Shown: piece after piece, positions 1-64,000 of the stretch
Layout: each line of letters starts with the position of its first letter
How positions within the stretch are numbered: the stretch's first letter is position 1
DNA from: Candidatus Krumholzibacteriota bacterium
GTDB lineage: Bacteria; Krumholzibacteriota; Krumholzibacteriia; JAJRXK01
NCBI GenBank assembly: GCA_029262065.1
Contig: JAJDAC010000027.1
Span: forward strand, 434,001 to 498,000
DNA: 64,000 nt
Direction: 5' to 3'
Made by a program: the position numbers and the translations under genes
The notes under the pieces: model-generated
Seen by the model: only the letters and a program-made list of their open reading frames with translations
The model's database searches: none
Told to the model about the DNA's origin: nothing

Positions 1-1
1 C

Positions 2-1078
2 AGGCTTGCCCAGGACGCGAACGCGGTCACGGTGGCCAGTGAGTTGGGCCTACCATTGCTGGACTCGATAGCGGCCAACTACGCGTTGATGCAGGGTCCC
101 GCCGACCCCAGCACCATCTTGGCTCATCCGGCCGTGTTGGATGTGGAAGAAAATCTCATGATGCAGGTGGCCGACGGTCAGGACCTCACCATGGGCTACC
201 TGGAAGAAGACTTTGATCCGTTTCGATTGGTTGATCAGGCTGCCTTGCGAACCCTGAGAAGAAATGAATGGCCGGAGGGAGCGACCGGAGAGCGTCGCAC
301 GGTTGCAGTGCTGGATACAGGCGTCGATCCCGATCACAGCCTATTTGCTGGACGATTGGTTCTAATACCGGAGACTTCCATGCTTACTTCCATCGCCGTG
401 GCCGAGGGCATCGATGAAGATGGCGACGGACTTGTAGATGAAGGCGTGCACCACGGCACGCATGTGGCCGGCATCGTCGCGCAGGTTGCCCCGGACGCGA
501 AGATCCTGCCGGTGCGCGTGCTCAACAGCGACGGGTTTGGATCGATCTACGACATCGTTCGGGGTCTGATGTACGTAAGGGAATTTGTAGGTGATCACGG
601 TGGCATTGATGTCGTGAATCTCAGTCTTCGACTGAGCGCTTCGTCGTCGCTGTTCGATCATGTCATGGAACAGCTGACTGGTCAGGGCATCGTCGTCGTG
701 GCGGCGGCCGGAAACTCCGAGCAGAGCGCCCCGTACTATCCGGCTTCATCGCAGTGGTCCACTGGTGTCTTGGCTACCGACAATCTCAATGCGGCCGCCG
801 ACTTTTCCTGTGTAGGACGCAGGGTATCCATTGGGGCTCCAGGTACCGGCGTACTCAGCGCCATGCCCGACGAGAAGATGGCGGGGTTGAGTGGCACGTC
901 CATGGCCACACCGGTCGTCAGCGCGCTTGTCGTGGTTGTACAAGAGTATTTCGATTTGTCAGCCTTCGCGGCCAAGGACTTCCTGCTTGCCGGCGGCTTT
1001 CCACTCGAGCAGACCAAGCATAGCGCGTACGGTCGGGCTGACCCATTTCGCACGTTCCAGAACCTGATCACACCGTAG
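2..1078 (+). CDS. S8 (subtilisin-like) serine peptidase, 5' end outside window
   Basis: The reading frame is open to the left edge, so the GTG at 32 is not the real start and the signal peptide is missing. Counting from that GTG, the catalytic residues are Asp95 (VLDTGVD), His141 (HGTHVAG), oxyanion Asn228 (AAAGNS) and Ser290 (GTSMATP). All are intact, so an active subtilase is expected. A short acidic insert, IDEDGDGLVDEG, sits directly before the catalytic His and looks like a DxDxDG calcium site. The N-terminal part (TMGYLEEDFDPF) matches, in weaker form, the FGFYEG region found before the catalytic domain in the three other S8 genes of this window. Those three are lipoproteins, so this one probably is too, but that cannot be seen. 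A strong hairpin follows the stop. Confidence 0.93.
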   Translation, partial: RLAQDANAVTVASELGLPLLDSIAANYALMQGPADPSTILAHPAVLDVEENLMMQVADGQDLTMGYLEEDFDPFRLVDQAALRTLRRNEWPEGATGERRTVAVLDTGVDPDHSLFAGRLVLIPETSMLTSIAVAEGIDEDGDGLVDEGVHHGTHVAGIVAQVAPDAKILPVRVLNSDGFGSIYDIVRGLMYVREFVGDHGGIDVVNLSLRLSASSSLFDHVMEQLTGQGIVVVAAAGNSEQSAPYYPASSQWSTGVLATDNLNAAADFSCVGRRVSIGAPGTGVLSAMPDEKMAGLSGTSMATPVVSALVVVVQEYFDLSAFAAKDFLLAGGFPLEQTKHSAYGRADPFRTFQNLITP

Positions 1079-1100
1079 ATACGCTCTGTTGCAACGCCAG

Positions 1101-1125
1101 GCCTCGGCGGATTTTCCGCCGAGGC
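1101..1125. terminator. Hairpin between convergent genes
   Basis: A perfect 10-bp stem (GCCTCGGCGG/CCGCCGAGGC) with loop ATTTT lies between the S8 gene and the convergent CARDB lipoprotein gene. No T-run follows on either strand, so it may be a weak or bidirectional terminator. Confidence 0.55.
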
Positions 1126-1145
1126 CCGAAGTCCTGCCATTTCTA

Positions 1146-1742
1146 CTAGCACTTGCAAGCGGTTACGATGGTGACGTTGTTGTTCTCTTTCGCTTCCACC
1201 ACGGTGTTCAGGCGATCGACCCAAGCCCCGACCTGAACGATCGAGCAACTGCCCGTACCGCCGCACGGTCCGGGGTAGTACGGATAGCTGATCGTCTGCG
1301 ATCCGCCGGCCGGAAGCTGCACGGGGATCAGAAGGTCGCCCAGGTTGCCGCCGGCCACGGACATGCTCAGGTGCGTCGTGTTCCTGGGCACCGCCGTGCC
1401 ACCGCGATTCGTCACCGTGACCTGGAAGAAGTACTGGGTGCCGCACTGGATTTCGAGCAGGGTGGGCCCGCAAAGACTGGTAGTCGATGACCAGGTGACG
1501 TTGGAAACCACCAGGTCGGGAAGGGCCAGCGAAGGTCCGCCGCCGTACGGCGGGACGTTGGGGTGAGGATCTACAGTGATGGTTGGGGGCGACTTCGCTG
1601 CCACGGTCTCTTCGGCAACGGGCTTGGGCGCCAGGGGACTTTCGGTGTCTGTGTCGCCACACGCCTGAATTGCGAAGAACGCGCCCGTCAAGAGTGACGC
1701 ACACAATACACCGCGCGCGATGGCCTGGAATTTCCGGCTCAT
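1146..1742 (-). CDS. CARDB-domain lipoprotein
   Basis: A 198-residue predicted lipoprotein: a hydrophobic signal ends in the lipobox-like AIQAC at Cys28, followed by an acidic, Pro-rich linker. From about residue 70 the sequence LPDLVVSNVTW ... QVTVTNRGGTAVP ... DRLNTVVEAKENNN has the strand pattern of a CARDB domain, an Ig-like fold common in secreted and surface proteins. Cysteines cluster in the domain, and the protein ends in CKC, so disulfides are likely. Upstream on the minus strand, about 90 bases before the ATG, is a copy of the GTATCA element that also precedes other secreted genes here. Ligand and role are unknown. Confidence 0.8.
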   Translation of the reverse strand: MSRKFQAIARGVLCASLLTGAFFAIQACGDTDTESPLAPKPVAEETVAAKSPPTITVDPHPNVPPYGGGPSLALPDLVVSNVTWSSTTSLCGPTLLEIQCGTQYFFQVTVTNRGGTAVPRNTTHLSMSVAGGNLGDLLIPVQLPAGGSQTISYPYYPGPCGGTGSCSIVQVGAWVDRLNTVVEAKENNNVTIVTACKC

Positions 1743-1803
1743 ACCGAATACCTCCGGTTGAATGGTCGATCTAGCAAGGAAGAGCGACCGCGCGGTGCAC
1801 TCG

Positions 1804-1837
1804 TATCAAGAGAGGACGCGAGTCGTGCTCCTGATAC
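1804..1837 (-). promoter_or_regulatory. GTATCA element upstream of CARDB lipoprotein
   Basis: Read on the minus strand: TGTATCA, 12 bases, then GCGTCCTCTCTTGAT. The first half matches the window-wide element exactly; the second half is only a partial match. A second GTATCA in opposite orientation at 1803-1808 makes a dyad here. It lies about 62 to 95 bases upstream of the start codon. Confidence 0.4.
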
Positions 1838-1885
1838 AGATTTGTGCGCCGGCGCCCGGGTTGGTCGATTGCGGGCATACAAAAT

Positions 1886-1910
1886 CCCCGGAGGCACGAG
1901 ACCTCCGGGG
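1886..1910 (-). terminator. Rho-independent terminator of the SBBP gene
   Basis: A 9-bp perfect stem (CCCCGGAGG/CCTCCGGGG) is followed on the minus strand by ATTTTGT. It lies just downstream of the minus-strand propeller gene ending at 1943. Confidence 0.75.
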
Positions 1911-1942
1911 ACTGCAACTCGTCTGGATGTTCAGCAGTGGAG

Positions 1943-3625
1943 TTATTTCAACAACACCATCTTGCGCGTCTGCATTCCATCGGCGTTCATGAGCCGATAG
2001 TAATACACGTCGCTCGCCACGCTTCGACCGCGATCATCCAGCCCGGTCCACGTGTACTCGTGACTTCCCGCCGACAGTTGACCAGTGGCCAGCGCTGCAA
2101 TTCGTCGTCCCGCGACGTCGTATACCGCCAGGTCGGCGTACCCGGCGACCGGCAGGCTGAACCGGATCGTGGTAGATGGATTGAACGGATTGGGCACGTT
2201 CTGATCGAGCGATGCCAACCGCAGCGTGGGGACGGCCGCGGTGACCACCTGTTCGCCTTCGAACTCGGCGTGGAACAGTGAAGCCGCGACCAGCGGGCCG
2301 CCTCCCATGTCGAGTCCCGGTCCCGCGCCGCCCGTAGCCACCAGGTTGCCCTGGGGATCGGTGTGCGCACGGATGAGACTCTGCTGGTCGTCGCCGTAGG
2401 CCTCGCTCCACACGTGGACGCCCGAAGCATCGTAGAGCGCCAGGAAGTAGGCCGGGTAGAACGACGCTGGGTTGGGGGTGAACGACCCGCCGCCGAACGT
2501 GCAGTTGGCCGAAGAGAAACCGCCGGCTACGAAGACGTTGCCCGAGGGATCAAACGACACACCCCGGCATTCGTCCGATAGGTTGCCACCGTAATTGAAG
2601 CTCCACTGATGAGCGCCGCTCGCGTCGAACTGCGCCACGTACATATCGCCACTACCCGCGCTACTGAGCGTCGCGCCGCCGAAACTCACGGCGTTGTTCA
2701 TATGACCCGCCAGGGCAATCTTTCCCGAGCTCGACACGTCGATGTCACACGTTGCCAGAATCCCCGCGCCGTTGTTGAACTTTCCCTCGAAGGTCTCGTC
2801 CCACACGAAGGACCCACCGGTGGTGAACTTCACGATGTTGAGAGCCGTAGATCCAGGGCCGGGGGTGATATCGCCGCCACCAAAGTTGGTGGTTCCTTCG
2901 GTGTTGGCTACCAGGTGCACACTTCCTGAGCCGTCAAGCGCGATGGACATTCCACCCTGGCTTGCGGTGTCACCGAATACGGAACTCCACACGTGGCTGC
3001 CGTTGGTGGTGAGCGACGCCACGAAAACGTCGGCGCCTCCGGCGGTAGTATGAGATCCACCCTGGAAATCCACCGTACCGTAGGTGTAGCCCGTGGCGGC
3101 TACGTGTCCGCCGCGTGCGGCGAGGTCGCGGTAGAAACCCGAGCCGGCCACGAAACTGAAGAGGTGATCTCCGTTGGAATCGAATCCGGCCAGGAACATC
3201 TCGAAATTGCCGGTGAGGGGGCCGCCGCCGAAGTCGACGGTTACGCCCGGGGTGGCTTTGCCTCCTCCACCAAGCGTACCGGCCACGAAGATGTTTCCGG
3301 TTTCGTCAGCGGCTACTTCTGAAACGGACATGAATCCATCGGGCGTGAACTGCTTGCTCCACAGGTGGGCGCCGCTCGTGCTATGTCGCACGAGGTACAT
3401 GTCGCCGTAAGGGCCCAGCGCGGTGAGGGTGGGTCCGCCCCAGGAGGCGGACGAACTGAAGAAGCCGGCCGACGCCACGGCGCCGGTACCGTCGACGTCG
3501 TCCGTTCCGCCCGCGGCGTATCCGTTGCTCCATTGGTGAGCGCCGATCGCGGCCCAAGCCGAGCTCGCGCCGAGTGTTATAACTGTAAGGATAAGAATGG
3601 TTTGAAGGCGGAAGTGCCGGCGCAT
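1943..3625 (-). CDS. Secreted SBBP-repeat beta-propeller protein with FlgD-like C-terminal sorting domain
   Basis: 560 residues. A Sec signal peptide ends near SSAWA|AIGAH. The body is a series of repeats such as GAHLWSKQF, GSHVWSSVF and GAHQWSFNY combined with G-x-VHLVAN or G-x-VFVAG strands, the SBBP (Seven-Bladed Beta Propeller) pattern. Pairs such as FGGGxLT recur in each blade. The last ~85 residues (VPNPFNPSTTIRFSLP ... VYDVAGRRIAAL ... SDVYYYRLMN ... KMVLLK) are the FlgD-like Ig domain that works as a C-terminal sorting or anchoring module in FCB-group bacteria. Location is therefore extracellular or cell-surface. The ligand is unknown. Confidence 0.88.
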   Translation of the reverse strand: MRRHFRLQTILILTVITLGASSAWAAIGAHQWSNGYAAGGTDDVDGTGAVASAGFFSSSASWGGPTLTALGPYGDMYLVRHSTSGAHLWSKQFTPDGFMSVSEVAADETGNIFVAGTLGGGGKATPGVTVDFGGGPLTGNFEMFLAGFDSNGDHLFSFVAGSGFYRDLAARGGHVAATGYTYGTVDFQGGSHTTAGGADVFVASLTTNGSHVWSSVFGDTASQGGMSIALDGSGSVHLVANTEGTTNFGGGDITPGPGSTALNIVKFTTGGSFVWDETFEGKFNNGAGILATCDIDVSSSGKIALAGHMNNAVSFGGATLSSAGSGDMYVAQFDASGAHQWSFNYGGNLSDECRGVSFDPSGNVFVAGGFSSANCTFGGGSFTPNPASFYPAYFLALYDASGVHVWSEAYGDDQQSLIRAHTDPQGNLVATGGAGPGLDMGGGPLVAASLFHAEFEGEQVVTAAVPTLRLASLDQNVPNPFNPSTTIRFSLPVAGYADLAVYDVAGRRIAALATGQLSAGSHEYTWTGLDDRGRSVASDVYYYRLMNADGMQTRKMVLLK

Positions 3626-3707
3626 GGGAGAGTCCTCCGAGTTGGGGTCGTGGTGGGACAGACCGTGCCGTCCTGCCCTCTACAACGACCAACCGGAGGC
3701 GACCGCA

Positions 3708-5183
3708 CTACAAAATGTATTGCCGCTTCAATCGAACGTCCTGGGTAGCCAGGGGTCCCTCGCCGGCGGCGAAGAACTTCAATGTGGGGCGTATCGAGTC
3801 GGGCACCATTTTTATCGATTCGCGGAAATCTTGATTCACCTCGGACAGTCGAGCCAGCAGATCGCTCGTCAGACGGTCGATCTGCGGCGGAGCTTCGCAG
3901 CCTGCTTTCAACTCCATCCAGAATTCCAACCGCTTGTTGGCCTGGTCATCTTCGGACGGGTGCAACGCGTAGTGGTTCACGATGGCCGCCAACTCGGGCG
4001 TGGCCATGATCGCGTTCTCCAGGTCATTGGGCGTGAGGTTGCAGCCGTAGTAGGCGATCGCCAATTCCTGCCGACCCCAATGAAACATCAGTGGAAGTGG
4101 AATGGTGGGTCCCTCAACGTCAATGGTCAGGCCGTGGTCGCCCAATACCGACTCCACGTTGGGCATGGGTAGCACCATTCCACGGTCGTGCAGGTTGTAG
4201 CGAATGCGCGGCGACACGTTGGTGATGCGATTGACGGTGAACAGCAGGTTCTGGTCGGCGTCGCTCTCGATCCAGTAGTTCAGCGGATCGTACTGAAAGA
4301 TCATGGGGACGGACTCGGTGCCCACGAGGTCGCGGGCCAGAGCGGCGTTCGAAATGAGATGTTGGCGCAGCTGCATGGTGTACTCGGTTTCCACCGCCAT
4401 GTTGATTTCCAGGTCCGAGGCGCCAAACGAAGAGACCGTGCGTTGGAAACAGCGGTTGAGCGCAGCGCGCAGACCCTCGGACATTCCTTCGCCGCCGACG
4501 GCCGCGTAGATCTGGTAGTCGCTCCAATCCAGGTCGGCCTGGTCGACCAGTGCCTTCAGGAACGGGGGGTAGCCCGCAATCAGGTAACGGTACTTCGGCC
4601 CCAGCTGTTTCAGCGTGGACACGACCTTGTCTATGTCGGGCCCCACGGATTTCAGGACGCACTTCTCGACCAGGGACATGGATACCGCCATGCCAGTGGC
4701 CCAGGGCCCCAGAGCGAATGCGTTGATCAGAATGAACGGTTCGTCGCCGAACGTGGCGCGTGAGCCGTGTTGGATCAGGCGGCGCGTGGTCTTGCGTTCC
4801 ACGCCGCCGCGCACCCAGCTGGTGGCGGTTCCACTGGAACCCGAACTCTCGTCGATCACGGCGTCGCGCTCGGGCAGGCGTCCACCCACGCAGAGTTCTT
4901 CCAGTGTGGACGGCCGGATGTACGAGTCTTTGTCCATCACGGGAATGTCAGCGAAGGTCCGTGGATTCCAGGCGTCGTGTTGGCGCAGGAAGCGGGCGTA
5001 AGCCGGAACTTTGTCTCGCGCATTCCAGAATGCCGCTTGCGCCCGTGCCTGGGAGATCTGGCGACGCAGCGCCCCCATGCTTCCTGGCGCGAACAACAAG
5101 CGGTAGGAACCCCATGACGATACCGCGGCCACGCCCACGGCGTGAAACGCACGACCAAGAAACAGATCCCAGGGTCTATTCAT
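3708..5183 (-). CDS. PaaK-like adenylate-forming ligase (phenylacetate-CoA ligase/LuxE superfamily)
   Basis: 491 residues from the ATG at 5183; the frame extends to 5609 but that part is antisense-like overlap with the upstream gene. The ATG overlaps the upstream stop (ATGA at 5180-5183), so translation is probably coupled. The phosphate loop is ESSGSSGTATSW (about residues 112-123). IYAAVGGEGMSE and SFGASDLEINMA are the A4/A5-type adenylate-binding segments. A C-terminal lysine-containing tail (VRLKRQYIL) fits the mobile domain. PaaK/CapK/LuxE-family enzymes activate a carboxylate as an acyl-adenylate and pass it to CoA or a thiol. The substrate cannot be read from sequence. Its coupling to a nitroreductase-like gene suggests a small modification pathway. 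Confidence 0.85.
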   Translation of the reverse strand: MNRPWDLFLGRAFHAVGVAAVSSWGSYRLLFAPGSMGALRRQISQARAQAAFWNARDKVPAYARFLRQHDAWNPRTFADIPVMDKDSYIRPSTLEELCVGGRLPERDAVIDESSGSSGTATSWVRGGVERKTTRRLIQHGSRATFGDEPFILINAFALGPWATGMAVSMSLVEKCVLKSVGPDIDKVVSTLKQLGPKYRYLIAGYPPFLKALVDQADLDWSDYQIYAAVGGEGMSEGLRAALNRCFQRTVSSFGASDLEINMAVETEYTMQLRQHLISNAALARDLVGTESVPMIFQYDPLNYWIESDADQNLLFTVNRITNVSPRIRYNLHDRGMVLPMPNVESVLGDHGLTIDVEGPTIPLPLMFHWGRQELAIAYYGCNLTPNDLENAIMATPELAAIVNHYALHPSEDDQANKRLEFWMELKAGCEAPPQIDRLTSDLLARLSEVNQDFRESIKMVPDSIRPTLKFFAAGEGPLATQDVRLKRQYIL

Positions 5184-6178
5184 GCCATCAGAAGCGAAGC
5201 AAGTCGGGGAGATCGTGGGGGCACCTCGGAGTACCCGAATCGGAAAATCAGCCACGCATCTTTCACGCCAAACTTCTGGGCCACGGCAGCGGCAAACCTG
5301 GGATTCGTGAGCATCGATCCGTACGGGTGCATGTACACGTCGAACCGGGCCATTTCCAACCAGAATTCCATGAGCATGCGGCCGGCGGCGTAGAGCTCGG
5401 GCCAGGTCTGGAACGGCCCGCACAGCAGCCCCACGCCGCGCGTACCGTCTTGTGTCTTCAGGAAGCGACGTCCAACGAAACCGCGTATCCCCGGAAGCTT
5501 CAGCAGCCAGGGAGTGGAGAACGCCGAGGTCATTTCCCAGGAGGATTGGTTCATGGGAACCTGCCACAGTCCGTCGCCGGTTTCCGGCGTGGCTCCGCGC
5601 CGGTACCACTGCCGAATTTCTTGGCGCTCGTTGGTAATCTGCAGGTTATCGATAATAGCCTGCGTGTTGGTGTTCAAGACCCACTGTACGCGGGTGGGGT
5701 CGTCGTACGACAGGAAGCGCTGGCCGTGTTCATTTGCAACACGGGTCAGCCCCTCAATACACCGTACGTCGACTCTTCGGCCGTCGTATTGCAGTCGTGA
5801 CGTGCGGCGCGGTTCCAGGAACTCGGCCAACAGGTGGGTCGCCCCGCTCGGTGACAGTACAGCGTGACCCATGACCCTGTGTGTGCCAGCCTGGTAGAGC
5901 GAAGCGGGTTCGATGTCGGAAGCGGGCTCAATGCTGATCTCATGCCCGCAACGCGCCGCGGCCAGCTCCAACCCCACCGCGAACGTACCGAACGCCGCGG
6001 CCAGATACAGGTTCCCGTGATCTTCCTCGGGCAGCATGCGGTCACACACGCACAAGAGCTCCGCCCGCCCGTCATCGGTGGGACGAATCCGAAATGGCTG
6101 CGTATTGTGGGGAGACGGCGTCCAGCGCGCCAGGTTCGAGATCTGGCCCCAGATGCCGTTCTCGTTTGGGGTCGGCAC
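5180..6178 (-). CDS. Acg-type nitroreductase-family protein
   Basis: About 332 residues. ARWTPSPHNTQPFRI near the N-terminus is the FMN-phosphate-binding segment of nitroreductases in the Acg-like branch. A second half (GVGLLCGPFQTWPELYAAGRMLMEFWLEMARF ... HPYGSMLTNP) matches the C-terminal lobe. The protein is longer than classical nitroreductases, as Acg proteins are. I chose GTG at 6178, which has AAAGG 10 bases upstream; a TTG at 6217 is the alternative. Acg homologues often have a lid over the flavin and may store rather than reduce. It is the first gene of a two-gene unit with the PaaK-like ligase, so it may supply an oxidised or reduced acyl substrate. Confidence 0.82.
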   Translation of the reverse strand: MPTPNENGIWGQISNLARWTPSPHNTQPFRIRPTDDGRAELLCVCDRMLPEEDHGNLYLAAAFGTFAVGLELAAARCGHEISIEPASDIEPASLYQAGTHRVMGHAVLSPSGATHLLAEFLEPRRTSRLQYDGRRVDVRCIEGLTRVANEHGQRFLSYDDPTRVQWVLNTNTQAIIDNLQITNERQEIRQWYRRGATPETGDGLWQVPMNQSSWEMTSAFSTPWLLKLPGIRGFVGRRFLKTQDGTRGVGLLCGPFQTWPELYAAGRMLMEFWLEMARFDVYMHPYGSMLTNPRFAAAVAQKFGVKDAWLIFRFGYSEVPPRSPRLASLLMA

Positions 6179-6302
6179 GGGCGGGTGACCTTTGGTTGGG
6201 GAACGATGCCGGCACAATCGTGCAACCTATAGAGTAAAGTTGCCTCGGGGGCCAGGTTCGCGTTAGCTGGCCACGCGTTGGGCTGTGACCTTGGGGAGAA
6301 GA

Positions 6303-7877
6303 GTGAAGACATCCAATCTTTGGTTGGCCGCGTTCGTGGTCGTAGTGATCGCCGGCGGCTGGTTCCTGGTGGATCAGTGGCGGACCGCCTTCCCGGCGGA
6401 TCCGGCCTCCACCGAAGCGACCACAACCAACTCACTTCGTGCTCCCCATCAACCGGCCCAGGTCGTGCGTGCGCCACTGCCGGCCGACGCGGGGGTGGTG
6501 GTTCTCGACGGCGACAGTCTGATGTCGTGGTCGGTTCCCGCGCCCTCAGATATTTCGTGGGAAGTGTCCCTGCCCGATGAACCGGCGACCCTGCAATTCG
6601 CCATGGGGGCGGCGGGCAAGGCAGCGAACTTCTCTGTCGTACTGGAGACCTCGGGCACCACGGTGCCCGTCATGCAGCACCGGGTTGCCCCCGCCAAGCC
6701 CGCGCGGTGGCAGCATGCGGGCTTTTCGTTGGCCGAGCACGCGGGCAAGGACGTCACGCTTCGATTTCGCACCGACGGACCCGCGTCCGCGGGGAATGCA
6801 AACGTGTGGTGGGGCAATCCACGTTTGTTCGTTCCGCCCGGTGGCGACGATTTTTCTGTGGTGATGTTCATCGTCGGTGGCATGCGAGCCGACTTCGTCT
6901 CGGGCTCGGGTTTTCCACTTCCCATAACTCCTACCCTGGACGAGCTGATCGAATCGGGCGCGGAGTTCCGAAACGCGGTGACTGCTTCGCTGGATGAGCG
7001 TGAGTCGTTGGCCATGCTGGTAAACGGATCGTCGTCCTCGAACGCGGGCCTTGCTTCGATTCTGACCGGCGCGAACTTCCGGTCAGCGCTGTTCACGAGC
7101 GCGGATCTGGGCGACACGGACATGGAGTTGCCGGTAACGCGAACCCGCGACAGTGCCGACACTATCCAGCGCGCGCTGCACTGGTGGCGGCGTCATCAGG
7201 CCGACCGCGTGTTTGTGGTGATACATCTGGATGATCCGCTGCCGCCGCACGAGGCGCCGCCACAATTCGTTTCGGTGGTGGAAAAGTGGTATCGCGAGGG
7301 CCCTGCGCGTGCGCAGGAACATCCGGTGGTGCGCGCCAACGCCGACCAGGCGCTTACGTACGCGGCCGAAGTTGCGCACTGCGACTACCAGCTGTCGAGA
7401 TTCATCGCCGGAATTCGTCAAATGGGACTCATGTCGCACTGCATATTCGCGGTCACGTCAACGCACGGTACGCGCCTTACCGAGGCACGCAGTCAGACGC
7501 ACGGTTTGTATCAGGAAAACGTGGCCGTGCCGTTGGTCATCTACTTCGAGGGGCGCATTCCAGGACCGCTGCAGGTACACACCCTGACGCAGACCCTCGA
7601 CCTGGCGCCGTCGATCCTGCAATGGGTGGGCCTGGACGTTCCCGCGGGGTTGCTGGGCGTTCGACTCATTCCCGCATTCAGAGGCATCGAAACCCGCGGT
7701 GTCGCGACCCTGGGAAACGGATCCAGCCAGGTCATCCGTGACCGGCGCTACAAACTCATCGTTTCCGAGAACTACGAAGAGCTCTACGACCTGGTGGAAG
7801 ATCCCGGTGAAAAGCAGAACCGGCGTAGCCAGTTTCCCGATGTGGCCGACCGTCTAAGGTCGCATCGGTCGCCCTGA
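6303..7877 (+). CDS. Membrane-anchored sulfatase-fold (alkaline phosphatase superfamily) protein, probably degenerate
   Basis: About 524 residues from GTG 6303, which has GGGGAG just upstream; GTG 6285 is possible. One N-terminal membrane segment (WLAAFVVVVIAGGWFLV) anchors a periplasmic domain. Residues ~70-180 form a carbohydrate-binding-like beta region. The sulfatase-like domain follows (PITPTLDELIESGAEFRNA, SIL..ANF, FVVIHLDDPLPPHE, NVAVPLVIYFEG, DLAPSILQWVGL, YKLIVSENYEELYDLVEDPGEKQNR). The usual metal-binding Asp in the first strand (IDTLRADH-type) is replaced by FIVGGMRADF. There is no C/S-x-P-x-R formylglycine motif, and the metal-site SHGE is STHG. I therefore infer a pseudoenzyme or binding protein, not an active sulfatase. 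Confidence 0.8.
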   Translation: MKTSNLWLAAFVVVVIAGGWFLVDQWRTAFPADPASTEATTTNSLRAPHQPAQVVRAPLPADAGVVVLDGDSLMSWSVPAPSDISWEVSLPDEPATLQFAMGAAGKAANFSVVLETSGTTVPVMQHRVAPAKPARWQHAGFSLAEHAGKDVTLRFRTDGPASAGNANVWWGNPRLFVPPGGDDFSVVMFIVGGMRADFVSGSGFPLPITPTLDELIESGAEFRNAVTASLDERESLAMLVNGSSSSNAGLASILTGANFRSALFTSADLGDTDMELPVTRTRDSADTIQRALHWWRRHQADRVFVVIHLDDPLPPHEAPPQFVSVVEKWYREGPARAQEHPVVRANADQALTYAAEVAHCDYQLSRFIAGIRQMGLMSHCIFAVTSTHGTRLTEARSQTHGLYQENVAVPLVIYFEGRIPGPLQVHTLTQTLDLAPSILQWVGLDVPAGLLGVRLIPAFRGIETRGVATLGNGSSQVIRDRRYKLIVSENYEELYDLVEDPGEKQNRRSQFPDVADRLRSHRSP

Positions 7878-7881
7878 GCGC

Positions 7882-9597
7882 TCACTGGAAATGTTGTGCG
7901 ACGAGAATGTTGCCGTGGTCAGGATTCTGGGCGTCGATTTCGTAGTTCCAGGACCACAGCTCCAGACGAAACCCGGTTACCGACCGGGCCGCGGACTCAC
8001 TCGGCAAGTCGCGACAGGCTTCCAGGAAATCGCGACACCGCTGCTTGCCTTCCCTGGAGCTGAATGAACGCATGAGTACCTGGCGGTAGCGCGAGTCGCC
8101 CATCGCCCCGATCCATTGCTCGAACGGAGCGCGTTCTTCTTCACCCGTGTTGTAGAGAGCGTACGCCTTCACGTATTTCACTTCGGGTGGGTCGATCTTC
8201 CAGCTGAACATACCCATGGAGGTAAACGGGTAGTGCTCCACGTGAAGCTGCCAGCATCCCATCAGAAACACCACCATGGCCACGGCCAACGCTGGTGCGG
8301 GCCAGGATACGGGAGGCCGTTGGAAGCTGGGCGGCGGGCCGAAGTCGTGCGGACAGCTGGCGTCGCAGCTGAGAATGGTACGCCGGCTCGCAATCCTGTC
8401 GTAGATCCAGGCACCCAGGTGCGACAGCCCAGGCACATATAGGAACGGCAGCAGTACCCAGCCCAACGGAATGGCTTGGGCCATTCGCCGGTATCCCTGG
8501 AAACCCGAGCGCGCGGCCTTGTCGTCCACGACCCACATGCTCTGTTCCATTTCGTTGAGCGATAGCTTCAGTTGGTGGCGTTCGTTGTACTCCGCGCGGT
8601 CGAGTTTGCGAAAGTTCACGAAGCGAAGCCGGCCGAGAATATCGACTGATTCAAGAACCCGCCGGGTTCGTTGGCACAACGGACAGTTGCCGTCGAACAG
8701 CACGTCCATTCTGCCCAGATACCTTGCCGCCCAGCCGCGCAGGCGGGCCGTATCGTAGAACACCACCTGCAGCAGAATCAGGTCGAAGAACAGGATGTTC
8801 TGCAGGAACAGCGTTCCCACGTGCATGGCGCCCATGAGCATGGGCGCTACGTAACGCGCCAGCTTCCACACCAGCACCAGACCGAACAACAACTCTCCGA
8901 ACACGGCCAGAAACCCCAACGCAGAGAACAGCCAGTCCGGGCCCTGCATCAGTCGAAGCGTGGCCGTGAAGTCGAACTGCATGGGGTTGAGGGTCGTATT
9001 CAGCAGGTGTCCCTTGACGCTGGAAGCCTGCCACCATTCCCACCCACCGTTGCGGATCTTGCTGAGGCCCGCCAGGAAGTAGGGGATGGCGATGACGATC
9101 CACACGAAGGTGCGGGACCACCCATATACCGACCCACCGCGGTTGGGTTCGACCACGCTCTTGCCCTGGCCAATGCGAATCAGTCGATCGAGCGACCACC
9201 CGTCGGCGCACGGCGTCAGCGATAGGATCAACAGGCCGTACGCCGGAATGAGGCCGGTGTGGTAGAACCACGAGTAGGATCGAAACAGTCCCGCCATTGT
9301 CAGGTAGGCCAAAGCTCCCAACGGCACGACCCAGCGCGTCTTCAAACCCACCATGGCCAGGAACAGCAGCACGCCCGTGCTCCCTTGCAGCCACGCGAGT
9401 GCGGTCGAGTTGGTCAGCAGTGAATCGAAACCAGGAATCTGCGTGAGGAACTGAAGGGCGCCCAGGGTCGCGGGGTCGAACATGGACCGGGGCAACAGAG
9501 CCGTGCTGGGCAGGTCTTCCCACATCGTGCTCAGCAGTAGTATTCCGGCCAGCCAGGCGCGGATTGCACCGAGTGTGCCGGGGGTCGCTTGCTCCAC
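7882..9597 (-). CDS. HTTM membrane protein fused to a DCC (DUF393) thiol-disulfide domain
   Basis: About 571 residues from GTG 9597, which lies 2 bases after the DUF1272 stop; the frame is open to 9753 inside that gene. The first ~290 residues hold multiple membrane helices with the HTTM layout (vitamin-K-dependent-carboxylase-like), including YFLAGLSKIRNGGWEWW. At about residues 299-308, VLFDGNCPLC is the CxxC-type signature of DCC/DUF393 thiol-disulfide oxidoreductases, followed by VNFRKLD and a helix pair. A further membrane segment (LAVAMVVFLMGCW) and a soluble C-terminal ~110-residue region follow. HTTM-DCC pairing suggests a membrane redox role. SdpB at 18.9 kb is another HTTM protein. 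The start is uncertain. Confidence 0.83.
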   Translation of the reverse strand: MEQATPGTLGAIRAWLAGILLLSTMWEDLPSTALLPRSMFDPATLGALQFLTQIPGFDSLLTNSTALAWLQGSTGVLLFLAMVGLKTRWVVPLGALAYLTMAGLFRSYSWFYHTGLIPAYGLLILSLTPCADGWSLDRLIRIGQGKSVVEPNRGGSVYGWSRTFVWIVIAIPYFLAGLSKIRNGGWEWWQASSVKGHLLNTTLNPMQFDFTATLRLMQGPDWLFSALGFLAVFGELLFGLVLVWKLARYVAPMLMGAMHVGTLFLQNILFFDLILLQVVFYDTARLRGWAARYLGRMDVLFDGNCPLCQRTRRVLESVDILGRLRFVNFRKLDRAEYNERHQLKLSLNEMEQSMWVVDDKAARSGFQGYRRMAQAIPLGWVLLPFLYVPGLSHLGAWIYDRIASRRTILSCDASCPHDFGPPPSFQRPPVSWPAPALAVAMVVFLMGCWQLHVEHYPFTSMGMFSWKIDPPEVKYVKAYALYNTGEEERAPFEQWIGAMGDSRYRQVLMRSFSSREGKQRCRDFLEACRDLPSESAARSVTGFRLELWSWNYEIDAQNPDHGNILVAQHFQ

Positions 9598-9599
9598 GT

Positions 9600-9836
9600 T
9601 CAGCAGCCGGCTGCTTTCAATACCCGCTTGGTCGACGCGGGGTGTTGCGCCAGTTGGGCCGGTGGTCGGATTGGACGTTGCACCATGTTGCCGCCGCAAT
9701 TCGGACAAACGTGGTGTAGTGTGTTTTCCACGCAATCGCGGCAGAACGTGCACTCGTACGTACAGATCATCGCGTCGGCCGATTCGGGGGGCAGGTTCTT
9801 GTCACAACATTCACAGTTGGGTCTCAGGTCGAGCAT
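9600..9836 (-). CDS. DUF1272 zinc-ribbon protein
   Basis: 78 residues from ATG 9836. A longer frame from GTG 9851 exists, but the AAAGGAG ribosome site lies inside it, 5 bases before ATG 9836, which decides the start. CECCDKNLPP, CTYECTFCRDC and CPNCGGN give the Cys-pair spacing of DUF1272, a small presumably zinc-binding family with no settled function. The tail (RPIRPPAQLAQHPA) matches the family's basic, Pro-rich end. It sits in a minus-strand row PAP2 - pterin dehydratase - DUF1272 - HTTM/DCC. Confidence 0.88.
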   Translation of the reverse strand: MLDLRPNCECCDKNLPPESADAMICTYECTFCRDCVENTLHHVCPNCGGNMVQRPIRPPAQLAQHPASTKRVLKAAGC

Positions 9837-9867
9837 GTCGACTCCTTTCACATGAGCATCTTCAAAC

Positions 9868-10152
9868 CTACGCCTTGAGCAACTCGTCCATCTGATGGCT
9901 CAGCAGAAAATCGGATTCGCTGATGCCGCCTGCATCGTGAGTGGTCAGGGACACGCGCACGATGTTGTATACGTTGAACCACTCGGGGTGGTGGTTCGCG
10001 CATTCGGCCAGAATGGCTACGCGCGCCATGAAGCCGAATGCTTCGACGAAGTTGGCGAATCGAAACTCACGATGCAGTTTTCCGTCGCGCAGTTCCCACT
10101 GTGGGTGCTTCTGCAAATGGGATTCGATTTCGCCGTCTGAAGCCTTGTGCAT
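9868..10152 (-). CDS. phhB: 4a-hydroxytetrahydrobiopterin dehydratase (pterin-4a-carbinolamine dehydratase)
   Basis: 94 residues, the usual family length. The signature [30 protein letters not shown] contains the two adjacent histidines and the later His of the active site. Pterin-4a-carbinolamine dehydratases dehydrate 4a-hydroxytetrahydrobiopterin after aromatic amino acid hydroxylation; bacterial copies without a neighbouring hydroxylase may serve molybdopterin metabolism. No hydroxylase gene is in this window. AAGGGG sits 5 bases before the ATG. The gene starts 8 bases after the PAP2 stop, so the two are co-transcribed. Confidence 0.93.
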
Positions 10153-10160
10153 GATTCCCC

Positions 10161-10880
10161 TTAGAATTTCAATGCCACTCCGACGCCGGTGCCTGAGAGG
10201 GTGATGGTGCGCCAGACCCTACTCCACGGAACCGATTTTCCCAAGACCGCCCGTCCGGCCACGAAACCCACGGCGGCGCCAAAGATGACGTCGGACGAAT
10301 AGTGTTTCTGGTCTTCCATGCGCCCAGCCGCGGTACCGATGGCCAGCGCCGTGGCGGCCAGCCCGACCCAGGTGCCGCCATGGTGAAAAAGGGCGGGCAC
10401 GGTGGAGAACGCCGCGGCCGTGTGTCCCGATGGGAAGGAATGCGGACCGCCCGAAGGTCGCTCGCGTCCTACCCCCAACTTGAGCGCCCAGACGTAGCTG
10501 CTGGCCACGGCGAACGAGGCCAAAACGTCCTTCCCCATATCGCCCAGGGCTTCTTCGCCGAGCCAGCCGGCCAACAATAGTCCACCGGCGCCCACCGCGA
10601 TGGTGCGCCCGTCACCGTACGCATCGCCCAGATCTATGCCACCCTCCAGGCGTGCGTAGTCGAGGGAGAGGGAAATGGAAACGGGGTCTTCGGACCGGGA
10701 AGCCAGGTAGGCGAAGGAAGCGCCGGACCCCATGAGGATCAAAGCGTCCCGGTCGGCCATTCCCCGGTATCCCTGAAGCAGGCGGTGGCCCAGGGACTGG
10801 TGTGGTGTTTCCTGGCCAAAGGCGGTAGAGAAGAAGAGAACCAACGTAACGAGCGAGACGAATCCAGCCAGAATGCGCAT
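10161..10880 (-). CDS. PAP2-superfamily phosphatase
   Basis: 239 residues from ATG 10880; the frame extends to 10937, but GAAGG upstream of 10880 and a signal peptide starting MRILAGF favour the shorter form. The three PAP2 motifs are present: KLGVGRERP (K-x6-RP), FPSGHTAA (PSGH) and [13 protein letters not shown] (equivalent to SR-x5-H-x3-D, with Gly in place of the usual Ser). The family removes phosphate from membrane lipids such as phosphatidate or undecaprenyl pyrophosphate. A cleavable signal (STAFGQ) and weak later membrane segments suggest an envelope location. It heads the minus-strand unit. Confidence 0.87.
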
Positions 10881-10997
10881 ACTTGTACCTTCGATACGGA
10901 GCGACGAGCCCCGTGAGCGTATCAGAATCCCAGCCATGGTTCATGAGAGCCAGCTGAGAGCCGTCGGCGCACGTCCTTGCAGAGGTAATCAGGTAAC

Positions 10998-11387
10998 TTG
11001 ACCACCCAAGCTCGTCCCGTACGCAACACTCTGGTGTTGTTGGCTTGTCTCACCGTGATGGTGAGCGCGCAAACCCTGTGGAAGAGCGGACTGGGCGTCA
11101 TCGGTGGCATCGACATTGGCTCTGACGCCTTGGGCACGCAGCTTGTTCGCATGATCAAGTCGTGGCGCATCATGGGTGGCATAGCGCTGTTCGGATTGTC
11201 GACGGTGTTGTGGCTGGACCTGCTGAGCAAGATGGAGCTTTCGCATCTGTACCCGTTGGTGAGTTTCACCTACGTACTTGCGTTCTTCGCCGGATGGATC
11301 TGGTTGGGCGAAACTCCCAACCTCACGCGCTTCGCGGGCATCGTCGTGATCTGTTTCGGCATTCTCCTGGTGGCGCGTGCCGAATGA
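10998..11387 (+). CDS. SMR/EamA-like four-helix half-transporter, copy 1
   Basis: 129 residues with four predicted membrane helices. LSKMELSHLYPLVSFTYVLAFFAGWIWLGE is the typical second half of ArnE/ArnF- or EmrE-like proteins, including the WLGE ending of helix 3 and a final IVVICFGILLVAR helix. A close paralogue starts 66 bases after its stop, so the two likely form a heterodimer as ArnE/ArnF do. The downstream GT-C-like membrane protein favours a polyprenyl-linked sugar flippase over a drug pump; this is inference. The start is TTG 10998 with an AGG upstream. Confidence 0.82.
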   Translation: MTTQARPVRNTLVLLACLTVMVSAQTLWKSGLGVIGGIDIGSDALGTQLVRMIKSWRIMGGIALFGLSTVLWLDLLSKMELSHLYPLVSFTYVLAFFAGWIWLGETPNLTRFAGIVVICFGILLVARAE

Positions 11388-11453
11388 CGACCACGCTGTG
11401 TCTGTTCCCGGGTGTGATACCATGGCCACGAACTTCATCCGATTGGCCTGACG

Positions 11454-11828
11454 TTGCGTAACGCGCTGGTTCTCTTCTGTTGTCTCTTCCTCATGGTCGG
11501 CGCACAAACGCTGTGGAAAGTGGGCCTGCGCGGAATGGATGGCGTGCACCTGGGGTCGCGCGAACTCATCGGACAACTGTTTCGCATTGCCATGCGCTGG
11601 CAATTTCTGCTGGGCATGGCCATCTTCGGTTTTACGACCATTCTTTGGTTGGACCTTCTCAGCCGTATGGAGTTGTCGCGGCTGTACCCGCTCATGAGCT
11701 TCACGTATGTAATTGCGTTCTTCACCGGCTGGATGTGGTTGGGCGAGAAGCCCAATCCGCGTCGCCTGGTTGGCATCCTGGTCATCTGCGTGGGAATCTA
11801 CCTCGTGGCACAGACCGGCTCCTCCTGA
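11454..11828 (+). CDS. SMR/EamA-like four-helix half-transporter, copy 2
   Basis: 124 residues, four helices, strongly similar to the preceding gene along its whole length (QTLWKVGL, LWLDLLSRMELSRLYPLMSFTYVIAFFTGWMWLGE, VGILVICVGIYLVA). It is a tandem duplicate and the probable dimer partner of copy 1. It lacks the membrane-embedded Glu14 of EmrE in helix 1, as ArnE/ArnF-type flippases do. The start TTG 11454 has no clear ribosome site. The next gene begins about 16 bases after the stop. Confidence 0.82.
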   Translation: MRNALVLFCCLFLMVGAQTLWKVGLRGMDGVHLGSRELIGQLFRIAMRWQFLLGMAIFGFTTILWLDLLSRMELSRLYPLMSFTYVIAFFTGWMWLGEKPNPRRLVGILVICVGIYLVAQTGSS

Positions 11829-11844
11829 TCGAGACCCAATCGCC

Positions 11845-14268
11845 TTGCCCAGAATTGTACTGACGCTGTCGACGATCGTCCTGGCCCTGGTTCTGCTGCC
11901 GGTGCCGGCCGCCGTGCGGTTTGTCGTGGTGGGTTGGGTCATGTGGGCGGTACCCGGGTGGGGCTACCGTCGTATTCTGTTGGGTTCCTCGCACAGCGTG
12001 TTGCTATCGGTCGCCGTTGCGGCCGTTCTTCCGTGGGCCGTGCACGGCGTGCTGGGTACGTTCGGCGGAGTGCTGGGGCTGCCACCAATGGTGCTCACGG
12101 TGTTGGTTGGCGCCATTGGCATCGCCTGCCTGTGGGTTCCCTTGCCCGGACCGGAGCCGGTCGAACATTCACCGCGCCCCATCGATGATGACTTCGAGCG
12201 CGGAGCGTTGATCGTTGCTGGCCTTGTGTTGGTTGTGGCCGCCGTGGCTCCGCCCCAGCGATCCCTACTTTCCGATGTGTATGCGCACGTGGCCGCGGTG
12301 CGGGCCTGCATCGAAGAAAACCGCATCTTCCCGCTTCACGAATTCTATACACCCAGCCAGGGCACGGGCGCCGACCCGCGTTTCGGCGTGGGCCACGCCT
12401 ACAACGCGTCGTGGGCGGTGCTGGCGCGGCTTACCGCGTTGGACACCTGGCACGGCATGGGAGCGGTGGCCATGGCGCTGTTCACGCTGGCCACGGCTGC
12501 GCTTTCATCGCGTGCCAGCCTGACCACGTTCGGACGTTGGGTGGCCTTCGCCACGTTCGTGGGTTTTTTCGGCGGGTCATTCTACAACCCGTTTCATACG
12601 TCGCCGTACCCGCTGTGGATTGGGCTTGCGGCGGTCTGGGTGGCCATGGCGCTGGTGTTCAACGTAGCCCGGGGTCGTCGTGCGTGGCTGGTGGCGCTAC
12701 TCATTGCCGGTGCGGGGGGCATGCACGCGTTGGCGTTCCTGTTTGGCGTCTTCTTCCTGGTCATGGCCTGGTTGGTGGCGGCTCCCTCGGGCCGGCGCGA
12801 TGTATGGGGAGCACTGTGGCCAACCCTGGCCGTGGGTGTACCGGTCATGGGCGTTCGCTTCGCGTCCAGCTACGGCAACGTGAACCCCATCCACCAGTGG
12901 CCGTGGGAAATCATGGAATGGAACCCGGGTTGGTTCAGCGTGAGCCCGGGGTTCTTGTTGAATTGGGTCATGCCCTACGGGTTGCTGGCTTTGATTCTGG
13001 TGCCCTGGCTGGTGCGGCGGTGTCGTCGCGAGCAACCGTTGGCGTGGTCTCTTGCCGTCAGCATCATCAGCATCGTGTGGCTCGTGGTACCTCTGCTGCT
13101 TACGCCCTCCATGAAGGTTCTGGGCTTCCTGCCCATTCGTCTGGTCATGACCATACTCACGCCGTTGTTGCTGGCGGGCTGGATCGACGAACTTCGTGCC
13201 GGTCGGACACGCACGCTGATCGTGGGCGTTCTTCTTATCGCCATGCTGGGCGGCACGGTCGGACGCGCGCGCGAGCTTTGGGTTGATGATGCCAATTCCA
13301 TCGTGGATACGGTCCAATGGCGTGGACTGGTGGAACACCTGAATACCAAGGCCCATGCCGACGCGGTTGTTCTGTCCGATCCGTTCACCATGCTGGCTCT
13401 CAAGTCCATGGCTCCGCAGTCCATCGTCGCCGTCCCCGACGGTCGTTCGTCGCCGCGCGACGCGCAGAGTATCGAACGACTGCGCGACAGTTGGCGCGCC
13501 ATGAACGTCACGCAGAATGGCGCCGGTACCGATGAGATCTTCTCCCGTTACGAAGTGACCCACGTTCTTGTGAACGCCATGTTCGGACAGGACCGATACA
13601 GCTACGAATACCCGGTCGACACCGCTAGCTTCGCGGCGCAGCGACAGAAGTTCGAGCTGAATCCGCAACGCTTCCACAAGGAGTGGGAAGCCGACGGCCT
13701 CGTCCTGTACGAGCTGACGGATCCGTCCGAACCCTGGAATGAATCCTACATGGCCAGTTGCGTCGTGCCTGGCGAAGCTTCGAGCCGATCGTTGCCGTTG
13801 GCGTACGGGTTCAGGCTGGACGATCCCATCGTGGATCAACTGCCTTCGGCCGAGGGATTCCTTCGCATCCGCGCGGACCTGGGGTACGACGGCCCCCTGC
13901 CCGTTCCCGATCGGTACCTGGTGGTTCGGCTGGACGCGATCGAGGGTCCGGTGCCCGATGCATTGCAGTTCATGAACAAGCCCGTTCGGAAAATCCTGGA
14001 GAAGTTTCAGTCACGGGTCTATCGCCACCGTTGGACGCTGCGACTGCGCGGAGGCGCGTGCCCCAGCTGGACGCTGGACTCCGGGCACGAACTACCGTTG
14101 GATCTGGAACTTCCCCGGCCGTCCCGGTTGCACCCCGGTCGCTACCGGCTGACGCTTCAAACCACACGCAATACGGAGTTCACGGTTCTGAAGCTGAAGG
14201 ACTTCCTGCGCGACCAGGACGCCTATACGGGCCCTGCGCTGGCTGAAATCGAGATCACGGGACCCTGA
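11845..14268 (+). CDS. Large multi-pass membrane protein, GT-C glycosyltransferase-like
   Basis: About 808 residues from TTG 11845; the frame reaches back to 11713 inside the upstream gene. The first ~510 residues contain about eleven to thirteen hydrophobic helices. An early extracytoplasmic loop, LLSDVYAHVAAVRACIEENRIFP, has the Asp-containing pattern of GT-C enzymes, which use polyprenyl-phosphate sugars outside the membrane. A soluble ~300-residue C-terminal domain follows; it contains EIFSRYEVTHVLVN, often seen after GT-C membrane domains, and a beta-rich end. Together with the flippase-like pair it suggests envelope glycan assembly. The specific sugar is unknown, and no single-family assignment can be made by eye. 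Confidence 0.72.
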   Translation: MPRIVLTLSTIVLALVLLPVPAAVRFVVVGWVMWAVPGWGYRRILLGSSHSVLLSVAVAAVLPWAVHGVLGTFGGVLGLPPMVLTVLVGAIGIACLWVPLPGPEPVEHSPRPIDDDFERGALIVAGLVLVVAAVAPPQRSLLSDVYAHVAAVRACIEENRIFPLHEFYTPSQGTGADPRFGVGHAYNASWAVLARLTALDTWHGMGAVAMALFTLATAALSSRASLTTFGRWVAFATFVGFFGGSFYNPFHTSPYPLWIGLAAVWVAMALVFNVARGRRAWLVALLIAGAGGMHALAFLFGVFFLVMAWLVAAPSGRRDVWGALWPTLAVGVPVMGVRFASSYGNVNPIHQWPWEIMEWNPGWFSVSPGFLLNWVMPYGLLALILVPWLVRRCRREQPLAWSLAVSIISIVWLVVPLLLTPSMKVLGFLPIRLVMTILTPLLLAGWIDELRAGRTRTLIVGVLLIAMLGGTVGRARELWVDDANSIVDTVQWRGLVEHLNTKAHADAVVLSDPFTMLALKSMAPQSIVAVPDGRSSPRDAQSIERLRDSWRAMNVTQNGAGTDEIFSRYEVTHVLVNAMFGQDRYSYEYPVDTASFAAQRQKFELNPQRFHKEWEADGLVLYELTDPSEPWNESYMASCVVPGEASSRSLPLAYGFRLDDPIVDQLPSAEGFLRIRADLGYDGPLPVPDRYLVVRLDAIEGPVPDALQFMNKPVRKILEKFQSRVYRHRWTLRLRGGACPSWTLDSGHELPLDLELPRPSRLHPGRYRLTLQTTRNTEFTVLKLKDFLRDQDAYTGPALAEIEITGP

Positions 14269-14362
14269 ACCCGCGAAATACCCGTGCTCCACTGCACGGA
14301 TCCACTGGCTGCATGCACCTCTTATGGAACCGACCAACGGCTCCATCTGAGGAACGACTCCC

Positions 14363-14965
14363 ATGCGCATCAAGTTCAACTGGTCCTACGTCTGGTCCGT
14401 GCTGGCTCTGCTACTGGCCGTGCAATGCACATTCCTATCGATGCAGAACCGCAAGCTGGTGCAGGTGGCGAAAGCGTTCCAGGCGAAGTCGGAAGACACC
14501 ACAATTGCCGTGGGCGAATCGCTCACAACTCTGAGCGTGCAAACGCAAGGAGGCGAAAACCGGACTCTCGACCTGGCATCGGGTCAGGGGACGGCACTGG
14601 TGTTCTTCTCGCGCGACTGTGGCGCCTGCCAACAGTCGATGAACCTGTGGAATCCCTGGATGACTTCGCTTCCCAACGAGATGGCCGCGCGCGTAGTGGC
14701 GATCGAGGTCGATCCGGAGAGTATCGCCTCGATGCCTCATCTGGGGGGTGCGGTGGAGACGGTCGGCACATCGCTGCAATCGGTTCGGGAAATCATTGCG
14801 GCGCTACCGACCACGGTGCTGGTTGATGGCCAAGGCACCGTGGCTGGTACCTGGCGGGGAGCGGCCTCGGACTTGGCGCTCGAGGAGCTGGATGGTCGGC
14901 TCCGAAATCTGGTTGCCCCCGCCGAATCAAACTTCGCCAAGCTCCTGGCGAAATCTCGCGACTGA
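14363..14965 (+). CDS. Membrane-anchored thioredoxin-like protein
   Basis: 200 residues. A single N-terminal membrane helix (VWSVLALLLAVQCTF) anchors a periplasmic thioredoxin-like domain with the active-site pair Cys86/Cys89 in FFSRDCGACQQS. ALPTTVLVDGQGTVAGTWRG supplies the cis-Pro segment and the following strands, so the fold is complete and TlpA/ResA-like. It lies 25 bases before a small secreted protein with four cysteines in its mature part. That fits a role in folding or reducing that peptide or the Cys-rich proteins further downstream; this is inference. Confidence 0.85.
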   Translation: MRIKFNWSYVWSVLALLLAVQCTFLSMQNRKLVQVAKAFQAKSEDTTIAVGESLTTLSVQTQGGENRTLDLASGQGTALVFFSRDCGACQQSMNLWNPWMTSLPNEMAARVVAIEVDPESIASMPHLGGAVETVGTSLQSVREIIAALPTTVLVDGQGTVAGTWRGAASDLALEELDGRLRNLVAPAESNFAKLLAKSRD

Positions 14966-14990
14966 CAACTCAACTACAAGGAACAGAAAC

Positions 14991-15275
14991 ATGCAGAAAG
15001 CAATCTTCGTCCTGTGCATCCTCGCCGTACTTCTTGGCATCAACACGTGGGTGGGCAGTCGTGAGGCCGCGGCCTACTCGATCTTCCCCATTGGTGGTGA
15101 CATGGAGGCCGTAGCCTGTCAGGTTTCGGGCACCGCGTCTTCGGGCGGCATTGTCGTATCAACGCAAAGCTGTGGTCGTCTGGGCGCGCGTAGCGTCTTC
15201 GAATGTGCGTTCGCGTGTTCTATCTGGGCCAGCGAATTTGGCGGCAACGTCAGTGGGCGGATCATTCCCAACTGA
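14991..15275 (+). CDS. Small secreted four-cysteine protein, unknown family
   Basis: 94 residues. A signal peptide (MQKAIFVLCILAVLLGINTW ... SREAAA) is followed by a ~66-residue mature region with four cysteines (VAC, QSC, FEC, FAC) in a Gly/Ser-rich context. It is too short and unusual to assign. The frame continues upstream, but ATG 14991 has a ribosome site (AAGGAAC) and begins a clean signal peptide. The preceding gene encodes a CxxC thioredoxin-like protein, so the two are probably functionally paired. A hairpin follows the stop. A bacteriocin-like or redox-sensing peptide is possible but unproven. Confidence 0.72.
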   Translation: MQKAIFVLCILAVLLGINTWVGSREAAAYSIFPIGGDMEAVACQVSGTASSGGIVVSTQSCGRLGARSVFECAFACSIWASEFGGNVSGRIIPN

Positions 15276-15293
15276 CACGGGCGTCACGCCGAG

Positions 15294-15324
15294 GGCGGAG
15301 GGGCACTGGACAGGCCCCTCTGCC
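15294..15324 (+). terminator. Hairpin after small Cys peptide gene
   Basis: An 11-bp stem with one mismatch (GGCGGAGGGGC/GCCCCTCTGCC) lies 18 bases after the stop. A T-rich tract only appears about 30 bases later, so termination strength is uncertain. Confidence 0.5.
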
Positions 15325-15449
15325 TTCCATCTTCGAAATGGGCGACCCCCTTTTTTGGTAAGAGTCTGGGCAGATGAATCCGCCCGAAGGGGTTACACTG
15401 GTGGGGCGAAAGAGGTTCCCTCTAGCAGCCACTAGCGTAGGAGGTCGCC

Positions 15450-15968
15450 GTGCCCCACGTAGTCGAAAGCGCCGCCAGCGGACGCGCCAAGTGTCGCGGT
15501 TGCGACAAGTCCATCGCCAAGGGCCAGCTGCGTTTTGGCGAGCGGCTACCCAACCCCTTCGGCGACGGCGAGATGACGCTCTGGTTCCACCTGGAGTGTG
15601 CGGCCTGCAAGCGCCCTGAGCCGCTGTACGAGACCTTGAACACCACCGAAGAACCCATCGACGGAATCGAGCGGTTACGCGAGGTGGCCAAATTTGGCCT
15701 GGCACACCGCCGACTGCCTCGACTCAGCCAAACCGGGCGAGCGCCTACGGGCCGTGCGCGGTGTCGCAGTTGTCGCGAGCTCATTGCCAAGGGTGCCTGG
15801 CGAATCGCCATTGTGTACTACGAGGAAGGGCGATTCGAAGCGGCCGGGTTCATCCACGCGAAGTGCTCATCGACCTACTTCGAAACGGCCGACATCGTCG
15901 AACGCATTCAGTGCTTCTCGCCAAACCTGTCCGAGTCTGACCTGCGGGAAATCGAGCGCGAACTCTAG
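15450..15968 (+). CDS. Double PARP-type zinc-finger protein
   Basis: 172 residues with two copies of a PARP-like (zf-PARP) finger. Finger 1: SGRAKCRGCDKSIAKGQLRF ... WFHLECAAC, ligands Cys15, Cys18, His47, Cys50. Finger 2: TGRARCRSCRELIAKGAWRIA ... FIHAKCSS, ligands Cys105, Cys108, His136, Cys139. In eukaryotic PARP1 and DNA ligase III this fold recognises DNA breaks. Bacterial proteins with only such fingers are known but little studied. No catalytic domain is present. GTG 15450 has a strong AGGAGG site. The gene is not clearly in an operon; the GTATCA element for the next gene starts 17 bases after its stop. Confidence 0.83.
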   Translation: MPHVVESAASGRAKCRGCDKSIAKGQLRFGERLPNPFGDGEMTLWFHLECAACKRPEPLYETLNTTEEPIDGIERLREVAKFGLAHRRLPRLSQTGRAPTGRARCRSCRELIAKGAWRIAIVYYEEGRFEAAGFIHAKCSSTYFETADIVERIQCFSPNLSESDLREIEREL

Positions 15969-15984
15969 GCTCTGGTTTTTCTCC

Positions 15985-16018
15985 GTATCAAAACCCAACC
16001 GCGGTGCCCATCTTCACG
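15985..16018 (+). promoter_or_regulatory. GTATCA element upstream of KKC cassette 1
   Basis: Sequence order: GTATCA at 15985-15990, 12 variable bases, then GGTGCCCATCTTCACG. It is one of the four best copies of the window-wide element and lies 113 bases before the start codon. The spacing would allow GTATCA to be a -35-like element with a -10-like CATCTT about 18 bases later. Confidence 0.6.
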
Positions 16019-16096
16019 ATCGAAGATTGCAACTGAACTGCATTGTATTGAACCCATTGCAATCCTATTCCAATACTCATTCACGGAGGACATTCC

Positions 16097-16564
16097 ATGA
16101 ATATCCGCAAGGCTCTGTCGCTCGCAGTAGTGGCCCTTTCCTTGTTTGCCTTGGCCACGGCCGTTGGTTGTGGTGAAGAGTCGAGCATCCAGGGACCAAC
16201 GTCTGTTTCGGGCAAAGCGATTCAGTCGGGCCCCGTCGGCTCGGCCCCCGAATACGAAGTTCGCGTTGATGAGATCGCCGAATTGGCGTCGTCGGGAAAC
16301 GTGCGTGGAGCGGCCAAGGCCACCAATGCACTGTTTCGCGATCTGGGTGAGTCGGTTGGGTCCGGTGAAGTGTCGTCGTCCGACGCGGAGGGCGTCATCG
16401 AGGCCACGCAAACCGCCGTACAGGACATCGACATTGATATCGAATTCGGCACCAACAAGAAATGCAGCGCTACGTTCACGTGCGTGAAGGACACGCAGAT
16501 GTGCCTGATCGTGACCTGGCACGTGGAAGACGTCGGCGGCGGCACGAACTGCTTCAATTTCTAG
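16097..16564 (+). CDS. KKC-family type A: small lipoprotein with C-terminal four-Cys module (cassette 1)
   Basis: 155 residues. The signal peptide ends in a lipobox (TAVGC, Cys25). A helical Glu/Ala-rich middle region follows (VRVDEIAELASSGNVRGAAKATNALF, EATQTAVQDIDIDIEFG). The C-terminal module is KKC-x3-FxC-x6-C-x4-W ... GGxNCFNF, with cysteines spaced C-x5-C-x6-C-x15-C. The same spacing occurs in three other small secreted proteins in this window. The type A copy at 38,995 matches it along the whole length. I do not recognise the family. Four cysteines and an exported location suggest two disulfides. The gene is followed after 37 bases by a type B partner and then by the sdp operon. Confidence 0.85.
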   Translation: MNIRKALSLAVVALSLFALATAVGCGEESSIQGPTSVSGKAIQSGPVGSAPEYEVRVDEIAELASSGNVRGAAKATNALFRDLGESVGSGEVSSSDAEGVIEATQTAVQDIDIDIEFGTNKKCSATFTCVKDTQMCLIVTWHVEDVGGGTNCFNF

Positions 16565-16601
16565 ACTATTACCAGCAAACCGTTGGAAAAGGAGACGTAT
16601 C

Positions 16602-17102
16602 ATGAATCGCGTATTCTCTCGCATTCGAACCACGGTGACCCTGCAGGCCACGCTGGTGTTGGTCATGGCCGCGTCCGTCGCGGGCGCGGGCGAGGTTTCG
16701 TCGGGACAGCCAGGAGACCTCGAGCCAAACTCCACCACCGAAGCGCTCGAAGCGGCCATCTACGACCAGGGCTTCTCGGACGACGTAACGGCGCAGGCCG
16801 TGGCTCTGTTGAACGACGCGTCGGCTAGTGTGGGCGACATCGCCGAGCTTGCGGCGGTAACCACGGAGCTGGCGAACGTGTTGGTGGCGCCAGAATCAAG
16901 CTCGGCTGACTTCCTCGCCGGTTTCTTCAACGACTACGAAGTCGTGTTCAACGAACAGGGCGCAGCCGATTGGGACATCGACCCCAATCCACTCAAGAAG
17001 TGCAGTCGGACATTCACGTGTGTGTGGCGTTCGTACATCTGCATTCGCATTACGTGGAGCGAGCCCGGTGGTGGAGGCGGCGTGAACTGCATTTCCAAGT
17101 AG
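16602..17102 (+). CDS. KKC-family type B: small secreted protein with C-terminal four-Cys module (cassette 1)
   Basis: 166 residues. A cleavable Sec signal (LVMAASVAGAGE) replaces the lipobox of type A. A helical region follows (EALEAAIYDQGFSDDVTAQAVALLN, VTTELANVLVA), then the module KKCSRTFTC ... CIRITW ... GGVNCISK with the invariant C-x5-C-x6-C-x15-C spacing. The 39,581 protein is its closest relative, sharing the NCIS ending and a helical middle region. It is presumably co-transcribed with the type A gene and stops at a strong terminator. Function is unknown. Confidence 0.85.
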   Translation: MNRVFSRIRTTVTLQATLVLVMAASVAGAGEVSSGQPGDLEPNSTTEALEAAIYDQGFSDDVTAQAVALLNDASASVGDIAELAAVTTELANVLVAPESSSADFLAGFFNDYEVVFNEQGAADWDIDPNPLKKCSRTFTCVWRSYICIRITWSEPGGGGGVNCISK

Positions 17103-17128
17103 TTTGTGCCGTTGCAATTGTCAGGCAG

Positions 17129-17160
17129 AAGCCGGCGCGTTTTTTCGCGCCGGCTTTTTC
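17129..17160 (+). terminator. Rho-independent terminator after KKC cassette 1
   Basis: A perfect 11-bp stem (AAGCCGGCGCG/CGCGCCGGCTT) with a six-T loop is followed by TTTCTTT. This is the best terminator in the window. It separates the cassette from the sdp operon, so the two are distinct transcripts. Confidence 0.92.
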
Positions 17161-17169
17161 TTTGCGCGT

Positions 17170-17203
17170 GTATCACCACCGCGAGTCGACGCCCATATTC
17201 ACG
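17170..17203 (+). promoter_or_regulatory. GTATCA element upstream of sdpC-like gene
   Basis: TGTATCA (GTATCA at 17170-17175), 12 bases, then GACGCCCATATTCACG. The second half is nearly identical to the copy upstream of KKC cassette 2. It lies just after the terminator and 150 bases before the ATG, so it is placed as the promoter or operator of the sdp operon. Confidence 0.6.
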
Positions 17204-17319
17204 TTCCATGGAGAAACTGATTTCCCGACGACCTCCAGTTTTCATGGAGATTCGAGTCGCTTCACAACTGGCATATCGAAGTGACTGCGGGTCTCACTCA
17301 ATACTGACAAGGAGGAAGA

Positions 17320-18171
17320 ATGCTAACTCGCATTCACGATCATCTCGTCAACAACGCGCTTCTATTGATTCCCATGCTCGTAATCTTCACCATGACTGCA
17401 TGTGAAGACGGAGTTACCACTCCCGAAGAGATGGAATCGAAGTTCCGTGTGCAGGGTGTAAAAAACCTGAAGGGTGAGGACTACTTCAACGGAGTGTTCT
17501 TCGGTCGCGGTGCGGTGGCTGACGCCATCCCCGAAATTCGGGACGTGTACTCGATGTCGACCGGCGGCCTATCCGATGAAGATCTGGCGGCCGCCGAGGC
17601 CGATCAGGATCGGCTCGTGCAGTTGATGAAGGATCGGGACCCGACCTTCTTCGATCGCTTCGAGAGCGCAGTGGAAAGTGGTGACCAGGTGGCCATCACG
17701 TCTGCGATCGACGAAGGATCGGCGTTGGCCACGCTGTCGTTCCTGGACACCCCCGAGGGCCGCGCTGCGTTTGACGACGCGCAAACACCCGAGAACATCA
17801 CCGAGATCACGGCGCAGTTCAATGCGCAGCAGAGCACCAAGCAACTGACCGAGTCCGAGGTAGAGGCCATTCTTTCCGATGTGGACGAATGGTCGAAGTC
17901 CGACGGCGCGGCGGCCAATGCTTCGGCCAACAAGCTGTGTCTGGTGCTGGCTATCGTCGTGTTGGCCGTGCTCCTGCTGGCGTTGCTCATTGGCATCGTC
18001 GTAGGACTCGCGGTGTGGTTGGCGATCTGGCTGTGGACGTACTTCTGGAGCGCCTTGTCGGCCAACCAGTCGTACACCGAGCTGCAGGTCGAGCAGATGA
18101 TCGGCTCACTGGCTGATACCTACGGTGGTGGCGGCATCACCCCGGTCGAGCCGGTGTTTGAACTGAGGTAG
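17320..18171 (+). CDS. SdpC-family antimicrobial/toxin peptide precursor
   Basis: 283 residues. LKGEDYFNGVFFGRGAVADAI (residues ~50-70) matches the conserved GEDYFxGxxFGxGxV segment that follows the signal in Bacillus SdpC. Upstream is a lipobox-like FTMTAC (Cys28), so this form is probably a lipoprotein. An acidic helical pro-region leads to a ~41-residue hydrophobic segment (residues ~206-246, KLCLVLAIVVLAVLLLALLI ... YFWSALSA), the counterpart of the mature pore-forming SDP peptide, and then a short soluble tail. It has a single Cys (Cys207), whereas Bacillus SDP has a Cys pair forming a disulfide. AAGGAGG lies just before the ATG. The sdpA- and sdpB-like genes follow, which confirms the family. 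Confidence 0.88.
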   Translation: MLTRIHDHLVNNALLLIPMLVIFTMTACEDGVTTPEEMESKFRVQGVKNLKGEDYFNGVFFGRGAVADAIPEIRDVYSMSTGGLSDEDLAAAEADQDRLVQLMKDRDPTFFDRFESAVESGDQVAITSAIDEGSALATLSFLDTPEGRAAFDDAQTPENITEITAQFNAQQSTKQLTESEVEAILSDVDEWSKSDGAAANASANKLCLVLAIVVLAVLLLALLIGIVVGLAVWLAIWLWTYFWSALSANQSYTELQVEQMIGSLADTYGGGGITPVEPVFELR

Positions 18172-18186
18172 AAAAAACCACGGAGT

Positions 18187-18214
18187 GGGGGCGGGTGCGA
18201 AAGCATCCGCCCCC
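18187..18214 (+). other. GNRA-capped intercistronic hairpin between sdpC and sdpA
   Basis: A 12-bp stem (GGGGGCGGGTGC/GCATCCGCCCCC, one G-U pair) is capped by GAAA, with no T-run after it. It sits between the toxin-precursor and maturation genes, upstream of the sdpA ribosome site. It most likely protects the sdpC 3' end or partially attenuates sdpAB. Confidence 0.6.
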
Positions 18215-18235
18215 AACTGACAGGAGACATTGGCA

Positions 18236-18904
18236 ATGAAAATCGAAACGACAAGAGGACTCGCACGTGTTGTGCTCGTCGGCTTCTGGACATGGTTCGT
18301 GCTGACCGTGTTCTTCGGCGCAATACCCGATAGCCCGATGCGTTTGTCCAAGAAGAATCACATGCAGCTCATGTCGGTGATCCCCGAGGGCTGGAGTTTC
18401 TTTACGCGCAATCCCCGCGAAGATCACACGTTCGTGTACCAAAGAACAGAGGCGGGCTGGGAACAGTTGAATCAGCGTGTCGCCAGTCGTCACAGTTGGT
18501 TCGGATTGAACCGTAGAATCCGCTCCCAGGGCGTGGAATTGGGTGGGCTGTTGGCGCGAGTCGCCGAAGAAGATTGGACCCGGCACGACGACCCCTTCGC
18601 GTTCGACGCGGTTCTCGATTCCATCCCCCGTATTGAAGCCCCGAACTCCTCGCACACCGAAACCATGTGCGGCGAGTTGCTCATTGAGAAGAAGGCGCCC
18701 GTACCCTGGGCCTGGAGTGGATCCAAGCGTCAGGTGCGCATGAAAGCGAAGTACGTGCGCGTGGCGGCCGACTGCGATGCCGAGCCCATGAAGATCGATT
18801 TGTCGGGCATGGGCCGAATGTTCCCTGCGCCACCACCGGGTAACGACACTGACACAGAAACTGAAACTGAAACCGAATCCACTCAGCCGACGACCGAGGA
18901 GTGA
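18236..18904 (+). CDS. SdpA-family antimicrobial peptide maturation protein
   Basis: 222 residues from ATG 18236 (AGGAGA upstream). An N-terminal membrane segment (VVLVGFWTWFVLTVFFGAI) is followed by the SdpA hallmark VIPEGWSFFTRNPREDHTFVYQ. In Bacillus, SdpA is a cytosolic or membrane-associated protein which, with SdpB, is needed to make active SDP from SdpC. This copy has an Asp/Thr/Glu-rich tail (residues ~200-222, TDTETETETE). A Cys pair later in the protein (MCGELL, DCDAEP) could be structural. It is followed 3 bases later by sdpB. Confidence 0.88.
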   Translation: MKIETTRGLARVVLVGFWTWFVLTVFFGAIPDSPMRLSKKNHMQLMSVIPEGWSFFTRNPREDHTFVYQRTEAGWEQLNQRVASRHSWFGLNRRIRSQGVELGGLLARVAEEDWTRHDDPFAFDAVLDSIPRIEAPNSSHTETMCGELLIEKKAPVPWAWSGSKRQVRMKAKYVRVAADCDAEPMKIDLSGMGRMFPAPPPGNDTDTETETETESTQPTTEE

Positions 18905-18907
18905 GTC

Positions 18908-19885
18908 ATGAGTAACCAACAAACGAACCCCATCATTCCCTGGAGCAACGTGTACGGCCTGGCGCGTACGCTGCTGGCTCTGGGTACGATGATCACGCTG
19001 GGACTCTCTTCACCGTACGACATCTTCCAGCCGCTTGGGTCTGGATTGCACGGGTTGGCCGACCAGGCGTTCCCCGCGAAGTACGGACTGTTTTTCTTGT
19101 TCGAGCCGCATCAGATCAATCTGGCTCGCTGGATTGCCGTGGCGGTGTTGGCGGTGGCGGCTTCTGGCTGGCGTCCTCGTTTCACGGCCCCGTTTCATTG
19201 GTACGTCACGGCGAGTCTGTCCACCAGCGCGATCGTGCTCGATGGCGGCGATCAGGTTTCGAGCGTGCTGACGTTTCTCATTCTTCCCATAGCATTGACC
19301 GACGGTCGCAAGTGGCATTGGTCGCGCGCGCAAGCCAAAGCGGTACAGGGACACCGAGGTGCAGTGGCCGGCCTGGTTGCCTTGTCCGCGCTTTGGATCC
19401 TGCGTTTGCAAGCGGCGGTGATCTATTTCAACGCAGGCATCGCCAAGATGTTCGTGGAAGACTGGAACAACGGGACAGCGCTCTACTACTGGACCGTGCA
19501 TCCTGTGTTCGGCGCACCGGATTACCTGCGTCCGGTGTTGACCATCTTGCAGAACCCCATGGCGGTAACCGCAATTACATGGGGTGTCATGTTGTTCGAG
19601 GTAGTGCTGGCGTGTGCGCTCTTCATGCGCAAGCGATACTGGGCTCCGTTCCTTTTGGCAGGCATCGCCTTCCATATAGGGATTGCCATGTTGCACGGGC
19701 TGATCAGCTTCGGGCTCGCTATGGCCGCCATGTTGTTGTTGTTCCTGCGGCCGGTTGAGAACGAGTTCCGGTTGGCCCCACCTACCTTCTCGCTCGAGGG
19801 TCTTCGGTCTCGGTTGGGTTTCAGCCAGCGTACTCCCCTACCCGATGCCGCGTTCCAGGAGACGGCATGGCCAGAAACGCCTTGA
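18908..19885 (+). CDS. SdpB-family HTTM membrane protein
   Basis: 325 residues with about eight membrane helices. It begins NVYGLARTLLALGTMITL, the conserved opening of SdpB, and carries HTTM-type features: VIYFNAGIAKMFVEDWNNGTALYYW and LLAGIAFHIGIAMLHGLISF. In Bacillus, SdpB is a multipass membrane protein required with SdpA for SDP maturation. GAGGAG sits 6 bases before the ATG. No SdpI (DUF1648) immunity gene or SdpR-like repressor lies next to it, so immunity must be elsewhere or provided differently. Confidence 0.88.
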   Translation: MSNQQTNPIIPWSNVYGLARTLLALGTMITLGLSSPYDIFQPLGSGLHGLADQAFPAKYGLFFLFEPHQINLARWIAVAVLAVAASGWRPRFTAPFHWYVTASLSTSAIVLDGGDQVSSVLTFLILPIALTDGRKWHWSRAQAKAVQGHRGAVAGLVALSALWILRLQAAVIYFNAGIAKMFVEDWNNGTALYYWTVHPVFGAPDYLRPVLTILQNPMAVTAITWGVMLFEVVLACALFMRKRYWAPFLLAGIAFHIGIAMLHGLISFGLAMAAMLLLFLRPVENEFRLAPPTFSLEGLRSRLGFSQRTPLPDAAFQETAWPETP

Positions 19886-19909
19886 TTCCATAGTGTTATA
19901 ACGATTGGG

Positions 19910-19936
19910 CCCCTGGAGCCAGGCCAGCTCCAGGGG
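19910..19936 (+). terminator. Hairpin after the sdp operon
   Basis: A perfect 10-bp stem (CCCCTGGAGC/GCTCCAGGGG) with a 7-base loop lies 25 bases after the sdpB stop. It is not followed by a T-run; a terminator role is likely from its position. Confidence 0.55.
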
Positions 19937-19990
19937 ACTCCCCCACACCAGGATTTCGCCCGTCAAGTGCGGCTTCACGCGCGTTTGCAT

Positions 19991-20024
19991 GTATCAAACA
20001 GCCACCTCGGCGCCCATCTTCTCG
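19991..20024 (+). promoter_or_regulatory. GTATCA element upstream of S8 lipoprotein gene
   Basis: TGTATCA (GTATCA at 19991-19996), 12 bases, then GGCGCCCATCTTCTCG: one of the four strongest copies. It is 144 bases before the GTG start of the S8 lipoprotein. Confidence 0.6.
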
Positions 20025-20134
20025 CTAAAGGGTTGAGTCCGGCTCCCCCGCTATCTCGCAACGGCTCTTCTCTACATCCCCAGCCCTCGGGCGACGAACT
20101 CCACACTTTTCGTCGCCTTTGAAAGGAGCACGCT

Positions 20135-21424
20135 GTGACTCAAGTACGCTGGTTGCTTCTGGTGTCTCTGGTTTTTCTTTCCGCGTGCGGCAGATCCGAA
20201 ACGAGTCCGCTCGATCCCATGGGCAAAGTTGCACCATCAATGGTCGAGCCCGGAGAACCCAGGTCTGGCGGTGGCAAGGAAGATGGCGTGGTTGTCATAG
20301 GTCCTCCGACCCAACCTCCGTCCTTGCTTACACCGCCCTCGCAGTCCCAATGGGTTGTGGTGTACGACCCCGAAGAAGAGACGATCGAAAATATCGCCGC
20401 CGGGCTTTCGATGACCGTGGTGAAGACGTACGGGTACGACCTTGCGCTGTTGGAAGAGACTGCAGCTTACAGTTCGACGTTGGGACCGCCACCGTCCGGT
20501 GTCGTGGTCATGCAGACCAACGACCCCGCGAACATGACGCATAGTCAGGACCTGGTGTTTGGTTTCTACGAAGGTTGGCTCGAGTCGGAGGTAAACGAGC
20601 AGTACATGAATACGCTGCTCGACTTCGGTAGTTTGCACGCGAAGAATCAAGGTCAGGGCATCAAGGTGGCGATTCTCGATACTGGCGCAGATGTCACGCA
20701 TTCGTGGTTTAACGACTCTTTGCTGGAATTGGCCCCACAGCTACCGTTGCAGTCGCGCGAGATCTACAACGGCATCGACGACGACGAGAACGGAACCGTG
20801 GACGATGGAAAAGGTCACGGCACGGTGTGCGCGAGTATCATCAAGTCAGTTGCCCCGCTGGCGGACATACTTCCCATTCAGATCCTGAGCGACGAAGGCA
20901 TTGGAAGTGTTTGGGATCTTACCGTGGCTATGGAAATAGCACGGTGGCAGGGCTGCAATATCGTGAACATGAGTCTTTCGCTCAGCGCGTTCAGTCCGGT
21001 CGTCGAGCATCGGCTGAACGTGTTGGAGGCCGCTGGCGTAAGCGTGATTTGCGCCACGGGAAACCAGAGCACCGTAGTGAGCTACCCTGCGTCTTCGGCC
21101 AAGGCCATCGGCGTCGCGGCCAGCGACGATGTAGATGACATTGCCTACTTCTCGAACACCGGTGTCGGCGCAATGTTCGCGGCTCCTGGTGTGGCCATCG
21201 TGGCGGCCTACCCCGAGGAAGGCATGGTGTCGGCTACGGGCACGAGCATGGCGTGCCCGGTCGCAGCGGCGACGCTCGCGCTTGTGGCGTCCTACACTTC
21301 CCTCACCACATTTCAGGCCATGAGCTGGATCGTGGGCTCGGTTGTCCCGGTGGATCCGTCGGGCGCGGTGGAGCAAGGGCGCGTCTCTCCTTTGGGGGCG
21401 CTGCTGGATTTCGACAACCGCTAG
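20135..21424 (+). CDS. S8 subtilisin-like lipoprotein peptidase
   Basis: 429 residues from GTG 20135 (AAAGGAG upstream). The lipobox is LSAC, Cys18. The catalytic residues are Asp182 (ILDTGAD), His228 (GHGTVCAS), Asn310 and Ser371 (GTSMACP), all present. The His motif is HGTVC rather than the usual HGTHV. An acidic IDDDENGTVDDG insert precedes the His. The ~140-residue N-terminal region ends in DLVFGFYEGWLESEVNEQYM, shared with the S8 gene at 51.1 kb and partly with the other two. The product is probably a surface- or periplasm-facing protease. It lies just downstream of the sdp operon and shares its upstream element, so a role in processing secreted peptides is an attractive but unproven idea. 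Confidence 0.93.
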   Translation: MTQVRWLLLVSLVFLSACGRSETSPLDPMGKVAPSMVEPGEPRSGGGKEDGVVVIGPPTQPPSLLTPPSQSQWVVVYDPEEETIENIAAGLSMTVVKTYGYDLALLEETAAYSSTLGPPPSGVVVMQTNDPANMTHSQDLVFGFYEGWLESEVNEQYMNTLLDFGSLHAKNQGQGIKVAILDTGADVTHSWFNDSLLELAPQLPLQSREIYNGIDDDENGTVDDGKGHGTVCASIIKSVAPLADILPIQILSDEGIGSVWDLTVAMEIARWQGCNIVNMSLSLSAFSPVVEHRLNVLEAAGVSVICATGNQSTVVSYPASSAKAIGVAASDDVDDIAYFSNTGVGAMFAAPGVAIVAAYPEEGMVSATGTSMACPVAAATLALVASYTSLTTFQAMSWIVGSVVPVDPSGAVEQGRVSPLGALLDFDNR

Positions 21425-21462
21425 GCCCCATCGGCCACACAGGAAGTCTCGACGGCGAAGGC

Positions 21463-21493
21463 AAGCCGGCTCGGATAACCCGGGTCGGCTTTT
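21463..21493 (+). terminator. Terminator after S8 gene
   Basis: A 12-bp imperfect stem (AAGCCGGCTCGG/CCGGGTCGGCTT) is followed by TT and then AACTTGTTT. It lies about 40 bases after the stop codon. Confidence 0.7.
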
Positions 21494-21755
21494 AACTTGT
21501 TTATTCATATAGTTTTATAAGACCCACCCCCCGAACTTTCACCTTTTCTGTGTGTTTTCGCTCGACGGTGAACTGCGCCACTCCGCATGGTGCCTCGATG
21601 GGGTGAAAAAAAGCGGGTTGAAACCGTTTGTCCAAACCGGAAGACTTAAGGGGAAGAGGCCAAACGAAGGATCGCAAAGCCCCGTTCAGACGGACCCACA
21701 ACTCAGCCTACTCATCAGAACGCAGGCGCTCTCGCGTTCGATAAGGGAATTGCCA
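21494..21755 (+). other. Leader region of the giant surface-protein gene, non-coding
   Basis: About 260 bases of lower GC with AT-rich stretches (TTATTCATATAGTTTTATAAG near 21500). The giant reading frame is open from 21552, but no signal-peptide-like start appears until GTG 21756. I see no tRNA or convincing riboswitch. It is a long 5' leader, with promoter-like AT-rich sequence at its left end. Confidence 0.4.
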
Positions 21756-24700
21756 GTGGTAGAGTTTGCCCCGCGCTCTCCGCTGCGTCGCGCACAACCA
21801 GCCTTCGTTCGCCCGACGCACCGTACAGTCGCTGTTTCTGTTTTGTTCGCCTTTGTGCTGGGTGCTACGACGATGTCGTTCGCCCAGCAGCCGGTAGACC
21901 AGCTCGTAACCCAACGCGAAACCGTGTCGGACCCATCGGGCGACTATACGGTTGAACATACCGACTACCTGTTCAACAACGCGCCGGGCCTCTTGCGCTT
22001 GCAGGCGTTCACGGTTGGAGCGCAGACATTCACGCCCGCGCCAAGCACACCGCGCGTTCAGGTGCTGCGGGTAGACAACGCGCAGTCCAGCGGCCAGCGA
22101 CTTCGCTACTTTGCTGAAGGCGAGATCAAGGCCACCAAGATTCCTTTGGTGCCACCTCGGCCGTTTGCCGCCGAAGAGATCATGGCCTCCGACATCGTGA
22201 ATCGCGGTTTGGTCGACGTCTTCCTGAACCAGAAGGAGGGACGCCATAGCGCCAACAACATCGAACGCATCGACGTGTTGTTCGACAACGCCCTCGACAC
22301 CAGCGCGAACGTACTGACGTCGTCGGGTTTTCTTCTCCTGGAGAAGAGCGGCAACAATCCAGTTCAAGTCGCTGCTGTCATCGCGTTGGACGCTGTGGGA
22401 AACCCCGCGGCCTATGGTCCGCTCCTCAAGATAGGCACGTCGCGCTTCAGGCACGCGGCGTCGGACTTCGAATGGGTAACGCTGGAAAGCCAGGCGAACG
22501 AGTCACCGGCCGGGTCGGGGGACAACGGACTGCCCGTGGCCATCGTGCAGACCAACGAAGCTATCGGCGCCACGTTCGTGTCGCTGGCCGATCTGGGTGT
22601 GGATTCGAACACGGATGTATTCGGGTACTCGCTCATTCCGCTCGATGTCGATCCGGCGGTTCATGATCTTACCGATGTACATACGTACCCCACCGACACG
22701 CGCGGCTCGACGACCCGCTTTGAGGGTCGCGAAGGCACGGGCGCGGACTTTTTCGGAGGCATGGGTGCGCTCTACAAGACAACGCCGCCCGCCTCGGGGG
22801 CAATCAGCGGCGTGGTGTTTGAGGATCCGAACTACGGCGGTGGTTTGGGCCGCAACTTCACAGAGGCCCAGGATTCCGCGCTGGCCTCGGGCCTTGGCGG
22901 CGTTGGCCTGGCCGGAGTGCGCGTCGAGCTTTACGACGACTCCGGGTTGCGCGGTGCGGTCGAAACCGATGTGGACGGCCATTATCGTTTCGAAGACCTG
23001 GACCCTGCTCCTTACATAGTTCGCGTAGTGAGCGCCACCGTGGGGTCGGCCCGTGGCGGCGCCAATGCTTTGTCAGTGGTTACGTTCCAAAGCGATGGCG
23101 CCACCGAAGTTCGCGATGTGGTAGGTGGTCCCTCGCCGCACCTTCCCGACCCTGGACCAGTGGAGCAATTGGGAGCGCCCTTGCCCGAGTTCGCGCACGC
23201 GCGTACGCAGATTGTGGTTGCTACGAGTGTGGTTGAGAACGTCAGCTTCGGGTTCAACTTCAACACCATCACCAACACGAACGACGCCGGCCAGGGATCA
23301 CTGCGTCAGTTCATTCTGAATGCCAACGTGCTGGCCAACGACGCATTGGCCCAAGTTGGTGCTCAGCCTGGCACGGAGACTTCCATGTTCATGGTGCCGG
23401 CGGCCGATCTGATCAATGGCGTGGCCACGATCGTGCTTTCGTCGCCACTTCCCGCCGTCGTGGGAGCCTCGACCGTTCTCGACGGCACCACCCAGACCAC
23501 CAACGTAGGCGACACCAACCCCGGCCAGCTGGGCACGGGCGGCACGGTTGGCGTGGACGCGCTACCCCTGGCTCGCTGCGAAGCTCCCGAAGTTGAAATC
23601 GACGGCGGCGGACAGGCCGTGCCTTTGAAGGTGAGCGCCGACGGTGTAGTGATTCGCGGTATCGCGTTCTTCAATGCCGGTGGCCGCCTGAACCACGCCG
23701 ATCCGTTCGTGGATCTGGTATCGGGTGTCGATCTGGTTGTGGATCAGAACCTGTTTGGTCTTCGCGCTGACGGCAGTGACCCGGGGCCGCTTCGCAATGT
23801 GGCCGGCGGACTGCGGGCTGCATCCACCGTGGGCGCCGTCGTTACCAACAACTGCGTTGCCTACAACGGGTCCGACGGTATGCGACTGGGCATTGAAGGT
23901 TTTCCCACGGCCAATGAACTACTGGTAACCGGCAACGAATGCTGGAACAACGGCTCCCGCTACTTCGAAGCCGATCAGTTCGCACTCTACCGTTCCGACG
24001 CCGTGGTCCGCGGCAACCTGTTTCGTGATGCGCAGGTGTCCAACCGGCTGTCGCCGACGAGCGGGGGGGCGGGTCTGGAGATCGGCTTCAACGTGGATCG
24101 AAACCTGGTGGAGAACAACACGTTCCTGCGGTGTCTGTCCCACGGCTTGGTGTTCAAGAACGACGCCGACGACAACCTGGTGCGGAAGAACCGGTTCGAA
24201 GACACCGTCGACGGCGCTGGTGTCGTGGTGACCGAGCGTGGTTCGGGCGTCTCCAGCGGCAACCGACTTAGCCAGAACGTCTACCTGAACAACCATGGCC
24301 TGGGCATCGACGTGTTGTCGGGAACCTCCAACCAGGAGAACAGCGGCGACGGCGTCACGTTCAACGACGGCCAGGTGGATTCGTCCGAGCCCAACGACAA
24401 CCTCGACTTTCCCGTGCTCACTGCCGCCACGCTCGATGCGGGCGTTCTCACGATTACTGGCTACGTAGGCAACGCCCCCGCTGACCCCGTGTTTGCCGAC
24501 CTCGTATTGGAGTTCTACCGCTCTAGCTACGATGGGTCTTCGAACCCCAACCCCGGGGCCGCCAACGATGGCCCGCCCTACCACGGTGAGGGCGCGGCGT
24601 ACCTGGGTCAGGGCATGACCAACGCCGCCGACGGTTCGTTCGTGGCCACGTTGACGGGTGTGGGTGGGTTGCTGCCCAACGGTTCCTATATTACGGCCAC

Positions 24701-27700
24701 GGCCAGCCGGTCGGACGCAGGCCCGGCGGGAACCGACGCCGGAAGCACATCGGAGTTCAGCGAGAACTTCCTGTTCCAGGGTGGGGGCAACGACGCTTCG
24801 ATTGGCGTGGCCAAGAACATGACGGCCACGGGCAATGGACCGTTCGCCGTGATGATCGACTACTACTTCGAGAACTTCGGCAACGTCAGCGTGACCGATC
24901 TTTCCATGACCGACGACCTGGACGAGGTTTTCGGAGCGGGCAATTGGACGCTGAGCGCCGGGCCTTCGCTGGTGGTGGGGCCCAACACGTTCACCGTACA
25001 GCCGGCCTACACTGGCACCGGAAACGACATCGAGTTGTTGGGCGGCGGTTCGTTGGGCGCGGGCGAAACCGCGCAGGTCCAGATAGCCTTGACCGTCACT
25101 GCTCCCGGTTCATATTTGAACCAGACCATCGTGACCGGAGAGGACCCCGACGGCGATCCGGTGACTGACGTTTCCACCGACGGTACCGATCCCGACGCTG
25201 ACGGTGATGACACCGATGGCACGGTGGATGACGACGGCAACCCCGACGAGAACGATCCCAGTCCGCTGACGCTGGATTCAGGTGTGATTGGCGTGGCGAA
25301 GAACATGTTCGCTACCGGCACCGGCCCATTCGACGTGACCATTGACTACTACTTCGAGAACTTCGGCACGCTTGACCTCTCGGGTCTGAGCATGACCGAC
25401 GACCTGGACGAGGTGTTCACCGCGGGCAACTGGTCGCTCACCTCGGGCCCCGACCTGCTCAATGGTCCAGCCACGTTCACCGTGGATGCGACGTACACGG
25501 GCGGCGGCGCCACCATCGAATTGCTGGGCGGCGGCAGCTTCGCTCCCGGCGAAACTGCCCAGGTTCGCATTACCCTGAGCGTGAACGACCCCGGTACCTA
25601 TACCAATCAAACCATCGTGAACGCGATAACCCCGGCCGGTGACCCGGTCAGCGATGTCTCCACCGCCGGCACCGACCCCGACGCCGACGGCGACGACACC
25701 GACGGCACCGAAGACGACGACGACAATCCCGACGAAGACGACCCCACCACGCTGACGTTGCCGCCGGCTACCATTGGCGTGGCCAAGAACATGGCGGCCA
25801 CGGGTAACGGCCCGTTTGACGTGACCATCGACTACTACTTCGAGAACTTCGCGGGCGTCGCGCTTTCGAACCTGACCATGACCGACGACCTGGACGAGGT
25901 GTTCGGGGTTGGCAACTGGTCTCTTACCACGGGCCCCGCGCTGATCAGCGGCCCGGCCACCTTCACCGTGGATAATGCGTACACCGGCTCGGGCCCGACC
26001 ATCGAACTTCTGGGCGGCGGCTCGCTGGACGTGGGCGAAACGGCCCAGGTACAGGTCACATTGTCAGTGACGGCACCGGGCTCCTACCTGAACCAAACCA
26101 CGGTGAGTGGAGAGACTCCCACCGGCGACCCGGTAACCGATGTTTCCACCAACGGCACCGATCCCGATGCCGACGGTGACGACACCGACGGCACCGTGGA
26201 CAACGACGGCAATCCCGACGAAGACGATCCCAGCCCGCTGACCCTGCAAACCGGCGTGATTGGCGTAGCCAAGGACATGTTCGCCACGGGCACGGGACCG
26301 TTCGATGTGACCATCGACTACTACTTCGAAAATTTCGGCACGGTCGATCTGCTGAACCTGAGCATGACCGACGACCTGGATGAAGTGTTCACCGCGGGCA
26401 ACTGGTCGCTCACCTCGGGACCACAATTACTGAGCGGGCCCGCCTCATTCACCGTGGATGCCTCATACACCGGCAGCGGACCAAACATTGAACTGTTGGG
26501 CGGGGGAAGCTTCGCGCCCGGCGAAACCGCCCAGGTTCGCGTTACCCTCAGCGTGACGGACCCCGGCACCTACACGAATCAAACCATCGTGAACGCGGTA
26601 ACCCCGGCCGGCGACCCGGTCAGCGACGTTTCCACCGCCGGCACCGACCCCGACGCCGACGGCGACGACACCGACGGCACCGAGGACGACGACGACAACC
26701 CCGACGAAGACGACCCCACCACGCTCACCTTGCCGCCGGCCAGCATCGGCGTGGCCAAGAACATGACGGCTACCGGCACGGGACCGTTCGACGTAACGAT
26801 CGACTACTACTTCGAGAACTTCAGCACGCTGAACATTTCGAACCTGAGCATGACCGACGACCTGGACGAGGTGTTCACCGCGGGCAACTGGTCGCTGACC
26901 AGCGGACCCACGATCATCACAGGACCCGGCACCTTCACGGTGGACTCCGCGTACACCGGATCCGCCGCCAACATCGAGTTGCTGGACGGCGGCAGCCTGG
27001 CCCCGGGCGAAACTGCCCAGATCCAGATTCGTCTGGTGGTGAACAGCCCCGGTTCGTACGTGAACCAGACGGTGGTGAACGGTGAGGCTCCCGACGGTTC
27101 GCCGGTGACCGACACTTCGACCGACGGCACCGACCCCGATGCCGATGGCGACGACACCGACGGTACGGTCGACAACGACGGCATTCCCGACGAAGACGAC
27201 CCGTCCACGTTGGATCTGAGTTCGCCCGCCGGAGTGCTGGGCGTGGCCAAGCAGATGTCGGCGACCGGAAACGATCCTTATATAGTCACCATCGACTACA
27301 CGCTCGAGAACTTTTCGGGTGTGGCGATCTCCCAGCTGAGCATGCCCGACGACCTCGATGCGGTGTTCACCGCGGGAAACTGGTCGCTGAACTCGCCGCC
27401 GGTGCTGGTTTCGGGCCCGGCCACGGTGCTGCCGAACCCCAGTTTCACGGGCAGCGGTACCAATGTTGACCTGCTGGCCGGAGGCAGTCTGGGCGCGCTG
27501 GAGTCCGCGCTGATTCGCATCGAGCTGTCTCTGACGGCCAGTGGTCGATACGAAAACCAGGTTACCGTGACCGGTGAAGATCCTTCGGGTACAACGATCA
27601 CCGATGTATCCACCGACGGCTCCGATCCCGATGTCGACGGCGATAGCGGCGACGGTACCGTCGACAACGACAACATTCCCAACGAGAACGAACCTTCCAT

Positions 27701-30700
27701 CCTGGAACTCGAACGACCGGCCATCGGCCTGGCCAAGAGCGCCGAGGTGCTCTCGTTCGATCCGTTCCAGGTTCGGTTCACCTTCAACCTCGAGAACTTC
27801 GGCGATACCAATCTGGAGAATGTGCAGATCACCGATGATCTCGACGCCGCGTTTGGCGTCGACAACTACTCGGTGGCCGAGCCCCCCGTGGTCGACAGCA
27901 ATCCGGGTGGTGGCCTTGTCGTAAACGTCAACTTCGACGGCTCGGGCGACCAGGAACTGCTGGGCGCCGGTAGTACGCTGCCCTTCGCAGACACCACCAA
28001 CACGGGCACGGTTTCCGTGGTGGTCGAAATCGTCGCGGCGGGTGGCTACTTCAACACGGCCACGGCCCAGGCGATTTCGTCTCAGTCCGGGGCTCCCGTG
28101 CAAGACGTGTCGACCGATGGCGCCGACCCCGATCCCGATGACGATGGCGACCCCGGCAACAATTCCGACCCCACGCCCGTCAACCTGATTCGGCCCACGT
28201 TGCTGCTATCCAAGAACGTCGCGCAGGACCAGGTCTCGGTTGGCGACTTCGCTTCCTACACGGTGGATATAGAGAACACGTTCGCGCAGCCCCTGGAAAA
28301 CGTGACGCTGACCGATGAGCCAGCGCCGGGCTTCACGTACGTGGTGGGCACCGGTCGATTGATTCGGGCAGGAGCCGACGGTGAGCTGGGCACCAGCGAC
28401 GACGACAGTATCGTGTTCGAGGCCAAGGGCACCCGGATTCTCCAGTTCTCCAATATCGACTTCGCCGCCATGGAAACCATTCGCATTACCTACTCCATGC
28501 GCGTGGGAGCGGGAGTGCAACCGGGTCGCTATCTGAACCGAGCCACGCCTTCCATTGAGACGGTAGTGGTGGGCAACACGGCCACGGCCCAGATCGATGT
28601 AATCCCCGACCCCATTCTGGACAAGACCACGGTGCTGGGAAAAGTATTCCTGGACGCCGACCGCGACGGTTGGCAGGACCCTTCGGTGGCTACCGACCTT
28701 GCACTGAGTGTCGTTGGTAGGGGACTGATCCTTTCCACGCTGCGCGTGGATCGCGGCGACGGACCGCAGACGTTGCAGGAACTGGGCATGTTGGTAAGCC
28801 CCACGCAGGGCTTTTTGCTGGGGGACCTGCCTGGGCGTACCGGTGCGGTAGGACCCGCGCCGACGCTGCGCGTGTTGGTGGACAAGGGGACCAACGGCTT
28901 CCCCGAGATACGCCTTACTTCGAAAGAAGGCACCCAGCTGGTCATGGACGGAGCTGGCAAGGTAACCACCACGCTGGCGGGCTCGGTGGCCAAGGGACGT
29001 TCCGCGCAACAGCTCACGCTACGGCGGTCGATTGAAGGCGCCACAGTGGTGTACACCATCGCCAACGCGGGCCGGGCGGAACCGGGCCTGGCCGGGGTGC
29101 GTTTGGCCACCACGACGGGGTTGGTCATAGAAACCGACGCCGAGGGTCGTTACCACGTGGCCGATGTGGACGGTGGGCGTGCCGAATACGGACGCAACCT
29201 GGTGCTGAAGGTTGATGCCCGGAGTCTGCCGCCCGGATCACAGTTCACGACCGAAAATCCGCGCGTGGTTCACCTCACGTCGTCGCTCATGAACCGATTC
29301 AACTTTGGCGTGTACTTCGATGCGGCGGGCGTGGCCGAAGTGGCGGCGGTGTCCCCGGTGGCGTCGACGCTGCGCGTGGAGAAATCCGTGCGGCCACCGT
29401 TCGTGACCCGTAGCTCCGCCAAAGCCCAACGCCAGCGCTTCGTTCTGGATCATGTCTCGTTCGCGAGCGCGAAGGCCGACTTGCGGCCCGAAGCCGAAGA
29501 TGTCATTGAGAAGGTGGCCAATGCCATGCGCGAGCGTCCCAACGCCAGCGCCCGCATCGAAGGCCATACCGACTATCGGCCCATTCGTACCGCGCCGTTC
29601 TCCGACAACTACGAGCTTTCGATCGCGCGGGCGCAATCGGTGAAGAATGCACTGATGGAACGCTACGGCATTGCGCCGGACCGACTCAGCGTGGCTGGCT
29701 TTGGCCCCGATCGTCCCGTGGCGGTGGGGCGCACTGCTGAATCACTTCAGCGCAACCGCCGCGTGGAGGTAATCCTTTTCGCGCCGCCGCAGCCCGTGTT
29801 GACCGACGTATCCACGAATCCCTCGACCGTGACCTATCGCATCGAGGTAAGCAATGTGGGCAACGCCGAGCTCACGAGCCTTGGGCTGGAAGAGTGGCTG
29901 GCTCCCGGGATGCGCTACGTGCCCGGCTCCAGTCGCTGGAACGACAGCGCGGTAGATGATCCGTCGCAGTCGTCGGTGCTGGACACGGCAAAACTCATGT
30001 GGCATTTCGACCGGCCCGCCAACACGACCGACTGGCTTGTTCCCGGCGTGTTGGAATTCGAGGCTCTGATTGTCCAGATCGACCCGACCAGTCCTCCGTT
30101 CAGCGTGGCCGAGGCGGGTTGGGCCGCAAGCGATGGTAGCGCCGGCGTGGCTCCCAGGGTCGGCGTGCCGTTGGAGATCCGGCGACAAGCCCCCGAACCA
30201 ATACCATTGGCCGACGAGCAGGTGTTTTTCGACACTTCCAAAGCCGATGTGCGGGAAGACACGCGCATGACCCTGGATCGGCTGATCCGCGACATGCAGG
30301 GCTTCGATATTGCGCGCGTGCAACTGGACGGCCACGCCGATGTGCGTCCCATTGTTGCGGGCCCATTCGCGAACAACCAGGCGCTGTCCGAGGCACGCGT
30401 ACAGAGTGTTCAGGACTACCTGGTAGGCCGACTCGATGCCTCGATCGAGGTAATGTCGGGCGAGGGATTTGGCGACCGCGTTCCGCGCACCCCCGGGCGC
30501 TCCAATCTTGCCCTGCAGGACAGCCGTCGCGTCGACATCCAGGTGTTCGGACGCTGGCAGCTGCCCGAAGAGCCGACTCGCAAGTCAGAGTCTGAATTTC
30601 CGGCCATGGCGCAGGCTCGCATAGAACACAGTTCCACCGGAGCTTCGCCCGTGTTGGGTGCGGCCAAGGCGTGGCCCCAGATGGGCCTCATCCCGCTTCA

Positions 30701-33700
30701 TGGTGGCGGAGCGGCCTGGGCTTCGGAAAGCCCGGTCGAGCGCACGGCTCGACTGAATGTGTTGGGCCCGAGCGAGATTGGATTGGTCGGTGGTTCGAGT
30801 ACGCAACCCGTTCGCTTCGTCGCGTACTCCAACTATCCTTCGTTCATCGATTCGTGGGAGCTGCGGGTATACGATGGACGGGATGAAGACCACTCACGAC
30901 CAATTGGTGTGATGCAGGGTTCAGGGCCGCCCGCGACTATTGAATGGCGGGGCGAACGCGAAGAGGGTGCTCCCGACCTGCAGGCCGGACAGGAACTGTC
31001 CTACGTATTGCGTGTGTTCGACGTCGATGGCAACTGGGATGAAACCAACCGTCGTGCGATCTTCGTGAGCGACGACCCCGAGGCATTCGACCCCAACCGA
31101 GCTCGCAACGATATCTATGGTCACGCGAACCTACGCGATCAGAACATCCCGCTGACGGGAAGTGCCATCGTATTGCAGGGACGCGATGTACCCGCCGATT
31201 CGAAGGTCTCGTTCGCGGGGCAGCCGCTGGGCGTGGATGCCAACGGCCGGTTCGCGCATGAATGGATCGTGCCGTTTGGCCAACGTGACATGCCACTGAC
31301 AGTCAGCGCGGGTTCGGACGCGCCCGTCGTCGATTCCATTGCCGTGGAAGCCAGCCCCGACTACGGGTTCCTGGTGGCTATGGCCAACGTGACCGTGGGC
31401 GACAACAACATCACCGGCGATCGCTCGATTGTGGATGGCTACTACCGCTACGATGGAGACCTGTTCGCCGATGGACGCCTGGCCTTCTACGGCCAGCGGT
31501 TGGTGAACGGAAAATTCCATTTCACCGGACACCTCGACAGCCGCACTGAAGAGTTGGACGTACTATTCCGAAACCTCGACCGGCGCGACCCGCAGTCGCT
31601 GTTTCGCCGGTTGGACCCAGACCGCTACTACCTGAACTACGGCGACGGCTCCACGCTCCGTTCCGACGTAAACACGCAGGGCCGGTTCTTTGGTCGTCTG
31701 GCGTGGGACAAGTCGCGACTGCTGTGGGGAAACTTCGCCACTGGTATAACGGGCACCGAGTTCGGGCAGTTCAATCGCAGCATGCACGGTGGCCTGTTGG
31801 AGTACCGGACGGTGAAGTCCGACGACTCGGGCGAATCGCGCGTGGCGGTCTCGGGTTTTGGGTCGGAAGCTCCCACTTCCTTCGCGCACAACGAATTCCT
31901 GGGCACCGGCGGCAGCCTGTACTACCTGCGGCATACCGATATTGTCCAGGGCAGTGAAAAGGTCTGGGTGGAAATCCGCGATCGCGACACCGAACGCGTG
32001 GTGGAAACGATCACCATGGACCGTGGTCGCGACTACGAGTTCGACGACATCCAGGGCCGACTGGTGTTGAGTCGCCCGCTGTTGCAGGTGGCCAACCAGG
32101 CCGCTCCGTCGATCATTCGCGACACCCCGCTCGACGGCAATCAGGTGTTGCTGATGGTCGACTACGAGTATGTAACCGACGGCATGGGCGATGACCTTAC
32201 GCTGGGCGCACGCGCCAAGGTGTGGCCCGTGAACGGTGTGGGCCTGGGTGGCACCATCGTCGACGAAGAGCGTGCGGGCCAGGACTACTGGCTTGCCGCG
32301 GGTGACCTCACGTTGCGCGCCGCGCCGGGCACGTACCTGAAATACGAGTACGCCGAAAGCGAAGCGTCGCAGGCCGCGACCAGTTTGTTCAGCGACGATG
32401 GCGGGCTGTCGTTCCAGAACACGTCCACTGCGCTCGGCAACACCGACACCAAGGGTGAGGCCGCGGCCGTCGAAGGACGTTTGAATCTGGGCGATTTCGC
32501 CGAGAGTTCGGGTGAGGCTACGGTAGCCGGCTGGTGGCGGCGTCGCAGCGCCGGCTTCTCGACCGCTCGCTTGAACGGCGGCGTGGAGACCGTGGACTAC
32601 GGCGGTGAGCTGAACTGGTCTCCGCTTGGACAACTGACGTTGGCCGCGCGCTACAACATGAACGAGCGGGCAGGCGTGGGCGACGAGGAGCGCATCACGG
32701 GGCAGGCCAAGGTTCGTTTTGGTGCGATTACCGTGGGTGGCGAGCTGCGTCAGAACAGCATCACGCCCGACGGCGGCACGCAGACCGACGCATTGTTGGG
32801 CGGAGGCTTGGTCGGCGTCGATGTGACCGAGGGCATCCATATATACGCGACGGGCCAGGGCGTCATCAATCAGGACGACGGCTACGCCGACAACGCCCTG
32901 GGAACCCTGGGCATCCGAGCCCGCGTGAGTTCGAAGCTGGTGACGCGCGCTGAGGGTAGCGTGGGCGACCGCGGCAACTCGGTTCGCGTGGGTTTGGACG
33001 TGAACCCCAACCCAACCCATTCGTTGTACGGAACCTACACGTTGTCGACCGATCGCCTCGACGGCGATCGGGGTCTGTTCACGCTGGGCCAGCGCAAGTC
33101 GTTGAGCAACCAGCTGAGTTTGTTCACCGAGAACCAGTTCACGCACGGAGAACGTCGTTCGGGCCTGAGTCACATCTACGGGCTGAACTTCCAGCCCAGC
33201 CGCGACTGGAAGGCCGGACTCACGTTCCAGCGCAGCGACCTGGATGATCGTGGCGTGGGCACCGTGGACCGCGATGCGGTGTCGGCCAACGTGGCCTACC
33301 AGGGCGACGTGTCGAAGTTGTCGGCCAAGGTCGAATTGCGAAACGACCGCGGCCTCGTGGAACAGCGACAGTACGTTACGACCAACCGAGCCGACGTTCA
33401 GCTTACGCCGGGTCTGTCGGTCATTGGTAAACTCAACTTCTCGCTGACCGAAAATCGCGACACGTCCACCAACGACGCGAAGTTCGCCGAGACCGGCGTG
33501 GGCCTGGCCTATCGTCCGGTAGGGGCGGATCGGTGGAACATGCTGTTGAAGCACACGTTCCTGTACGATCTGTCCACGCTGGCCCAAGCCACGGGTCGAC
33601 CCGATCAGCGCACGCAGATTGTTTCGGGTGAGGTGTTGTACGACCTGTCACACAGCGTCGAGGTGGGTACGCATCTGGCGCATCGTCGTGGTGAGGTACG

Positions 33701-33986
33701 CCTGGATCGGGATGCCGGCGATTGGCTGCGCACCCGCGCCAACCTGGCATCGCTGCGGTTGCGATATCACCTGCTGTTCAACTGGGACGCGGTAGCCGAG
33801 TACCGATGGCTGTCAGTGACCGAATCGGAAGATCGTCGGCAGGGAGTGTTGGTCGCACTGTACCGCCACGTGGGCAACAACGTGAAGTTGGGCGTGGGCT
33901 ACAACTTCACCGATTTCTCAGACGACCTTTCGGACTTCGACTATGACAATCATGGTTGGTTCGTGAATCTGTTGGGTAAGTATTAG
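21756..33986 (+). CDS. Giant multidomain surface protein: beta-helix, DUF11-like repeats, two OmpA domains and C-terminal outer-membrane barrel
   Basis: About 4,076 residues from GTG 21756 (AAGGGA 7 bases upstream). A long-n-region signal ends near TTMSFAQQ. Order by window position: adhesin-like N-terminal region; SdrD-B-like domain ~22800-23040 (ETDVDGHYRFEDL); right-handed beta-helix ~23270-24700; seven ~162-residue DUF11-like modules 24801-~28180, each ending in a DPDADGDDTDGT-type acidic linker; a classical DUF11 domain ~28190-28600; two OmpA-like peptidoglycan-binding domains at ~29430-29790 (IEGHTDYRP ... NRRVEV) and ~30210-30560 (LDGHADVRP ... SRRVDIQVF); a FlgD/Ig-like segment ~30780-31070; and a ~870-residue beta-barrel ending LLGKY. 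It is probably anchored in both outer membrane and peptidoglycan. Its function is inferred to be adhesion or export. Confidence 0.88.
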   Translation: MVEFAPRSPLRRAQPAFVRPTHRTVAVSVLFAFVLGATTMSFAQQPVDQLVTQRETVSDPSGDYTVEHTDYLFNNAPGLLRLQAFTVGAQTFTPAPSTPRVQVLRVDNAQSSGQRLRYFAEGEIKATKIPLVPPRPFAAEEIMASDIVNRGLVDVFLNQKEGRHSANNIERIDVLFDNALDTSANVLTSSGFLLLEKSGNNPVQVAAVIALDAVGNPAAYGPLLKIGTSRFRHAASDFEWVTLESQANESPAGSGDNGLPVAIVQTNEAIGATFVSLADLGVDSNTDVFGYSLIPLDVDPAVHDLTDVHTYPTDTRGSTTRFEGREGTGADFFGGMGALYKTTPPASGAISGVVFEDPNYGGGLGRNFTEAQDSALASGLGGVGLAGVRVELYDDSGLRGAVETDVDGHYRFEDLDPAPYIVRVVSATVGSARGGANALSVVTFQSDGATEVRDVVGGPSPHLPDPGPVEQLGAPLPEFAHARTQIVVATSVVENVSFGFNFNTITNTNDAGQGSLRQFILNANVLANDALAQVGAQPGTETSMFMVPAADLINGVATIVLSSPLPAVVGASTVLDGTTQTTNVGDTNPGQLGTGGTVGVDALPLARCEAPEVEIDGGGQAVPLKVSADGVVIRGIAFFNAGGRLNHADPFVDLVSGVDLVVDQNLFGLRADGSDPGPLRNVAGGLRAASTVGAVVTNNCVAYNGSDGMRLGIEGFPTANELLVTGNECWNNGSRYFEADQFALYRSDAVVRGNLFRDAQVSNRLSPTSGGAGLEIGFNVDRNLVENNTFLRCLSHGLVFKNDADDNLVRKNRFEDTVDGAGVVVTERGSGVSSGNRLSQNVYLNNHGLGIDVLSGTSNQENSGDGVTFNDGQVDSSEPNDNLDFPVLTAATLDAGVLTITGYVGNAPADPVFADLVLEFYRSSYDGSSNPNPGAANDGPPYHGEGAAYLGQGMTNAADGSFVATLTGVGGLLPNGSYITATASRSDAGPAGTDAGSTSEFSENFLFQGGGNDASIGVAKNMTATGNGPFAVMIDYYFENFGNVSVTDLSMTDDLDEVFGAGNWTLSAGPSLVVGPNTFTVQPAYTGTGNDIELLGGGSLGAGETAQVQIALTVTAPGSYLNQTIVTGEDPDGDPVTDVSTDGTDPDADGDDTDGTVDDDGNPDENDPSPLTLDSGVIGVAKNMFATGTGPFDVTIDYYFENFGTLDLSGLSMTDDLDEVFTAGNWSLTSGPDLLNGPATFTVDATYTGGGATIELLGGGSFAPGETAQVRITLSVNDPGTYTNQTIVNAITPAGDPVSDVSTAGTDPDADGDDTDGTEDDDDNPDEDDPTTLTLPPATIGVAKNMAATGNGPFDVTIDYYFENFAGVALSNLTMTDDLDEVFGVGNWSLTTGPALISGPATFTVDNAYTGSGPTIELLGGGSLDVGETAQVQVTLSVTAPGSYLNQTTVSGETPTGDPVTDVSTNGTDPDADGDDTDGTVDNDGNPDEDDPSPLTLQTGVIGVAKDMFATGTGPFDVTIDYYFENFGTVDLLNLSMTDDLDEVFTAGNWSLTSGPQLLSGPASFTVDASYTGSGPNIELLGGGSFAPGETAQVRVTLSVTDPGTYTNQTIVNAVTPAGDPVSDVSTAGTDPDADGDDTDGTEDDDDNPDEDDPTTLTLPPASIGVAKNMTATGTGPFDVTIDYYFENFSTLNISNLSMTDDLDEVFTAGNWSLTSGPTIITGPGTFTVDSAYTGSAANIELLDGGSLAPGETAQIQIRLVVNSPGSYVNQTVVNGEAPDGSPVTDTSTDGTDPDADGDDTDGTVDNDGIPDEDDPSTLDLSSPAGVLGVAKQMSATGNDPYIVTIDYTLENFSGVAISQLSMPDDLDAVFTAGNWSLNSPPVLVSGPATVLPNPSFTGSGTNVDLLAGGSLGALESALIRIELSLTASGRYENQVTVTGEDPSGTTITDVSTDGSDPDVDGDSGDGTVDNDNIPNENEPSILELERPAIGLAKSAEVLSFDPFQVRFTFNLENFGDTNLENVQITDDLDAAFGVDNYSVAEPPVVDSNPGGGLVVNVNFDGSGDQELLGAGSTLPFADTTNTGTVSVVVEIVAAGGYFNTATAQAISSQSGAPVQDVSTDGADPDPDDDGDPGNNSDPTPVNLIRPTLLLSKNVAQDQVSVGDFASYTVDIENTFAQPLENVTLTDEPAPGFTYVVGTGRLIRAGADGELGTSDDDSIVFEAKGTRILQFSNIDFAAMETIRITYSMRVGAGVQPGRYLNRATPSIETVVVGNTATAQIDVIPDPILDKTTVLGKVFLDADRDGWQDPSVATDLALSVVGRGLILSTLRVDRGDGPQTLQELGMLVSPTQGFLLGDLPGRTGAVGPAPTLRVLVDKGTNGFPEIRLTSKEGTQLVMDGAGKVTTTLAGSVAKGRSAQQLTLRRSIEGATVVYTIANAGRAEPGLAGVRLATTTGLVIETDAEGRYHVADVDGGRAEYGRNLVLKVDARSLPPGSQFTTENPRVVHLTSSLMNRFNFGVYFDAAGVAEVAAVSPVASTLRVEKSVRPPFVTRSSAKAQRQRFVLDHVSFASAKADLRPEAEDVIEKVANAMRERPNASARIEGHTDYRPIRTAPFSDNYELSIARAQSVKNALMERYGIAPDRLSVAGFGPDRPVAVGRTAESLQRNRRVEVILFAPPQPVLTDVSTNPSTVTYRIEVSNVGNAELTSLGLEEWLAPGMRYVPGSSRWNDSAVDDPSQSSVLDTAKLMWHFDRPANTTDWLVPGVLEFEALIVQIDPTSPPFSVAEAGWAASDGSAGVAPRVGVPLEIRRQAPEPIPLADEQVFFDTSKADVREDTRMTLDRLIRDMQGFDIARVQLDGHADVRPIVAGPFANNQALSEARVQSVQDYLVGRLDASIEVMSGEGFGDRVPRTPGRSNLALQDSRRVDIQVFGRWQLPEEPTRKSESEFPAMAQARIEHSSTGASPVLGAAKAWPQMGLIPLHGGGAAWASESPVERTARLNVLGPSEIGLVGGSSTQPVRFVAYSNYPSFIDSWELRVYDGRDEDHSRPIGVMQGSGPPATIEWRGEREEGAPDLQAGQELSYVLRVFDVDGNWDETNRRAIFVSDDPEAFDPNRARNDIYGHANLRDQNIPLTGSAIVLQGRDVPADSKVSFAGQPLGVDANGRFAHEWIVPFGQRDMPLTVSAGSDAPVVDSIAVEASPDYGFLVAMANVTVGDNNITGDRSIVDGYYRYDGDLFADGRLAFYGQRLVNGKFHFTGHLDSRTEELDVLFRNLDRRDPQSLFRRLDPDRYYLNYGDGSTLRSDVNTQGRFFGRLAWDKSRLLWGNFATGITGTEFGQFNRSMHGGLLEYRTVKSDDSGESRVAVSGFGSEAPTSFAHNEFLGTGGSLYYLRHTDIVQGSEKVWVEIRDRDTERVVETITMDRGRDYEFDDIQGRLVLSRPLLQVANQAAPSIIRDTPLDGNQVLLMVDYEYVTDGMGDDLTLGARAKVWPVNGVGLGGTIVDEERAGQDYWLAAGDLTLRAAPGTYLKYEYAESEASQAATSLFSDDGGLSFQNTSTALGNTDTKGEAAAVEGRLNLGDFAESSGEATVAGWWRRRSAGFSTARLNGGVETVDYGGELNWSPLGQLTLAARYNMNERAGVGDEERITGQAKVRFGAITVGGELRQNSITPDGGTQTDALLGGGLVGVDVTEGIHIYATGQGVINQDDGYADNALGTLGIRARVSSKLVTRAEGSVGDRGNSVRVGLDVNPNPTHSLYGTYTLSTDRLDGDRGLFTLGQRKSLSNQLSLFTENQFTHGERRSGLSHIYGLNFQPSRDWKAGLTFQRSDLDDRGVGTVDRDAVSANVAYQGDVSKLSAKVELRNDRGLVEQRQYVTTNRADVQLTPGLSVIGKLNFSLTENRDTSTNDAKFAETGVGLAYRPVGADRWNMLLKHTFLYDLSTLAQATGRPDQRTQIVSGEVLYDLSHSVEVGTHLAHRRGEVRLDRDAGDWLRTRANLASLRLRYHLLFNWDAVAEYRWLSVTESEDRRQGVLVALYRHVGNNVKLGVGYNFTDFSDDLSDFDYDNHGWFVNLLGKY
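24801..28180 (+). repeat. Seven in-frame tandem modules of about 486 bp with a ~971-bp higher-order unit
   Basis: Modules start near 24801, 25287, 25772, 26259, 26744, 27236 and 27722, at each IGVAKNM-like sequence. Modules 1 and 3 share one linker type (TVDDDGNPDE) and modules 2 and 4 another (TEDDDDNPDEDDPTTLTLPP). The pair 1-2 has therefore been copied as a unit to give 3-4. Modules 6 and 7 are more diverged. This is protein-coding repeat, not CRISPR. Confidence 0.85.
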
Positions 33987-34028
33987 CCCCCGCAGTTGAC
34001 CTCCGGCGGTCTCTGGCTCTAACTTGAT

Positions 34029-34064
34029 AGCGGTGGTTCGCCTTGCCCGAGGCGGTTCACCGCT
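34029..34064 (+). terminator. Hairpin after giant gene
   Basis: A 7-bp outer stem (AGCGGTG/CACCGCT) and a 5-bp inner stem (CGCCT/AGGCG) are separated by a 3x3 internal loop. It lies 43 bases after the giant gene's stop and before the next lipoprotein gene. There is no T-run. Confidence 0.4.
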
Positions 34065-34143
34065 ACTTCTCCTGCGCGAGGCCATCCGAGTACGGCTGGC
34101 CCGGTCCCAGATCGACGCCCGACGCGTCGGCAGGAGGTTTCCG

Positions 34144-35901
34144 ATGTTTCGCAGGATCGCGCTCGCGATTGTCATGATCGCCATGGTATGGGGGTGTGGC
34201 GAAGACGCTCCATCTCCGTTGGCGCCCAACACCAGCCCAACGGCTCCCACACCACCGGCCCTCGGGACCGGTGACGGCTCCGGCTTCGAACTTCGCGTCT
34301 ATCGCGAAGACGCAGCTGGGGCGGAGACCCTGGCCTGGAAAGGCAACGCACTGGGTCCGGCCCTGGACTCACCCGAAGCCACGGACACCCCCATTGTTGG
34401 TTTTGGACAGCCGTTCCGCATGGAGTGGACCGTTCAGCGTGATGGACCATTGGTTTTCGGCAACGCGTTCGTTGCGTCACAAGCGACGGCGCCCCTGGCG
34501 AGACCAGTTCTGACGAACGACCGGCCGCTGGGTGACACGGTCGATTTCTCCTTTGCCAACGAGCTTCCAGGGGCGTTGATCCCGTCGGCCGGTTGCGACG
34601 AGGGTCCCGACTGTCCGGGCGAGCACAGGTTGGACAGCGGTGAGTATCGATTCGACGTGTTGGGGACCGACGCGTTGGGCCAACTGCGATCGGTCGACGC
34701 GACCAACATTCCGTTCGCGGCCAACTTCGCGCCCGAGACATCGCTGGTCGTGAACCAGGAGTTTCCGTACTACGAAATTGACGACGGACAGGGTGGCACG
34801 ATTCGTCAGGTGTTTCAGCCCGGCGACACGATTCCCGACGGTGCTTTTGTCGTAGTGGGCATGGAGGGTTTCGACCGTAGGGAAGGTTCAGTTGCCGACC
34901 CCAACCAACTTTGCTGTGATCGAGTATTGGACGCACTCGCCGCCGAGGTGACCTATCAGGGTTTGCTGAAGATGGTAGCAACCGAGGGTGAACGGCCCAT
35001 CCACTATCAAACGTTGTACTCGGATCGGGATGAAGAGCCTACCTTGGGGTTTCTCGTAGGCCCCTTCGACTACACGGTGAATGCCCGCACTGTCGACGAG
35101 CTGGACAAGCGCGACCCCGACCCGGACACGCTGCAGTTCCGCGCGGGCTTCGACCCGTCGCTGGTACAGACCGTGCCTGCCTCGGGGGATAAGCTGATTC
35201 TGCGCGTGCCTTTGAATGGTGCTTGGCCAGAGAACGACGTGCCCTACGCGGTTTCGCCAGCCACGAAGTACTGGGACGGTCTGCAGTATTGGACCGACGA
35301 TGCGCCCGGTCGCGAACCCGTCAGCGGGTCCATCTACCGATGGACGTTGTCGCTCCAAGGCGCTCCTGACGCTCGGGAACCCGACACCGAGGTGAGAAGC
35401 TGGACGTACTCGATCTTTTCGGAAAGAGATCCCAACAACCTCTATGTCGACGGGCCCGCCGACTCGCCAGACCTCTCGTTCTATCAGAGCTCGAATGAAC
35501 CCAACATGCGCATTCTGGCCGGTGACGATGGCATTGAGTTGTTCGTGCCCACTGTATTGTGGTTCGCTCCCGATCTGTTCGACGATCCCTCGGCCAACGC
35601 ATTGTACCGTGAGTTGGGTCTCTACCTGGCGAACCAGATCGGAAACATGCAGTTGCGAGCCCGTGGTCGAACCACCACGTTCGGTGACGATTTCAAGTTG
35701 TACATACATGTTGTTTCTGAGCCAGGCGACCCATACATCAACATCGACACAACCCGACTGGGACGACAAACGCCGCTTGAGACGGTCGACTTTGAAATCG
35801 TCCTGGGTCTGGATCCCAACAATACGGGGGCCGTTACGCGATTCTGGCCCGACGAGTCGACATTTCCGCCCGGTCCGAAGCGACCAGGAGGTGCACGATG
35901 A
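34144..35901 (+). CDS. Large lipoprotein of unknown function
   Basis: 585 residues from ATG 34144, with AGGAGG upstream; the frame extends to 34024 without a signal. The lipobox is MVWGC (Cys18). A Pro/Thr-rich linker follows, then an extended beta-rich region with no motif I recognise (FELRVYREDAAG, FRMEWTVQRDGPLVF, SGEYRFDVLGTDALGQLRS, YWTDDAPGREPVSGSIYRWTLSLQG). The layout is like tandem Ig or fibronectin-type domains seen in secreted proteins of this group. The stop overlaps the next gene's start (ATGA at 35898-35901), so the two are translationally coupled and likely work together. Confidence 0.78.
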   Translation: MFRRIALAIVMIAMVWGCGEDAPSPLAPNTSPTAPTPPALGTGDGSGFELRVYREDAAGAETLAWKGNALGPALDSPEATDTPIVGFGQPFRMEWTVQRDGPLVFGNAFVASQATAPLARPVLTNDRPLGDTVDFSFANELPGALIPSAGCDEGPDCPGEHRLDSGEYRFDVLGTDALGQLRSVDATNIPFAANFAPETSLVVNQEFPYYEIDDGQGGTIRQVFQPGDTIPDGAFVVVGMEGFDRREGSVADPNQLCCDRVLDALAAEVTYQGLLKMVATEGERPIHYQTLYSDRDEEPTLGFLVGPFDYTVNARTVDELDKRDPDPDTLQFRAGFDPSLVQTVPASGDKLILRVPLNGAWPENDVPYAVSPATKYWDGLQYWTDDAPGREPVSGSIYRWTLSLQGAPDAREPDTEVRSWTYSIFSERDPNNLYVDGPADSPDLSFYQSSNEPNMRILAGDDGIELFVPTVLWFAPDLFDDPSANALYRELGLYLANQIGNMQLRARGRTTTFGDDFKLYIHVVSEPGDPYINIDTTRLGRQTPLETVDFEIVLGLDPNNTGAVTRFWPDESTFPPGPKRPGGAR

Positions 35902-36593
35902 AAACGCAACTTTGCATGTGGGGCCTGCTGGCAGTGGTCGCTCTCGCGCCTCCCGCATTCGGCACGGAAACGAACTATCTTCCGCTACAAAGTGGTTTGC
36001 GCTGGGAGTACGGCACTTTCATACGAGAAATCCAGGCGCAGGAAACCATCGGCGGCGAATTGGTCTTTGTCATGAGCAACGATCGCGACGGCGAAACGTG
36101 GGACACGTTCTGGACCTCCACGGAAACGGGCGTGTGGCTGCACGGATTTCGCAACCACTCCACCGAAGTAGCGCTGCGCTATGATCCACCCATCCTGTGG
36201 ATAGATTCGTCTGCAGGTACTCTGTCCACCTGGTCGAGCCAGACGACCGTCAGGTCGCTGACCGACGACGCAGCACAGGAAACGATCGAAGTATCACTGC
36301 AAGCTAGCGAGCCCACGGTTTCCAGTGTGCCGGCGGGAGAATTTACCGCCATCGTGATAACCGAATCCATTCAGGGTATCGACGCTAAATCATACTCGTC
36401 CCGCCATACGTTGGATGGCGAGCTGCTCACTACCAAGTCGGCCGAGATGGAACATAATCTGTGGTACGCGTCGGGCGTTGGATTGATACGCGAGTCGTTC
36501 TGTTGTCCGCTGGTTACCGATCAGCTCACGTTCTTTACGACGCCGGTGGTGGTGGAGACAGCGTCGTGGGGGAGTGTTCGGGGCCGCTTCTGA
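35898..36593 (+). CDS. Secreted protein of unknown function, coupled to the upstream lipoprotein
   Basis: 231 residues. A Sec signal ends near PPAFG|TETNY. The start NYLPLQSGLRWEYGTF is a pattern found at the beginning of many secreted beta-rich proteins of FCB and Gemmatimonadetes-like bacteria. The rest alternates short strands (GELVFVMSNDRDGETWDTFWTS, VPAGEFTAIVITESIQ) and ends with a pair of adjacent cysteines (SFCCPL). Its ATG lies in the ATGA overlap with the preceding gene, whose last codons carry AGGAGG. No enzyme motif is visible. Confidence 0.75.
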   Translation: MKTQLCMWGLLAVVALAPPAFGTETNYLPLQSGLRWEYGTFIREIQAQETIGGELVFVMSNDRDGETWDTFWTSTETGVWLHGFRNHSTEVALRYDPPILWIDSSAGTLSTWSSQTTVRSLTDDAAQETIEVSLQASEPTVSSVPAGEFTAIVITESIQGIDAKSYSSRHTLDGELLTTKSAEMEHNLWYASGVGLIRESFCCPLVTDQLTFFTTPVVVETASWGSVRGRF

Positions 36594-36628
36594 TATTCAC
36601 CCGGGTAACCAAGGGTTCAAACAAAAAA

Positions 36629-36656
36629 GCCGGGCACGACACACGGTCGGCCCGGC
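36629..36656 (-). terminator. Rho-independent terminator, stronger on minus strand
   Basis: A 7-bp stem (GCCGGGC/GCCCGGC) has AAAAAA on its left flank, giving TTTTTTGTTTG after the stem on the minus strand. It terminates the propeller gene that ends at 36679 and may also stop the plus-strand transcript. Confidence 0.75.
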
Positions 36657-36678
36657 TCTTGTATACCAGATGGTAGTG

Positions 36679-37917
36679 TTACCGCAACACAGTGATCTTC
36701 CGCTGATCCCGGAAGGTCTCGCCCTCCACCACCAGGAAGTAGGCACCGGCCGGAAGCGTTCGCGTGTCGACACCCAAGACCACGGGACTACCTGCGCTCA
36801 CTGCGCGCTCACCGAGCTTGGCCACTCGGCGTCCAGCCAGGTCGATCACCGACAACTGCACGTTCTGGCTACGCGTTACTTCCAGCATCACCTGGCCGCG
36901 TCGCTGCAGCGGGTTGGGGCTCACGCGCGACATTACATGCGTCGTGGGGCTTACGAAGGTATCGGTCGCAGTCCCCGCAATGCAGTCCGTCTCGTTTTCT
37001 TCGGTGTAGATGGCGGTGCCGTTTCCGCCCACGGCCAGGAAGCCCAGAACACCGATTCCCCATACGTCATAGAGATGCTCGGTGGTGCCAGTATTCAATA
37101 GGCACCAGGATAGGCCATGATCGCCGGAATACAGAGCGACACCATTGTCGCCCACCGCGATCATCCGCGAGACGCCGGCCGCACTGTACACCACGGCGTG
37201 AAGGTCGGCATTGGTTGGCGTGGGAATCGTGGTCCAGGTTTCGGCCGAGTCAATGCTGCGCAGAATCGTACCGTTCGCACCAACCGCGATTTTCGCGGCG
37301 CCAGCTTCGAGGAAGCCATTGAGATGTTCGGTGGTTCCGCTGGGCTTGGGAACCCAGGTCTCGCCGTCGGCGGCCTTCAACATGGTTCCGTTGTCACCAA
37401 CGGCGTAAACCAGCGCGCTCGCAAACCCAGCCCCATCGTTCAGAGAATTCGTCGTGCCGCTAGCGCTGGGCTCCCAATCCCCGCCGCCGGCGAAATTGTT
37501 CCCAAGCTGGATGCTGCCGTTGTCTCCCAAGGCCCACAAAAACCCTGAGCTGCGTGTGAAGACGCTCATCCGCGCGGTGCCGAAGCCCGTGTTGGTCCAG
37601 GTCTGCCCCTCGTCGTTCGAATACAGAACGGTACCGTTGGTGCCGCCTACGTAGTACTGAAGCTGGGTGGGCACAGACACCGAATTCAGGTCTTCGGTCG
37701 TGCCAGAAGGAAGGGACGTAAATGTCACGCCGTCCTGCGTGGCCACGATGGTGCCGCCATCACCCACGATCATGTATCCTGCCCCGATGTACCAGCCGAT
37801 GCCACGCAGGGTTGCCGACGTGCCCACCGGCAATTGGGTCCAGCTGGCGCGGCCAATCGAGGCCGATACCGTAAGTGTAACAAAGAAAACGAGTAACGAG
37901 AGTGTGCGATGGTGCAT
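36679..37917 (-). CDS. Secreted YCF48/BNR-type beta-propeller with C-terminal sorting domain
   Basis: 412 residues with a Sec signal (ASIGRA|SWTQL). Repeats of the form GDGGTIVATQDGVTF, GTNGTVLYSNDEGQTW, GANGTILRSIDSAETW and GDNGVALYSGDHGLSW are the BNR/Ycf48-like propeller blades. The end (SPNPLQRRGQVMLEV ... VIDLAGRRVAKLGE ... LPAGAYFLVVEG ... RKITVLR) is the FlgD-like C-terminal sorting domain, somewhat diverged from the copy at 2 kb. The product is an extracellular protein; Ycf48-like propellers are often binding or assembly factors. Confidence 0.86.
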   Translation of the reverse strand: MHHRTLSLLVFFVTLTVSASIGRASWTQLPVGTSATLRGIGWYIGAGYMIVGDGGTIVATQDGVTFTSLPSGTTEDLNSVSVPTQLQYYVGGTNGTVLYSNDEGQTWTNTGFGTARMSVFTRSSGFLWALGDNGSIQLGNNFAGGGDWEPSASGTTNSLNDGAGFASALVYAVGDNGTMLKAADGETWVPKPSGTTEHLNGFLEAGAAKIAVGANGTILRSIDSAETWTTIPTPTNADLHAVVYSAAGVSRMIAVGDNGVALYSGDHGLSWCLLNTGTTEHLYDVWGIGVLGFLAVGGNGTAIYTEENETDCIAGTATDTFVSPTTHVMSRVSPNPLQRRGQVMLEVTRSQNVQLSVIDLAGRRVAKLGERAVSAGSPVVLGVDTRTLPAGAYFLVVEGETFRDQRKITVLR

Positions 37918-38055
37918 GATCGTAGGGGCTCCAGCTCAAATAGGGTCGCAAGCGTGTACTCAATAATTGCAACGGATGGCGGACCCGAAACGAACACGGT
38001 CACGTCGTGCTAGAGTTGGTCCTTAGGATCCGGGTCCCTATCAAACTGGTTGGTC

Positions 38056-38370
38056 ATGATCAACGTTCTTGGAGTAGAAACCGATGCGCAGACGCGTTGC
38101 GCGCACTACCGCACCGCGCGTGACATCGTTGCGTTGAAGTTCGCGTGTTGTGGTGAGTGGTATCCGTGTCACTTGTGTCACAAAGCGGTAGCCAACCACC
38201 AGAGTGAAGCATGGGCCGCCGACAAACAGCAAACCCGCGCGGTGGTTTGCGGGGTCTGTTGGCGGGAGATGACGATTACGGAGTACGTGGGTTGCGGGTC
38301 AACCTGCCCGTACTGCCAAAGTGCGTTCAATCCCGGGTGCCAGGAGCATCACTCCATCTACTTCGGGTGA
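38056..38370 (+). CDS. CHY zinc-finger protein
   Basis: 104 residues from ATG 38056 (a TTG at 38050 is also possible). The arrangement is TRCAHYRTARDIVALKFACCGEWYPCHLCH, then CGVCWREM, CGSTCPYC and NPGCQEHHSIYF. This is the CHY zinc-finger pattern of a C-H-Y motif followed by several zinc-binding Cys/His pairs. Bacterial CHY proteins are small and cytosolic; eukaryotic relatives occur in RING ubiquitin ligases and in the Hot13 chaperone of the mitochondrial intermembrane space. The gene stands alone and is followed by a strong hairpin. Confidence 0.88.
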   Translation: MINVLGVETDAQTRCAHYRTARDIVALKFACCGEWYPCHLCHKAVANHQSEAWAADKQQTRAVVCGVCWREMTITEYVGCGSTCPYCQSAFNPGCQEHHSIYFG

Positions 38371-38381
38371 TTCGCCTCCGT

Positions 38382-38415
38382 GCCCGTCGCGGATGTCCCC
38401 ACACCCGCGACGGGC
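38382..38415 (+). terminator. Hairpin after CHY gene
   Basis: A perfect 11-bp stem (GCCCGTCGCGG/CCGCGACGGGC) with a 12-base loop lies 12 bases after the stop. It has no T-run. Confidence 0.6.
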
Positions 38416-38875
38416 GGCAATAGCGCACAGCCGCTCCCCAGAAGCCGGCGCTTCTCTTCCCCTCCCATGGAATGTTCAGTTGCGCTGCGCCCCTTGCGCA
38501 CACGCTTCCATATCACTTCAGTTGCCAGCGCTAAGGCTTGCCCAGTTTCTGCATCAATCGGACTGGCGAGCGGGGTCTCGTCTGGGGAGCAGTACGAGAT
38601 CCGGGGAATCGCTCGTCGATCCATCTACCAGCGCGCGCCTAACCGAACGGGGGGTTCGAAGTGTTCTCCCGACGACTTCACAGTCCAACGAAGAACCGCA
38701 TCCTTGCGAGAGTCTGAACGCGATTCGTACGAAAGACGTTCCAAGACCCCCCGCCCGATCAAGTGCGTAGACACGGCGTGGAGTCGAAACCCGTCGGCCG
38801 CGTCTTGCCAAGATGGGCGCCCTGGTTTCGATTCCGTACATCCGGAGGTCAGATTCGACAAGATTGGTTCAGTGC
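38416..38875 (+). other. 460-bp non-coding stretch, nothing recognised
   Basis: An open frame crosses this stretch and runs into the next gene, but the segment lacks a signal peptide, a plausible start and neighbour-like codon use. I found no tRNA, known riboswitch or repeat by eye. A small RNA or a decayed gene remains possible. The GTATCA element starts at its right end. Confidence 0.4.
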
Positions 38876-38909
38876 GTATCACCGAGCGACCTGGACGCCC
38901 ATATTCGCG
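38876..38909 (+). promoter_or_regulatory. GTATCA element upstream of KKC cassette 2
   Basis: CGTATCA (GTATCA at 38876-38881), 12 bases, then GACGCCCATATTCGCG. It matches the copy before sdpC at 15 of 16 positions in the second half. It is 119 bases before the start codon, close to the 112-base offset seen at cassette 1. Confidence 0.6.
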
Positions 38910-38994
38910 TTGGGCGACTGGGCGCGAAACTGAACTGAGTGCCCGGTCGCATTTTCACTCACTGATGCATTCCACTTTCATGGAGGAAGTTAGA

Positions 38995-39462
38995 ATGACT
39001 ACTCGCAAGATCCTCTCTCTCGCTCTCATCGCCTGTTCCTCGCTTACACTGCTTACGGCCGTTGGTTGCGAAAACTCTTCCAACATCGCTGGGCCCGAGT
39101 TGGGCCAGGAAAAACTACGTTCGGTGAAGCCCATTGGCGTCGAATCCGAGTATGACCTGCGCGTTGAAGAGATTCGCTCGCTGGCGGAAACCGGCGACGT
39201 GGAAGCTGCCGCCGAAGCAACCAACTCTCTGTTTGCCGATCTGAGCCGTGACGCCGAGTCCGGTGCAGTCGGCCAAGCCGAGGTCGAAGATGTCGCAACC
39301 GCTACGCAGAACGCGGTGCAGGACATCGATATCGACATCAGCTTTGGAACGAACAAGAAGTGCGATGCTCAGTTCAATTGCGTTGCCGACGAGCAGATGT
39401 GCCTGATCGTTATCTGGCGCGTCGACGAAGTTGGCGGCGGCAAGAACTGCTTCAACTTCTAG
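38995..39462 (+). CDS. KKC-family type A: small lipoprotein with C-terminal four-Cys module (cassette 2)
   Basis: 155 residues from ATG 38995 (GGAGG upstream; the longer frame to 38380 lacks a signal). The lipobox is TAVGC, Cys25. The middle helix (LRVEEIRSLAETGDVEAAAEATNSLFADL) and AVQDIDIDISFGTNKKC align without gaps to the 16,097 protein; even the total length is the same. The terminal module is KKCDAQFNC ... CLIVIW ... GGGKNCFNF with spacing C-x5-C-x6-C-x15-C. The two copies are clear paralogues from a cassette duplication. Function is unknown. Confidence 0.85.
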   Translation: MTTRKILSLALIACSSLTLLTAVGCENSSNIAGPELGQEKLRSVKPIGVESEYDLRVEEIRSLAETGDVEAAAEATNSLFADLSRDAESGAVGQAEVEDVATATQNAVQDIDIDISFGTNKKCDAQFNCVADEQMCLIVIWRVDEVGGGKNCFNF

Positions 39463-39499
39463 GAAGGCGCCGTGCCGGGAGGCATACCTCCGGCATTGC

Positions 39500-39533
39500 G
39501 ACGGTGGCCCGCCGGCTCGGGCGGGTCACCGTC
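39500..39533 (+). other. Intercistronic hairpin inside KKC cassette 2
   Basis: A 14-bp stem with one mismatch (GACGGTGGCCCGCC/GGCGGGTCACCGTC) and a 6-base loop lies between the type A and type B genes; no T-run follows. It may be a transcript-stability or attenuation element. Cassette 1 has only 37 bases between the genes and lacks it. Confidence 0.55.
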
Positions 39534-39580
39534 AACTGTAACAACAAACTCTTTTCCCAATTTCATGACAGGAGCTACCC

Positions 39581-40066
39581 ATGTTTCGCTCAATTCTCAT
39601 CGCACTAGTCGTTTTTTCGTTCGCCCTGGGCGTGGTGCCCAATGCTCACGCGGGACGCGCTCAGCTGGGCGGGCCCGTCGAGACCACCGACCAGGCGTAC
39701 GTGGATCTACGTACGACCATTCAGGGCGGGGATATTGATTCCCGCGCCAAGTCTGAGTTGTTGGCGCTGGCCGACAATGCCTACGCGTCGCGGTCCAGCT
39801 ACGAAGACTTCCTGGCCGCTACCAACAGCTTCGCGGCTACGTTGATCGAATCGGGAGCCGACGCTGCGTACACGGGCGCCGTACTGGACGGCTACTCCGA
39901 GGCCCTGCAGGCCGAAGAGATCGAGTACGACATCGTTCCGCATTTCTTCAAGAAGTGCGATGCGCAGTTCAATTGCGGCAAGCCGGGCAACATCTGCGTG
40001 ATCATCTCGTGGAGCGACCCCAACGGCAGCGGCGGATCCAACTGCATCTCGCCGACCATCAGATAG
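39581..40066 (+). CDS. KKC-family type B: small secreted protein with C-terminal four-Cys module (cassette 2)
   Basis: 161 residues. A cleavable Sec signal ends near PNAHA|GRAQL. A helical region follows (DSRAKSELLALADNAYASRSSYEDFLAATNSFAATLI), then KKCDAQFNC ... CVIISW ... GGSNCISPTIR with C-x5-C-x6-C-x15-C. The first Cys segment, KKCDAQFNC, is identical to that of its type A partner although the N-terminal halves differ. That suggests gene conversion or shared selection on the module. A DUF1573 protein gene follows after 87 bases. Confidence 0.85.
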   Translation: MFRSILIALVVFSFALGVVPNAHAGRAQLGGPVETTDQAYVDLRTTIQGGDIDSRAKSELLALADNAYASRSSYEDFLAATNSFAATLIESGADAAYTGAVLDGYSEALQAEEIEYDIVPHFFKKCDAQFNCGKPGNICVIISWSDPNGSGGSNCISPTIR

Positions 40067-40153
40067 CGACAACTGAACTGATCGGAGGTCCGCCGTCCCC
40101 CGCGGCGGGCCGCATTCCCCAACAACTCCCCAATTCGTAACGAGGAAAACACA

Positions 40154-41812
40154 ATGAAGCGCATATTCCTCTTCGCACTGATCGTCGTCGCCCTTCCCCA
40201 GGCGGCGATGGCTGAATGGAAGAACTGGATTGAAGAGAACGGCCTACGCTACGCGCGGCGAATCGATCTGGGTCAGGTGCAAACCGGCGGCCCCGTGGGC
40301 ACCGCGGCGTTCATAGAGAACATCAGCGACGCTCCGATCTACATTTCAGACCTGTCACCCACCTGTGGTTGCACCGTGTTGGAGTGGACGCCCCGTGATC
40401 TGGCGCCCGGCGAAAGCGTGGAACCGCAGATCGAACTGGAAGGCTACGATCACGGTGGCCACTTCCGTCACCTGGTGACCGTGCTGGGCCATGGCGATGC
40501 GCCACTGGGCAATTTGGTGGTTACCGCGGACGCTGTCGTGCCGGTGGAAGACGTGGCACGCTTGCGCATTCCTCTGTCGCGGGCCGACCTGGGTGCCTAC
40601 ACGCCGGGCGTAGCTGGCCAGGTGGATCTGCCGTTGCACAACGAAAGCGACGAGCCGGTATTGGTTGAGGTTTCAGCCTCGGGCGCGGTGGAGGTACCCG
40701 CGGGTATCGAAGTGAAGCTGAAGCCGCGCGAGCGACGGACCGTTCGCGTTCCGGTGACCGCGGGCGCAGACATCTGGGGCGCCAAGCTCCGGGTGCGCGC
40801 CGGCGAGGAGAGCCGCAGCATTCCAGTACTTGGATACGCGGTCACCGCATCCAACCCCAGTACAGTACGCGTGGGCCCGCTCGAGATAGAGGGTCTGCGT
40901 AGGGTTGGCGACAACGTCCTGGTCGACGTGGGCCAGTTGGCGTTGGGCGAGACGCGACTGCTGGAGCTGTTGCTTCGCAACGCCGGCAGTTCGGGCGTGC
41001 AGGTCGCGCGCCTGTTCACCAGCTCCGAAGACGACCTTCGGCTGGGGGGCAAGAACGCCTGGCTGGAACCGGGAGCCGAAACGAGAATCAGCGTGCAGGT
41101 GCGCGGTCGACAACGGCCGGGCAGCTTCCGGCGGTTCTTCCATGTGTTCCTGGGTGGTGCGGAGCCCAGCCAACACCGGATCGGCGTGGTCGGTCGTGTT
41201 CAATCGCCGCGCGAGATCGCGGTGTCGAATGAGATCGTGGCGTTCCAGGTACGTTGGGATGCCAATACGGTTTCATTGCTCGATCAGAGCGGCACCAGCA
41301 TCGGCAACGTTCCCACGCTCGATCACGCGGCGTACGCCTCGACCGCCGGCGAGATCACCGATGCGCTTTGTGCGAACTGTTCGTTCGGGCCTTCCCCGTT
41401 ACCCGCGGTTCGACGCAAGCTGACGCACGCTGGCCAATCCATAGATGTGATCTCGGTGCTTGGGGATGAACAGTTTGGTCCCAAGGGCCAGGACGTACAG
41501 AAGTGGTTGGACGATCCCAACAACACCATCATCACGCTGCTGCATCCGGAGGGCTTCGACGAGGACCATCCGCGCGCGCTGAACGTGGCCGTGTTCCACG
41601 ACGCCGAACCCCTGGTGGAGGAAGCCGCGCGTCGGACCCGCATGCCCGCCGTATTCGTGGTGGCCGGATCGACGTCGGCCGTGGCCAAGGTGGAGTCGGT
41701 ACGGGACGTGTTGGTGTTCACGCCTGGCCTTGAAGAACCCGGCACCCTGTGGGTGTTCGCCAAAGATAGCCAGATTCTGCACTGGGAGCTCCGCACGCGC
41801 GACGAGTCGTAG
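40154..41812 (+). CDS. Secreted DUF1573 protein with a C-terminal CxxC segment
   Basis: 552 residues with a Sec signal (PQAAMA|EWKNW). Residues ~30-125 are a DUF1573 domain: GTAAFIENISDAPIYISDLSPTCGCTVLEWTP, with the typical TCGC pair at Cys71 and Cys73 and APGES. Two further Ig/ASPM-like beta domains follow (~130-350). From ~360 the sequence changes, with LCANCSFGP (Cys406, Cys409) and a later alpha/beta region (VISVLGDEQFG, AVFVVAGSTS) that may be a degenerate redox fold. Its position after KKC cassette 2, which encodes Cys-rich exported proteins, is suggestive. Confidence 0.8.
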   Translation: MKRIFLFALIVVALPQAAMAEWKNWIEENGLRYARRIDLGQVQTGGPVGTAAFIENISDAPIYISDLSPTCGCTVLEWTPRDLAPGESVEPQIELEGYDHGGHFRHLVTVLGHGDAPLGNLVVTADAVVPVEDVARLRIPLSRADLGAYTPGVAGQVDLPLHNESDEPVLVEVSASGAVEVPAGIEVKLKPRERRTVRVPVTAGADIWGAKLRVRAGEESRSIPVLGYAVTASNPSTVRVGPLEIEGLRRVGDNVLVDVGQLALGETRLLELLLRNAGSSGVQVARLFTSSEDDLRLGGKNAWLEPGAETRISVQVRGRQRPGSFRRFFHVFLGGAEPSQHRIGVVGRVQSPREIAVSNEIVAFQVRWDANTVSLLDQSGTSIGNVPTLDHAAYASTAGEITDALCANCSFGPSPLPAVRRKLTHAGQSIDVISVLGDEQFGPKGQDVQKWLDDPNNTIITLLHPEGFDEDHPRALNVAVFHDAEPLVEEAARRTRMPAVFVVAGSTSAVAKVESVRDVLVFTPGLEEPGTLWVFAKDSQILHWELRTRDES

Positions 41813-41879
41813 ATGGTTGCGAGCGCTACGCTGCATGATCGGACCCGGAGGCTACGTCAACTAATCTCCACAGGAATCG

Positions 41880-41926
41880 GGCACGACCGGAGCTGCTACT
41901 CCGCAGGATTGCGGTCCGGGCGTGCC
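41880..41926 (+). terminator. Hairpin after DUF1573 gene
   Basis: Stem GGCACG-A-CCGGA paired with TCCGG-G-CGTGCC around a 23-base loop, 68 bases after the stop. There is no T-run; a moderate terminator candidate. Confidence 0.4.
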
Positions 41927-41980
41927 GCCTGACCGACATTGTCGGTATTCATATCTCATGATGACTACGATCGGATGCCC

Positions 41981-43132
41981 TTAGAATCTGCGCTTCAGGT
42001 TCCCGAAAGACGTTTGTCTCACGGGCGTAGACTTGAGACGAAATGGAATGAATTCCGCGACCGCTCGAATAGAGGCGTCGTCGCCAACATCCCAGATGAC
42101 GTCCGCAATGGAGCTGGAATCGGCAAGTGCCCAGTAGTTGTCCCTGAGATTCATAACTGTAAGTGGGTCACTAGGATAGGAACCTTCCTGAAACCAAATC
42201 GACTTCGGGTGCTCGACGTGGACGTCTGAACGCATGATGGATGATGCGGTAGCCCCTGAGAACAGGACCGTGTTTTCTCTCCCAAGGCCCAAGATAGACG
42301 ACTCGATTTCGATAGTCGCGGAGTCAACAACGCATGTGACTCGAGCTCCGGCACCCACTTGGCAGTCGACAACACGCAAGTTGGCATTCTGGGTGGATAC
42401 CAAGGAGACATTTCGACACCTCCGAACGATACAGCCAACAACTGTTCCAACAGCCGACTGCTGAAAGTTGATTCCTACTCTGGCAGAATCAACAGAGCAT
42501 GAGCGAATGTCGATGTCGGTGCTACCGGAGACAACTATCCCAGAACCAACGTTGAAGCAGGTCGCAGCCTCTATGAGAACCTTCCTAGATCCCGAAGCGA
42601 CGAAGATACTGTTGTCTACGAGATCTTGAAACAGTGAGCCAGTAACCGAAATGGGGCTCGTGGCCCGGAACGAGGCCCCGATGTCGCACCCAACAAACGT
42701 ACAGTTCTTTATGCTGCCGCCGCCTTCCCAGTTTGTTCCTTCTCGAACATTCCGAACAGTCAGGTTCTCGATTCGCACCGTTGTAGGCTCGAGCGCAAAG
42801 AAACCCTTTGGACAGTCATCTACAAAATCCGCAACTTTGGGACCGATGATCACCAGATCCCGGTCCTCGCCTATAAACGTCAGACTATCTGTCGTTAGCG
42901 CAACGAACGTTTCGAGCGAGAAACCTGGAACAATGAATGGGTTGCTTTCCAAGTACTCGCCCGACCTAATAAATATCGTATCGCCTGGAGCCGCGATTGT
43001 CACAGCCGGCTGGATCGCTGTGACGTCTCCCGTTCCGTCCTGCGCGACGACAACCGTCTTTCCCCAGGCGGGTTCGCCCTGGGGAAAGACCGCGAGAACC
43101 AGAATCACAATTGCCCCGACAAGTCGGCTCAT
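41981..43132 (-). CDS. Secreted right-handed beta-helix protein (NosD/pectate-lyase-like)
   Basis: 383 residues with a Sec signal (GEPAWG|KTVVV). VVAQDGTGDVTAIQPAVTIAAPGDTIFIRSGEY is the opening found in bacterial parallel beta-helix proteins. Short NxTFxG..xG-type coils continue to ~residue 320 (NCTFVGCDIG, SLFQDLVDNSIFVASG, IVRRCRNVSLVS). Base composition is visibly less GC-rich than in neighbours, and codon use is more relaxed. The gene lacks its own sorting domain. Just upstream on the same strand, a fragment of such a domain overlaps its start codon by 4 bases. It may be a recent arrival. Confidence 0.82.
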   Translation of the reverse strand: MSRLVGAIVILVLAVFPQGEPAWGKTVVVAQDGTGDVTAIQPAVTIAAPGDTIFIRSGEYLESNPFIVPGFSLETFVALTTDSLTFIGEDRDLVIIGPKVADFVDDCPKGFFALEPTTVRIENLTVRNVREGTNWEGGGSIKNCTFVGCDIGASFRATSPISVTGSLFQDLVDNSIFVASGSRKVLIEAATCFNVGSGIVVSGSTDIDIRSCSVDSARVGINFQQSAVGTVVGCIVRRCRNVSLVSTQNANLRVVDCQVGAGARVTCVVDSATIEIESSILGLGRENTVLFSGATASSIMRSDVHVEHPKSIWFQEGSYPSDPLTVMNLRDNYWALADSSSIADVIWDVGDDASIRAVAEFIPFRLKSTPVRQTSFGNLKRRF

Positions 43133-43383
43133 CGTACGAGTGTTACCGACTTGGGGAAAGTGTTGCTGCCAAGCTGAAGTTGAATGTGGTAGACGCCACT
43201 ACTGACTGCGACTCCCTTGTTGTCAAGTCCACGCCAAACTATCTCGTGCGTGCCTGCATTCTGAGATGGAAGCCTCAATGATTTCACCGATCTTCCTCGG
43301 GAATCGAATATTCGGAGCCCAGCGTCTTGCGTTGAACTCATACGCCGACGGCAAGTCTGACAGATTCGTCTAGTTGAAGCCAA
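43129..43383 (-). pseudogene. Fragment of a FlgD-like C-terminal sorting domain
   Basis: An 84-codon frame whose last ~65 residues (GLRIFDSRGRSVKSL ... AGTHEIVWRGLDNKGVAVSSGVYHIQL ... KSVTLVR) are the second half of a FlgD-like sorting domain. The normal first half (NPFNPST ... LP) and the whole protein body are missing, and there is no signal peptide. A neighbouring frame just upstream reads NLSDLPSAYE, like the missing strand, so a frameshift is possible. The stop overlaps the beta-helix start (ATGA). It looks like the tail of a deleted secreted protein, with the same low-GC character as the next gene. Confidence 0.65.
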
Positions 43384-43543
43384 CTAGATCCGCCGTCAGC
43401 CGGCAAGGGTGAGTTCCCCGGACAGGGCTTCGAGAGGGACCCAGGCCTTGAATTCCGCGGAAAACCTGCGACGCTTGGCGAATCCCGGGGTCCACCTCCC
43501 TTCATGGGCTCCGCTTGCTACCTTGTTCTGGGAGGGCCCTCAG

Positions 43544-44113
43544 TTGGAAACGTTGCTGTCGATATGCCTGGGAGTTGGGCTTAGTGCGGCCTGCGGATTC
43601 CGCGTGTTCGTTCCGCCGCTGTTGGCCGGACTCGCGGCCGCCACGGGCCATGTAAGCCTGCCCGAAAGCGCGATGTGGTTGGCCAGCCCGTTGGCGCTGA
43701 CGCTTCTGGGAACCGCAGCGTTGTTGGAGATCGGCGCCTACTTCCTGCCCTTCATCGACAACGCGCTCGATACCGTGGCCGCACCCACCGCGGTCATCGC
43801 GGGTACGTTGCTTACGGCCAGCCTGATAGTGGATGCGAGCCCCGCGGTGCGCTGGAGCCTGGCGCTCATTGCGGGTGGTGGAGCGGCCGCGACGACCCAG
43901 ACGCTCACGTCGCTGACGCGCGCCGGTAGTACGGTTGCCACCGCTGGGTTGGCGAACCCGGCATTCGCGGGAATAGAAACGGCCGCGAGTATCGGGGCTA
44001 CCACTTTGGCTCTGTTGGCGCCTGTGGCCGCGACGGTCGTGTTGATCTTGACGATCGCGCTGACCGTTCGACTGCTTCGGCGCAGTCGGGTGAGAAACGC
44101 CACGACGGGCTGA
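43544..44113 (+). CDS. DUF4126 membrane protein
   Basis: 190 residues from TTG 43544 (GGGAGGG upstream); the frame continues to 43409 but that part is not membrane-like. METLLSICLGVGLSAACGFRVFVPPLLAGLAAATGHV is the family opening. Further helices follow (SPLALTLLGTAALLEIGAYFLPFIDNALDTVAAPTAVIAG, SLALIAGGGAAATTQ, LLAPVAATVVLILTIALTVRLLRR). DUF4126 proteins are inner-membrane proteins of unknown role. The gene has no operon partner here. Confidence 0.85.
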   Translation: METLLSICLGVGLSAACGFRVFVPPLLAGLAAATGHVSLPESAMWLASPLALTLLGTAALLEIGAYFLPFIDNALDTVAAPTAVIAGTLLTASLIVDASPAVRWSLALIAGGGAAATTQTLTSLTRAGSTVATAGLANPAFAGIETAASIGATTLALLAPVAATVVLILTIALTVRLLRRSRVRNATTG

Positions 44114-44133
44114 CGCGAACGCACCAGCCCGTC
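44104..44133 (+). terminator. Hairpin overlapping the DUF4126 stop codon
   Basis: A perfect 9-bp stem (GACGGGCTG/CAGCCCGTC) with a 12-base loop; the left arm contains the stop codon. A weak T-rich region follows (GTGTCTATCC). Confidence 0.55.
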
Positions 44134-44469
44134 GGAGTGTCTATCCTCAAAAGAGATCCTCGTGAGAGGGCCTCAAAGGCGTGGTCTCCAGGGCCCGAAT
44201 TGTCAGTCGGTCTTTGATCGACCCAATCCGGGGTTGCGGGAGCTTGATGGGGAAGCACCCTGGAAACCGAGGCAAGTTCCAGCGATCACTGCTTTTGTGT
44301 CAGTCGGGCTGCGTGTGATCGCCGTTGGGAGCTTGCCGGATGTCGTGCACAGTTGTCGTTCTATTGCCTAGGACACGAAGGGCGGGCAAAGGTCACATTT
44401 TTTTCGACGATATCGGTACAATGGTCTCCTGCTCATAGCGCCCATTGCAAGCATGGGAGGCAGTCCTCA
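44134..44469 (+). other. Intergenic region, mostly unexplained, with a possible promoter near its right end
   Basis: No gene is supported between the terminator and the next ATG. A -10-like TACAAT at 44417-44422 follows an AT-rich stretch (CACATTTTTTTCGACG) and could drive the propeller gene at 44470. No good -35 is visible. The rest shows no recognisable RNA or repeat. Confidence 0.35.
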
Positions 44470-45483
44470 ATGAAGCTCGTAGCGATGCCTTTCCTGGCCG
44501 GGGTCCTTATGGCCTTGCTCGGCTCCACCTGTACTTTTGCCGGCGATATCCAAGCCATACGCTTTCAGCCGGACCTAGTACTTGGGAATACCGAAGACGA
44601 ACTGATTGGTGTGGTGACCACCGTTGTGGAGGATTCCAAGGGGAACATCTACGCGGCGGACGTTGGCTTTCGGTGCGTTCAGAAATATTCCCCCGCCGGC
44701 GCCTTGTTGGAGACTTTCGGAACGGCCGGGGAGGGTCCCGGTGAGCTGATGGTGCCCTTCGTCATGGCCATCGACAACGACGATCAACTCTACTTTGCTG
44801 GCGTCGGCGGGCGGGTGGCTGTATGGACGACCGACGGGACCTTCGTGAGTGAGTTTCGACGAGTTCATCCTGGAACCGCCAAGTCAATTCGCGTTGGCGA
44901 TGCGGGTCTCGTCTACCTGGCTACGCTGGACGTCTTGGAGCAGACCACAATCGATGTCTACTCCGCCAAAGGAGAGCACACTGCGTCTTTCGGCGAGTCG
45001 TATGCTGCTGGCACGGCGGTCGACAGACGATCTGAGTCGTTCTTCGGTGGAGGGTACCTTGACTTGCTGCCCGACGGGACAATCGCATTCACGCAGTCCG
45101 CGCCCTATAAAATCTCACTTCGGAAGCCCACGGGAGAATTGATTCGCGAAACCACGGAAGGTGGCAAACACTTCGTGCCAGAGCCGCCGGAACCCGACTT
45201 CACCAAGGCGACCGTTACCGTGACCTTCCCCCCATCATCGGTGGAGATCACGGCCGTGGGGAATCGGTTGCTCAATTGCGCCATTGGTAACAATGAAAAT
45301 CAGTCCGCGGAAACCCTTCTCACGCTCTACGACGGCGAGCTCAGGCTGATAGGGAAAACTGTTCTACCCGGGTCCCACGTAGTGGTTGGTGTAGATCGGG
45401 CAGAACGGGTGTTTCTGTTTTCACGAGATGGGAACGTACCGGTGATCGAACGCGCTGGGCTTCAGTTGGTTGACGCGCCGTAG
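44470..45483 (+). CDS. Secreted six-bladed NHL-like beta-propeller protein
   Basis: 337 residues from ATG 44470, with GGGAGG upstream. The Sec signal ends at STCTFA|GDIQA. Blades are recognised by VVEDSKGNIYAADVGFRCVQKYSPAGALLETFGTAGEGPGEL, AIDNDDQLYFAGVGGRVAVWTTDGTFVSEF and IRVGDAGLVYLATLD. This is the NHL / 6-bladed propeller pattern common in secreted proteins of FCB and Gemmatimonadetes-like lineages. Only one blade keeps the full GEGPGEL loop. No catalytic residues are seen; a ligand-binding or signalling role is likely. Confidence 0.82.
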   Translation: MKLVAMPFLAGVLMALLGSTCTFAGDIQAIRFQPDLVLGNTEDELIGVVTTVVEDSKGNIYAADVGFRCVQKYSPAGALLETFGTAGEGPGELMVPFVMAIDNDDQLYFAGVGGRVAVWTTDGTFVSEFRRVHPGTAKSIRVGDAGLVYLATLDVLEQTTIDVYSAKGEHTASFGESYAAGTAVDRRSESFFGGGYLDLLPDGTIAFTQSAPYKISLRKPTGELIRETTEGGKHFVPEPPEPDFTKATVTVTFPPSSVEITAVGNRLLNCAIGNNENQSAETLLTLYDGELRLIGKTVLPGSHVVVGVDRAERVFLFSRDGNVPVIERAGLQLVDAP

Positions 45484-45545
45484 ATTCCTGCGCTGGGAAG
45501 AGTCAACGCTTCACCACGATCGGCCCGTGGCTAGCGGTGCGTAAT

Positions 45546-48500
45546 TCACTCCCAACGACCCGACCCCGCGAAGCTCGCCCAGTAGAAAGGGTGCGTGCTC
45601 TGGCCCGAAGCACGTCGCTGTGCCAACACCCGCCGACTTGCTTCACGAACCGAGTTGGCCGTATCCAGCCCGTCGCGTAGCCGTGCCGTGTACAATTCGT
45701 TCATCCAGTCGCGTGTCGCGTTGTCTTCCACCGCCCACAAACTTGTTATGACGGTCGCCGCGCCGGCAATGCGGAACGAGCGGCGTAATCCCAGTACGCC
45801 CTCGGCCTGTACCAGCTTACCCAGGCCCGTGTCGCAGGCCGAAAGAACCGCCCACTCCACGCCGCGCAGATCGAGACAGGCGATTTCTTCGGCGGTGAGA
45901 ATGCCGTCGTTGGCACCGTAGCCGTCGCGGTGGTTGGCCCCGGCCAATGCCAGGCCTGAAAGGCGGAAGGTTTCGCCCACCGCGTCCGCGCTAGACCAGG
46001 ATGGCGCCAGCCCGCCCACGCCGCGAAGCTGTGGCTCCTCTTTGGCGCACTCACCACCCAGGAAGAAACCGTGGGTGGCAAAGTGCAGCGTGGCGTATTG
46101 GGTTGCCTGTTCGCGCACGGCCCTTTCGCTCGCCTCGCCCTTGCTCAGCAACAGCGCCTTCGAATCGAGCGAGTCGCCCCAGAGGCGTGCGATGGATTGG
46201 GCCTCTTCGCCACTGGCGGGCAAGGGCTTGAAGTTCACGTCCTGGAAAGACTCGCAGTCAGATATGCCGCGAAGGTACGCGGGTACCGTTTCCTGCGGTT
46301 GCAGTTCGGACCCGTTCGTGGCGTCGAAGTCGGCGCCACCCAGCACCAGCAGTCCCGTGGCCTTGGGATGGGGATCGCGTGGCAGCAGCAGGTCACGCTC
46401 GCTGCTAAGCAGATGCAACAGGGGACCCTTCTCTACGAGGTACGTGTTGTCCCGGTTCGGTAGCGCGCCGAACGGCAGGAAGTGCAAGCGGTCATCGGGC
46501 ACCACCAACACCATGTCGACCTGCGCGACCAGATTGGCGATAGGATCCCACACCAACTCGCGCATGCGTTGTCCGCGTTCCAGTGCCAGGGTGGCTTCGC
46601 CCGAAGCGGGCACCGTTTGGATGGACTCGCGCCACAGTGCAAGTGCAGTGTCGATGGTCTGGGCGTTGCCCAGATCCACGATTTCCACCTGGGTGTGACC
46701 GGTCACGATCGCAAAGTAGGAGCCGGTATGGTCCTCGAACGTGCGTGCGGGCTGAACGTACCAGTAGGACACGACCACCGACTTTTCCGGCATCGCCGCG
46801 CGCAGATCGGCCAGGTTCAACTCGCGTTGGACTTCGGCGGCGGCATAGTCGATGCGGGCGAACGCAGCCTCGGCGGCTTCGAGTTCGTCGCGGAGCTTCT
46901 TGTACTGATGCTCGTGCTCCTGAGCGTTCTTCGCAGTTCGCTTCTGCGCGAAGAAAGCCAGCACGGCGTTCTGGGTCTCGGACAACGCGGCCATCGCTGT
47001 TCGGGTGGCATCGTCCTCTCTGCTCAGGAGCTGGCGCCGCCGACTCATGGTCCTATCCAAGACCACGGCCCGCGAGCGGAACGCCTCTCCCACAATGGAT
47101 TCCAGCAAGGCCCCCTGAGAGGCGTCGAGGTGCTGGGCCGCGCGAAACAGGGTAGGAGTTGCTGTGTGGCGATGCATAGCCGCGGCCGCGGCGGTGGTTT
47201 CAGAGAATCCGCCCGCCGTGAGCTGTAACTCCAGGCGCGATACGCGTTCGGCCAGCAGCGCGAACTCGATGGCCTTTTCGTAGTTGCCCAACGAGTAGTG
47301 GGATACAGCAACCATCCCGTAGGGGATGCTCAGCTCGGGGTTGTATTGTCCAAGCGCGTCAATCTGCAGCTGGAGCGATTTCTCGGCCAGCTCCAACGCT
47401 CGATCGAGGTTGCCCTTGAAGCGCTCGCATACCGACATGCTCACCATTGGCGTCGCCGCGGCGAAACTGTCGGGGCCGTGATTCGCTTCGAGGATGATCA
47501 GCGATTCTTCGAGCACCTCGCGCGCGTCATCGTAGCGCGCCGCCATGTTGTAGGAGGCGCCCAGGTTCGAAAGCGTCAGCGCCAGTCGGCCATCCTGCGC
47601 GCCAAGGCTCGTGCGTTGAATGCTCAGGGCGGTTTCGAATGCTTCGATCGCTTCTTCGTACCTGGCCATGTCCCGCAGGGCGGTTCCCATGTTCATCTGG
47701 CTCTGGGCAAGAAGTGGATGCTTGGGCCCGTACATCTTCTCACGAATCCGAATGGATTCCCTGAAGGCGGCCACCGCACGTCCTTGGTCGCCGATGGTTC
47801 GCAGCAGATTGCCCAGGTTGTTGAGCATGCCCGCCACGTTGCCGTGCTTGTCGCCCAGTGAACGCTTGAATATGTTGGTGGCGCGCTCGTTGTCGGCAAT
47901 GGCCTCGGTGAGCCGGCCCATCCGGCGGTACAGGGTCCCCCGACTGTTCAAGGCCGAGGCGATAAGGTTGCTGCCGGGTTCATAGTTCTCTTCGAAGATC
48001 CGCAAAGCGTCATTGACGTTCTCCAACGCCGCTTCAATCTCGCCCGAGCGAGACTGCACATACGCGAGCCGAATTTTCGCGCGGGCTACCAGTTTGCCGG
48101 CCGGTACCTCAGCGGCCAGGGCCTCCGCGAGTCCTTTTTCGAACCAGGAGGTAGCCGTCGTCACATCGCGTTGTGCGTAGGCCAGGTCACCAATTGCGTA
48201 CATGGTTTCCGCGCGCTCACCGCCAGACACCTCATTGCCTTGCCCGAGAATTGTCTTGGCCGTCTCAATGAGAATCGAGGCTTCCTTGTACTCGCGGGTG
48301 CTATCGAGATAGCGCGACCGTTGCCAGATAGCCGGAAGCAGGCGCGGGCTCAAAGGGCCAAACAGTTTTTCCCGCGTACGTTGGGCTTGAAGCAACCACG
48401 CGCCGAGGCTATCGGTTGGCGAATCCTGCACCGATGGAAGGACCTTGAACAGCAGCTCCACCGCGCGCGCGGCTTCGATCGAATCGCCGCCGAAGCTTGC

Positions 48501-48704
48501 CCGCGCCGCCTGCAGTTCTTGCCAGGCCAGACTCGTGGCCTCGCGAACGCGGCCGTTGTTGGCCATTTCCAGGATTTCATCGGGTGGTTCGCCATGAGCG
48601 GACGGGACGCACAGCAGTGCCGCCGCGAGCCACAGAACGCAAGTACAGATCCACCGGTACGATGGGCCACATGTCTTCATGTTGGGAGCGCCTCCCGGTT
48701 TCAT
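45546..48704 (-). CDS. TPR-CHAT caspase-like protease, exported
   Basis: 1,052 residues. The ATG overlaps the kinase stop (ATGA); a second ATG at 48680 follows GGGAGG. A signal peptide precedes SAHG|EPP. Residues ~100-480 are tandem TPRs (AGMLNNLGNLLRTIGDQGRAVAAFRESIRIRE, SQMNMGTALRDMARYEEAIEAFETALSIQR and others). The C-terminal ~300 residues are a CHAT domain. The catalytic dyad is His~878 (LHFATHGFF) and Cys~957 (LSACDTGLG), followed by EGVLGLRRSFRIAGAATVITSLWAVED. CHAT is a clan CD cysteine peptidase. The export signal is notable, since well-studied CHAT proteases are cytosolic. It is the third gene of an ECF-kinase-CHAT operon. Confidence 0.9.
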   Translation of the reverse strand: MKPGGAPNMKTCGPSYRWICTCVLWLAAALLCVPSAHGEPPDEILEMANNGRVREATSLAWQELQAARASFGGDSIEAARAVELLFKVLPSVQDSPTDSLGAWLLQAQRTREKLFGPLSPRLLPAIWQRSRYLDSTREYKEASILIETAKTILGQGNEVSGGERAETMYAIGDLAYAQRDVTTATSWFEKGLAEALAAEVPAGKLVARAKIRLAYVQSRSGEIEAALENVNDALRIFEENYEPGSNLIASALNSRGTLYRRMGRLTEAIADNERATNIFKRSLGDKHGNVAGMLNNLGNLLRTIGDQGRAVAAFRESIRIREKMYGPKHPLLAQSQMNMGTALRDMARYEEAIEAFETALSIQRTSLGAQDGRLALTLSNLGASYNMAARYDDAREVLEESLIILEANHGPDSFAAATPMVSMSVCERFKGNLDRALELAEKSLQLQIDALGQYNPELSIPYGMVAVSHYSLGNYEKAIEFALLAERVSRLELQLTAGGFSETTAAAAAMHRHTATPTLFRAAQHLDASQGALLESIVGEAFRSRAVVLDRTMSRRRQLLSREDDATRTAMAALSETQNAVLAFFAQKRTAKNAQEHEHQYKKLRDELEAAEAAFARIDYAAAEVQRELNLADLRAAMPEKSVVVSYWYVQPARTFEDHTGSYFAIVTGHTQVEIVDLGNAQTIDTALALWRESIQTVPASGEATLALERGQRMRELVWDPIANLVAQVDMVLVVPDDRLHFLPFGALPNRDNTYLVEKGPLLHLLSSERDLLLPRDPHPKATGLLVLGGADFDATNGSELQPQETVPAYLRGISDCESFQDVNFKPLPASGEEAQSIARLWGDSLDSKALLLSKGEASERAVREQATQYATLHFATHGFFLGGECAKEEPQLRGVGGLAPSWSSADAVGETFRLSGLALAGANHRDGYGANDGILTAEEIACLDLRGVEWAVLSACDTGLGKLVQAEGVLGLRRSFRIAGAATVITSLWAVEDNATRDWMNELYTARLRDGLDTANSVREASRRVLAQRRASGQSTHPFYWASFAGSGRWE

Positions 48705-50389
48705 GGCCGGGGGTTCAGGAATTCAATTTGACGATACCACAGCGCACCGTGGGGCAAGGTTGATCGTTCCAGAAGATTGGTGAGTTCGGCGATTCGGCTG
48801 CCGGCCCATTCGCCAGGGTCGCCTTCACCGGTGGCCATGCCGCCCACGCCGCGCAGAATGCTGAACTCGGCTTCGTGCAGGCTGGGGTAGGAAACGGCTC
48901 GCGTGGGGTCGGCCGGGCGAACCGCGGCCAAGACCTCTTCGAACTGGGCCAGCGGTTCAGAAGCGGCTACCACCAGGAAGCGCTCGCGTCCGCCGGCCGA
49001 GGTGACCAACCAGTCGCGGCTCTCTTCGTTGGCACTGCCCGGCAGGCGATGCAGGTCGTCGGCGGCCAGCGGGTTGGTAGGCGCCATGCCGTGCAACGGA
49101 AACAACAGGAACAGCTCGCCGTCCACGTCTTCGTTCAAAACGTATACGTGCAGGTCCTGGTCGGCCTTCAGCTCCAGACGCAGGTGCTCGCCGGGGCGAA
49201 TGGTGGAACCGTGATCCAATGGTTCGCGCGAGCCTCCGTTTACGCGGAAGAAGTTGGCTTCTGCCCGAATAGCCGTGCCACGCGGTCCACTGGCGGTGAA
49301 CGTGTCGCCCGGCTGTTGCCAGGGGCGGGTGGTGATTCCCCAGGCCAACAGTGCGATGACCGCGGCGGCGGCCATAGGCCATGCCCAGCGGGATGCCCAC
49401 CAGGAATTGCGTCGCTCCACACCCAGGGCCGCATTCAGCGCGCGCTCGAATTGGGCCATGTCGGCGTGGCGTTCGCTGGGGTCGGGACGCAGTGCCCTGT
49501 CGACTGCCGATACGAACGCAGCGGGAAGGTCAGGACGCAGGCTGCGCAGGTCGGCGCCCGATCCGTCGCGATGCGCTTCGCGTAGCGTCTCCCAGTTTGC
49601 AGCCTGTACGGGCGCGCGGCCGGTGACCAGACGAAACAGCAAAGCGCCCAGCGCGTATACATCGCTGGCCACGCTGGTGGGCTGGCCCTCGATGATTTCC
49701 GGTGCGGAGTACAACGGCGTGACGCTGGCCGGCACCGAGTCCGAGTCCTGCTCCCGTCCCGAACCGAAATCCAGAAGCACGCAGCGGCCATCGCTGTCGT
49801 GCTTCACGTTGTCGGGCTTCACGTCGCCGTGCACCATGCCGGCCGCGTGCACCGCGGCCAGGGCCGAACACATGTCCAGGCCTATGAGCGTGGCCTCGCG
49901 CGTGGAAAGCGTCTGGTCGGGGTCGAGGCGGCTGGCCAGCGTAGCGCCCTGCACCAGCTCCATCCAGATTCCGGCTTGCGACTCGTGGACGTCGGTGCCC
50001 AACACGCGCACCACGTTGGGGTGTTGTACGCGCGCCAGCCGTCGGGCTTCGTCCAGCCATCGACGCGCGCTCGAGTCTTCAGCGTGCGTACGAAGCTTCA
50101 GGGCCACTTCTTTTTGCAGGCGTTGATCCCACGCGCGGTACACCACGCCGTAACTACCGCGCCCCAGTTCTTCAACGACTTGCAGGGGGCCCCACCGAAA
50201 CAGGATTTCCGCCGGTGCTTCGCTCTTGCGGTGTTCACGGTGCACCGCGGCCACGCGCGAAATGAGTTCCAGTCCCTTCACCGGCACACCGGCGTTTTCG
50301 GGATCGCGCGTGGCCGAGCTCCAGTCGACCGGAGTCTCGTCGCTTAGATTCTGCGCCATGTCGAGTAGGCGCCTATCAGGTTTGCGCAT
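48701..50389 (-). CDS. Transmembrane Ser/Thr protein kinase with C-terminal extracytoplasmic DUF4384-like domain
   Basis: 562 residues; GAGGAG lies 4 bases before ATG 50389. The kinase domain covers ~65-325: glycine loop ELGRGSYGVVY (~74-84), Lys98 (VALKL), Glu114, catalytic loop HGDVKPDN (187-194, HGD instead of HRD), DFG 207-209 and SAPEI. A membrane helix lies at ~337-355. The outer domain (EHLRLELKADQDLHVYVLNEDVDGELFLLFP) resembles DUF4384, often found beside kinases and CHAT proteins. HGD is still compatible with activity. The start overlaps the ECF gene by 14 bases and the stop overlaps the CHAT gene. Confidence 0.9.
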   Translation of the reverse strand: MRKPDRRLLDMAQNLSDETPVDWSSATRDPENAGVPVKGLELISRVAAVHREHRKSEAPAEILFRWGPLQVVEELGRGSYGVVYRAWDQRLQKEVALKLRTHAEDSSARRWLDEARRLARVQHPNVVRVLGTDVHESQAGIWMELVQGATLASRLDPDQTLSTREATLIGLDMCSALAAVHAAGMVHGDVKPDNVKHDSDGRCVLLDFGSGREQDSDSVPASVTPLYSAPEIIEGQPTSVASDVYALGALLFRLVTGRAPVQAANWETLREAHRDGSGADLRSLRPDLPAAFVSAVDRALRPDPSERHADMAQFERALNAALGVERRNSWWASRWAWPMAAAAVIALLAWGITTRPWQQPGDTFTASGPRGTAIRAEANFFRVNGGSREPLDHGSTIRPGEHLRLELKADQDLHVYVLNEDVDGELFLLFPLHGMAPTNPLAADDLHRLPGSANEESRDWLVTSAGGRERFLVVAASEPLAQFEEVLAAVRPADPTRAVSYPSLHEAEFSILRGVGGMATGEGDPGEWAGSRIAELTNLLERSTLPHGALWYRQIEFLNPRP

Positions 50390-50954
50390 CGATCTCCTCG
50401 GCCAACCGCGCGAGCGAGCGGGTTACCGCCATCCGTGCGGCGTTGCTCGAGGGCTTGCCCAGCGCATCGGCGATCTCCTGGTAGGAATAGCCGAATTCCA
50501 CCCGAAGGATTACCGCCTCCTGGTGGTCTTCGGGCAGTTTGGCCAGCGCCGCCTCGTAGATGGCTACCGACTCGCTGCCCACGGCGTCTTCCAGGGCCGA
50601 CCGATCCGTCGACTGGATGTTTTCGTCGACCTCCTCGCGCGGAGGCCGATTCGAGTGACGACGCAACTCGTAGCGCACCGCGTTCAGGAGAATGGCCCGG
50701 ATATAGGCCAGGAACGCTCCCTCATGGCGGTGATCGAAGTCGTCTACTTTATCCAAGGCTTTCAGTAGCGAATTCTGCACAAGGTCATCGGTGTCGTGGA
50801 TGTCGCGGGCGTAGTAGGGCAAGCGCCCACTGGCCCAACGGCGCAGAAGCGGCAGGTAGCGCGCGGCCAGCTTCTCCTTGGCTGCGTCGTCGCCGTTTCG
50901 TACCAGCGACAGCAGGTCGGCGGTGGATTCCATTGGAGGCTCGTGCGGAGTCAT
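50376..50954 (-). CDS. ECF-type RNA polymerase sigma factor
   Basis: 192 residues. Region 2 is DLLSLVRNGDDAAKEKLAARYLPLLRRWA ... DTDDLVQNSLLKALDKVDDFD. Region 4 is LAKLPEDHQEAVILRVEFGYSYQEIADALGKPSSNAARMAVTRSLARLAEEI. A ~50-residue acidic linker joins them. No anti-sigma gene is adjacent; instead the next two genes encode a Ser/Thr kinase and a TPR-CHAT protease. This fits ECF groups thought to be controlled by kinase phosphorylation. It is divergent from the S8 lipoprotein gene at 51,125. Confidence 0.92.
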   Translation of the reverse strand: MTPHEPPMESTADLLSLVRNGDDAAKEKLAARYLPLLRRWASGRLPYYARDIHDTDDLVQNSLLKALDKVDDFDHRHEGAFLAYIRAILLNAVRYELRRHSNRPPREEVDENIQSTDRSALEDAVGSESVAIYEAALAKLPEDHQEAVILRVEFGYSYQEIADALGKPSSNAARMAVTRSLARLAEEIDAQT

Positions 50955-51017
50955 AGTCCTAAGATATTACTCTGTAGGCAGTTCGAGCGCACCACCGGGC
51001 TGGATTGGAGCGTTCCT

Positions 51018-51051
51018 GTATCAAACTGGGTGTGGCCGGCTCATTTTCGTG
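51018..51051 (+). promoter_or_regulatory. GTATCA element upstream of S8 lipoprotein gene (51 kb)
   Basis: TGTATCA (GTATCA at 51018-51023), 12 bases, then CCGGCTCATTTTCGTG. The second half keeps GCTCATTTTCG against the stronger GCCCATATTCACG. It is 107 bases before the ATG, in the space divergent from the ECF gene. Confidence 0.5.
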
Positions 51052-51124
51052 TTGTCACAGGGCCGACCAGCTCCCCAGCTTGCCTGGCCCTCATTGTCAT
51101 CCCCGCACCCTAGGGGGCTTTTCC

Positions 51125-52378
51125 ATGAATATCCTAAAACTGGTATTTCTACTGTCACTGTTCCTTGTTTCTTCATGCGCGTCCGAGGTTTCGACGCTCG
51201 CACCCGAGGTAGCCACGAAGGCTGGCATGATGGGCGGCGGCGACGGACCGGGCACGCCACCCGGCGAAACCGAGCCGCCCCCGCCCGAGACCCTTCGTGC
51301 CCCCAACAATCGCGAACATGTGGTGGTCTACGAGGCGGGTGTAGATCCGTACGACCTTGCCAACGATCTCAACATGTCCGTGGTCGATCTGTTTGGCGAC
51401 GACCTGGCGCTACTGCGAGAAACGGTCATGCCCATGATGGTTGAAGGCGAAGGCGGCGTGGTTGCTTCGTCGGTCAACGAGAGTGTGGTTTCCACCCACG
51501 GTCAGGATCTGGTGTTTGGTTTCTACGAAGGTTGGATCGAGAAGGAAGTCAGGGAACAGTACATCAACAGTCTGTTGAAGTTGCCGGCCTTGCACGAGTA
51601 CGGCCGCGGCTACGGCATCCGCGTGGCGGTTCTGGACACTGGCGCAGACTTCGCTCACCCGTCGTTCGGTGGGGTCCTGGTGTCGTTGCCCGAGGGTTCG
51701 GGTTTGATTTCCCAGGAAGTGTGGAACGGTATCGACGACGACGGCGATGGCGTGGTCGACGCGGGCAAGGGGCACGGTACCGTGTGCGTTAGCATCGTGC
51801 ACGAGGTCGCTCCCGGCGCGGAAGTGCTCCCCATCCGTATTCTCCACGACGAGGGAATCGGAAGTCTATGGGACCTGGTAAAGGGCTTGGAACTGTCACG
51901 TCATAACCAGGTGGACATCGTGAACCTGAGCCTTTCGCTCAGCGAATACAGCGCGGTGGTGGAAGACCGTCTGGTGCATCTGTACGAGGAAGGTGTCCGC
52001 GTGGCGTGCGCCACCGGCAACCAGGCCGGCGAAGTGAAGTACCCGGCCAGCTCCGCCTACACGGTGGGCGTGGCGGCCACCGACGAACAGGACATACTGG
52101 CGTGGTTCAGCAACGCGGGCGCCGGCGCGCTTATCGCCGCTCCCGGCGTGGACATCGTGGCGGCGTATCCCGAAGAGGGAATGGTCAGCGCCACGGGTAC
52201 GTCCATGGCTTGTCCGGTGGTGAGCGGATCGTTGGCCGTGATCGCCGGTTTCGAGGGATCCAATGCGCGACAGGCGACGCAGTTTCTATCTGACACTGGC
52301 GGGTCAATGACCCCGCAAGAGCTGGTCAGGCACGGCCGGGTGTCGCCTTTGGATGCGGCGCGAAGCTGGTGGCAGTGA
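51125..52378 (+). CDS. S8 subtilisin-like lipoprotein peptidase
   Basis: 417 residues from ATG 51125 (AGGGGG upstream; the frame to 51005 runs through the GTATCA element and has no signal). The lipobox is VSSC, Cys18. The catalytic residues are Asp171, His218 (KGHGTVC), Asn299 and Ser360 (GTSMACP), with the insert IDDDGDGVVDAG before His. The pre-domain ends in DLVFGFYEGWIEKEVREQYI. It is the closest paralogue of the 20.1-kb gene. It lies next to the ECF-kinase-CHAT operon but on the opposite strand, so two different proteases share this regulatory space. Confidence 0.93.
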   Translation: MNILKLVFLLSLFLVSSCASEVSTLAPEVATKAGMMGGGDGPGTPPGETEPPPPETLRAPNNREHVVVYEAGVDPYDLANDLNMSVVDLFGDDLALLRETVMPMMVEGEGGVVASSVNESVVSTHGQDLVFGFYEGWIEKEVREQYINSLLKLPALHEYGRGYGIRVAVLDTGADFAHPSFGGVLVSLPEGSGLISQEVWNGIDDDGDGVVDAGKGHGTVCVSIVHEVAPGAEVLPIRILHDEGIGSLWDLVKGLELSRHNQVDIVNLSLSLSEYSAVVEDRLVHLYEEGVRVACATGNQAGEVKYPASSAYTVGVAATDEQDILAWFSNAGAGALIAAPGVDIVAAYPEEGMVSATGTSMACPVVSGSLAVIAGFEGSNARQATQFLSDTGGSMTPQELVRHGRVSPLDAARSWWQ

Positions 52379-52387
52379 GAACGCAGT

Positions 52388-52426
52388 GCCCGGGCATGAC
52401 CTCAAACACGGTGAGGATGCCCGGGC
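52388..52426. terminator. Bidirectional hairpin between convergent genes
   Basis: A perfect outer 10-bp stem (GCCCGGGCAT/ATGCCCGGGC) encloses an inner 5-bp stem (CCTCA/TGAGG). It lies 9 bases after the S8 stop and 9 bases before the end of the convergent hydrolase gene. Confidence 0.75.
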
Positions 52427-52435
52427 CAGTTTGCT

Positions 52436-53461
52436 CTAACCCTCCAAGGGCGTCAGGAACCGACGAATAGTGTCGGCGATGACCTGGCCATCTTCTTCCA
52501 GCGCGAAGTGCCCAGTATCCAGCAAATGGAACTCCAGGTTCTTCATGTCTTCCTTATAAGGATAGGCCCCGGCCGCGGGGAAGATCTCGTCCTTGTCTCC
52601 CCATACGATCAACGTGCGCGGCTGATGCGTGCGGAAGTACTCCTGCCATGCGGGGTACAGCGGCGGGTTGCTAGCGTAGTCGTAGAACAGCTGCAGCTGG
52701 ATGTCCACGTTGCCCGGTCGGTCCAATAGCCGCTGCGTCACGTGCCAGTTGTCGGGGCTGATGGCCTCGGCATTGCGTGCGCCATTGAGGTACTGCCACT
52801 TGGTGGCGCCCAGCGTCACCAGAAATCGCAGGGCGTCGTCGTTGGACATGTTGGGCTGCTCGTACGCCTTCTTTATGTTCGACCAGAACGGATTGTCCAG
52901 GCCCACGTTCACGGCGCCACGATCCTTCCAGTAGGCGCGGATGGGTTCCCAGAAATCGTTGTTGATTCCTTCCATGTACGCGTTTCCGTTCTGGATGATG
53001 AGCGACTCGACACGCTCGGGGTACTTCGCCGCCAAACGAAAACCAACCGGGGCGCCGTAGTCCATGAGGTAGAGGCTGTAGCTATCCAGATTCAGCTTCA
53101 CGGTCAGCTTCTCCACGATGCTGGCGAAGTTGTCGAACGTGTACTCGAACTCGTCGACCGGCGGCATCGAGCTGTTGCCGTAGCCTGGGTAGTCGGGCGC
53201 CACCAGATGAAACCGATCGGCCAACTGGGGAATGAGATCGCGGAACATGTGCGACGAGGTGGGAAACCCGTGCAGAAGAAGTATGGTGGGCGAGTCGGGC
53301 GCCCCGGCCTCGCGGTAGAAAATCGACTGTCCATCGATATCGATGGTGCGGTGCATTACCTGCGTGTGATCACCGGCGTGGGAGGTGCCAGCAAGTGTCA
53401 GTGCCATCAAGGTGCCAAGTAGAAACTTCGGAGAAACAAGGTTCAGGCTACGCATGGTCAT
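52436..53461 (-). CDS. Exported alpha/beta hydrolase with Asp nucleophile (haloalkane dehalogenase/epoxide hydrolase-like)
   Basis: 341 residues with a Sec signal ([10 protein letters not shown]). Motifs in order: [13 protein letters not shown] (oxyanion region), [11 protein letters not shown], nucleophile elbow [12 protein letters not shown] with Asp134 where most hydrolases have Ser, acid region [10 protein letters not shown], and [12 protein letters not shown] with the catalytic His. An Asp nucleophile is the mark of haloalkane dehalogenases and epoxide hydrolases. An exported form of that branch is unusual. It is the last gene of a four-gene minus-strand operon, suggesting a substrate processed outside the cytoplasm. 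Confidence 0.85.
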
Positions 53462-53499
53462 TTCCTTCTATGGATTGAATCGAAAAACATCGGTCGATT

Positions 53500-54060
53500 T
53501 CAGGCTTGGTTCTGTGCAGATGGAAACTCCTCCACGGTGTATCGCGGCGCAATGTGCTGGGGACAGTTCACGTCCCAGGCATTAACCGTGATTACGAATG
53601 CACGTTGCGGGTCGGCCTTGTAGTCAGGGTCGGACACGCTCTTCAACAAGGCGTCGTCGTCGTCGATGACCTTGGCCGTGCCCCAGATCTTGATGCGCCG
53701 GCGATTGGGGTAGTCCATGAGAAACAGGCATACCTTGTCGTTCTCGGACAGGTTGCCCATGGAGATGTACTGCTGGTTGCCGGTGTAGTCGGCGAACGCC
53801 AGGGTCTTCTCGTCCAGCACCTTCAGGAAGCCCGCGGGGCCTCCCCGGTGTTGGATGTAGGGTTGACCGTCGGCCGTGGCCGTGGCCAGGTAGAACGAAT
53901 CGCGTTGCTCGATGAACCGGGCCAGGCTGTCGTTTACATGGTCGGTCCATCCACCGCGACCCTCCATTTTGGCGTACATGGCGCGTGAGCCCAGCTGCTC
54001 TTGCTGAGCCTTTACGGCGGGCGTGAAAGCAACATCGCTGACGGTCTTCTTCCTGGTCAT
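53500..54060 (-). CDS. Pyridoxamine 5'-phosphate oxidase-family FMN-binding protein
   Basis: 186 residues. FIEQRDSFYLATATADGQPYIQHRGGPAGFLKVLDEKTLAFADYTGNQQYISMGNLSENDKVCLFLMDYPNRRRIKIWGTAKVI is the split-barrel FMN-binding core of the PPOX family. The order is closest to the uncharacterised 'general stress / pyridoxamine oxidase-like' branch rather than biosynthetic PdxH. Its ATG overlaps the stop of the upstream flavoprotein gene (54057-54060). With the neighbours it forms a flavin-based redox and hydrolase set. Confidence 0.88.
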   Translation of the reverse strand: MTRKKTVSDVAFTPAVKAQQEQLGSRAMYAKMEGRGGWTDHVNDSLARFIEQRDSFYLATATADGQPYIQHRGGPAGFLKVLDEKTLAFADYTGNQQYISMGNLSENDKVCLFLMDYPNRRRIKIWGTAKVIDDDDALLKSVSDPDYKADPQRAFVITVNAWDVNCPQHIAPRYTVEEFPSAQNQA

Positions 54061-55442
54061 TGGCTCGCCTCCAGCGGCTTCAGGTCGCCCAACATGGTGG
54101 GTATGAGTTCGGATACGGTGGGGTGAATCTGCACGGTGCGTTGGATGACGGTGTACGGCGCCTTGGCGGCCATGACGTTCAAGACCATGTGGGCAACCTC
54201 GTCGCCGCCGGTGCCGACGATCGAGAACCCCAGGATCTCCTTGGAGTCGGCGTCGATCAGGATCTTCATGAAGCCCTGCGTCTCGCCCTTTTCCACCGCG
54301 CGGCTCACACGTGTCATGCTGCGCGTTGCCATTTGTACACGACGGCCTGACTCACGGGCTTCGGTCTCGGACATGCCAATGCGGGCGAGGGGCGGATCCA
54401 CGTACAACGCGTACACGGGAATGCGGTCGCTCACGCGGCGCGAATCGCCATTGAGCAGGTTGTCGGCCACGATCTCGTGATCGTTGTAGGCCGTGTGCGT
54501 GAAAGCGCCCTGGCCGTTCACGTCGCCCAGCGCCCACACGCCCTTCACCGACGTCTCGAGCTCGTCGTTCACGGTTATGTACCCGCGCGCGTCCAGTTCA
54601 ATGCCGGCTTTGTCCAGGCCCAGGTCGTCGCTGTTGGGCTTGCGCCCGGTGGCGATGAGTAGATGGGTGCCCTTGACCGCATTGGGCTCTTCATCACAGC
54701 TCACGCCTACGATGACTTGACCGTCCTGCGAGTCCACGGTGATGCACTCGGCGTCGGTGCGCACGTTGATTCCCTCGGATTCCAGAATCCCCTGCACGGC
54801 CTGCGACACGTCGGGATCTTCGCGCGAAATCAGCCGCGGCTGCATTTCCACAATGGTCACCTGGCTGCCGAAGCCACGAAACATCTGACCGAACTCCAGG
54901 CCAATGTAGCTGCCGCCTACGATGACCAGGTGCTCGGGCACAGATTCCAGTTTCAGCATGTCGGCATTCGTAAGCACGTTGGCTTTCTCCACGCCGGGAA
55001 TGGGCGGCACGCTGGCGCGCGTTCCCACGTTTATGTAGATGCGATCGGCGGTCAGCACGTCGTCGTTCACGCGTACGGTGTGCGGGCCTTCGAAGCGGGC
55101 GTGACCGGTGTACACGTCGACGTTCTCGGTGCTGCGAAGCCACTTCTCCACGCCTTTGTTAGACCGACCAACCACGTCATTCTTACGCATCATCACGCGT
55201 TTCAGATCAACGCGAACGGGTCCCTCTATGTCCACGCCATACTCAGCCGCGCGCCGGGCCATGTAGGCCACGCGGGCACTGGCCACGAGCGTCTTGGTAG
55301 GCGTACAGCCGGTGTTGACGCAGGTGCCACCAAACAGGCCACGTTCAACAATGGCTGTGCTCATTCCCGAGGCGGCCAGTCGCGAAGCCAACGTGGGGCC
55401 AGCCTGTCCGGTTCCTATGATTATGGCGTCGTAGCGTTTCAT
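54057..55442 (-). CDS. FAD/NAD(P) disulfide oxidoreductase, mercuric-reductase-like without metal-binding domain
   Basis: 461 residues. FAD site IIIGTGQAGPTLASRLA; redox pair Cys41/Cys46 in GGTCVNTGCTPTKT; NAD(P) site VIVGGSYIGLEFGQMF; second FAD site GVWALGDVNGQGAFTHTAYND; and C-terminal HPTVSE of the dimerisation domain. The family reduces disulfides or metal ions. The absence of an N-terminal HMA domain and of the terminal Cys pair of MerA argues against true mercuric reductase, and no mer genes are nearby. It is followed by the PPOX gene with an ATGA overlap. Confidence 0.9.
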   Translation of the reverse strand: MKRYDAIIIGTGQAGPTLASRLAASGMSTAIVERGLFGGTCVNTGCTPTKTLVASARVAYMARRAAEYGVDIEGPVRVDLKRVMMRKNDVVGRSNKGVEKWLRSTENVDVYTGHARFEGPHTVRVNDDVLTADRIYINVGTRASVPPIPGVEKANVLTNADMLKLESVPEHLVIVGGSYIGLEFGQMFRGFGSQVTIVEMQPRLISREDPDVSQAVQGILESEGINVRTDAECITVDSQDGQVIVGVSCDEEPNAVKGTHLLIATGRKPNSDDLGLDKAGIELDARGYITVNDELETSVKGVWALGDVNGQGAFTHTAYNDHEIVADNLLNGDSRRVSDRIPVYALYVDPPLARIGMSETEARESGRRVQMATRSMTRVSRAVEKGETQGFMKILIDADSKEILGFSIVGTGGDEVAHMVLNVMAAKAPYTVIQRTVQIHPTVSELIPTMLGDLKPLEASQ

Positions 55443-55474
55443 GGTTGGTCTCCGTGGTTTGGCAAAGTCAGATC

Positions 55475-55502
55475 GGCCGGGGCGGTTCTGATTGCCCCGG
55501 CC
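55475..55502 (-). other. Intercistronic hairpin in the redox operon
   Basis: A perfect 9-bp stem (GGCCGGGGC/GCCCCGGCC) sits between the isochorismatase-like gene and the flavoprotein gene, both on the minus strand. No T-run follows immediately. It may limit read-through or stabilise the first message. Confidence 0.45.
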
Positions 55503-55514
55503 GTTCGAGATTGT

Positions 55515-56285
55515 TTATCGGGCGCTGTCCAGCTGGGCCTCTTGCATGTGCTGCTGGGCCTGCTCGGTGTTCCATACCGTGTTGGCAATGAAGCGGTAGT
55601 TGGTACGCGCGGCCGTGTCGCCGTTGCCTTCGGCCACGATGGCCGATGCGGTCGCGTCCCACACCACGGCTACTTCAAAACCCTGCTCCAGCAATTCGCG
55701 CATGTGCGACTCGACACACAGGTTTCCTGACATGCCAGCCAGAATGACCTTGTCGATGCCACGCTTGCGAAGTTGTAGTACCAGGTCGTTGGGTTCGGGC
55801 CCGAACACCTTGTGCGGACTGGTGACTACCGTGGAACCGTCGTTGATGTAGCGCTTGTACTGCTGCAGCCAATCGGCGCCAGAACCTTCGAAGCCGTCAA
55901 CGTTCAGTGGACCGGTGCGATCGAACATGCCAATGTTGTGCATCAGCTTTTCCAGCGCGCCTTCGAACTGCCACTTGTGATCCACGGGAAAGTAGTAGTG
56001 CGGCGAAACGAACACCGGAATGCCCTGGTCTTTGGCGGTGGCAAACAACGTGTCCAGATTCTCGACCGTGCCGTTGGCGGTGACGCTCTTCCCCACCACT
56101 TCCCAGGTAACACCGTCGGGACTCAGGAAGTCGTTCTGCGGATCGGTCACCACCAAGGCGGTGCGCTCGTTGATGGTCATGCCGGGGTCGGGCAGTTGGG
56201 CGGCGGCCTGGGTCGCTACCAAAGTGACGGTGGAGGCGACGAGGGAAGCGGTTACGAGAGTGGTGACGGCGTGAGCGCGTGTCAT
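55515..56285 (-). CDS. Exported isochorismatase-family cysteine hydrolase
   Basis: 256 residues from ATG 56285 (AAGGAG 6 bases upstream); the frame to 56369 is not needed. A Sec signal ends near TQAAA|QLPDP. TALVVTDPQNDFLSPDG carries the catalytic Asp, and VILAGMSGNLCVESHMRELLEQGFEVAVVWDATAS carries the nucleophilic Cys and cis-peptide region. Export is unusual for this family, which includes nicotinamidase-like and N-carbamoyl hydrolases. It is the first gene downstream of a sigma-54-type promoter and divergent from a sigma-54 activator. Confidence 0.88.
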   Translation of the reverse strand: MTRAHAVTTLVTASLVASTVTLVATQAAAQLPDPGMTINERTALVVTDPQNDFLSPDGVTWEVVGKSVTANGTVENLDTLFATAKDQGIPVFVSPHYYFPVDHKWQFEGALEKLMHNIGMFDRTGPLNVDGFEGSGADWLQQYKRYINDGSTVVTSPHKVFGPEPNDLVLQLRKRGIDKVILAGMSGNLCVESHMRELLEQGFEVAVVWDATASAIVAEGNGDTAARTNYRFIANTVWNTEQAQQHMQEAQLDSAR

Positions 56286-56369
56286 GACTTGTCTCCTTGA
56301 GGCGTTGTGGCCATGAGGCCTTGGTGCGTGCCGGCGACCGCGTGCCGCCTGACTGACACTGCCCTCCAA

Positions 56370-56385
56370 GGCAACTGGCGGGCCA
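56370..56385 (-). promoter_or_regulatory. Sigma-54 (-24/-12) promoter of the redox/hydrolase operon
   Basis: Read on the minus strand: TGGCCCGCCAGTTGCC. GG and GC are separated by exactly 10 bases, and TGGC-CG and TTGC match the TGGCACG-N4-TTGCA consensus. Predicted transcription would start near 56359, about 74 bases before the ATG at 56285. A sigma-54 activator gene is divergent, as expected. Confidence 0.75.
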
Positions 56386-56467
56386 CATTTTTAGAACAGT
56401 TAAGTTGTTTGATTGCAAGCGAATACCCGGGTACACCTGGCCGGACGCCGCGACGAGAATTCGTTAC

Positions 56468-56487
56468 AACAACGAGATATCGTTGTT
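56468..56487. promoter_or_regulatory. 20-bp dyad, candidate activator-binding site
   Basis: AACAACGA-GATA-TCGTTGTT has perfect 8-bp arms. It lies about 110-130 bases upstream of the predicted sigma-54 start, the usual place for an enhancer site, and 32 bases before the activator's own start codon. It could also act in autoregulation. Confidence 0.65.
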
Positions 56488-56518
56488 TCGGGGACCCTTG
56501 GGCGGGTATGGTCTACCC

Positions 56519-57940
56519 ATGACACTCCTGGATCTCATTCTCGGTTCGGCCGGCGAAGGCATATATGGCTTGGACGCCGACGGCCTGACCACGTTCGTGA
56601 ACCCCGCGGCCGCGGCCATGGTGGGCTACGCCGCCCACGAGCTCATAGGCCAGTCGATGCACGCCGTCTTGCATCACTCGCACGCCGACGGAACCCACTA
56701 CGAAGCCAAGCACTGCCCCATCTACTCGGCGTTCAAAGACGGCAAGGTGCACTGCGTGGAAGACGACGTGTTCTGGCGCCGGGACGGATCGTGTTTTCCG
56801 GTGGAGTACACCAGCACGCCCATCTTCGATCACGGGCGATTGGCCGGTGCGGTGTTGGTGTTCCGCGACATTACCGAACGCAGAAAAGCCCAAGGCGAAC
56901 TACGCGCTGCGTTGGCCCAAGTAGAAACGCTGAAAGAGCGACTGGAAGAAGAGAACGAATACCTGCGTGAAGAGATCGACTCGGACCACGGCTTCCGCGA
57001 CATTGTAGGTAACAGTCCCGCGTTGCAGAAGGCGCTGCAACAGGTGGAAATGGTAGCGCCGACCGAAGCGAACGTGCTAATCCACGGCGAGTCGGGCACG
57101 GGCAAGGAACTGCTGGCCCGCTCCATCCACGAACACAGCCGCCGCTCCAAGCGCCCCATGATCAAGGTGAACTGCGCGTCCATTCCCAAGGAATTGTTCG
57201 AGAGCGAATTCTTCGGCCACGTGAAAGGCGCGTTCACCAGTGCCGCGAAGGATCGCGTGGGCCGCTTCGAACTGGCCGACGGCGGCACGTTGTTCCTGGA
57301 CGAGGTAGGCGAGATTCCCATCGACCTGCAAAGCAAGTTGCTACGCGTACTGCAGGAGGGCGAGTTCGAACGGGTAGGCGAGGCGCGGTCGCGCAAGGTA
57401 GACGTGCGCGTGATCTCGGCCACCAATCGCGATCTGCTCGAACGGATAAAGGCCAATGAATTCAGGCAGGACCTGTACTACCGGCTAAGCGTGTTTCCCA
57501 TTGAGGCGCCGCCGCTGCGTGACCGGCCTGAAGATGTCGAGCCCCTGGCGGTTCACTTCGCTGCACTGGCGTGTACGAAGCACGGCGTTCCGTGCGTTAG
57601 GCTTACCAAGAAGCACCTGAAGAAGCTTATGATGAGCGACTGGCCGGGCAACGTACGCGAGCTGCAGCACGTGGTGGAGCGCGCGGTGATCATGTCGGCC
57701 GGGGGGAAGTTCGACATAGCTACGTCTTTTGAAGAGTTGCCCGCAGCGAAGGGTCGGTCGAAGAATGCCGCGGTGGTGCCTTTGGCGGAACTGAAGGAAA
57801 TGGAAGAGCAGAGTATTCGCGCCGCTTTGAAGGAAGCCGGAGGGAAGGTTTACGGGGACACGGGGGCGGCGGCGTTGTTGGGTGTGAAGCCGACGACGCT
57901 GGCGTCACGGATGAAGGCGATGGGGATTGAGCGGGGTTGA
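56519..57940 (+). CDS. PAS-domain sigma-54-dependent transcriptional activator
   Basis: 473 residues from ATG 56519. A PAS domain covers ~1-120 (ILGSAGEGIYGLDADGLTTFVNPAAAAMVGY ... FPVEYTSTPIFD ... LVFRDITERRKAQ). A short coiled coil follows (LAQVETLKERLEEENEYLREE). The AAA+ domain contains GESGTGKE (Walker A), GGTLFLDEVGEI (Walker B) and the arginine-finger region, and the protein ends in a Fis-like HTH (TGAAALLGVKPTTLASRMKAMGI). The sigma-54-contacting loop reads GAFTSA instead of GAFTGA. Histidines and cysteines in the PAS region (LHHSHADGTHY, HCPIYSAFKDGKVHC) could matter for redox or metal sensing. It probably controls the divergent operon. Confidence 0.92.
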   Translation: MTLLDLILGSAGEGIYGLDADGLTTFVNPAAAAMVGYAAHELIGQSMHAVLHHSHADGTHYEAKHCPIYSAFKDGKVHCVEDDVFWRRDGSCFPVEYTSTPIFDHGRLAGAVLVFRDITERRKAQGELRAALAQVETLKERLEEENEYLREEIDSDHGFRDIVGNSPALQKALQQVEMVAPTEANVLIHGESGTGKELLARSIHEHSRRSKRPMIKVNCASIPKELFESEFFGHVKGAFTSAAKDRVGRFELADGGTLFLDEVGEIPIDLQSKLLRVLQEGEFERVGEARSRKVDVRVISATNRDLLERIKANEFRQDLYYRLSVFPIEAPPLRDRPEDVEPLAVHFAALACTKHGVPCVRLTKKHLKKLMMSDWPGNVRELQHVVERAVIMSAGGKFDIATSFEELPAAKGRSKNAAVVPLAELKEMEEQSIRAALKEAGGKVYGDTGAAALLGVKPTTLASRMKAMGIERG

Positions 57941-57972
57941 CCCCAGCCTGCCGTAGTGATGTCAGGGCACCA

Positions 57973-57990
57973 ATGGGACCCGGGTCCCAT
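57973..57990 (+). terminator. 18-bp perfect palindrome after activator gene
   Basis: ATGGGACCCGGGTCCCAT, followed by CTTGTGTTTTCTTT. In RNA it forms a stem with a T-rich tail, so it is a likely terminator 32 bases after the stop. Confidence 0.6.
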
Positions 57991-58036
57991 CTTGTGTTTT
58001 CTTTGACCACGGTGCCTGTTCCGGCTTTGCGGCAGG

Positions 58037-58065
58037 TTGACAACCATTGTTGTTTGGCCGATTGT
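58037..58065 (+). promoter_or_regulatory. Sigma-70-like promoter for small peptide gene
   Basis: A consensus -35 TTGACA (58037-58042), a 17-base spacer, then GATTGT (3 of 6 matches to TATAAT). It overlaps an ACAAC-CATT-GTTGT inverted repeat at 58040-58053, a possible operator. It lies about 120 bases before the GTG start. Confidence 0.45.
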
Positions 58066-58183
58066 CTTTCTGCGCCCTGACACGCCCGGCGCACTCGCCA
58101 AAGCCCTCCCATAACAGAACAAGCCGCGCTTCTCGCGGCAGCTACGCTCGTACGCTTTTGGTAGCGTGAGCAAGGGGGTCCCT

Positions 58184-58480
58184 GTGTTTTCCAAGGTTGT
58201 GTGGATGGCAATGCTTACATTCGTGGTTTCATTCGCGTGTGTCCCGGAACAGGGACACGCCAAGTCGGCTGATTTCGAACAAACGATCGGTCGAAGTGGT
58301 ACGCAGTCGGCCAGTGGAGACCCTGATGGTGGGGACGGCGAGCCGGCTAAAGGCGGGCCGCCGATTTCTAGGAGTTCCGAGAACGCGGAATCAAGACTGG
58401 ATTTGGGCGCTGTTTCTTCTTTCTTCGATCAGGTGCTGAGTTACTTGACCAACTCAATCGCTACGCTGCATAATTCCTAG
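58184..58480 (+). CDS. Small secreted GDPDGG-motif protein 1
   Basis: 98 residues from GTG 58184, which has AGGGGG 5 bases upstream; GTG 58166 is possible. A signal peptide (KVVWMAMLTFVVSFACVPEQGHA) leads to a ~75-residue mature part. The middle carries SASGDPDGGDGEPAKGG and the end an amphipathic helix (LGAVSSFFDQVLSYLTNSIATLHNS). The GDPDGG segment is repeated in the next small protein. The family is not recognised; a short Asp/Gly loop could bind calcium or be a processing site. It precedes a TPR sigma-54 activator gene. Confidence 0.7.
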   Translation: MFSKVVWMAMLTFVVSFACVPEQGHAKSADFEQTIGRSGTQSASGDPDGGDGEPAKGGPPISRSSENAESRLDLGAVSSFFDQVLSYLTNSIATLHNS

Positions 58481-58594
58481 GCGCCTGGCCTTCCTATTGG
58501 GCCACCCTCGTTAGATTGAAGACCGAGACCTCCCAAAGCTGCAGTAGACGGCAAGGCCTCGTTCTGCCTAGTAACTTAATAGCCATAGTGCAGG

Positions 58595-58951
58595 ATGGAG
58601 TTGTTCCACATGGATCGCGGTACCTCCAGATCGATGGGTCGCAGGATCGAAGCTCGGGCGATAATTGGAATGATTGTTCTTTGCGTCAGCGTAGCTTCAG
58701 TCACACCTTCCTGGGCCAAGGTCGAAATCTCCGAAAGCGGTGGCGTCGCCGGCGATGTTTTTAACGAGCGCGACCTTACCGCTTCGGGTGACCCAGATGG
58801 CGGAGAAGGCCAGCCCATGGCTATTGCGTCGCAGCCCTCGTCCTCTGACACTGCGACATTGTCTGTGGCAACGAGAACCGAACTGCAAAATCTGGCTGCG
58901 AAGGTACAGATCATTCGTGCATTGGCTCATTGGGGAGGACGCATACGGTGA
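58595..58951 (+). CDS. Small secreted GDPDGG-motif protein 2
   Basis: 118 residues (ATG 58595; ATG 58610 is an alternative with GGAG upstream). The signal peptide IIGMIVLCVSVASVTPSWA leads to a mature part containing TASGDPDGGEGQPMA, the same motif as the preceding gene, and ends in a helix (TRTELQNLAAKVQIIRALAHWG). The stop overlaps the GTG of the TPR activator (GTGA, 58948-58951). The two are therefore translationally coupled and probably functionally linked, for example as signal and regulator. No database family is recognised. Confidence 0.72.
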   Translation: MELFHMDRGTSRSMGRRIEARAIIGMIVLCVSVASVTPSWAKVEISESGGVAGDVFNERDLTASGDPDGGEGQPMAIASQPSSSDTATLSVATRTELQNLAAKVQIIRALAHWGGRIR

Positions 58952-61350
58952 CCCTTCAAAACTCTCGCCAACTCATAGACAAGATTGAAGAGGCCACCGC
59001 TCGTCGCGAGCGAATCCTCACGGCTACCTCCGCCGACAGCAAGTTTCGCGCGGAGCACTTTTGTGGGCTGATTGCAGCGGGCATTTTCGATGCCGCGACC
59101 GACTACCTAGATCGACTCGCAGGAGACTCTAAGGGCTTTGTACAAAGGTCCTCGGATTCGGTCGTCTGGAGTCTTGCATGTCTCTTGTACGAAACGAAGA
59201 AGTGGTCGACTCTCGACCAACTTCGAGGACTGCTCAGCGGCCGATCGGATTCCATTCGCTGGAGGGTCCATGTTCGATGTTTGTGGGCCCAGTATAGAGA
59301 GTCGGGGTTTGAAGGCACTACGTTGAAATTAGACGCACCGTCGCAGCTCTCGCAAGAAGCGCTTGCGGACTGGAGCCACTGGCGTGCGTATCAAGCGTAT
59401 CGACAAGACGGGGATTCCGTCCGGGCGATTCACTTGCTAGAACCTGCGATCGGCATTTATCGACTCTCAGGTGAGCATACGGGTCTAATTCGTTGTCTAA
59501 TCCTACGATCGATGCTTCATCGAAACGCCGGTCTTCTCGCATCATCGACAAGAGATGTTGATGAAGCCTTGGCGGTCGCCGAATCATGCGGAAATTTACA
59601 TCTTGCCCGGGAGGCTATGCGCCAGTCTGCGATCGTCTCGTACCGGAGATCTCAGTTTCAATGGTCGGATCTCCTGGCCACTGGAGCAATGGAAATAAAG
59701 GCGGATGGTGCAGACAGTACTATTCCAGCACTTGCAATGATTCGCGCGCGAGTGGCGATGTACCTGTCGAACACTGAAGCTGCCGGCTCTTTCCTTGACC
59801 GCGCAAGGCGTGAACTAAATGCCACGCAGACAAATGCGCGTCTTTGGGCGATTTTGCGTGAGCACGATGGGCTGTTGCATCTCGCAAAACAAGAGCCGCA
59901 AGAAGCGCTTGAGAGCTTCAACGCAGCCGCACAACTACTAGCTGAATGCAAGATTCAGTCATACGAGGCCGCCGAAATTGAGCTTCGCCGTTCCGAAGCC
60001 CTGATCGCGTTGGCAGACTACGCAGCTGCTCTTCGGCATGCCGATGCTGGGCTCGGGCGGTTGGCCGATATCACCGAGGCGCTCGAACGCGGTCATTTGC
60101 TCCGATGCAAGGGCATCGCACTCCACTTTGTCGGTCGTCCGACCGAGGCGGCAGTCCAATTTGTAGCGGCCGAAGCCGAACTGCGGCGCGTAGGCGATCA
60201 CTACGAACTCGGGCGCCTCCTACTCGATAAAGCCGAACTGGGATCCACGTCCGCCGAGAGCAGGGTGGCCGATGCATCCGAGGCGCTCAATATCTTCGAG
60301 CGAATCAAGCTTCCCAACATGGTTGCCCGTGCTACAGATATCCTCGCGTTGGCTCGCATGCGACTCGACCGCGATCGAGCCGTTGAGTCGATAGAGGCGG
60401 ACCTGCACGATTCTCACATCATCGCTGCGTCCGAAAAGACGAAGAGAATCCTGGCCGACTGCGACCAGATCGCGTGCCACGACGGTACGGTCTTGATCAC
60501 TGGTGAAACAGGAGTCGGCAAGGAGATATTCGCGCGGTACGTGCACGACCGTAGCGACCGTTCCGGCAATCAGTTCATCGCTGTCAATTGTGCCGCAATC
60601 CCCGAAACGCTCTTCGAACGCGAGTTCTTCGGAAACAAGAAGGGCGCCTTCACGGGTGCAGACGTTGACCGTCCTGGCCTCGTCCATCTAGCCAACGGTG
60701 GGTCGCTGTTCTTGGATGAAGTTGGCGAAATGCCGCTCTCCATGCAGCCTAAGCTTCTTCGTCTTCTTCAGGAAGGCACGTTTCGGCGCGTAGGAGACGT
60801 CGAAGAATCTCGTGTCGATATTCGATTCATTGCGGCTACGAACGTGTTCCTGAGAAAGCAGGTTGAGCGCAAGGAGTTCAGGGAAGATTTGTTCTATCGC
60901 CTGCGCTGGTTCGAGTACGAAATTCCACCTTTGCGCAAGCGGAAGGCGGATGTGGTTGCACTCATCAAACATGTCCTGAAGCGTGAGAGCAAGAAACACG
61001 GCGTTACCTACTGGATCGACAAGCAGAGCTGGCTGTTGCTGAAGCGGCATACCTGGCCTGGCAACGTGCGAGAGCTGGAGGCCGCAGTTTGTTCCGCTGC
61101 TGCTCGATCCGGTGACGACGGCTGCATCACCGCTCGCGATCTTCCGGCTGAGTTGGCAATTGGAGCGCGCTCCGAGTCGCGTAGGCTTCCACTCCAAAAA
61201 GAACTGGAAGTCCGCGAAAGAGAACTGATTCTCGAAGCCCTTGCCGCTTGTGACTACCAGAGGTCCGACGCCGCGATCGCGCTAGGCATTGGACGCAATA
61301 CACTGTACGAAAAAATGAAAAAGCTGGGGATCAAGCCCGAAAAGCGCTGA
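58948..61350 (+). CDS. TPR-domain sigma-54-dependent activator
   Basis: 800 residues from GTG 58948 (GGGGAGG 9 bases upstream). The first ~470 residues are helical repeats of TPR type (ALADWSHWRAYQAYRQDGDSVRAIHLLEPAIGIYRLSG, AAEIELRRSEALIALADYAAALRHADAGLGRL), taking the place of a receiver or PAS domain. The AAA+ domain follows: GETGVGKE (Walker A), intact GAFTGA, GGSLFLDEVGEM (Walker B), FREDLFYRLRWFEYEIPPLRKRK. A Fis-like HTH ends the protein (SDAAIALGIGRNTLYEKMKKLGI). Loading on sigma-54 is expected. The TPRs may sense a protein or peptide; the coupled secreted protein is a candidate partner or target. Confidence 0.92.
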   Translation: MTLQNSRQLIDKIEEATARRERILTATSADSKFRAEHFCGLIAAGIFDAATDYLDRLAGDSKGFVQRSSDSVVWSLACLLYETKKWSTLDQLRGLLSGRSDSIRWRVHVRCLWAQYRESGFEGTTLKLDAPSQLSQEALADWSHWRAYQAYRQDGDSVRAIHLLEPAIGIYRLSGEHTGLIRCLILRSMLHRNAGLLASSTRDVDEALAVAESCGNLHLAREAMRQSAIVSYRRSQFQWSDLLATGAMEIKADGADSTIPALAMIRARVAMYLSNTEAAGSFLDRARRELNATQTNARLWAILREHDGLLHLAKQEPQEALESFNAAAQLLAECKIQSYEAAEIELRRSEALIALADYAAALRHADAGLGRLADITEALERGHLLRCKGIALHFVGRPTEAAVQFVAAEAELRRVGDHYELGRLLLDKAELGSTSAESRVADASEALNIFERIKLPNMVARATDILALARMRLDRDRAVESIEADLHDSHIIAASEKTKRILADCDQIACHDGTVLITGETGVGKEIFARYVHDRSDRSGNQFIAVNCAAIPETLFEREFFGNKKGAFTGADVDRPGLVHLANGGSLFLDEVGEMPLSMQPKLLRLLQEGTFRRVGDVEESRVDIRFIAATNVFLRKQVERKEFREDLFYRLRWFEYEIPPLRKRKADVVALIKHVLKRESKKHGVTYWIDKQSWLLLKRHTWPGNVRELEAAVCSAAARSGDDGCITARDLPAELAIGARSESRRLPLQKELEVRERELILEALAACDYQRSDAAIALGIGRNTLYEKMKKLGIKPEKR

Positions 61351-61430
61351 TCAACCAGTCGTCGTTCTCGCCGAACCCGTTTGGAACAAGGAGACTTTTC
61401 CGCACCGAAAAAAAGCCGGCCCGCATTCTT

Positions 61431-61462
61431 GTATCAAAAACAAACCTCGCAGCTCTTTCGTG
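61431..61462 (+). promoter_or_regulatory. GTATCA element upstream of 61.5-kb lipoprotein
   Basis: TGTATCA (GTATCA at 61431-61436), 12 bases, then GCAGCTCTTTCGTG. The second half is a weaker match. It lies 69 bases before the ATG, the shortest offset on the plus strand. Confidence 0.45.
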
Positions 61463-61499
61463 CGTTCGAATCAATTGAACCCAAGCACGGAGACCTGCA

Positions 61500-62126
61500 A
61501 TGACAATCACTCGCAGTATCTTTCTCGTCTTGATCGCACTCGCCGCATTCGTTGGGTGTGCTGACAACCCCACCGTTCCCGAGGCCGCCGACAAACGCCA
61601 ACTCCAGTATCTGCCTGGCCAACCATATCCCTACATCCCATGCGACCGGGCTCAGGATGTCATCGACTCGGCGCAGCAGTTGGCGAATCTGGGTGCAGTT
61701 CCCCAGTCCACGGTGAACTTCCTGAAGATCAACAGCAAGAAGCTGTGCAACAACGACACGTTCTACCGCGACGCAGTCACCGGTGTGAGCTGGCAGTTCA
61801 ACCCGGCCAAGGGTGGCGGATCGGTAGATGGCGGCACCTGGACGGTACACAACATCTTCGGCGGGCAAGTCGGTAGTGGTCAGCTGCACATCGTCACCGA
61901 CGCGGGTGGAAACATCACTGGTCACACGGCCTCCGGTGGTGTTCTGCTCGGCGAGGTCGATTCCGAGCAGATCGGTGACACCTGGGAAGAGACCTGCCCC
62001 GATGGATCCACGGTAGAGTGCGGTAGCTTTCAGTTGGAGTTCAGCCAGGGATACTCGTGGCTCATCGAGAACATCCTGAAGACTCCGACCGAAGACATCT
62101 GCGCCGACTGCCCAGTAAGTCCCTGA
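61500..62126 (+). CDS. Cys-containing lipoprotein of unknown function
   Basis: 208 residues from ATG 61500 (GGAG 7 bases upstream). The signal ends in a lipobox, AFVGC (Cys20). The mature part has about seven further cysteines (IPCDRA, KLCNND, ETCPDG, ECGSF, ICADC) and a beta-rich C-terminal half (GGTWTVHNIFGGQVGSGQLHIVTDAGGNITGHTASGGVLLG). This looks like a small beta-domain, but I cannot name a family. It has the GTATCA element upstream and a strong hairpin downstream, and it is convergent with the S8 lipoprotein gene. Confidence 0.75.
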   Translation: MTITRSIFLVLIALAAFVGCADNPTVPEAADKRQLQYLPGQPYPYIPCDRAQDVIDSAQQLANLGAVPQSTVNFLKINSKKLCNNDTFYRDAVTGVSWQFNPAKGGGSVDGGTWTVHNIFGGQVGSGQLHIVTDAGGNITGHTASGGVLLGEVDSEQIGDTWEETCPDGSTVECGSFQLEFSQGYSWLIENILKTPTEDICADCPVSP

Positions 62127-62150
62127 CCCTGGACCCAAACTATGAAACAA

Positions 62151-62183
62151 GAAAGGGGCCGCGTACACCACGCGGCCCCTTTC
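62151..62183. terminator. Strong bidirectional terminator
   Basis: A perfect 14-bp stem (GAAAGGGGCCGCGT/ACGCGGCCCCTTTC) with a 5-base loop lies between two convergent genes. Its terminal GAAA/TTTC pairs help on both strands. Confidence 0.85.
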
Positions 62184-62203
62184 GGCGTTCAACTCCGGGT
62201 AAG

Positions 62204-63508
62204 CTACCGAAGCTGCGTATGCAGCGGACCCTGCGGTACCAGTCCCCGTGCCGTCCGGAACGGATCGATCCTTCCGTACATGCAGGATGTTGTGGGCACC
62301 ACGGACTTCGCATTTTCAATCAACGCATTCAACGCTTCTGTCGGCACCATGCCACCAATCTCCATGATCGTAGCTATGGACCCGGCTACCAATGGTGCGG
62401 CGAACGAAGTCCCCGAGCCAGTGGTTACTCCGGGCGGCATTTGTCCGTAGCCAGGGTAAGCGCTCTCAATGTCCACTCCCGGTGCACCCAACCGAAGGTT
62501 CATTCCAAACCGACTGAATGGTGCGAGGACATCGACCCCGTCCACGGCAATTACTCCAACCACATTGGGACGGGTGGCCAAGGGCGACGGTGGTGGAGCG
62601 ATGGAAACATTCTTGTAGTCGTAGTTGCCCGCCGCGGCCACCACCACGATGCCTCGCTGCTCCAGATCATTCAGAAGGCGATTCACCACCGTAACGTTGT
62701 TGCTGGTGGACATGCTCAGGTTGATGATGTTGATGTGAAGTTCGGGATTCAGTGCCAACACTAGGAATCGCACGAAGTCCTGCAGACTTCCGGTTCCGTT
62801 GTAGTCCAGAATTCGCACGGGCACAATCGTCGCGTCGGGCGCTACTCGCAGCACGCACCCTGCCACGTGGGTGCCATGGCCGAACGCCGGTGCGGCCGCG
62901 GGATTGTCGGGCGGGGGTTCGACCGACCCCAACACGTGAATCGCCGGCTCAAGCAACTGGAGATTGTTTGCCAGCAACGGGTGGCTGCTGTCGACCCCGG
63001 TGTCACCCACCAGAATCCGTACGCGGTTGCCGGTGCCCAACTCGTGCAGCTTGGACAGGCTCAGATGCTCCAAAGCCTGGCTGTGTCGTCCTGGTGTCCA
63101 TTCGCCTTCGTAGAAGCCGAACGTGTAGTCGTTACCTGCGGTGCCCACTCCGTTGTTGGGTGACGCCGCCTGTATATCGGGGTCGGCCACCAGGGCTGAA
63201 ACCGTGTACACGCCTTGCAGTACCGCGTGACGCAGTCCAATGGTCTCCACGATTTCCAGGTCGAAGCTGTCGGCGATCTGCTCGAGGGTTCGCGATCCCG
63301 GCATCGCGAGTCGAACGATGACCTTGCTGGGGTCGACGGGTTCCAACGGCACGAATTGTTGATTGCCGCCCTGCCACACCTGCACCTTGCTTTCGCTGTC
63401 GGAGGGCGGGGGCGTTTCCACGGGCCGGTATTCGCATCCCACGAATCCGAGCACCAGAACGGCAAGAAGTGTGGCGAGAGGTTTCCGTGGAATCATGCGT
63501 CCGATCAT
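62204..63508 (-). CDS. S8 subtilisin-like lipoprotein peptidase
   Basis: 434 residues (ATG 63508 with GGGAG upstream; ATG 63496 possible). The lipobox is GFVGC, Cys25. The catalytic residues are Asp169 (VGDTGVD), His211 (GHGTHVAG), Asn295 and Ser368 (GTSFAAP). The pre-domain includes YTFGFYEGEWTPGRH, as in the other copies, but the acidic insert before His is replaced by a Pro/Ala-rich loop. It is the most classical of the four S8 enzymes in its HGTHVAG motif. It has its own GTATCA element and is divergent from an ECF sigma gene that also has one. Confidence 0.93.
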   Translation of the reverse strand: MIGRMIPRKPLATLLAVLVLGFVGCEYRPVETPPPSDSESKVQVWQGGNQQFVPLEPVDPSKVIVRLAMPGSRTLEQIADSFDLEIVETIGLRHAVLQGVYTVSALVADPDIQAASPNNGVGTAGNDYTFGFYEGEWTPGRHSQALEHLSLSKLHELGTGNRVRILVGDTGVDSSHPLLANNLQLLEPAIHVLGSVEPPPDNPAAAPAFGHGTHVAGCVLRVAPDATIVPVRILDYNGTGSLQDFVRFLVLALNPELHINIINLSMSTSNNVTVVNRLLNDLEQRGIVVVAAAGNYDYKNVSIAPPPSPLATRPNVVGVIAVDGVDVLAPFSRFGMNLRLGAPGVDIESAYPGYGQMPPGVTTGSGTSFAAPLVAGSIATIMEIGGMVPTEALNALIENAKSVVPTTSCMYGRIDPFRTARGLVPQGPLHTQLR

Positions 63509-63550
63509 ATATCAGGCTCCCGTTATGGTGTGAGACGTTCGCACCGCCCG

Positions 63551-63580
63551 GGTAAGAGCAGCCAGGGCCAATTCTGATAC
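63551..63580 (-). promoter_or_regulatory. GTATCA element upstream of S8 lipoprotein gene (63 kb)
   Basis: Read on the minus strand: TGTATCA (63580-63575), 12 bases, then GCTGCTCTTACC. The first half is exact, the second half partial. It is about 66 bases before the ATG. Confidence 0.4.
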
Positions 63581-63617
63581 AAAAATTGTGAAATGGTCAC
63601 TTTTTTCGGGTTTCTGA

Positions 63618-63651
63618 GTATCAGAATTGGGGTAGGTGGCCCTTGTAGCGT
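63618..63651 (+). promoter_or_regulatory. GTATCA element upstream of ECF sigma gene
   Basis: AGTATCA (GTATCA at 63618-63623), 12 bases, then GTGGCCCTTGTAGCGTC. It is 60 bases before the ATG. The first 6 bases of its 12-base spacer (GAATTG) are the same as in the divergent copy, giving GTATCAGAATTG in both. A sigma gene carrying the element fits autoregulation. Confidence 0.45.
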
Positions 63652-63677
63652 CACCCAGCTATCGCAGAGGTCTACCC

Positions 63678-64000
63678 ATGAGCTACGATATGAACCGAAC
63701 GCCAGCTTCCCAAAGCCCAGACGCGGCGCGGCCCAGTGCCAAACCATTACGCCGCCGCGGGCCACTTCCTTTGCCCAGCTCCCCCGCGCCCATGGACACC
63801 GAACGCTCCGATTCCGATCTGGTCGCCGCGTGTCGCGAGGGTAACGAACGTGCGTGGGAGCAGTTGGTACTTCGCTACCAGGGGCTGGTGTATTCCACCG
63901 CCGTGGAGGCGGGACTCACCCACGACGACTCGGCCGACGTGTTTCAGCACGTTTGGACCGAGTTCTACCGATCCCTGCCCCGCTTTCGCCATGCTATCAC
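63678..64000 (+). CDS. ECF-type RNA polymerase sigma factor, 3' end outside window
   Basis: 107 residues are visible. The first ~40 residues are a Pro/Arg-rich extension from ATG 63678 (AGAGG upstream); ATG 63792 (MDTERSDSD) would give a classical-length protein. Region 2 is complete: SDLVAACREGNERAWEQLVLRYQGLVYSTAVEAGLTHDDSADVFQHVWTEFYRSLPRFRHA, with the usual core-binding and -10-recognition helices. Region 4 lies outside. It is divergent from an S8 lipoprotein gene, and both have GTATCA elements, so it is a candidate for the sigma factor that reads that element. Confidence 0.85.
   Translation, partial: MSYDMNRTPASQSPDAARPSAKPLRRRGPLPLPSSPAPMDTERSDSDLVAACREGNERAWEQLVLRYQGLVYSTAVEAGLTHDDSADVFQHVWTEFYRSLPRFRHAI

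Follow-up and report, generated by a model that had tools for sequence, protein, structure and literature searches.

This Candidatus Krumholzibacteriota genome encodes an undescribed family of small exported proteins that end in a module with four cysteines. The family is solidly established, with six known members in this one genome, and it is a set of pairs: at all three loci a lipoprotein (A) stands together with a secreted paralogue (B). Two of the pairs are likely co-regulated with an SDP-type operon and with subtilases, as judged from a common upstream element. We tentatively propose that A and B act as paired effectors in an SDP-like (cannibalism/competition) regulon, which we consider possible but somewhat short of evenly probable.

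In the window, the 64,000-nucleotide stretch of DNA that we analysed, pair 1 consists of the lipoprotein A1 (16097..16564, 155 aa, a helical domain plus the four-cysteine module) and its Sec-secreted paralogue B1 (16602..17102, 166 aa), and pair 2 of the lipoprotein A2 (38995..39462, 155 aa) and the Sec-secreted B2 (39581..40066, 161 aa). All four genes are on the + strand and each has a Shine-Dalgarno-like sequence on its 5′ side. The lipobox, TAVGC in both A1 and A2, and the Sec signals of B1 and B2 were read straight from the sequence. We could verify the coordinates and signals given in the initial annotation, which had placed two ORFs at about 16-17 kb and two at about 39-40 kb, each time with the lipoprotein before the secreted form. 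The C-termini of all four proteins follow the pattern KKC-x5-C-x6-C-x15-C. When the whole genome was searched with A1, it yielded A2 (E=3e-50), B2 (7e-9) and B1 (8e-8), so the similarity is not due to chance, and as judged from their sequences the four proteins are beyond doubt homologues. Their N-terminal halves, initially described as different, are not unrelated: A1 and A2 share 48/96 residues (50 %) in the part that precedes the module and 25/35 (71 %) inside it, and the AlphaFold2 layout is the same in A1 and B2.

The module comprises 35-40 residues, is largely polar apart from its four cysteines and is predicted to be beta. The AlphaFold2 models of A1 (pLDDT 75.5, pTM 0.66) and B2 (pLDDT 82.3, pTM 0.78), which rest on six sequences only, are alike and consist of a domain of three to four helices and, after it, the C-terminal beta module, in line with the compact fold that had been expected. 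From the export of the proteins and the conservation of the cysteines we infer two disulfides in the module. The PDB search with A1 and B2 gave no match at E<=0.001 and no meaningful match in sequence or fold; the top sequence matches were helical bundles, and many of these were designed proteins.

Using a profile, we identified pair 3 elsewhere in the genome, on contig C30. It is formed by the lipoprotein A3 (L018:9018-9566, lipobox LVAC) and its partner B3 (L018:9593-10138). The six-member profile matched exactly six proteins in the genome, which make up the three A-B pairs in the same gene order with no unpaired member. As predicted initially, the matches were restricted to small exported proteins, every one of them in an A-B pair. 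The cysteine spacing is 5/8/14 in A3 and 5/8/15 in B3, so the strict spacing claimed at first applies to pairs 1 and 2 but is not invariant in the family, where only the four cysteines are constant. In all members but A3, thus in five of the six, the first cysteine is directly preceded by two lysines.

The module was not found in 79 other genomes of the phylum, where the remaining matches were at noise level, and no relatives of A or B were confirmed in GTDB contigs, viral contigs, plasmids or phages by searches sensitive to close relatives only. The family had been called uncharacterised and this proved correct, as no family in Pfam, NCBIfam or PADLOC fits A or B and PHROGs produced only marginal matches that were not reproduced. 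One of these was phrog_6898 for A2 (E=0.006), a marginal candidate that we rejected since the genome search did not reproduce the match. The idea that the module is a sorting signal common to many proteins was rejected because only six proteins carry it. NVEALA proteins (PF14055) are small exported proteins of Bacteroidota with a C-terminal cysteine region. They resemble A and B in size, export and the C-terminal cysteine region, but PF14055 had zero matches anywhere in the genome, and membership of A and B in this family was rejected for lack of a profile match.

The description of the loci as two-gene cassettes fits pair 1 but not pairs 2 and 3, in which the order is A-B-DUF1573/Ig. The third gene after A2-B2 encodes C2 (40154..41812, + strand), an exported DUF1573/Ig-like (ASH) protein, and a gene for a DUF1573/Ig-like protein occupies the same position after A3-B3 (L018:10203-11771). 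Both proteins are 520-550 residues long, with an N-terminal DUF1573 (PF07610; E=5e-17 and 8e-15 in cassettes 2 and 3, above the gathering score) followed by further Ig/ASH-like domains, and they are 25 % identical end to end. They share the domain with other exported DUF1573 proteins but are much longer, have the extra Ig/ASH-like domains and possess a C-terminal part that is present at full length only in this genome. The full-length relative of C2 is found only after A3-B3, and elsewhere in the phylum and in the GTDB contigs it is the DUF1573 part alone that matches. Pair 1 has no DUF1573/Ig gene and is followed instead by a terminator and then by sdpC-sdpA-sdpB.

This intrinsic terminator, a strong hairpin with a T run between A1-B1 and sdpC (17126..17161, + strand, -34.5 kcal/mol, z -4.3), was seen by strand folding and was not listed by the consensus scanner. 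Downstream of it, on the same strand, are genes for an SdpC-like toxin precursor with a lipobox and a hydrophobic C-terminal region (17320..18171; TIGR04032 pro-region E=7e-19, below the curated cut-off), an SdpA family protein (18230..18904, possibly starting from the ATG at 18236) and an SdpB family protein (HTTM; 18908..19885). Because of the terminator, the sdp operon appears to be transcribed apart from A1-B1, which argues against A and B being effectors of an SDP-like regulon, and sdp genes are absent beside pairs 2 and 3. The genome encodes six SdpC-like proteins, versus one weak match across the 79 other genomes searched. The five further SdpC-like lipoproteins (L069:9717, L070:3250, L071:8575, L071:9339 and L072:9659) have variable C-termini (VPPTC..., QACSLFLVC...), and only L071:9339 has SdpA- and SdpB-like genes after it. 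Among the paralogues of the genome the pro-region is kept and the C terminus varies, with a C-x5-C start (QACSLFLVC) in the one we call S2. The Bacillus homologues of SdpC likewise differ in the C-terminal toxin part, and in Bacillus subtilis SDP begins at Cys141 of SdpC (PMC6818787).

A and B resemble SdpC/YitM-type precursors in having an export signal, a helical region and a cysteine-bearing C-terminal part; they share the C-x5-C start with S2 and the upstream element described below with sdpC. Unlike SdpC, they have four cysteines in a predicted beta module and no hydrophobic membrane-active C-terminal segment, they are always paired, and SdpA and SdpB are not in their operon, as sdpCAB lies beyond the terminator and at pair 1 only. 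We considered homology of A and B to the SdpC pro-region and rejected it, since hhalign comparisons of the N-terminal halves (A, B and A+B) with the six SdpC-like paralogues gave probabilities of 0.3-3 % and none of A1, B1, A2 and B2 matched TIGR04032. This also counts against the paired effectors proposed here; as the profile comparison gives no link to SdpC, A and B may share the SDP programme but we do not call them SdpC proteins.

Comparison of upstream regions revealed a box common to A1, A2 and sdpC, which could be extended to the bipartite element GTATCA-N15-GCCCAT[AC]TTC. The spacer between the two boxes has the same length but unrelated sequence. In the 5.77-Mb genome there are four exact matches, all in the window: upstream of A1 (15985..16018, GTATCA-N15-GCCCATCTTCACG), of the sdpC-like gene (17170..17203), of an S8 subtilase lipoprotein gene (element 19991..20024, gene 20135..21424) and of A2 (38876..38909). 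The looser pattern GTATCA-N{14,17}-GCYCNTNTTC has five matches in 5.77 Mb and none in the reversed control; it takes in a diverged element (51018..51051, GTATCA-N15-GCTCATTTTC) upstream of a second S8 subtilase lipoprotein gene (51125..52378, + strand like the first), and the element can be summarised as GTATCA-N15-GC[CT]CAT-x-TTC. All five matches are in the window, on the + strand and about 75-120 nt upstream of their genes, which belong to three unrelated exported families (A1 and A2, sdpC, and the two subtilases).

The count of elements is partly circular because the motif was derived from these very sites. Three sites gave the first box; the site upstream of 20135 turned up in a search with that box and then contributed to the definition of the GTATCA box. 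The looser pattern was widened once the 51018 site was known as a two-mismatch match. The circularity does not extend to two facts: the genome has no further match, and every match precedes a gene for an exported protein within one 35-kb stretch. Upstream of A3 the GTATCA box is present and the second box absent, leaving the pattern unmatched for pair 3. The initially suggested link to sdp and S8 genes stands for pairs 1 and 2, through the common upstream element, and fails for pair 3, which has neither adjoining sdp genes nor an element match; this again speaks against paired effectors of an SDP-like regulon. Generic scans for sigma-70 promoter and terminator consensus sequences gave nothing above chance. 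Two boxes at such a spacing would fit an alternative-sigma promoter. We also noticed a weak version of the element at 61429-61462, upstream of a lipoprotein gene at 61500, and a two-mismatch element to the left of the window (L070:16025-16055, C27:430025), directly before an ECF sigma gene that is followed by a CHAT gene. Autoregulation of this ECF sigma-CHAT operon is possible.

The nearest candidate reader of the element, by position only, is an ECF-type sigma factor (50379..50954). Its gene is in line with genes for a Ser/Thr protein kinase (48704..50389) and a TPR-CHAT (caspase-like) protein (45549..48704), all three on the - strand and divergent from the second subtilase. The adjoining kinase gene is reminiscent of kinase-linked ECF systems (ECF43 and similar groups). 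Those of ECF43 act in defence against predators or antibiotics, and their sigmas have no acidic DAED motif in region 2.2 (PMC8999054). Unlike ECF43, the system has the TPR-CHAT protein in addition, and the sigma factor keeps acidic residues that are missing from ECF43, as its DAED-like region reads DTDDLVQ.

Several other genes near the pairs are worth recording. Just upstream of A1, 15450-15968 encodes a small protein with a strong match to the PARP-type zinc finger (PF00645, E=3e-24, in two stretches), which is unusual in a bacterium. A thioredoxin/TlpA-like membrane protein (14363-14965) is followed by a small exported cysteine-containing peptide (14991-15275, MQKAIFVLC...), which could be another small exported cysteine protein with its redox partner. 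Between the two A-B cassettes of the window lies an ORF of 4144 residues (21552-33986) with repeated DUF11-like segments and OmpA-like stretches, as seen by eye.

The sequences of the pairs diverge unevenly. In the C1-x5-C2 loop, A and B of the same cassette agree at 4/5, 5/5 and 3/5 positions (12/15 in total), compared with 10/30 (mean 1.7/5) for A and B across cassettes, a concordance that comes from three pairs and is the best of six possible pairings, which weakens it as an argument for paired effectors. A requirement that A and B fit each other or a common partner would produce this pattern, which is suggestive in this sense. The C-terminal part of the module follows the type instead, with 14/19 identical positions between A1 and A2 and 11/19 between B1 and B2 versus 6-7/19 between A and B of pairs 1 and 2. 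Overall B is more diverged than A (30 % identity for B1/B2 versus 56 % for A1/A2). Over KKCDAQFNC, A2 and B2 are identical at 26 of 27 nt (approximately 39349-39375 and 39950-39976), a similarity much higher than elsewhere in the two genes. This points to gene conversion or to selection that keeps the two alike; a recent gene conversion could account for it.

The element that pairs 1 and 2 have in common with an SDP-type operon and two subtilase genes suggests, without proving it, a role of A and B in warfare between bacteria. As paired effectors, they would be paralogous two-domain exported proteins acting as a pair outside the cytoplasm, with A lipid-held in the membrane and B released. They would be made together with the SDP-type operon and the lipid-anchored subtilases from a dedicated alternative-sigma promoter. 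B would be the effector, set free and diverging fast, and A the cognate partner that stays at the membrane; in cassettes 2 and 3 the DUF1573/Ig protein may serve as an accessory. Oxidation, processing, pairing specificity and the competitive role are all features that we infer from the sequences, and the absence of any evident immunity gene or membrane-active segment in A and B counts against the proposal. A new competition module, in which homologous lipid-anchored and released disulfide proteins recognise each other via the cassette-specific first loop and a single dedicated sigma factor controls their production along with that of SDP-type peptides and processing proteases, is a more specific version that we consider unlikely.

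A somewhat unlikely alternative is a surface or matrix role of A and B (adhesive, ligand-binding) within a sigma-controlled surface or developmental programme, of which the SDP-type operon would be a mere regulon member. The element covers proteases and exported proteins generally, with a weaker copy before the lipoprotein gene at 61500, and two cassettes include a DUF1573/Ig partner, but a generic adhesin needs neither the strict A-B pairing nor a cassette-specific first loop. The constant A-B order in all three pairs, the first loop matched within each cassette, the faster divergence of B and the element shared with a toxin operon would also agree with B being a secreted toxin and its lipid-anchored homologue A an immunity or decoy protein, in line with the toxin/immunity-like pair that had initially been suggested as an alternative to a receptor/effector pair. 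We regard this as distinctly unlikely, as A and B have no membrane-active or catalytic feature and no match in PADLOC or Pfam, and they are homologous, whereas a toxin and its immunity protein rarely show homology over their full length. Least probable is a role of A and B as inhibitors of the co-regulated subtilases or as their substrates, with the two lysines as a processing site that frees a four-cysteine peptide, since the common element of the two subtilase lipoproteins and KKC in five of six members stand against the missing KK of A3, the lack of Pfam similarity to known inhibitor families and the fact that most bacterial subtilases are not dibasic-specific.

Whichever role applies, A and B extend the poorly known set of genes that accompany SDP-type killing peptides outside Firmicutes by an undescribed family of paired exported proteins. 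The five element sites in one genome constitute a concrete candidate regulon, which makes the role of A and B directly testable.
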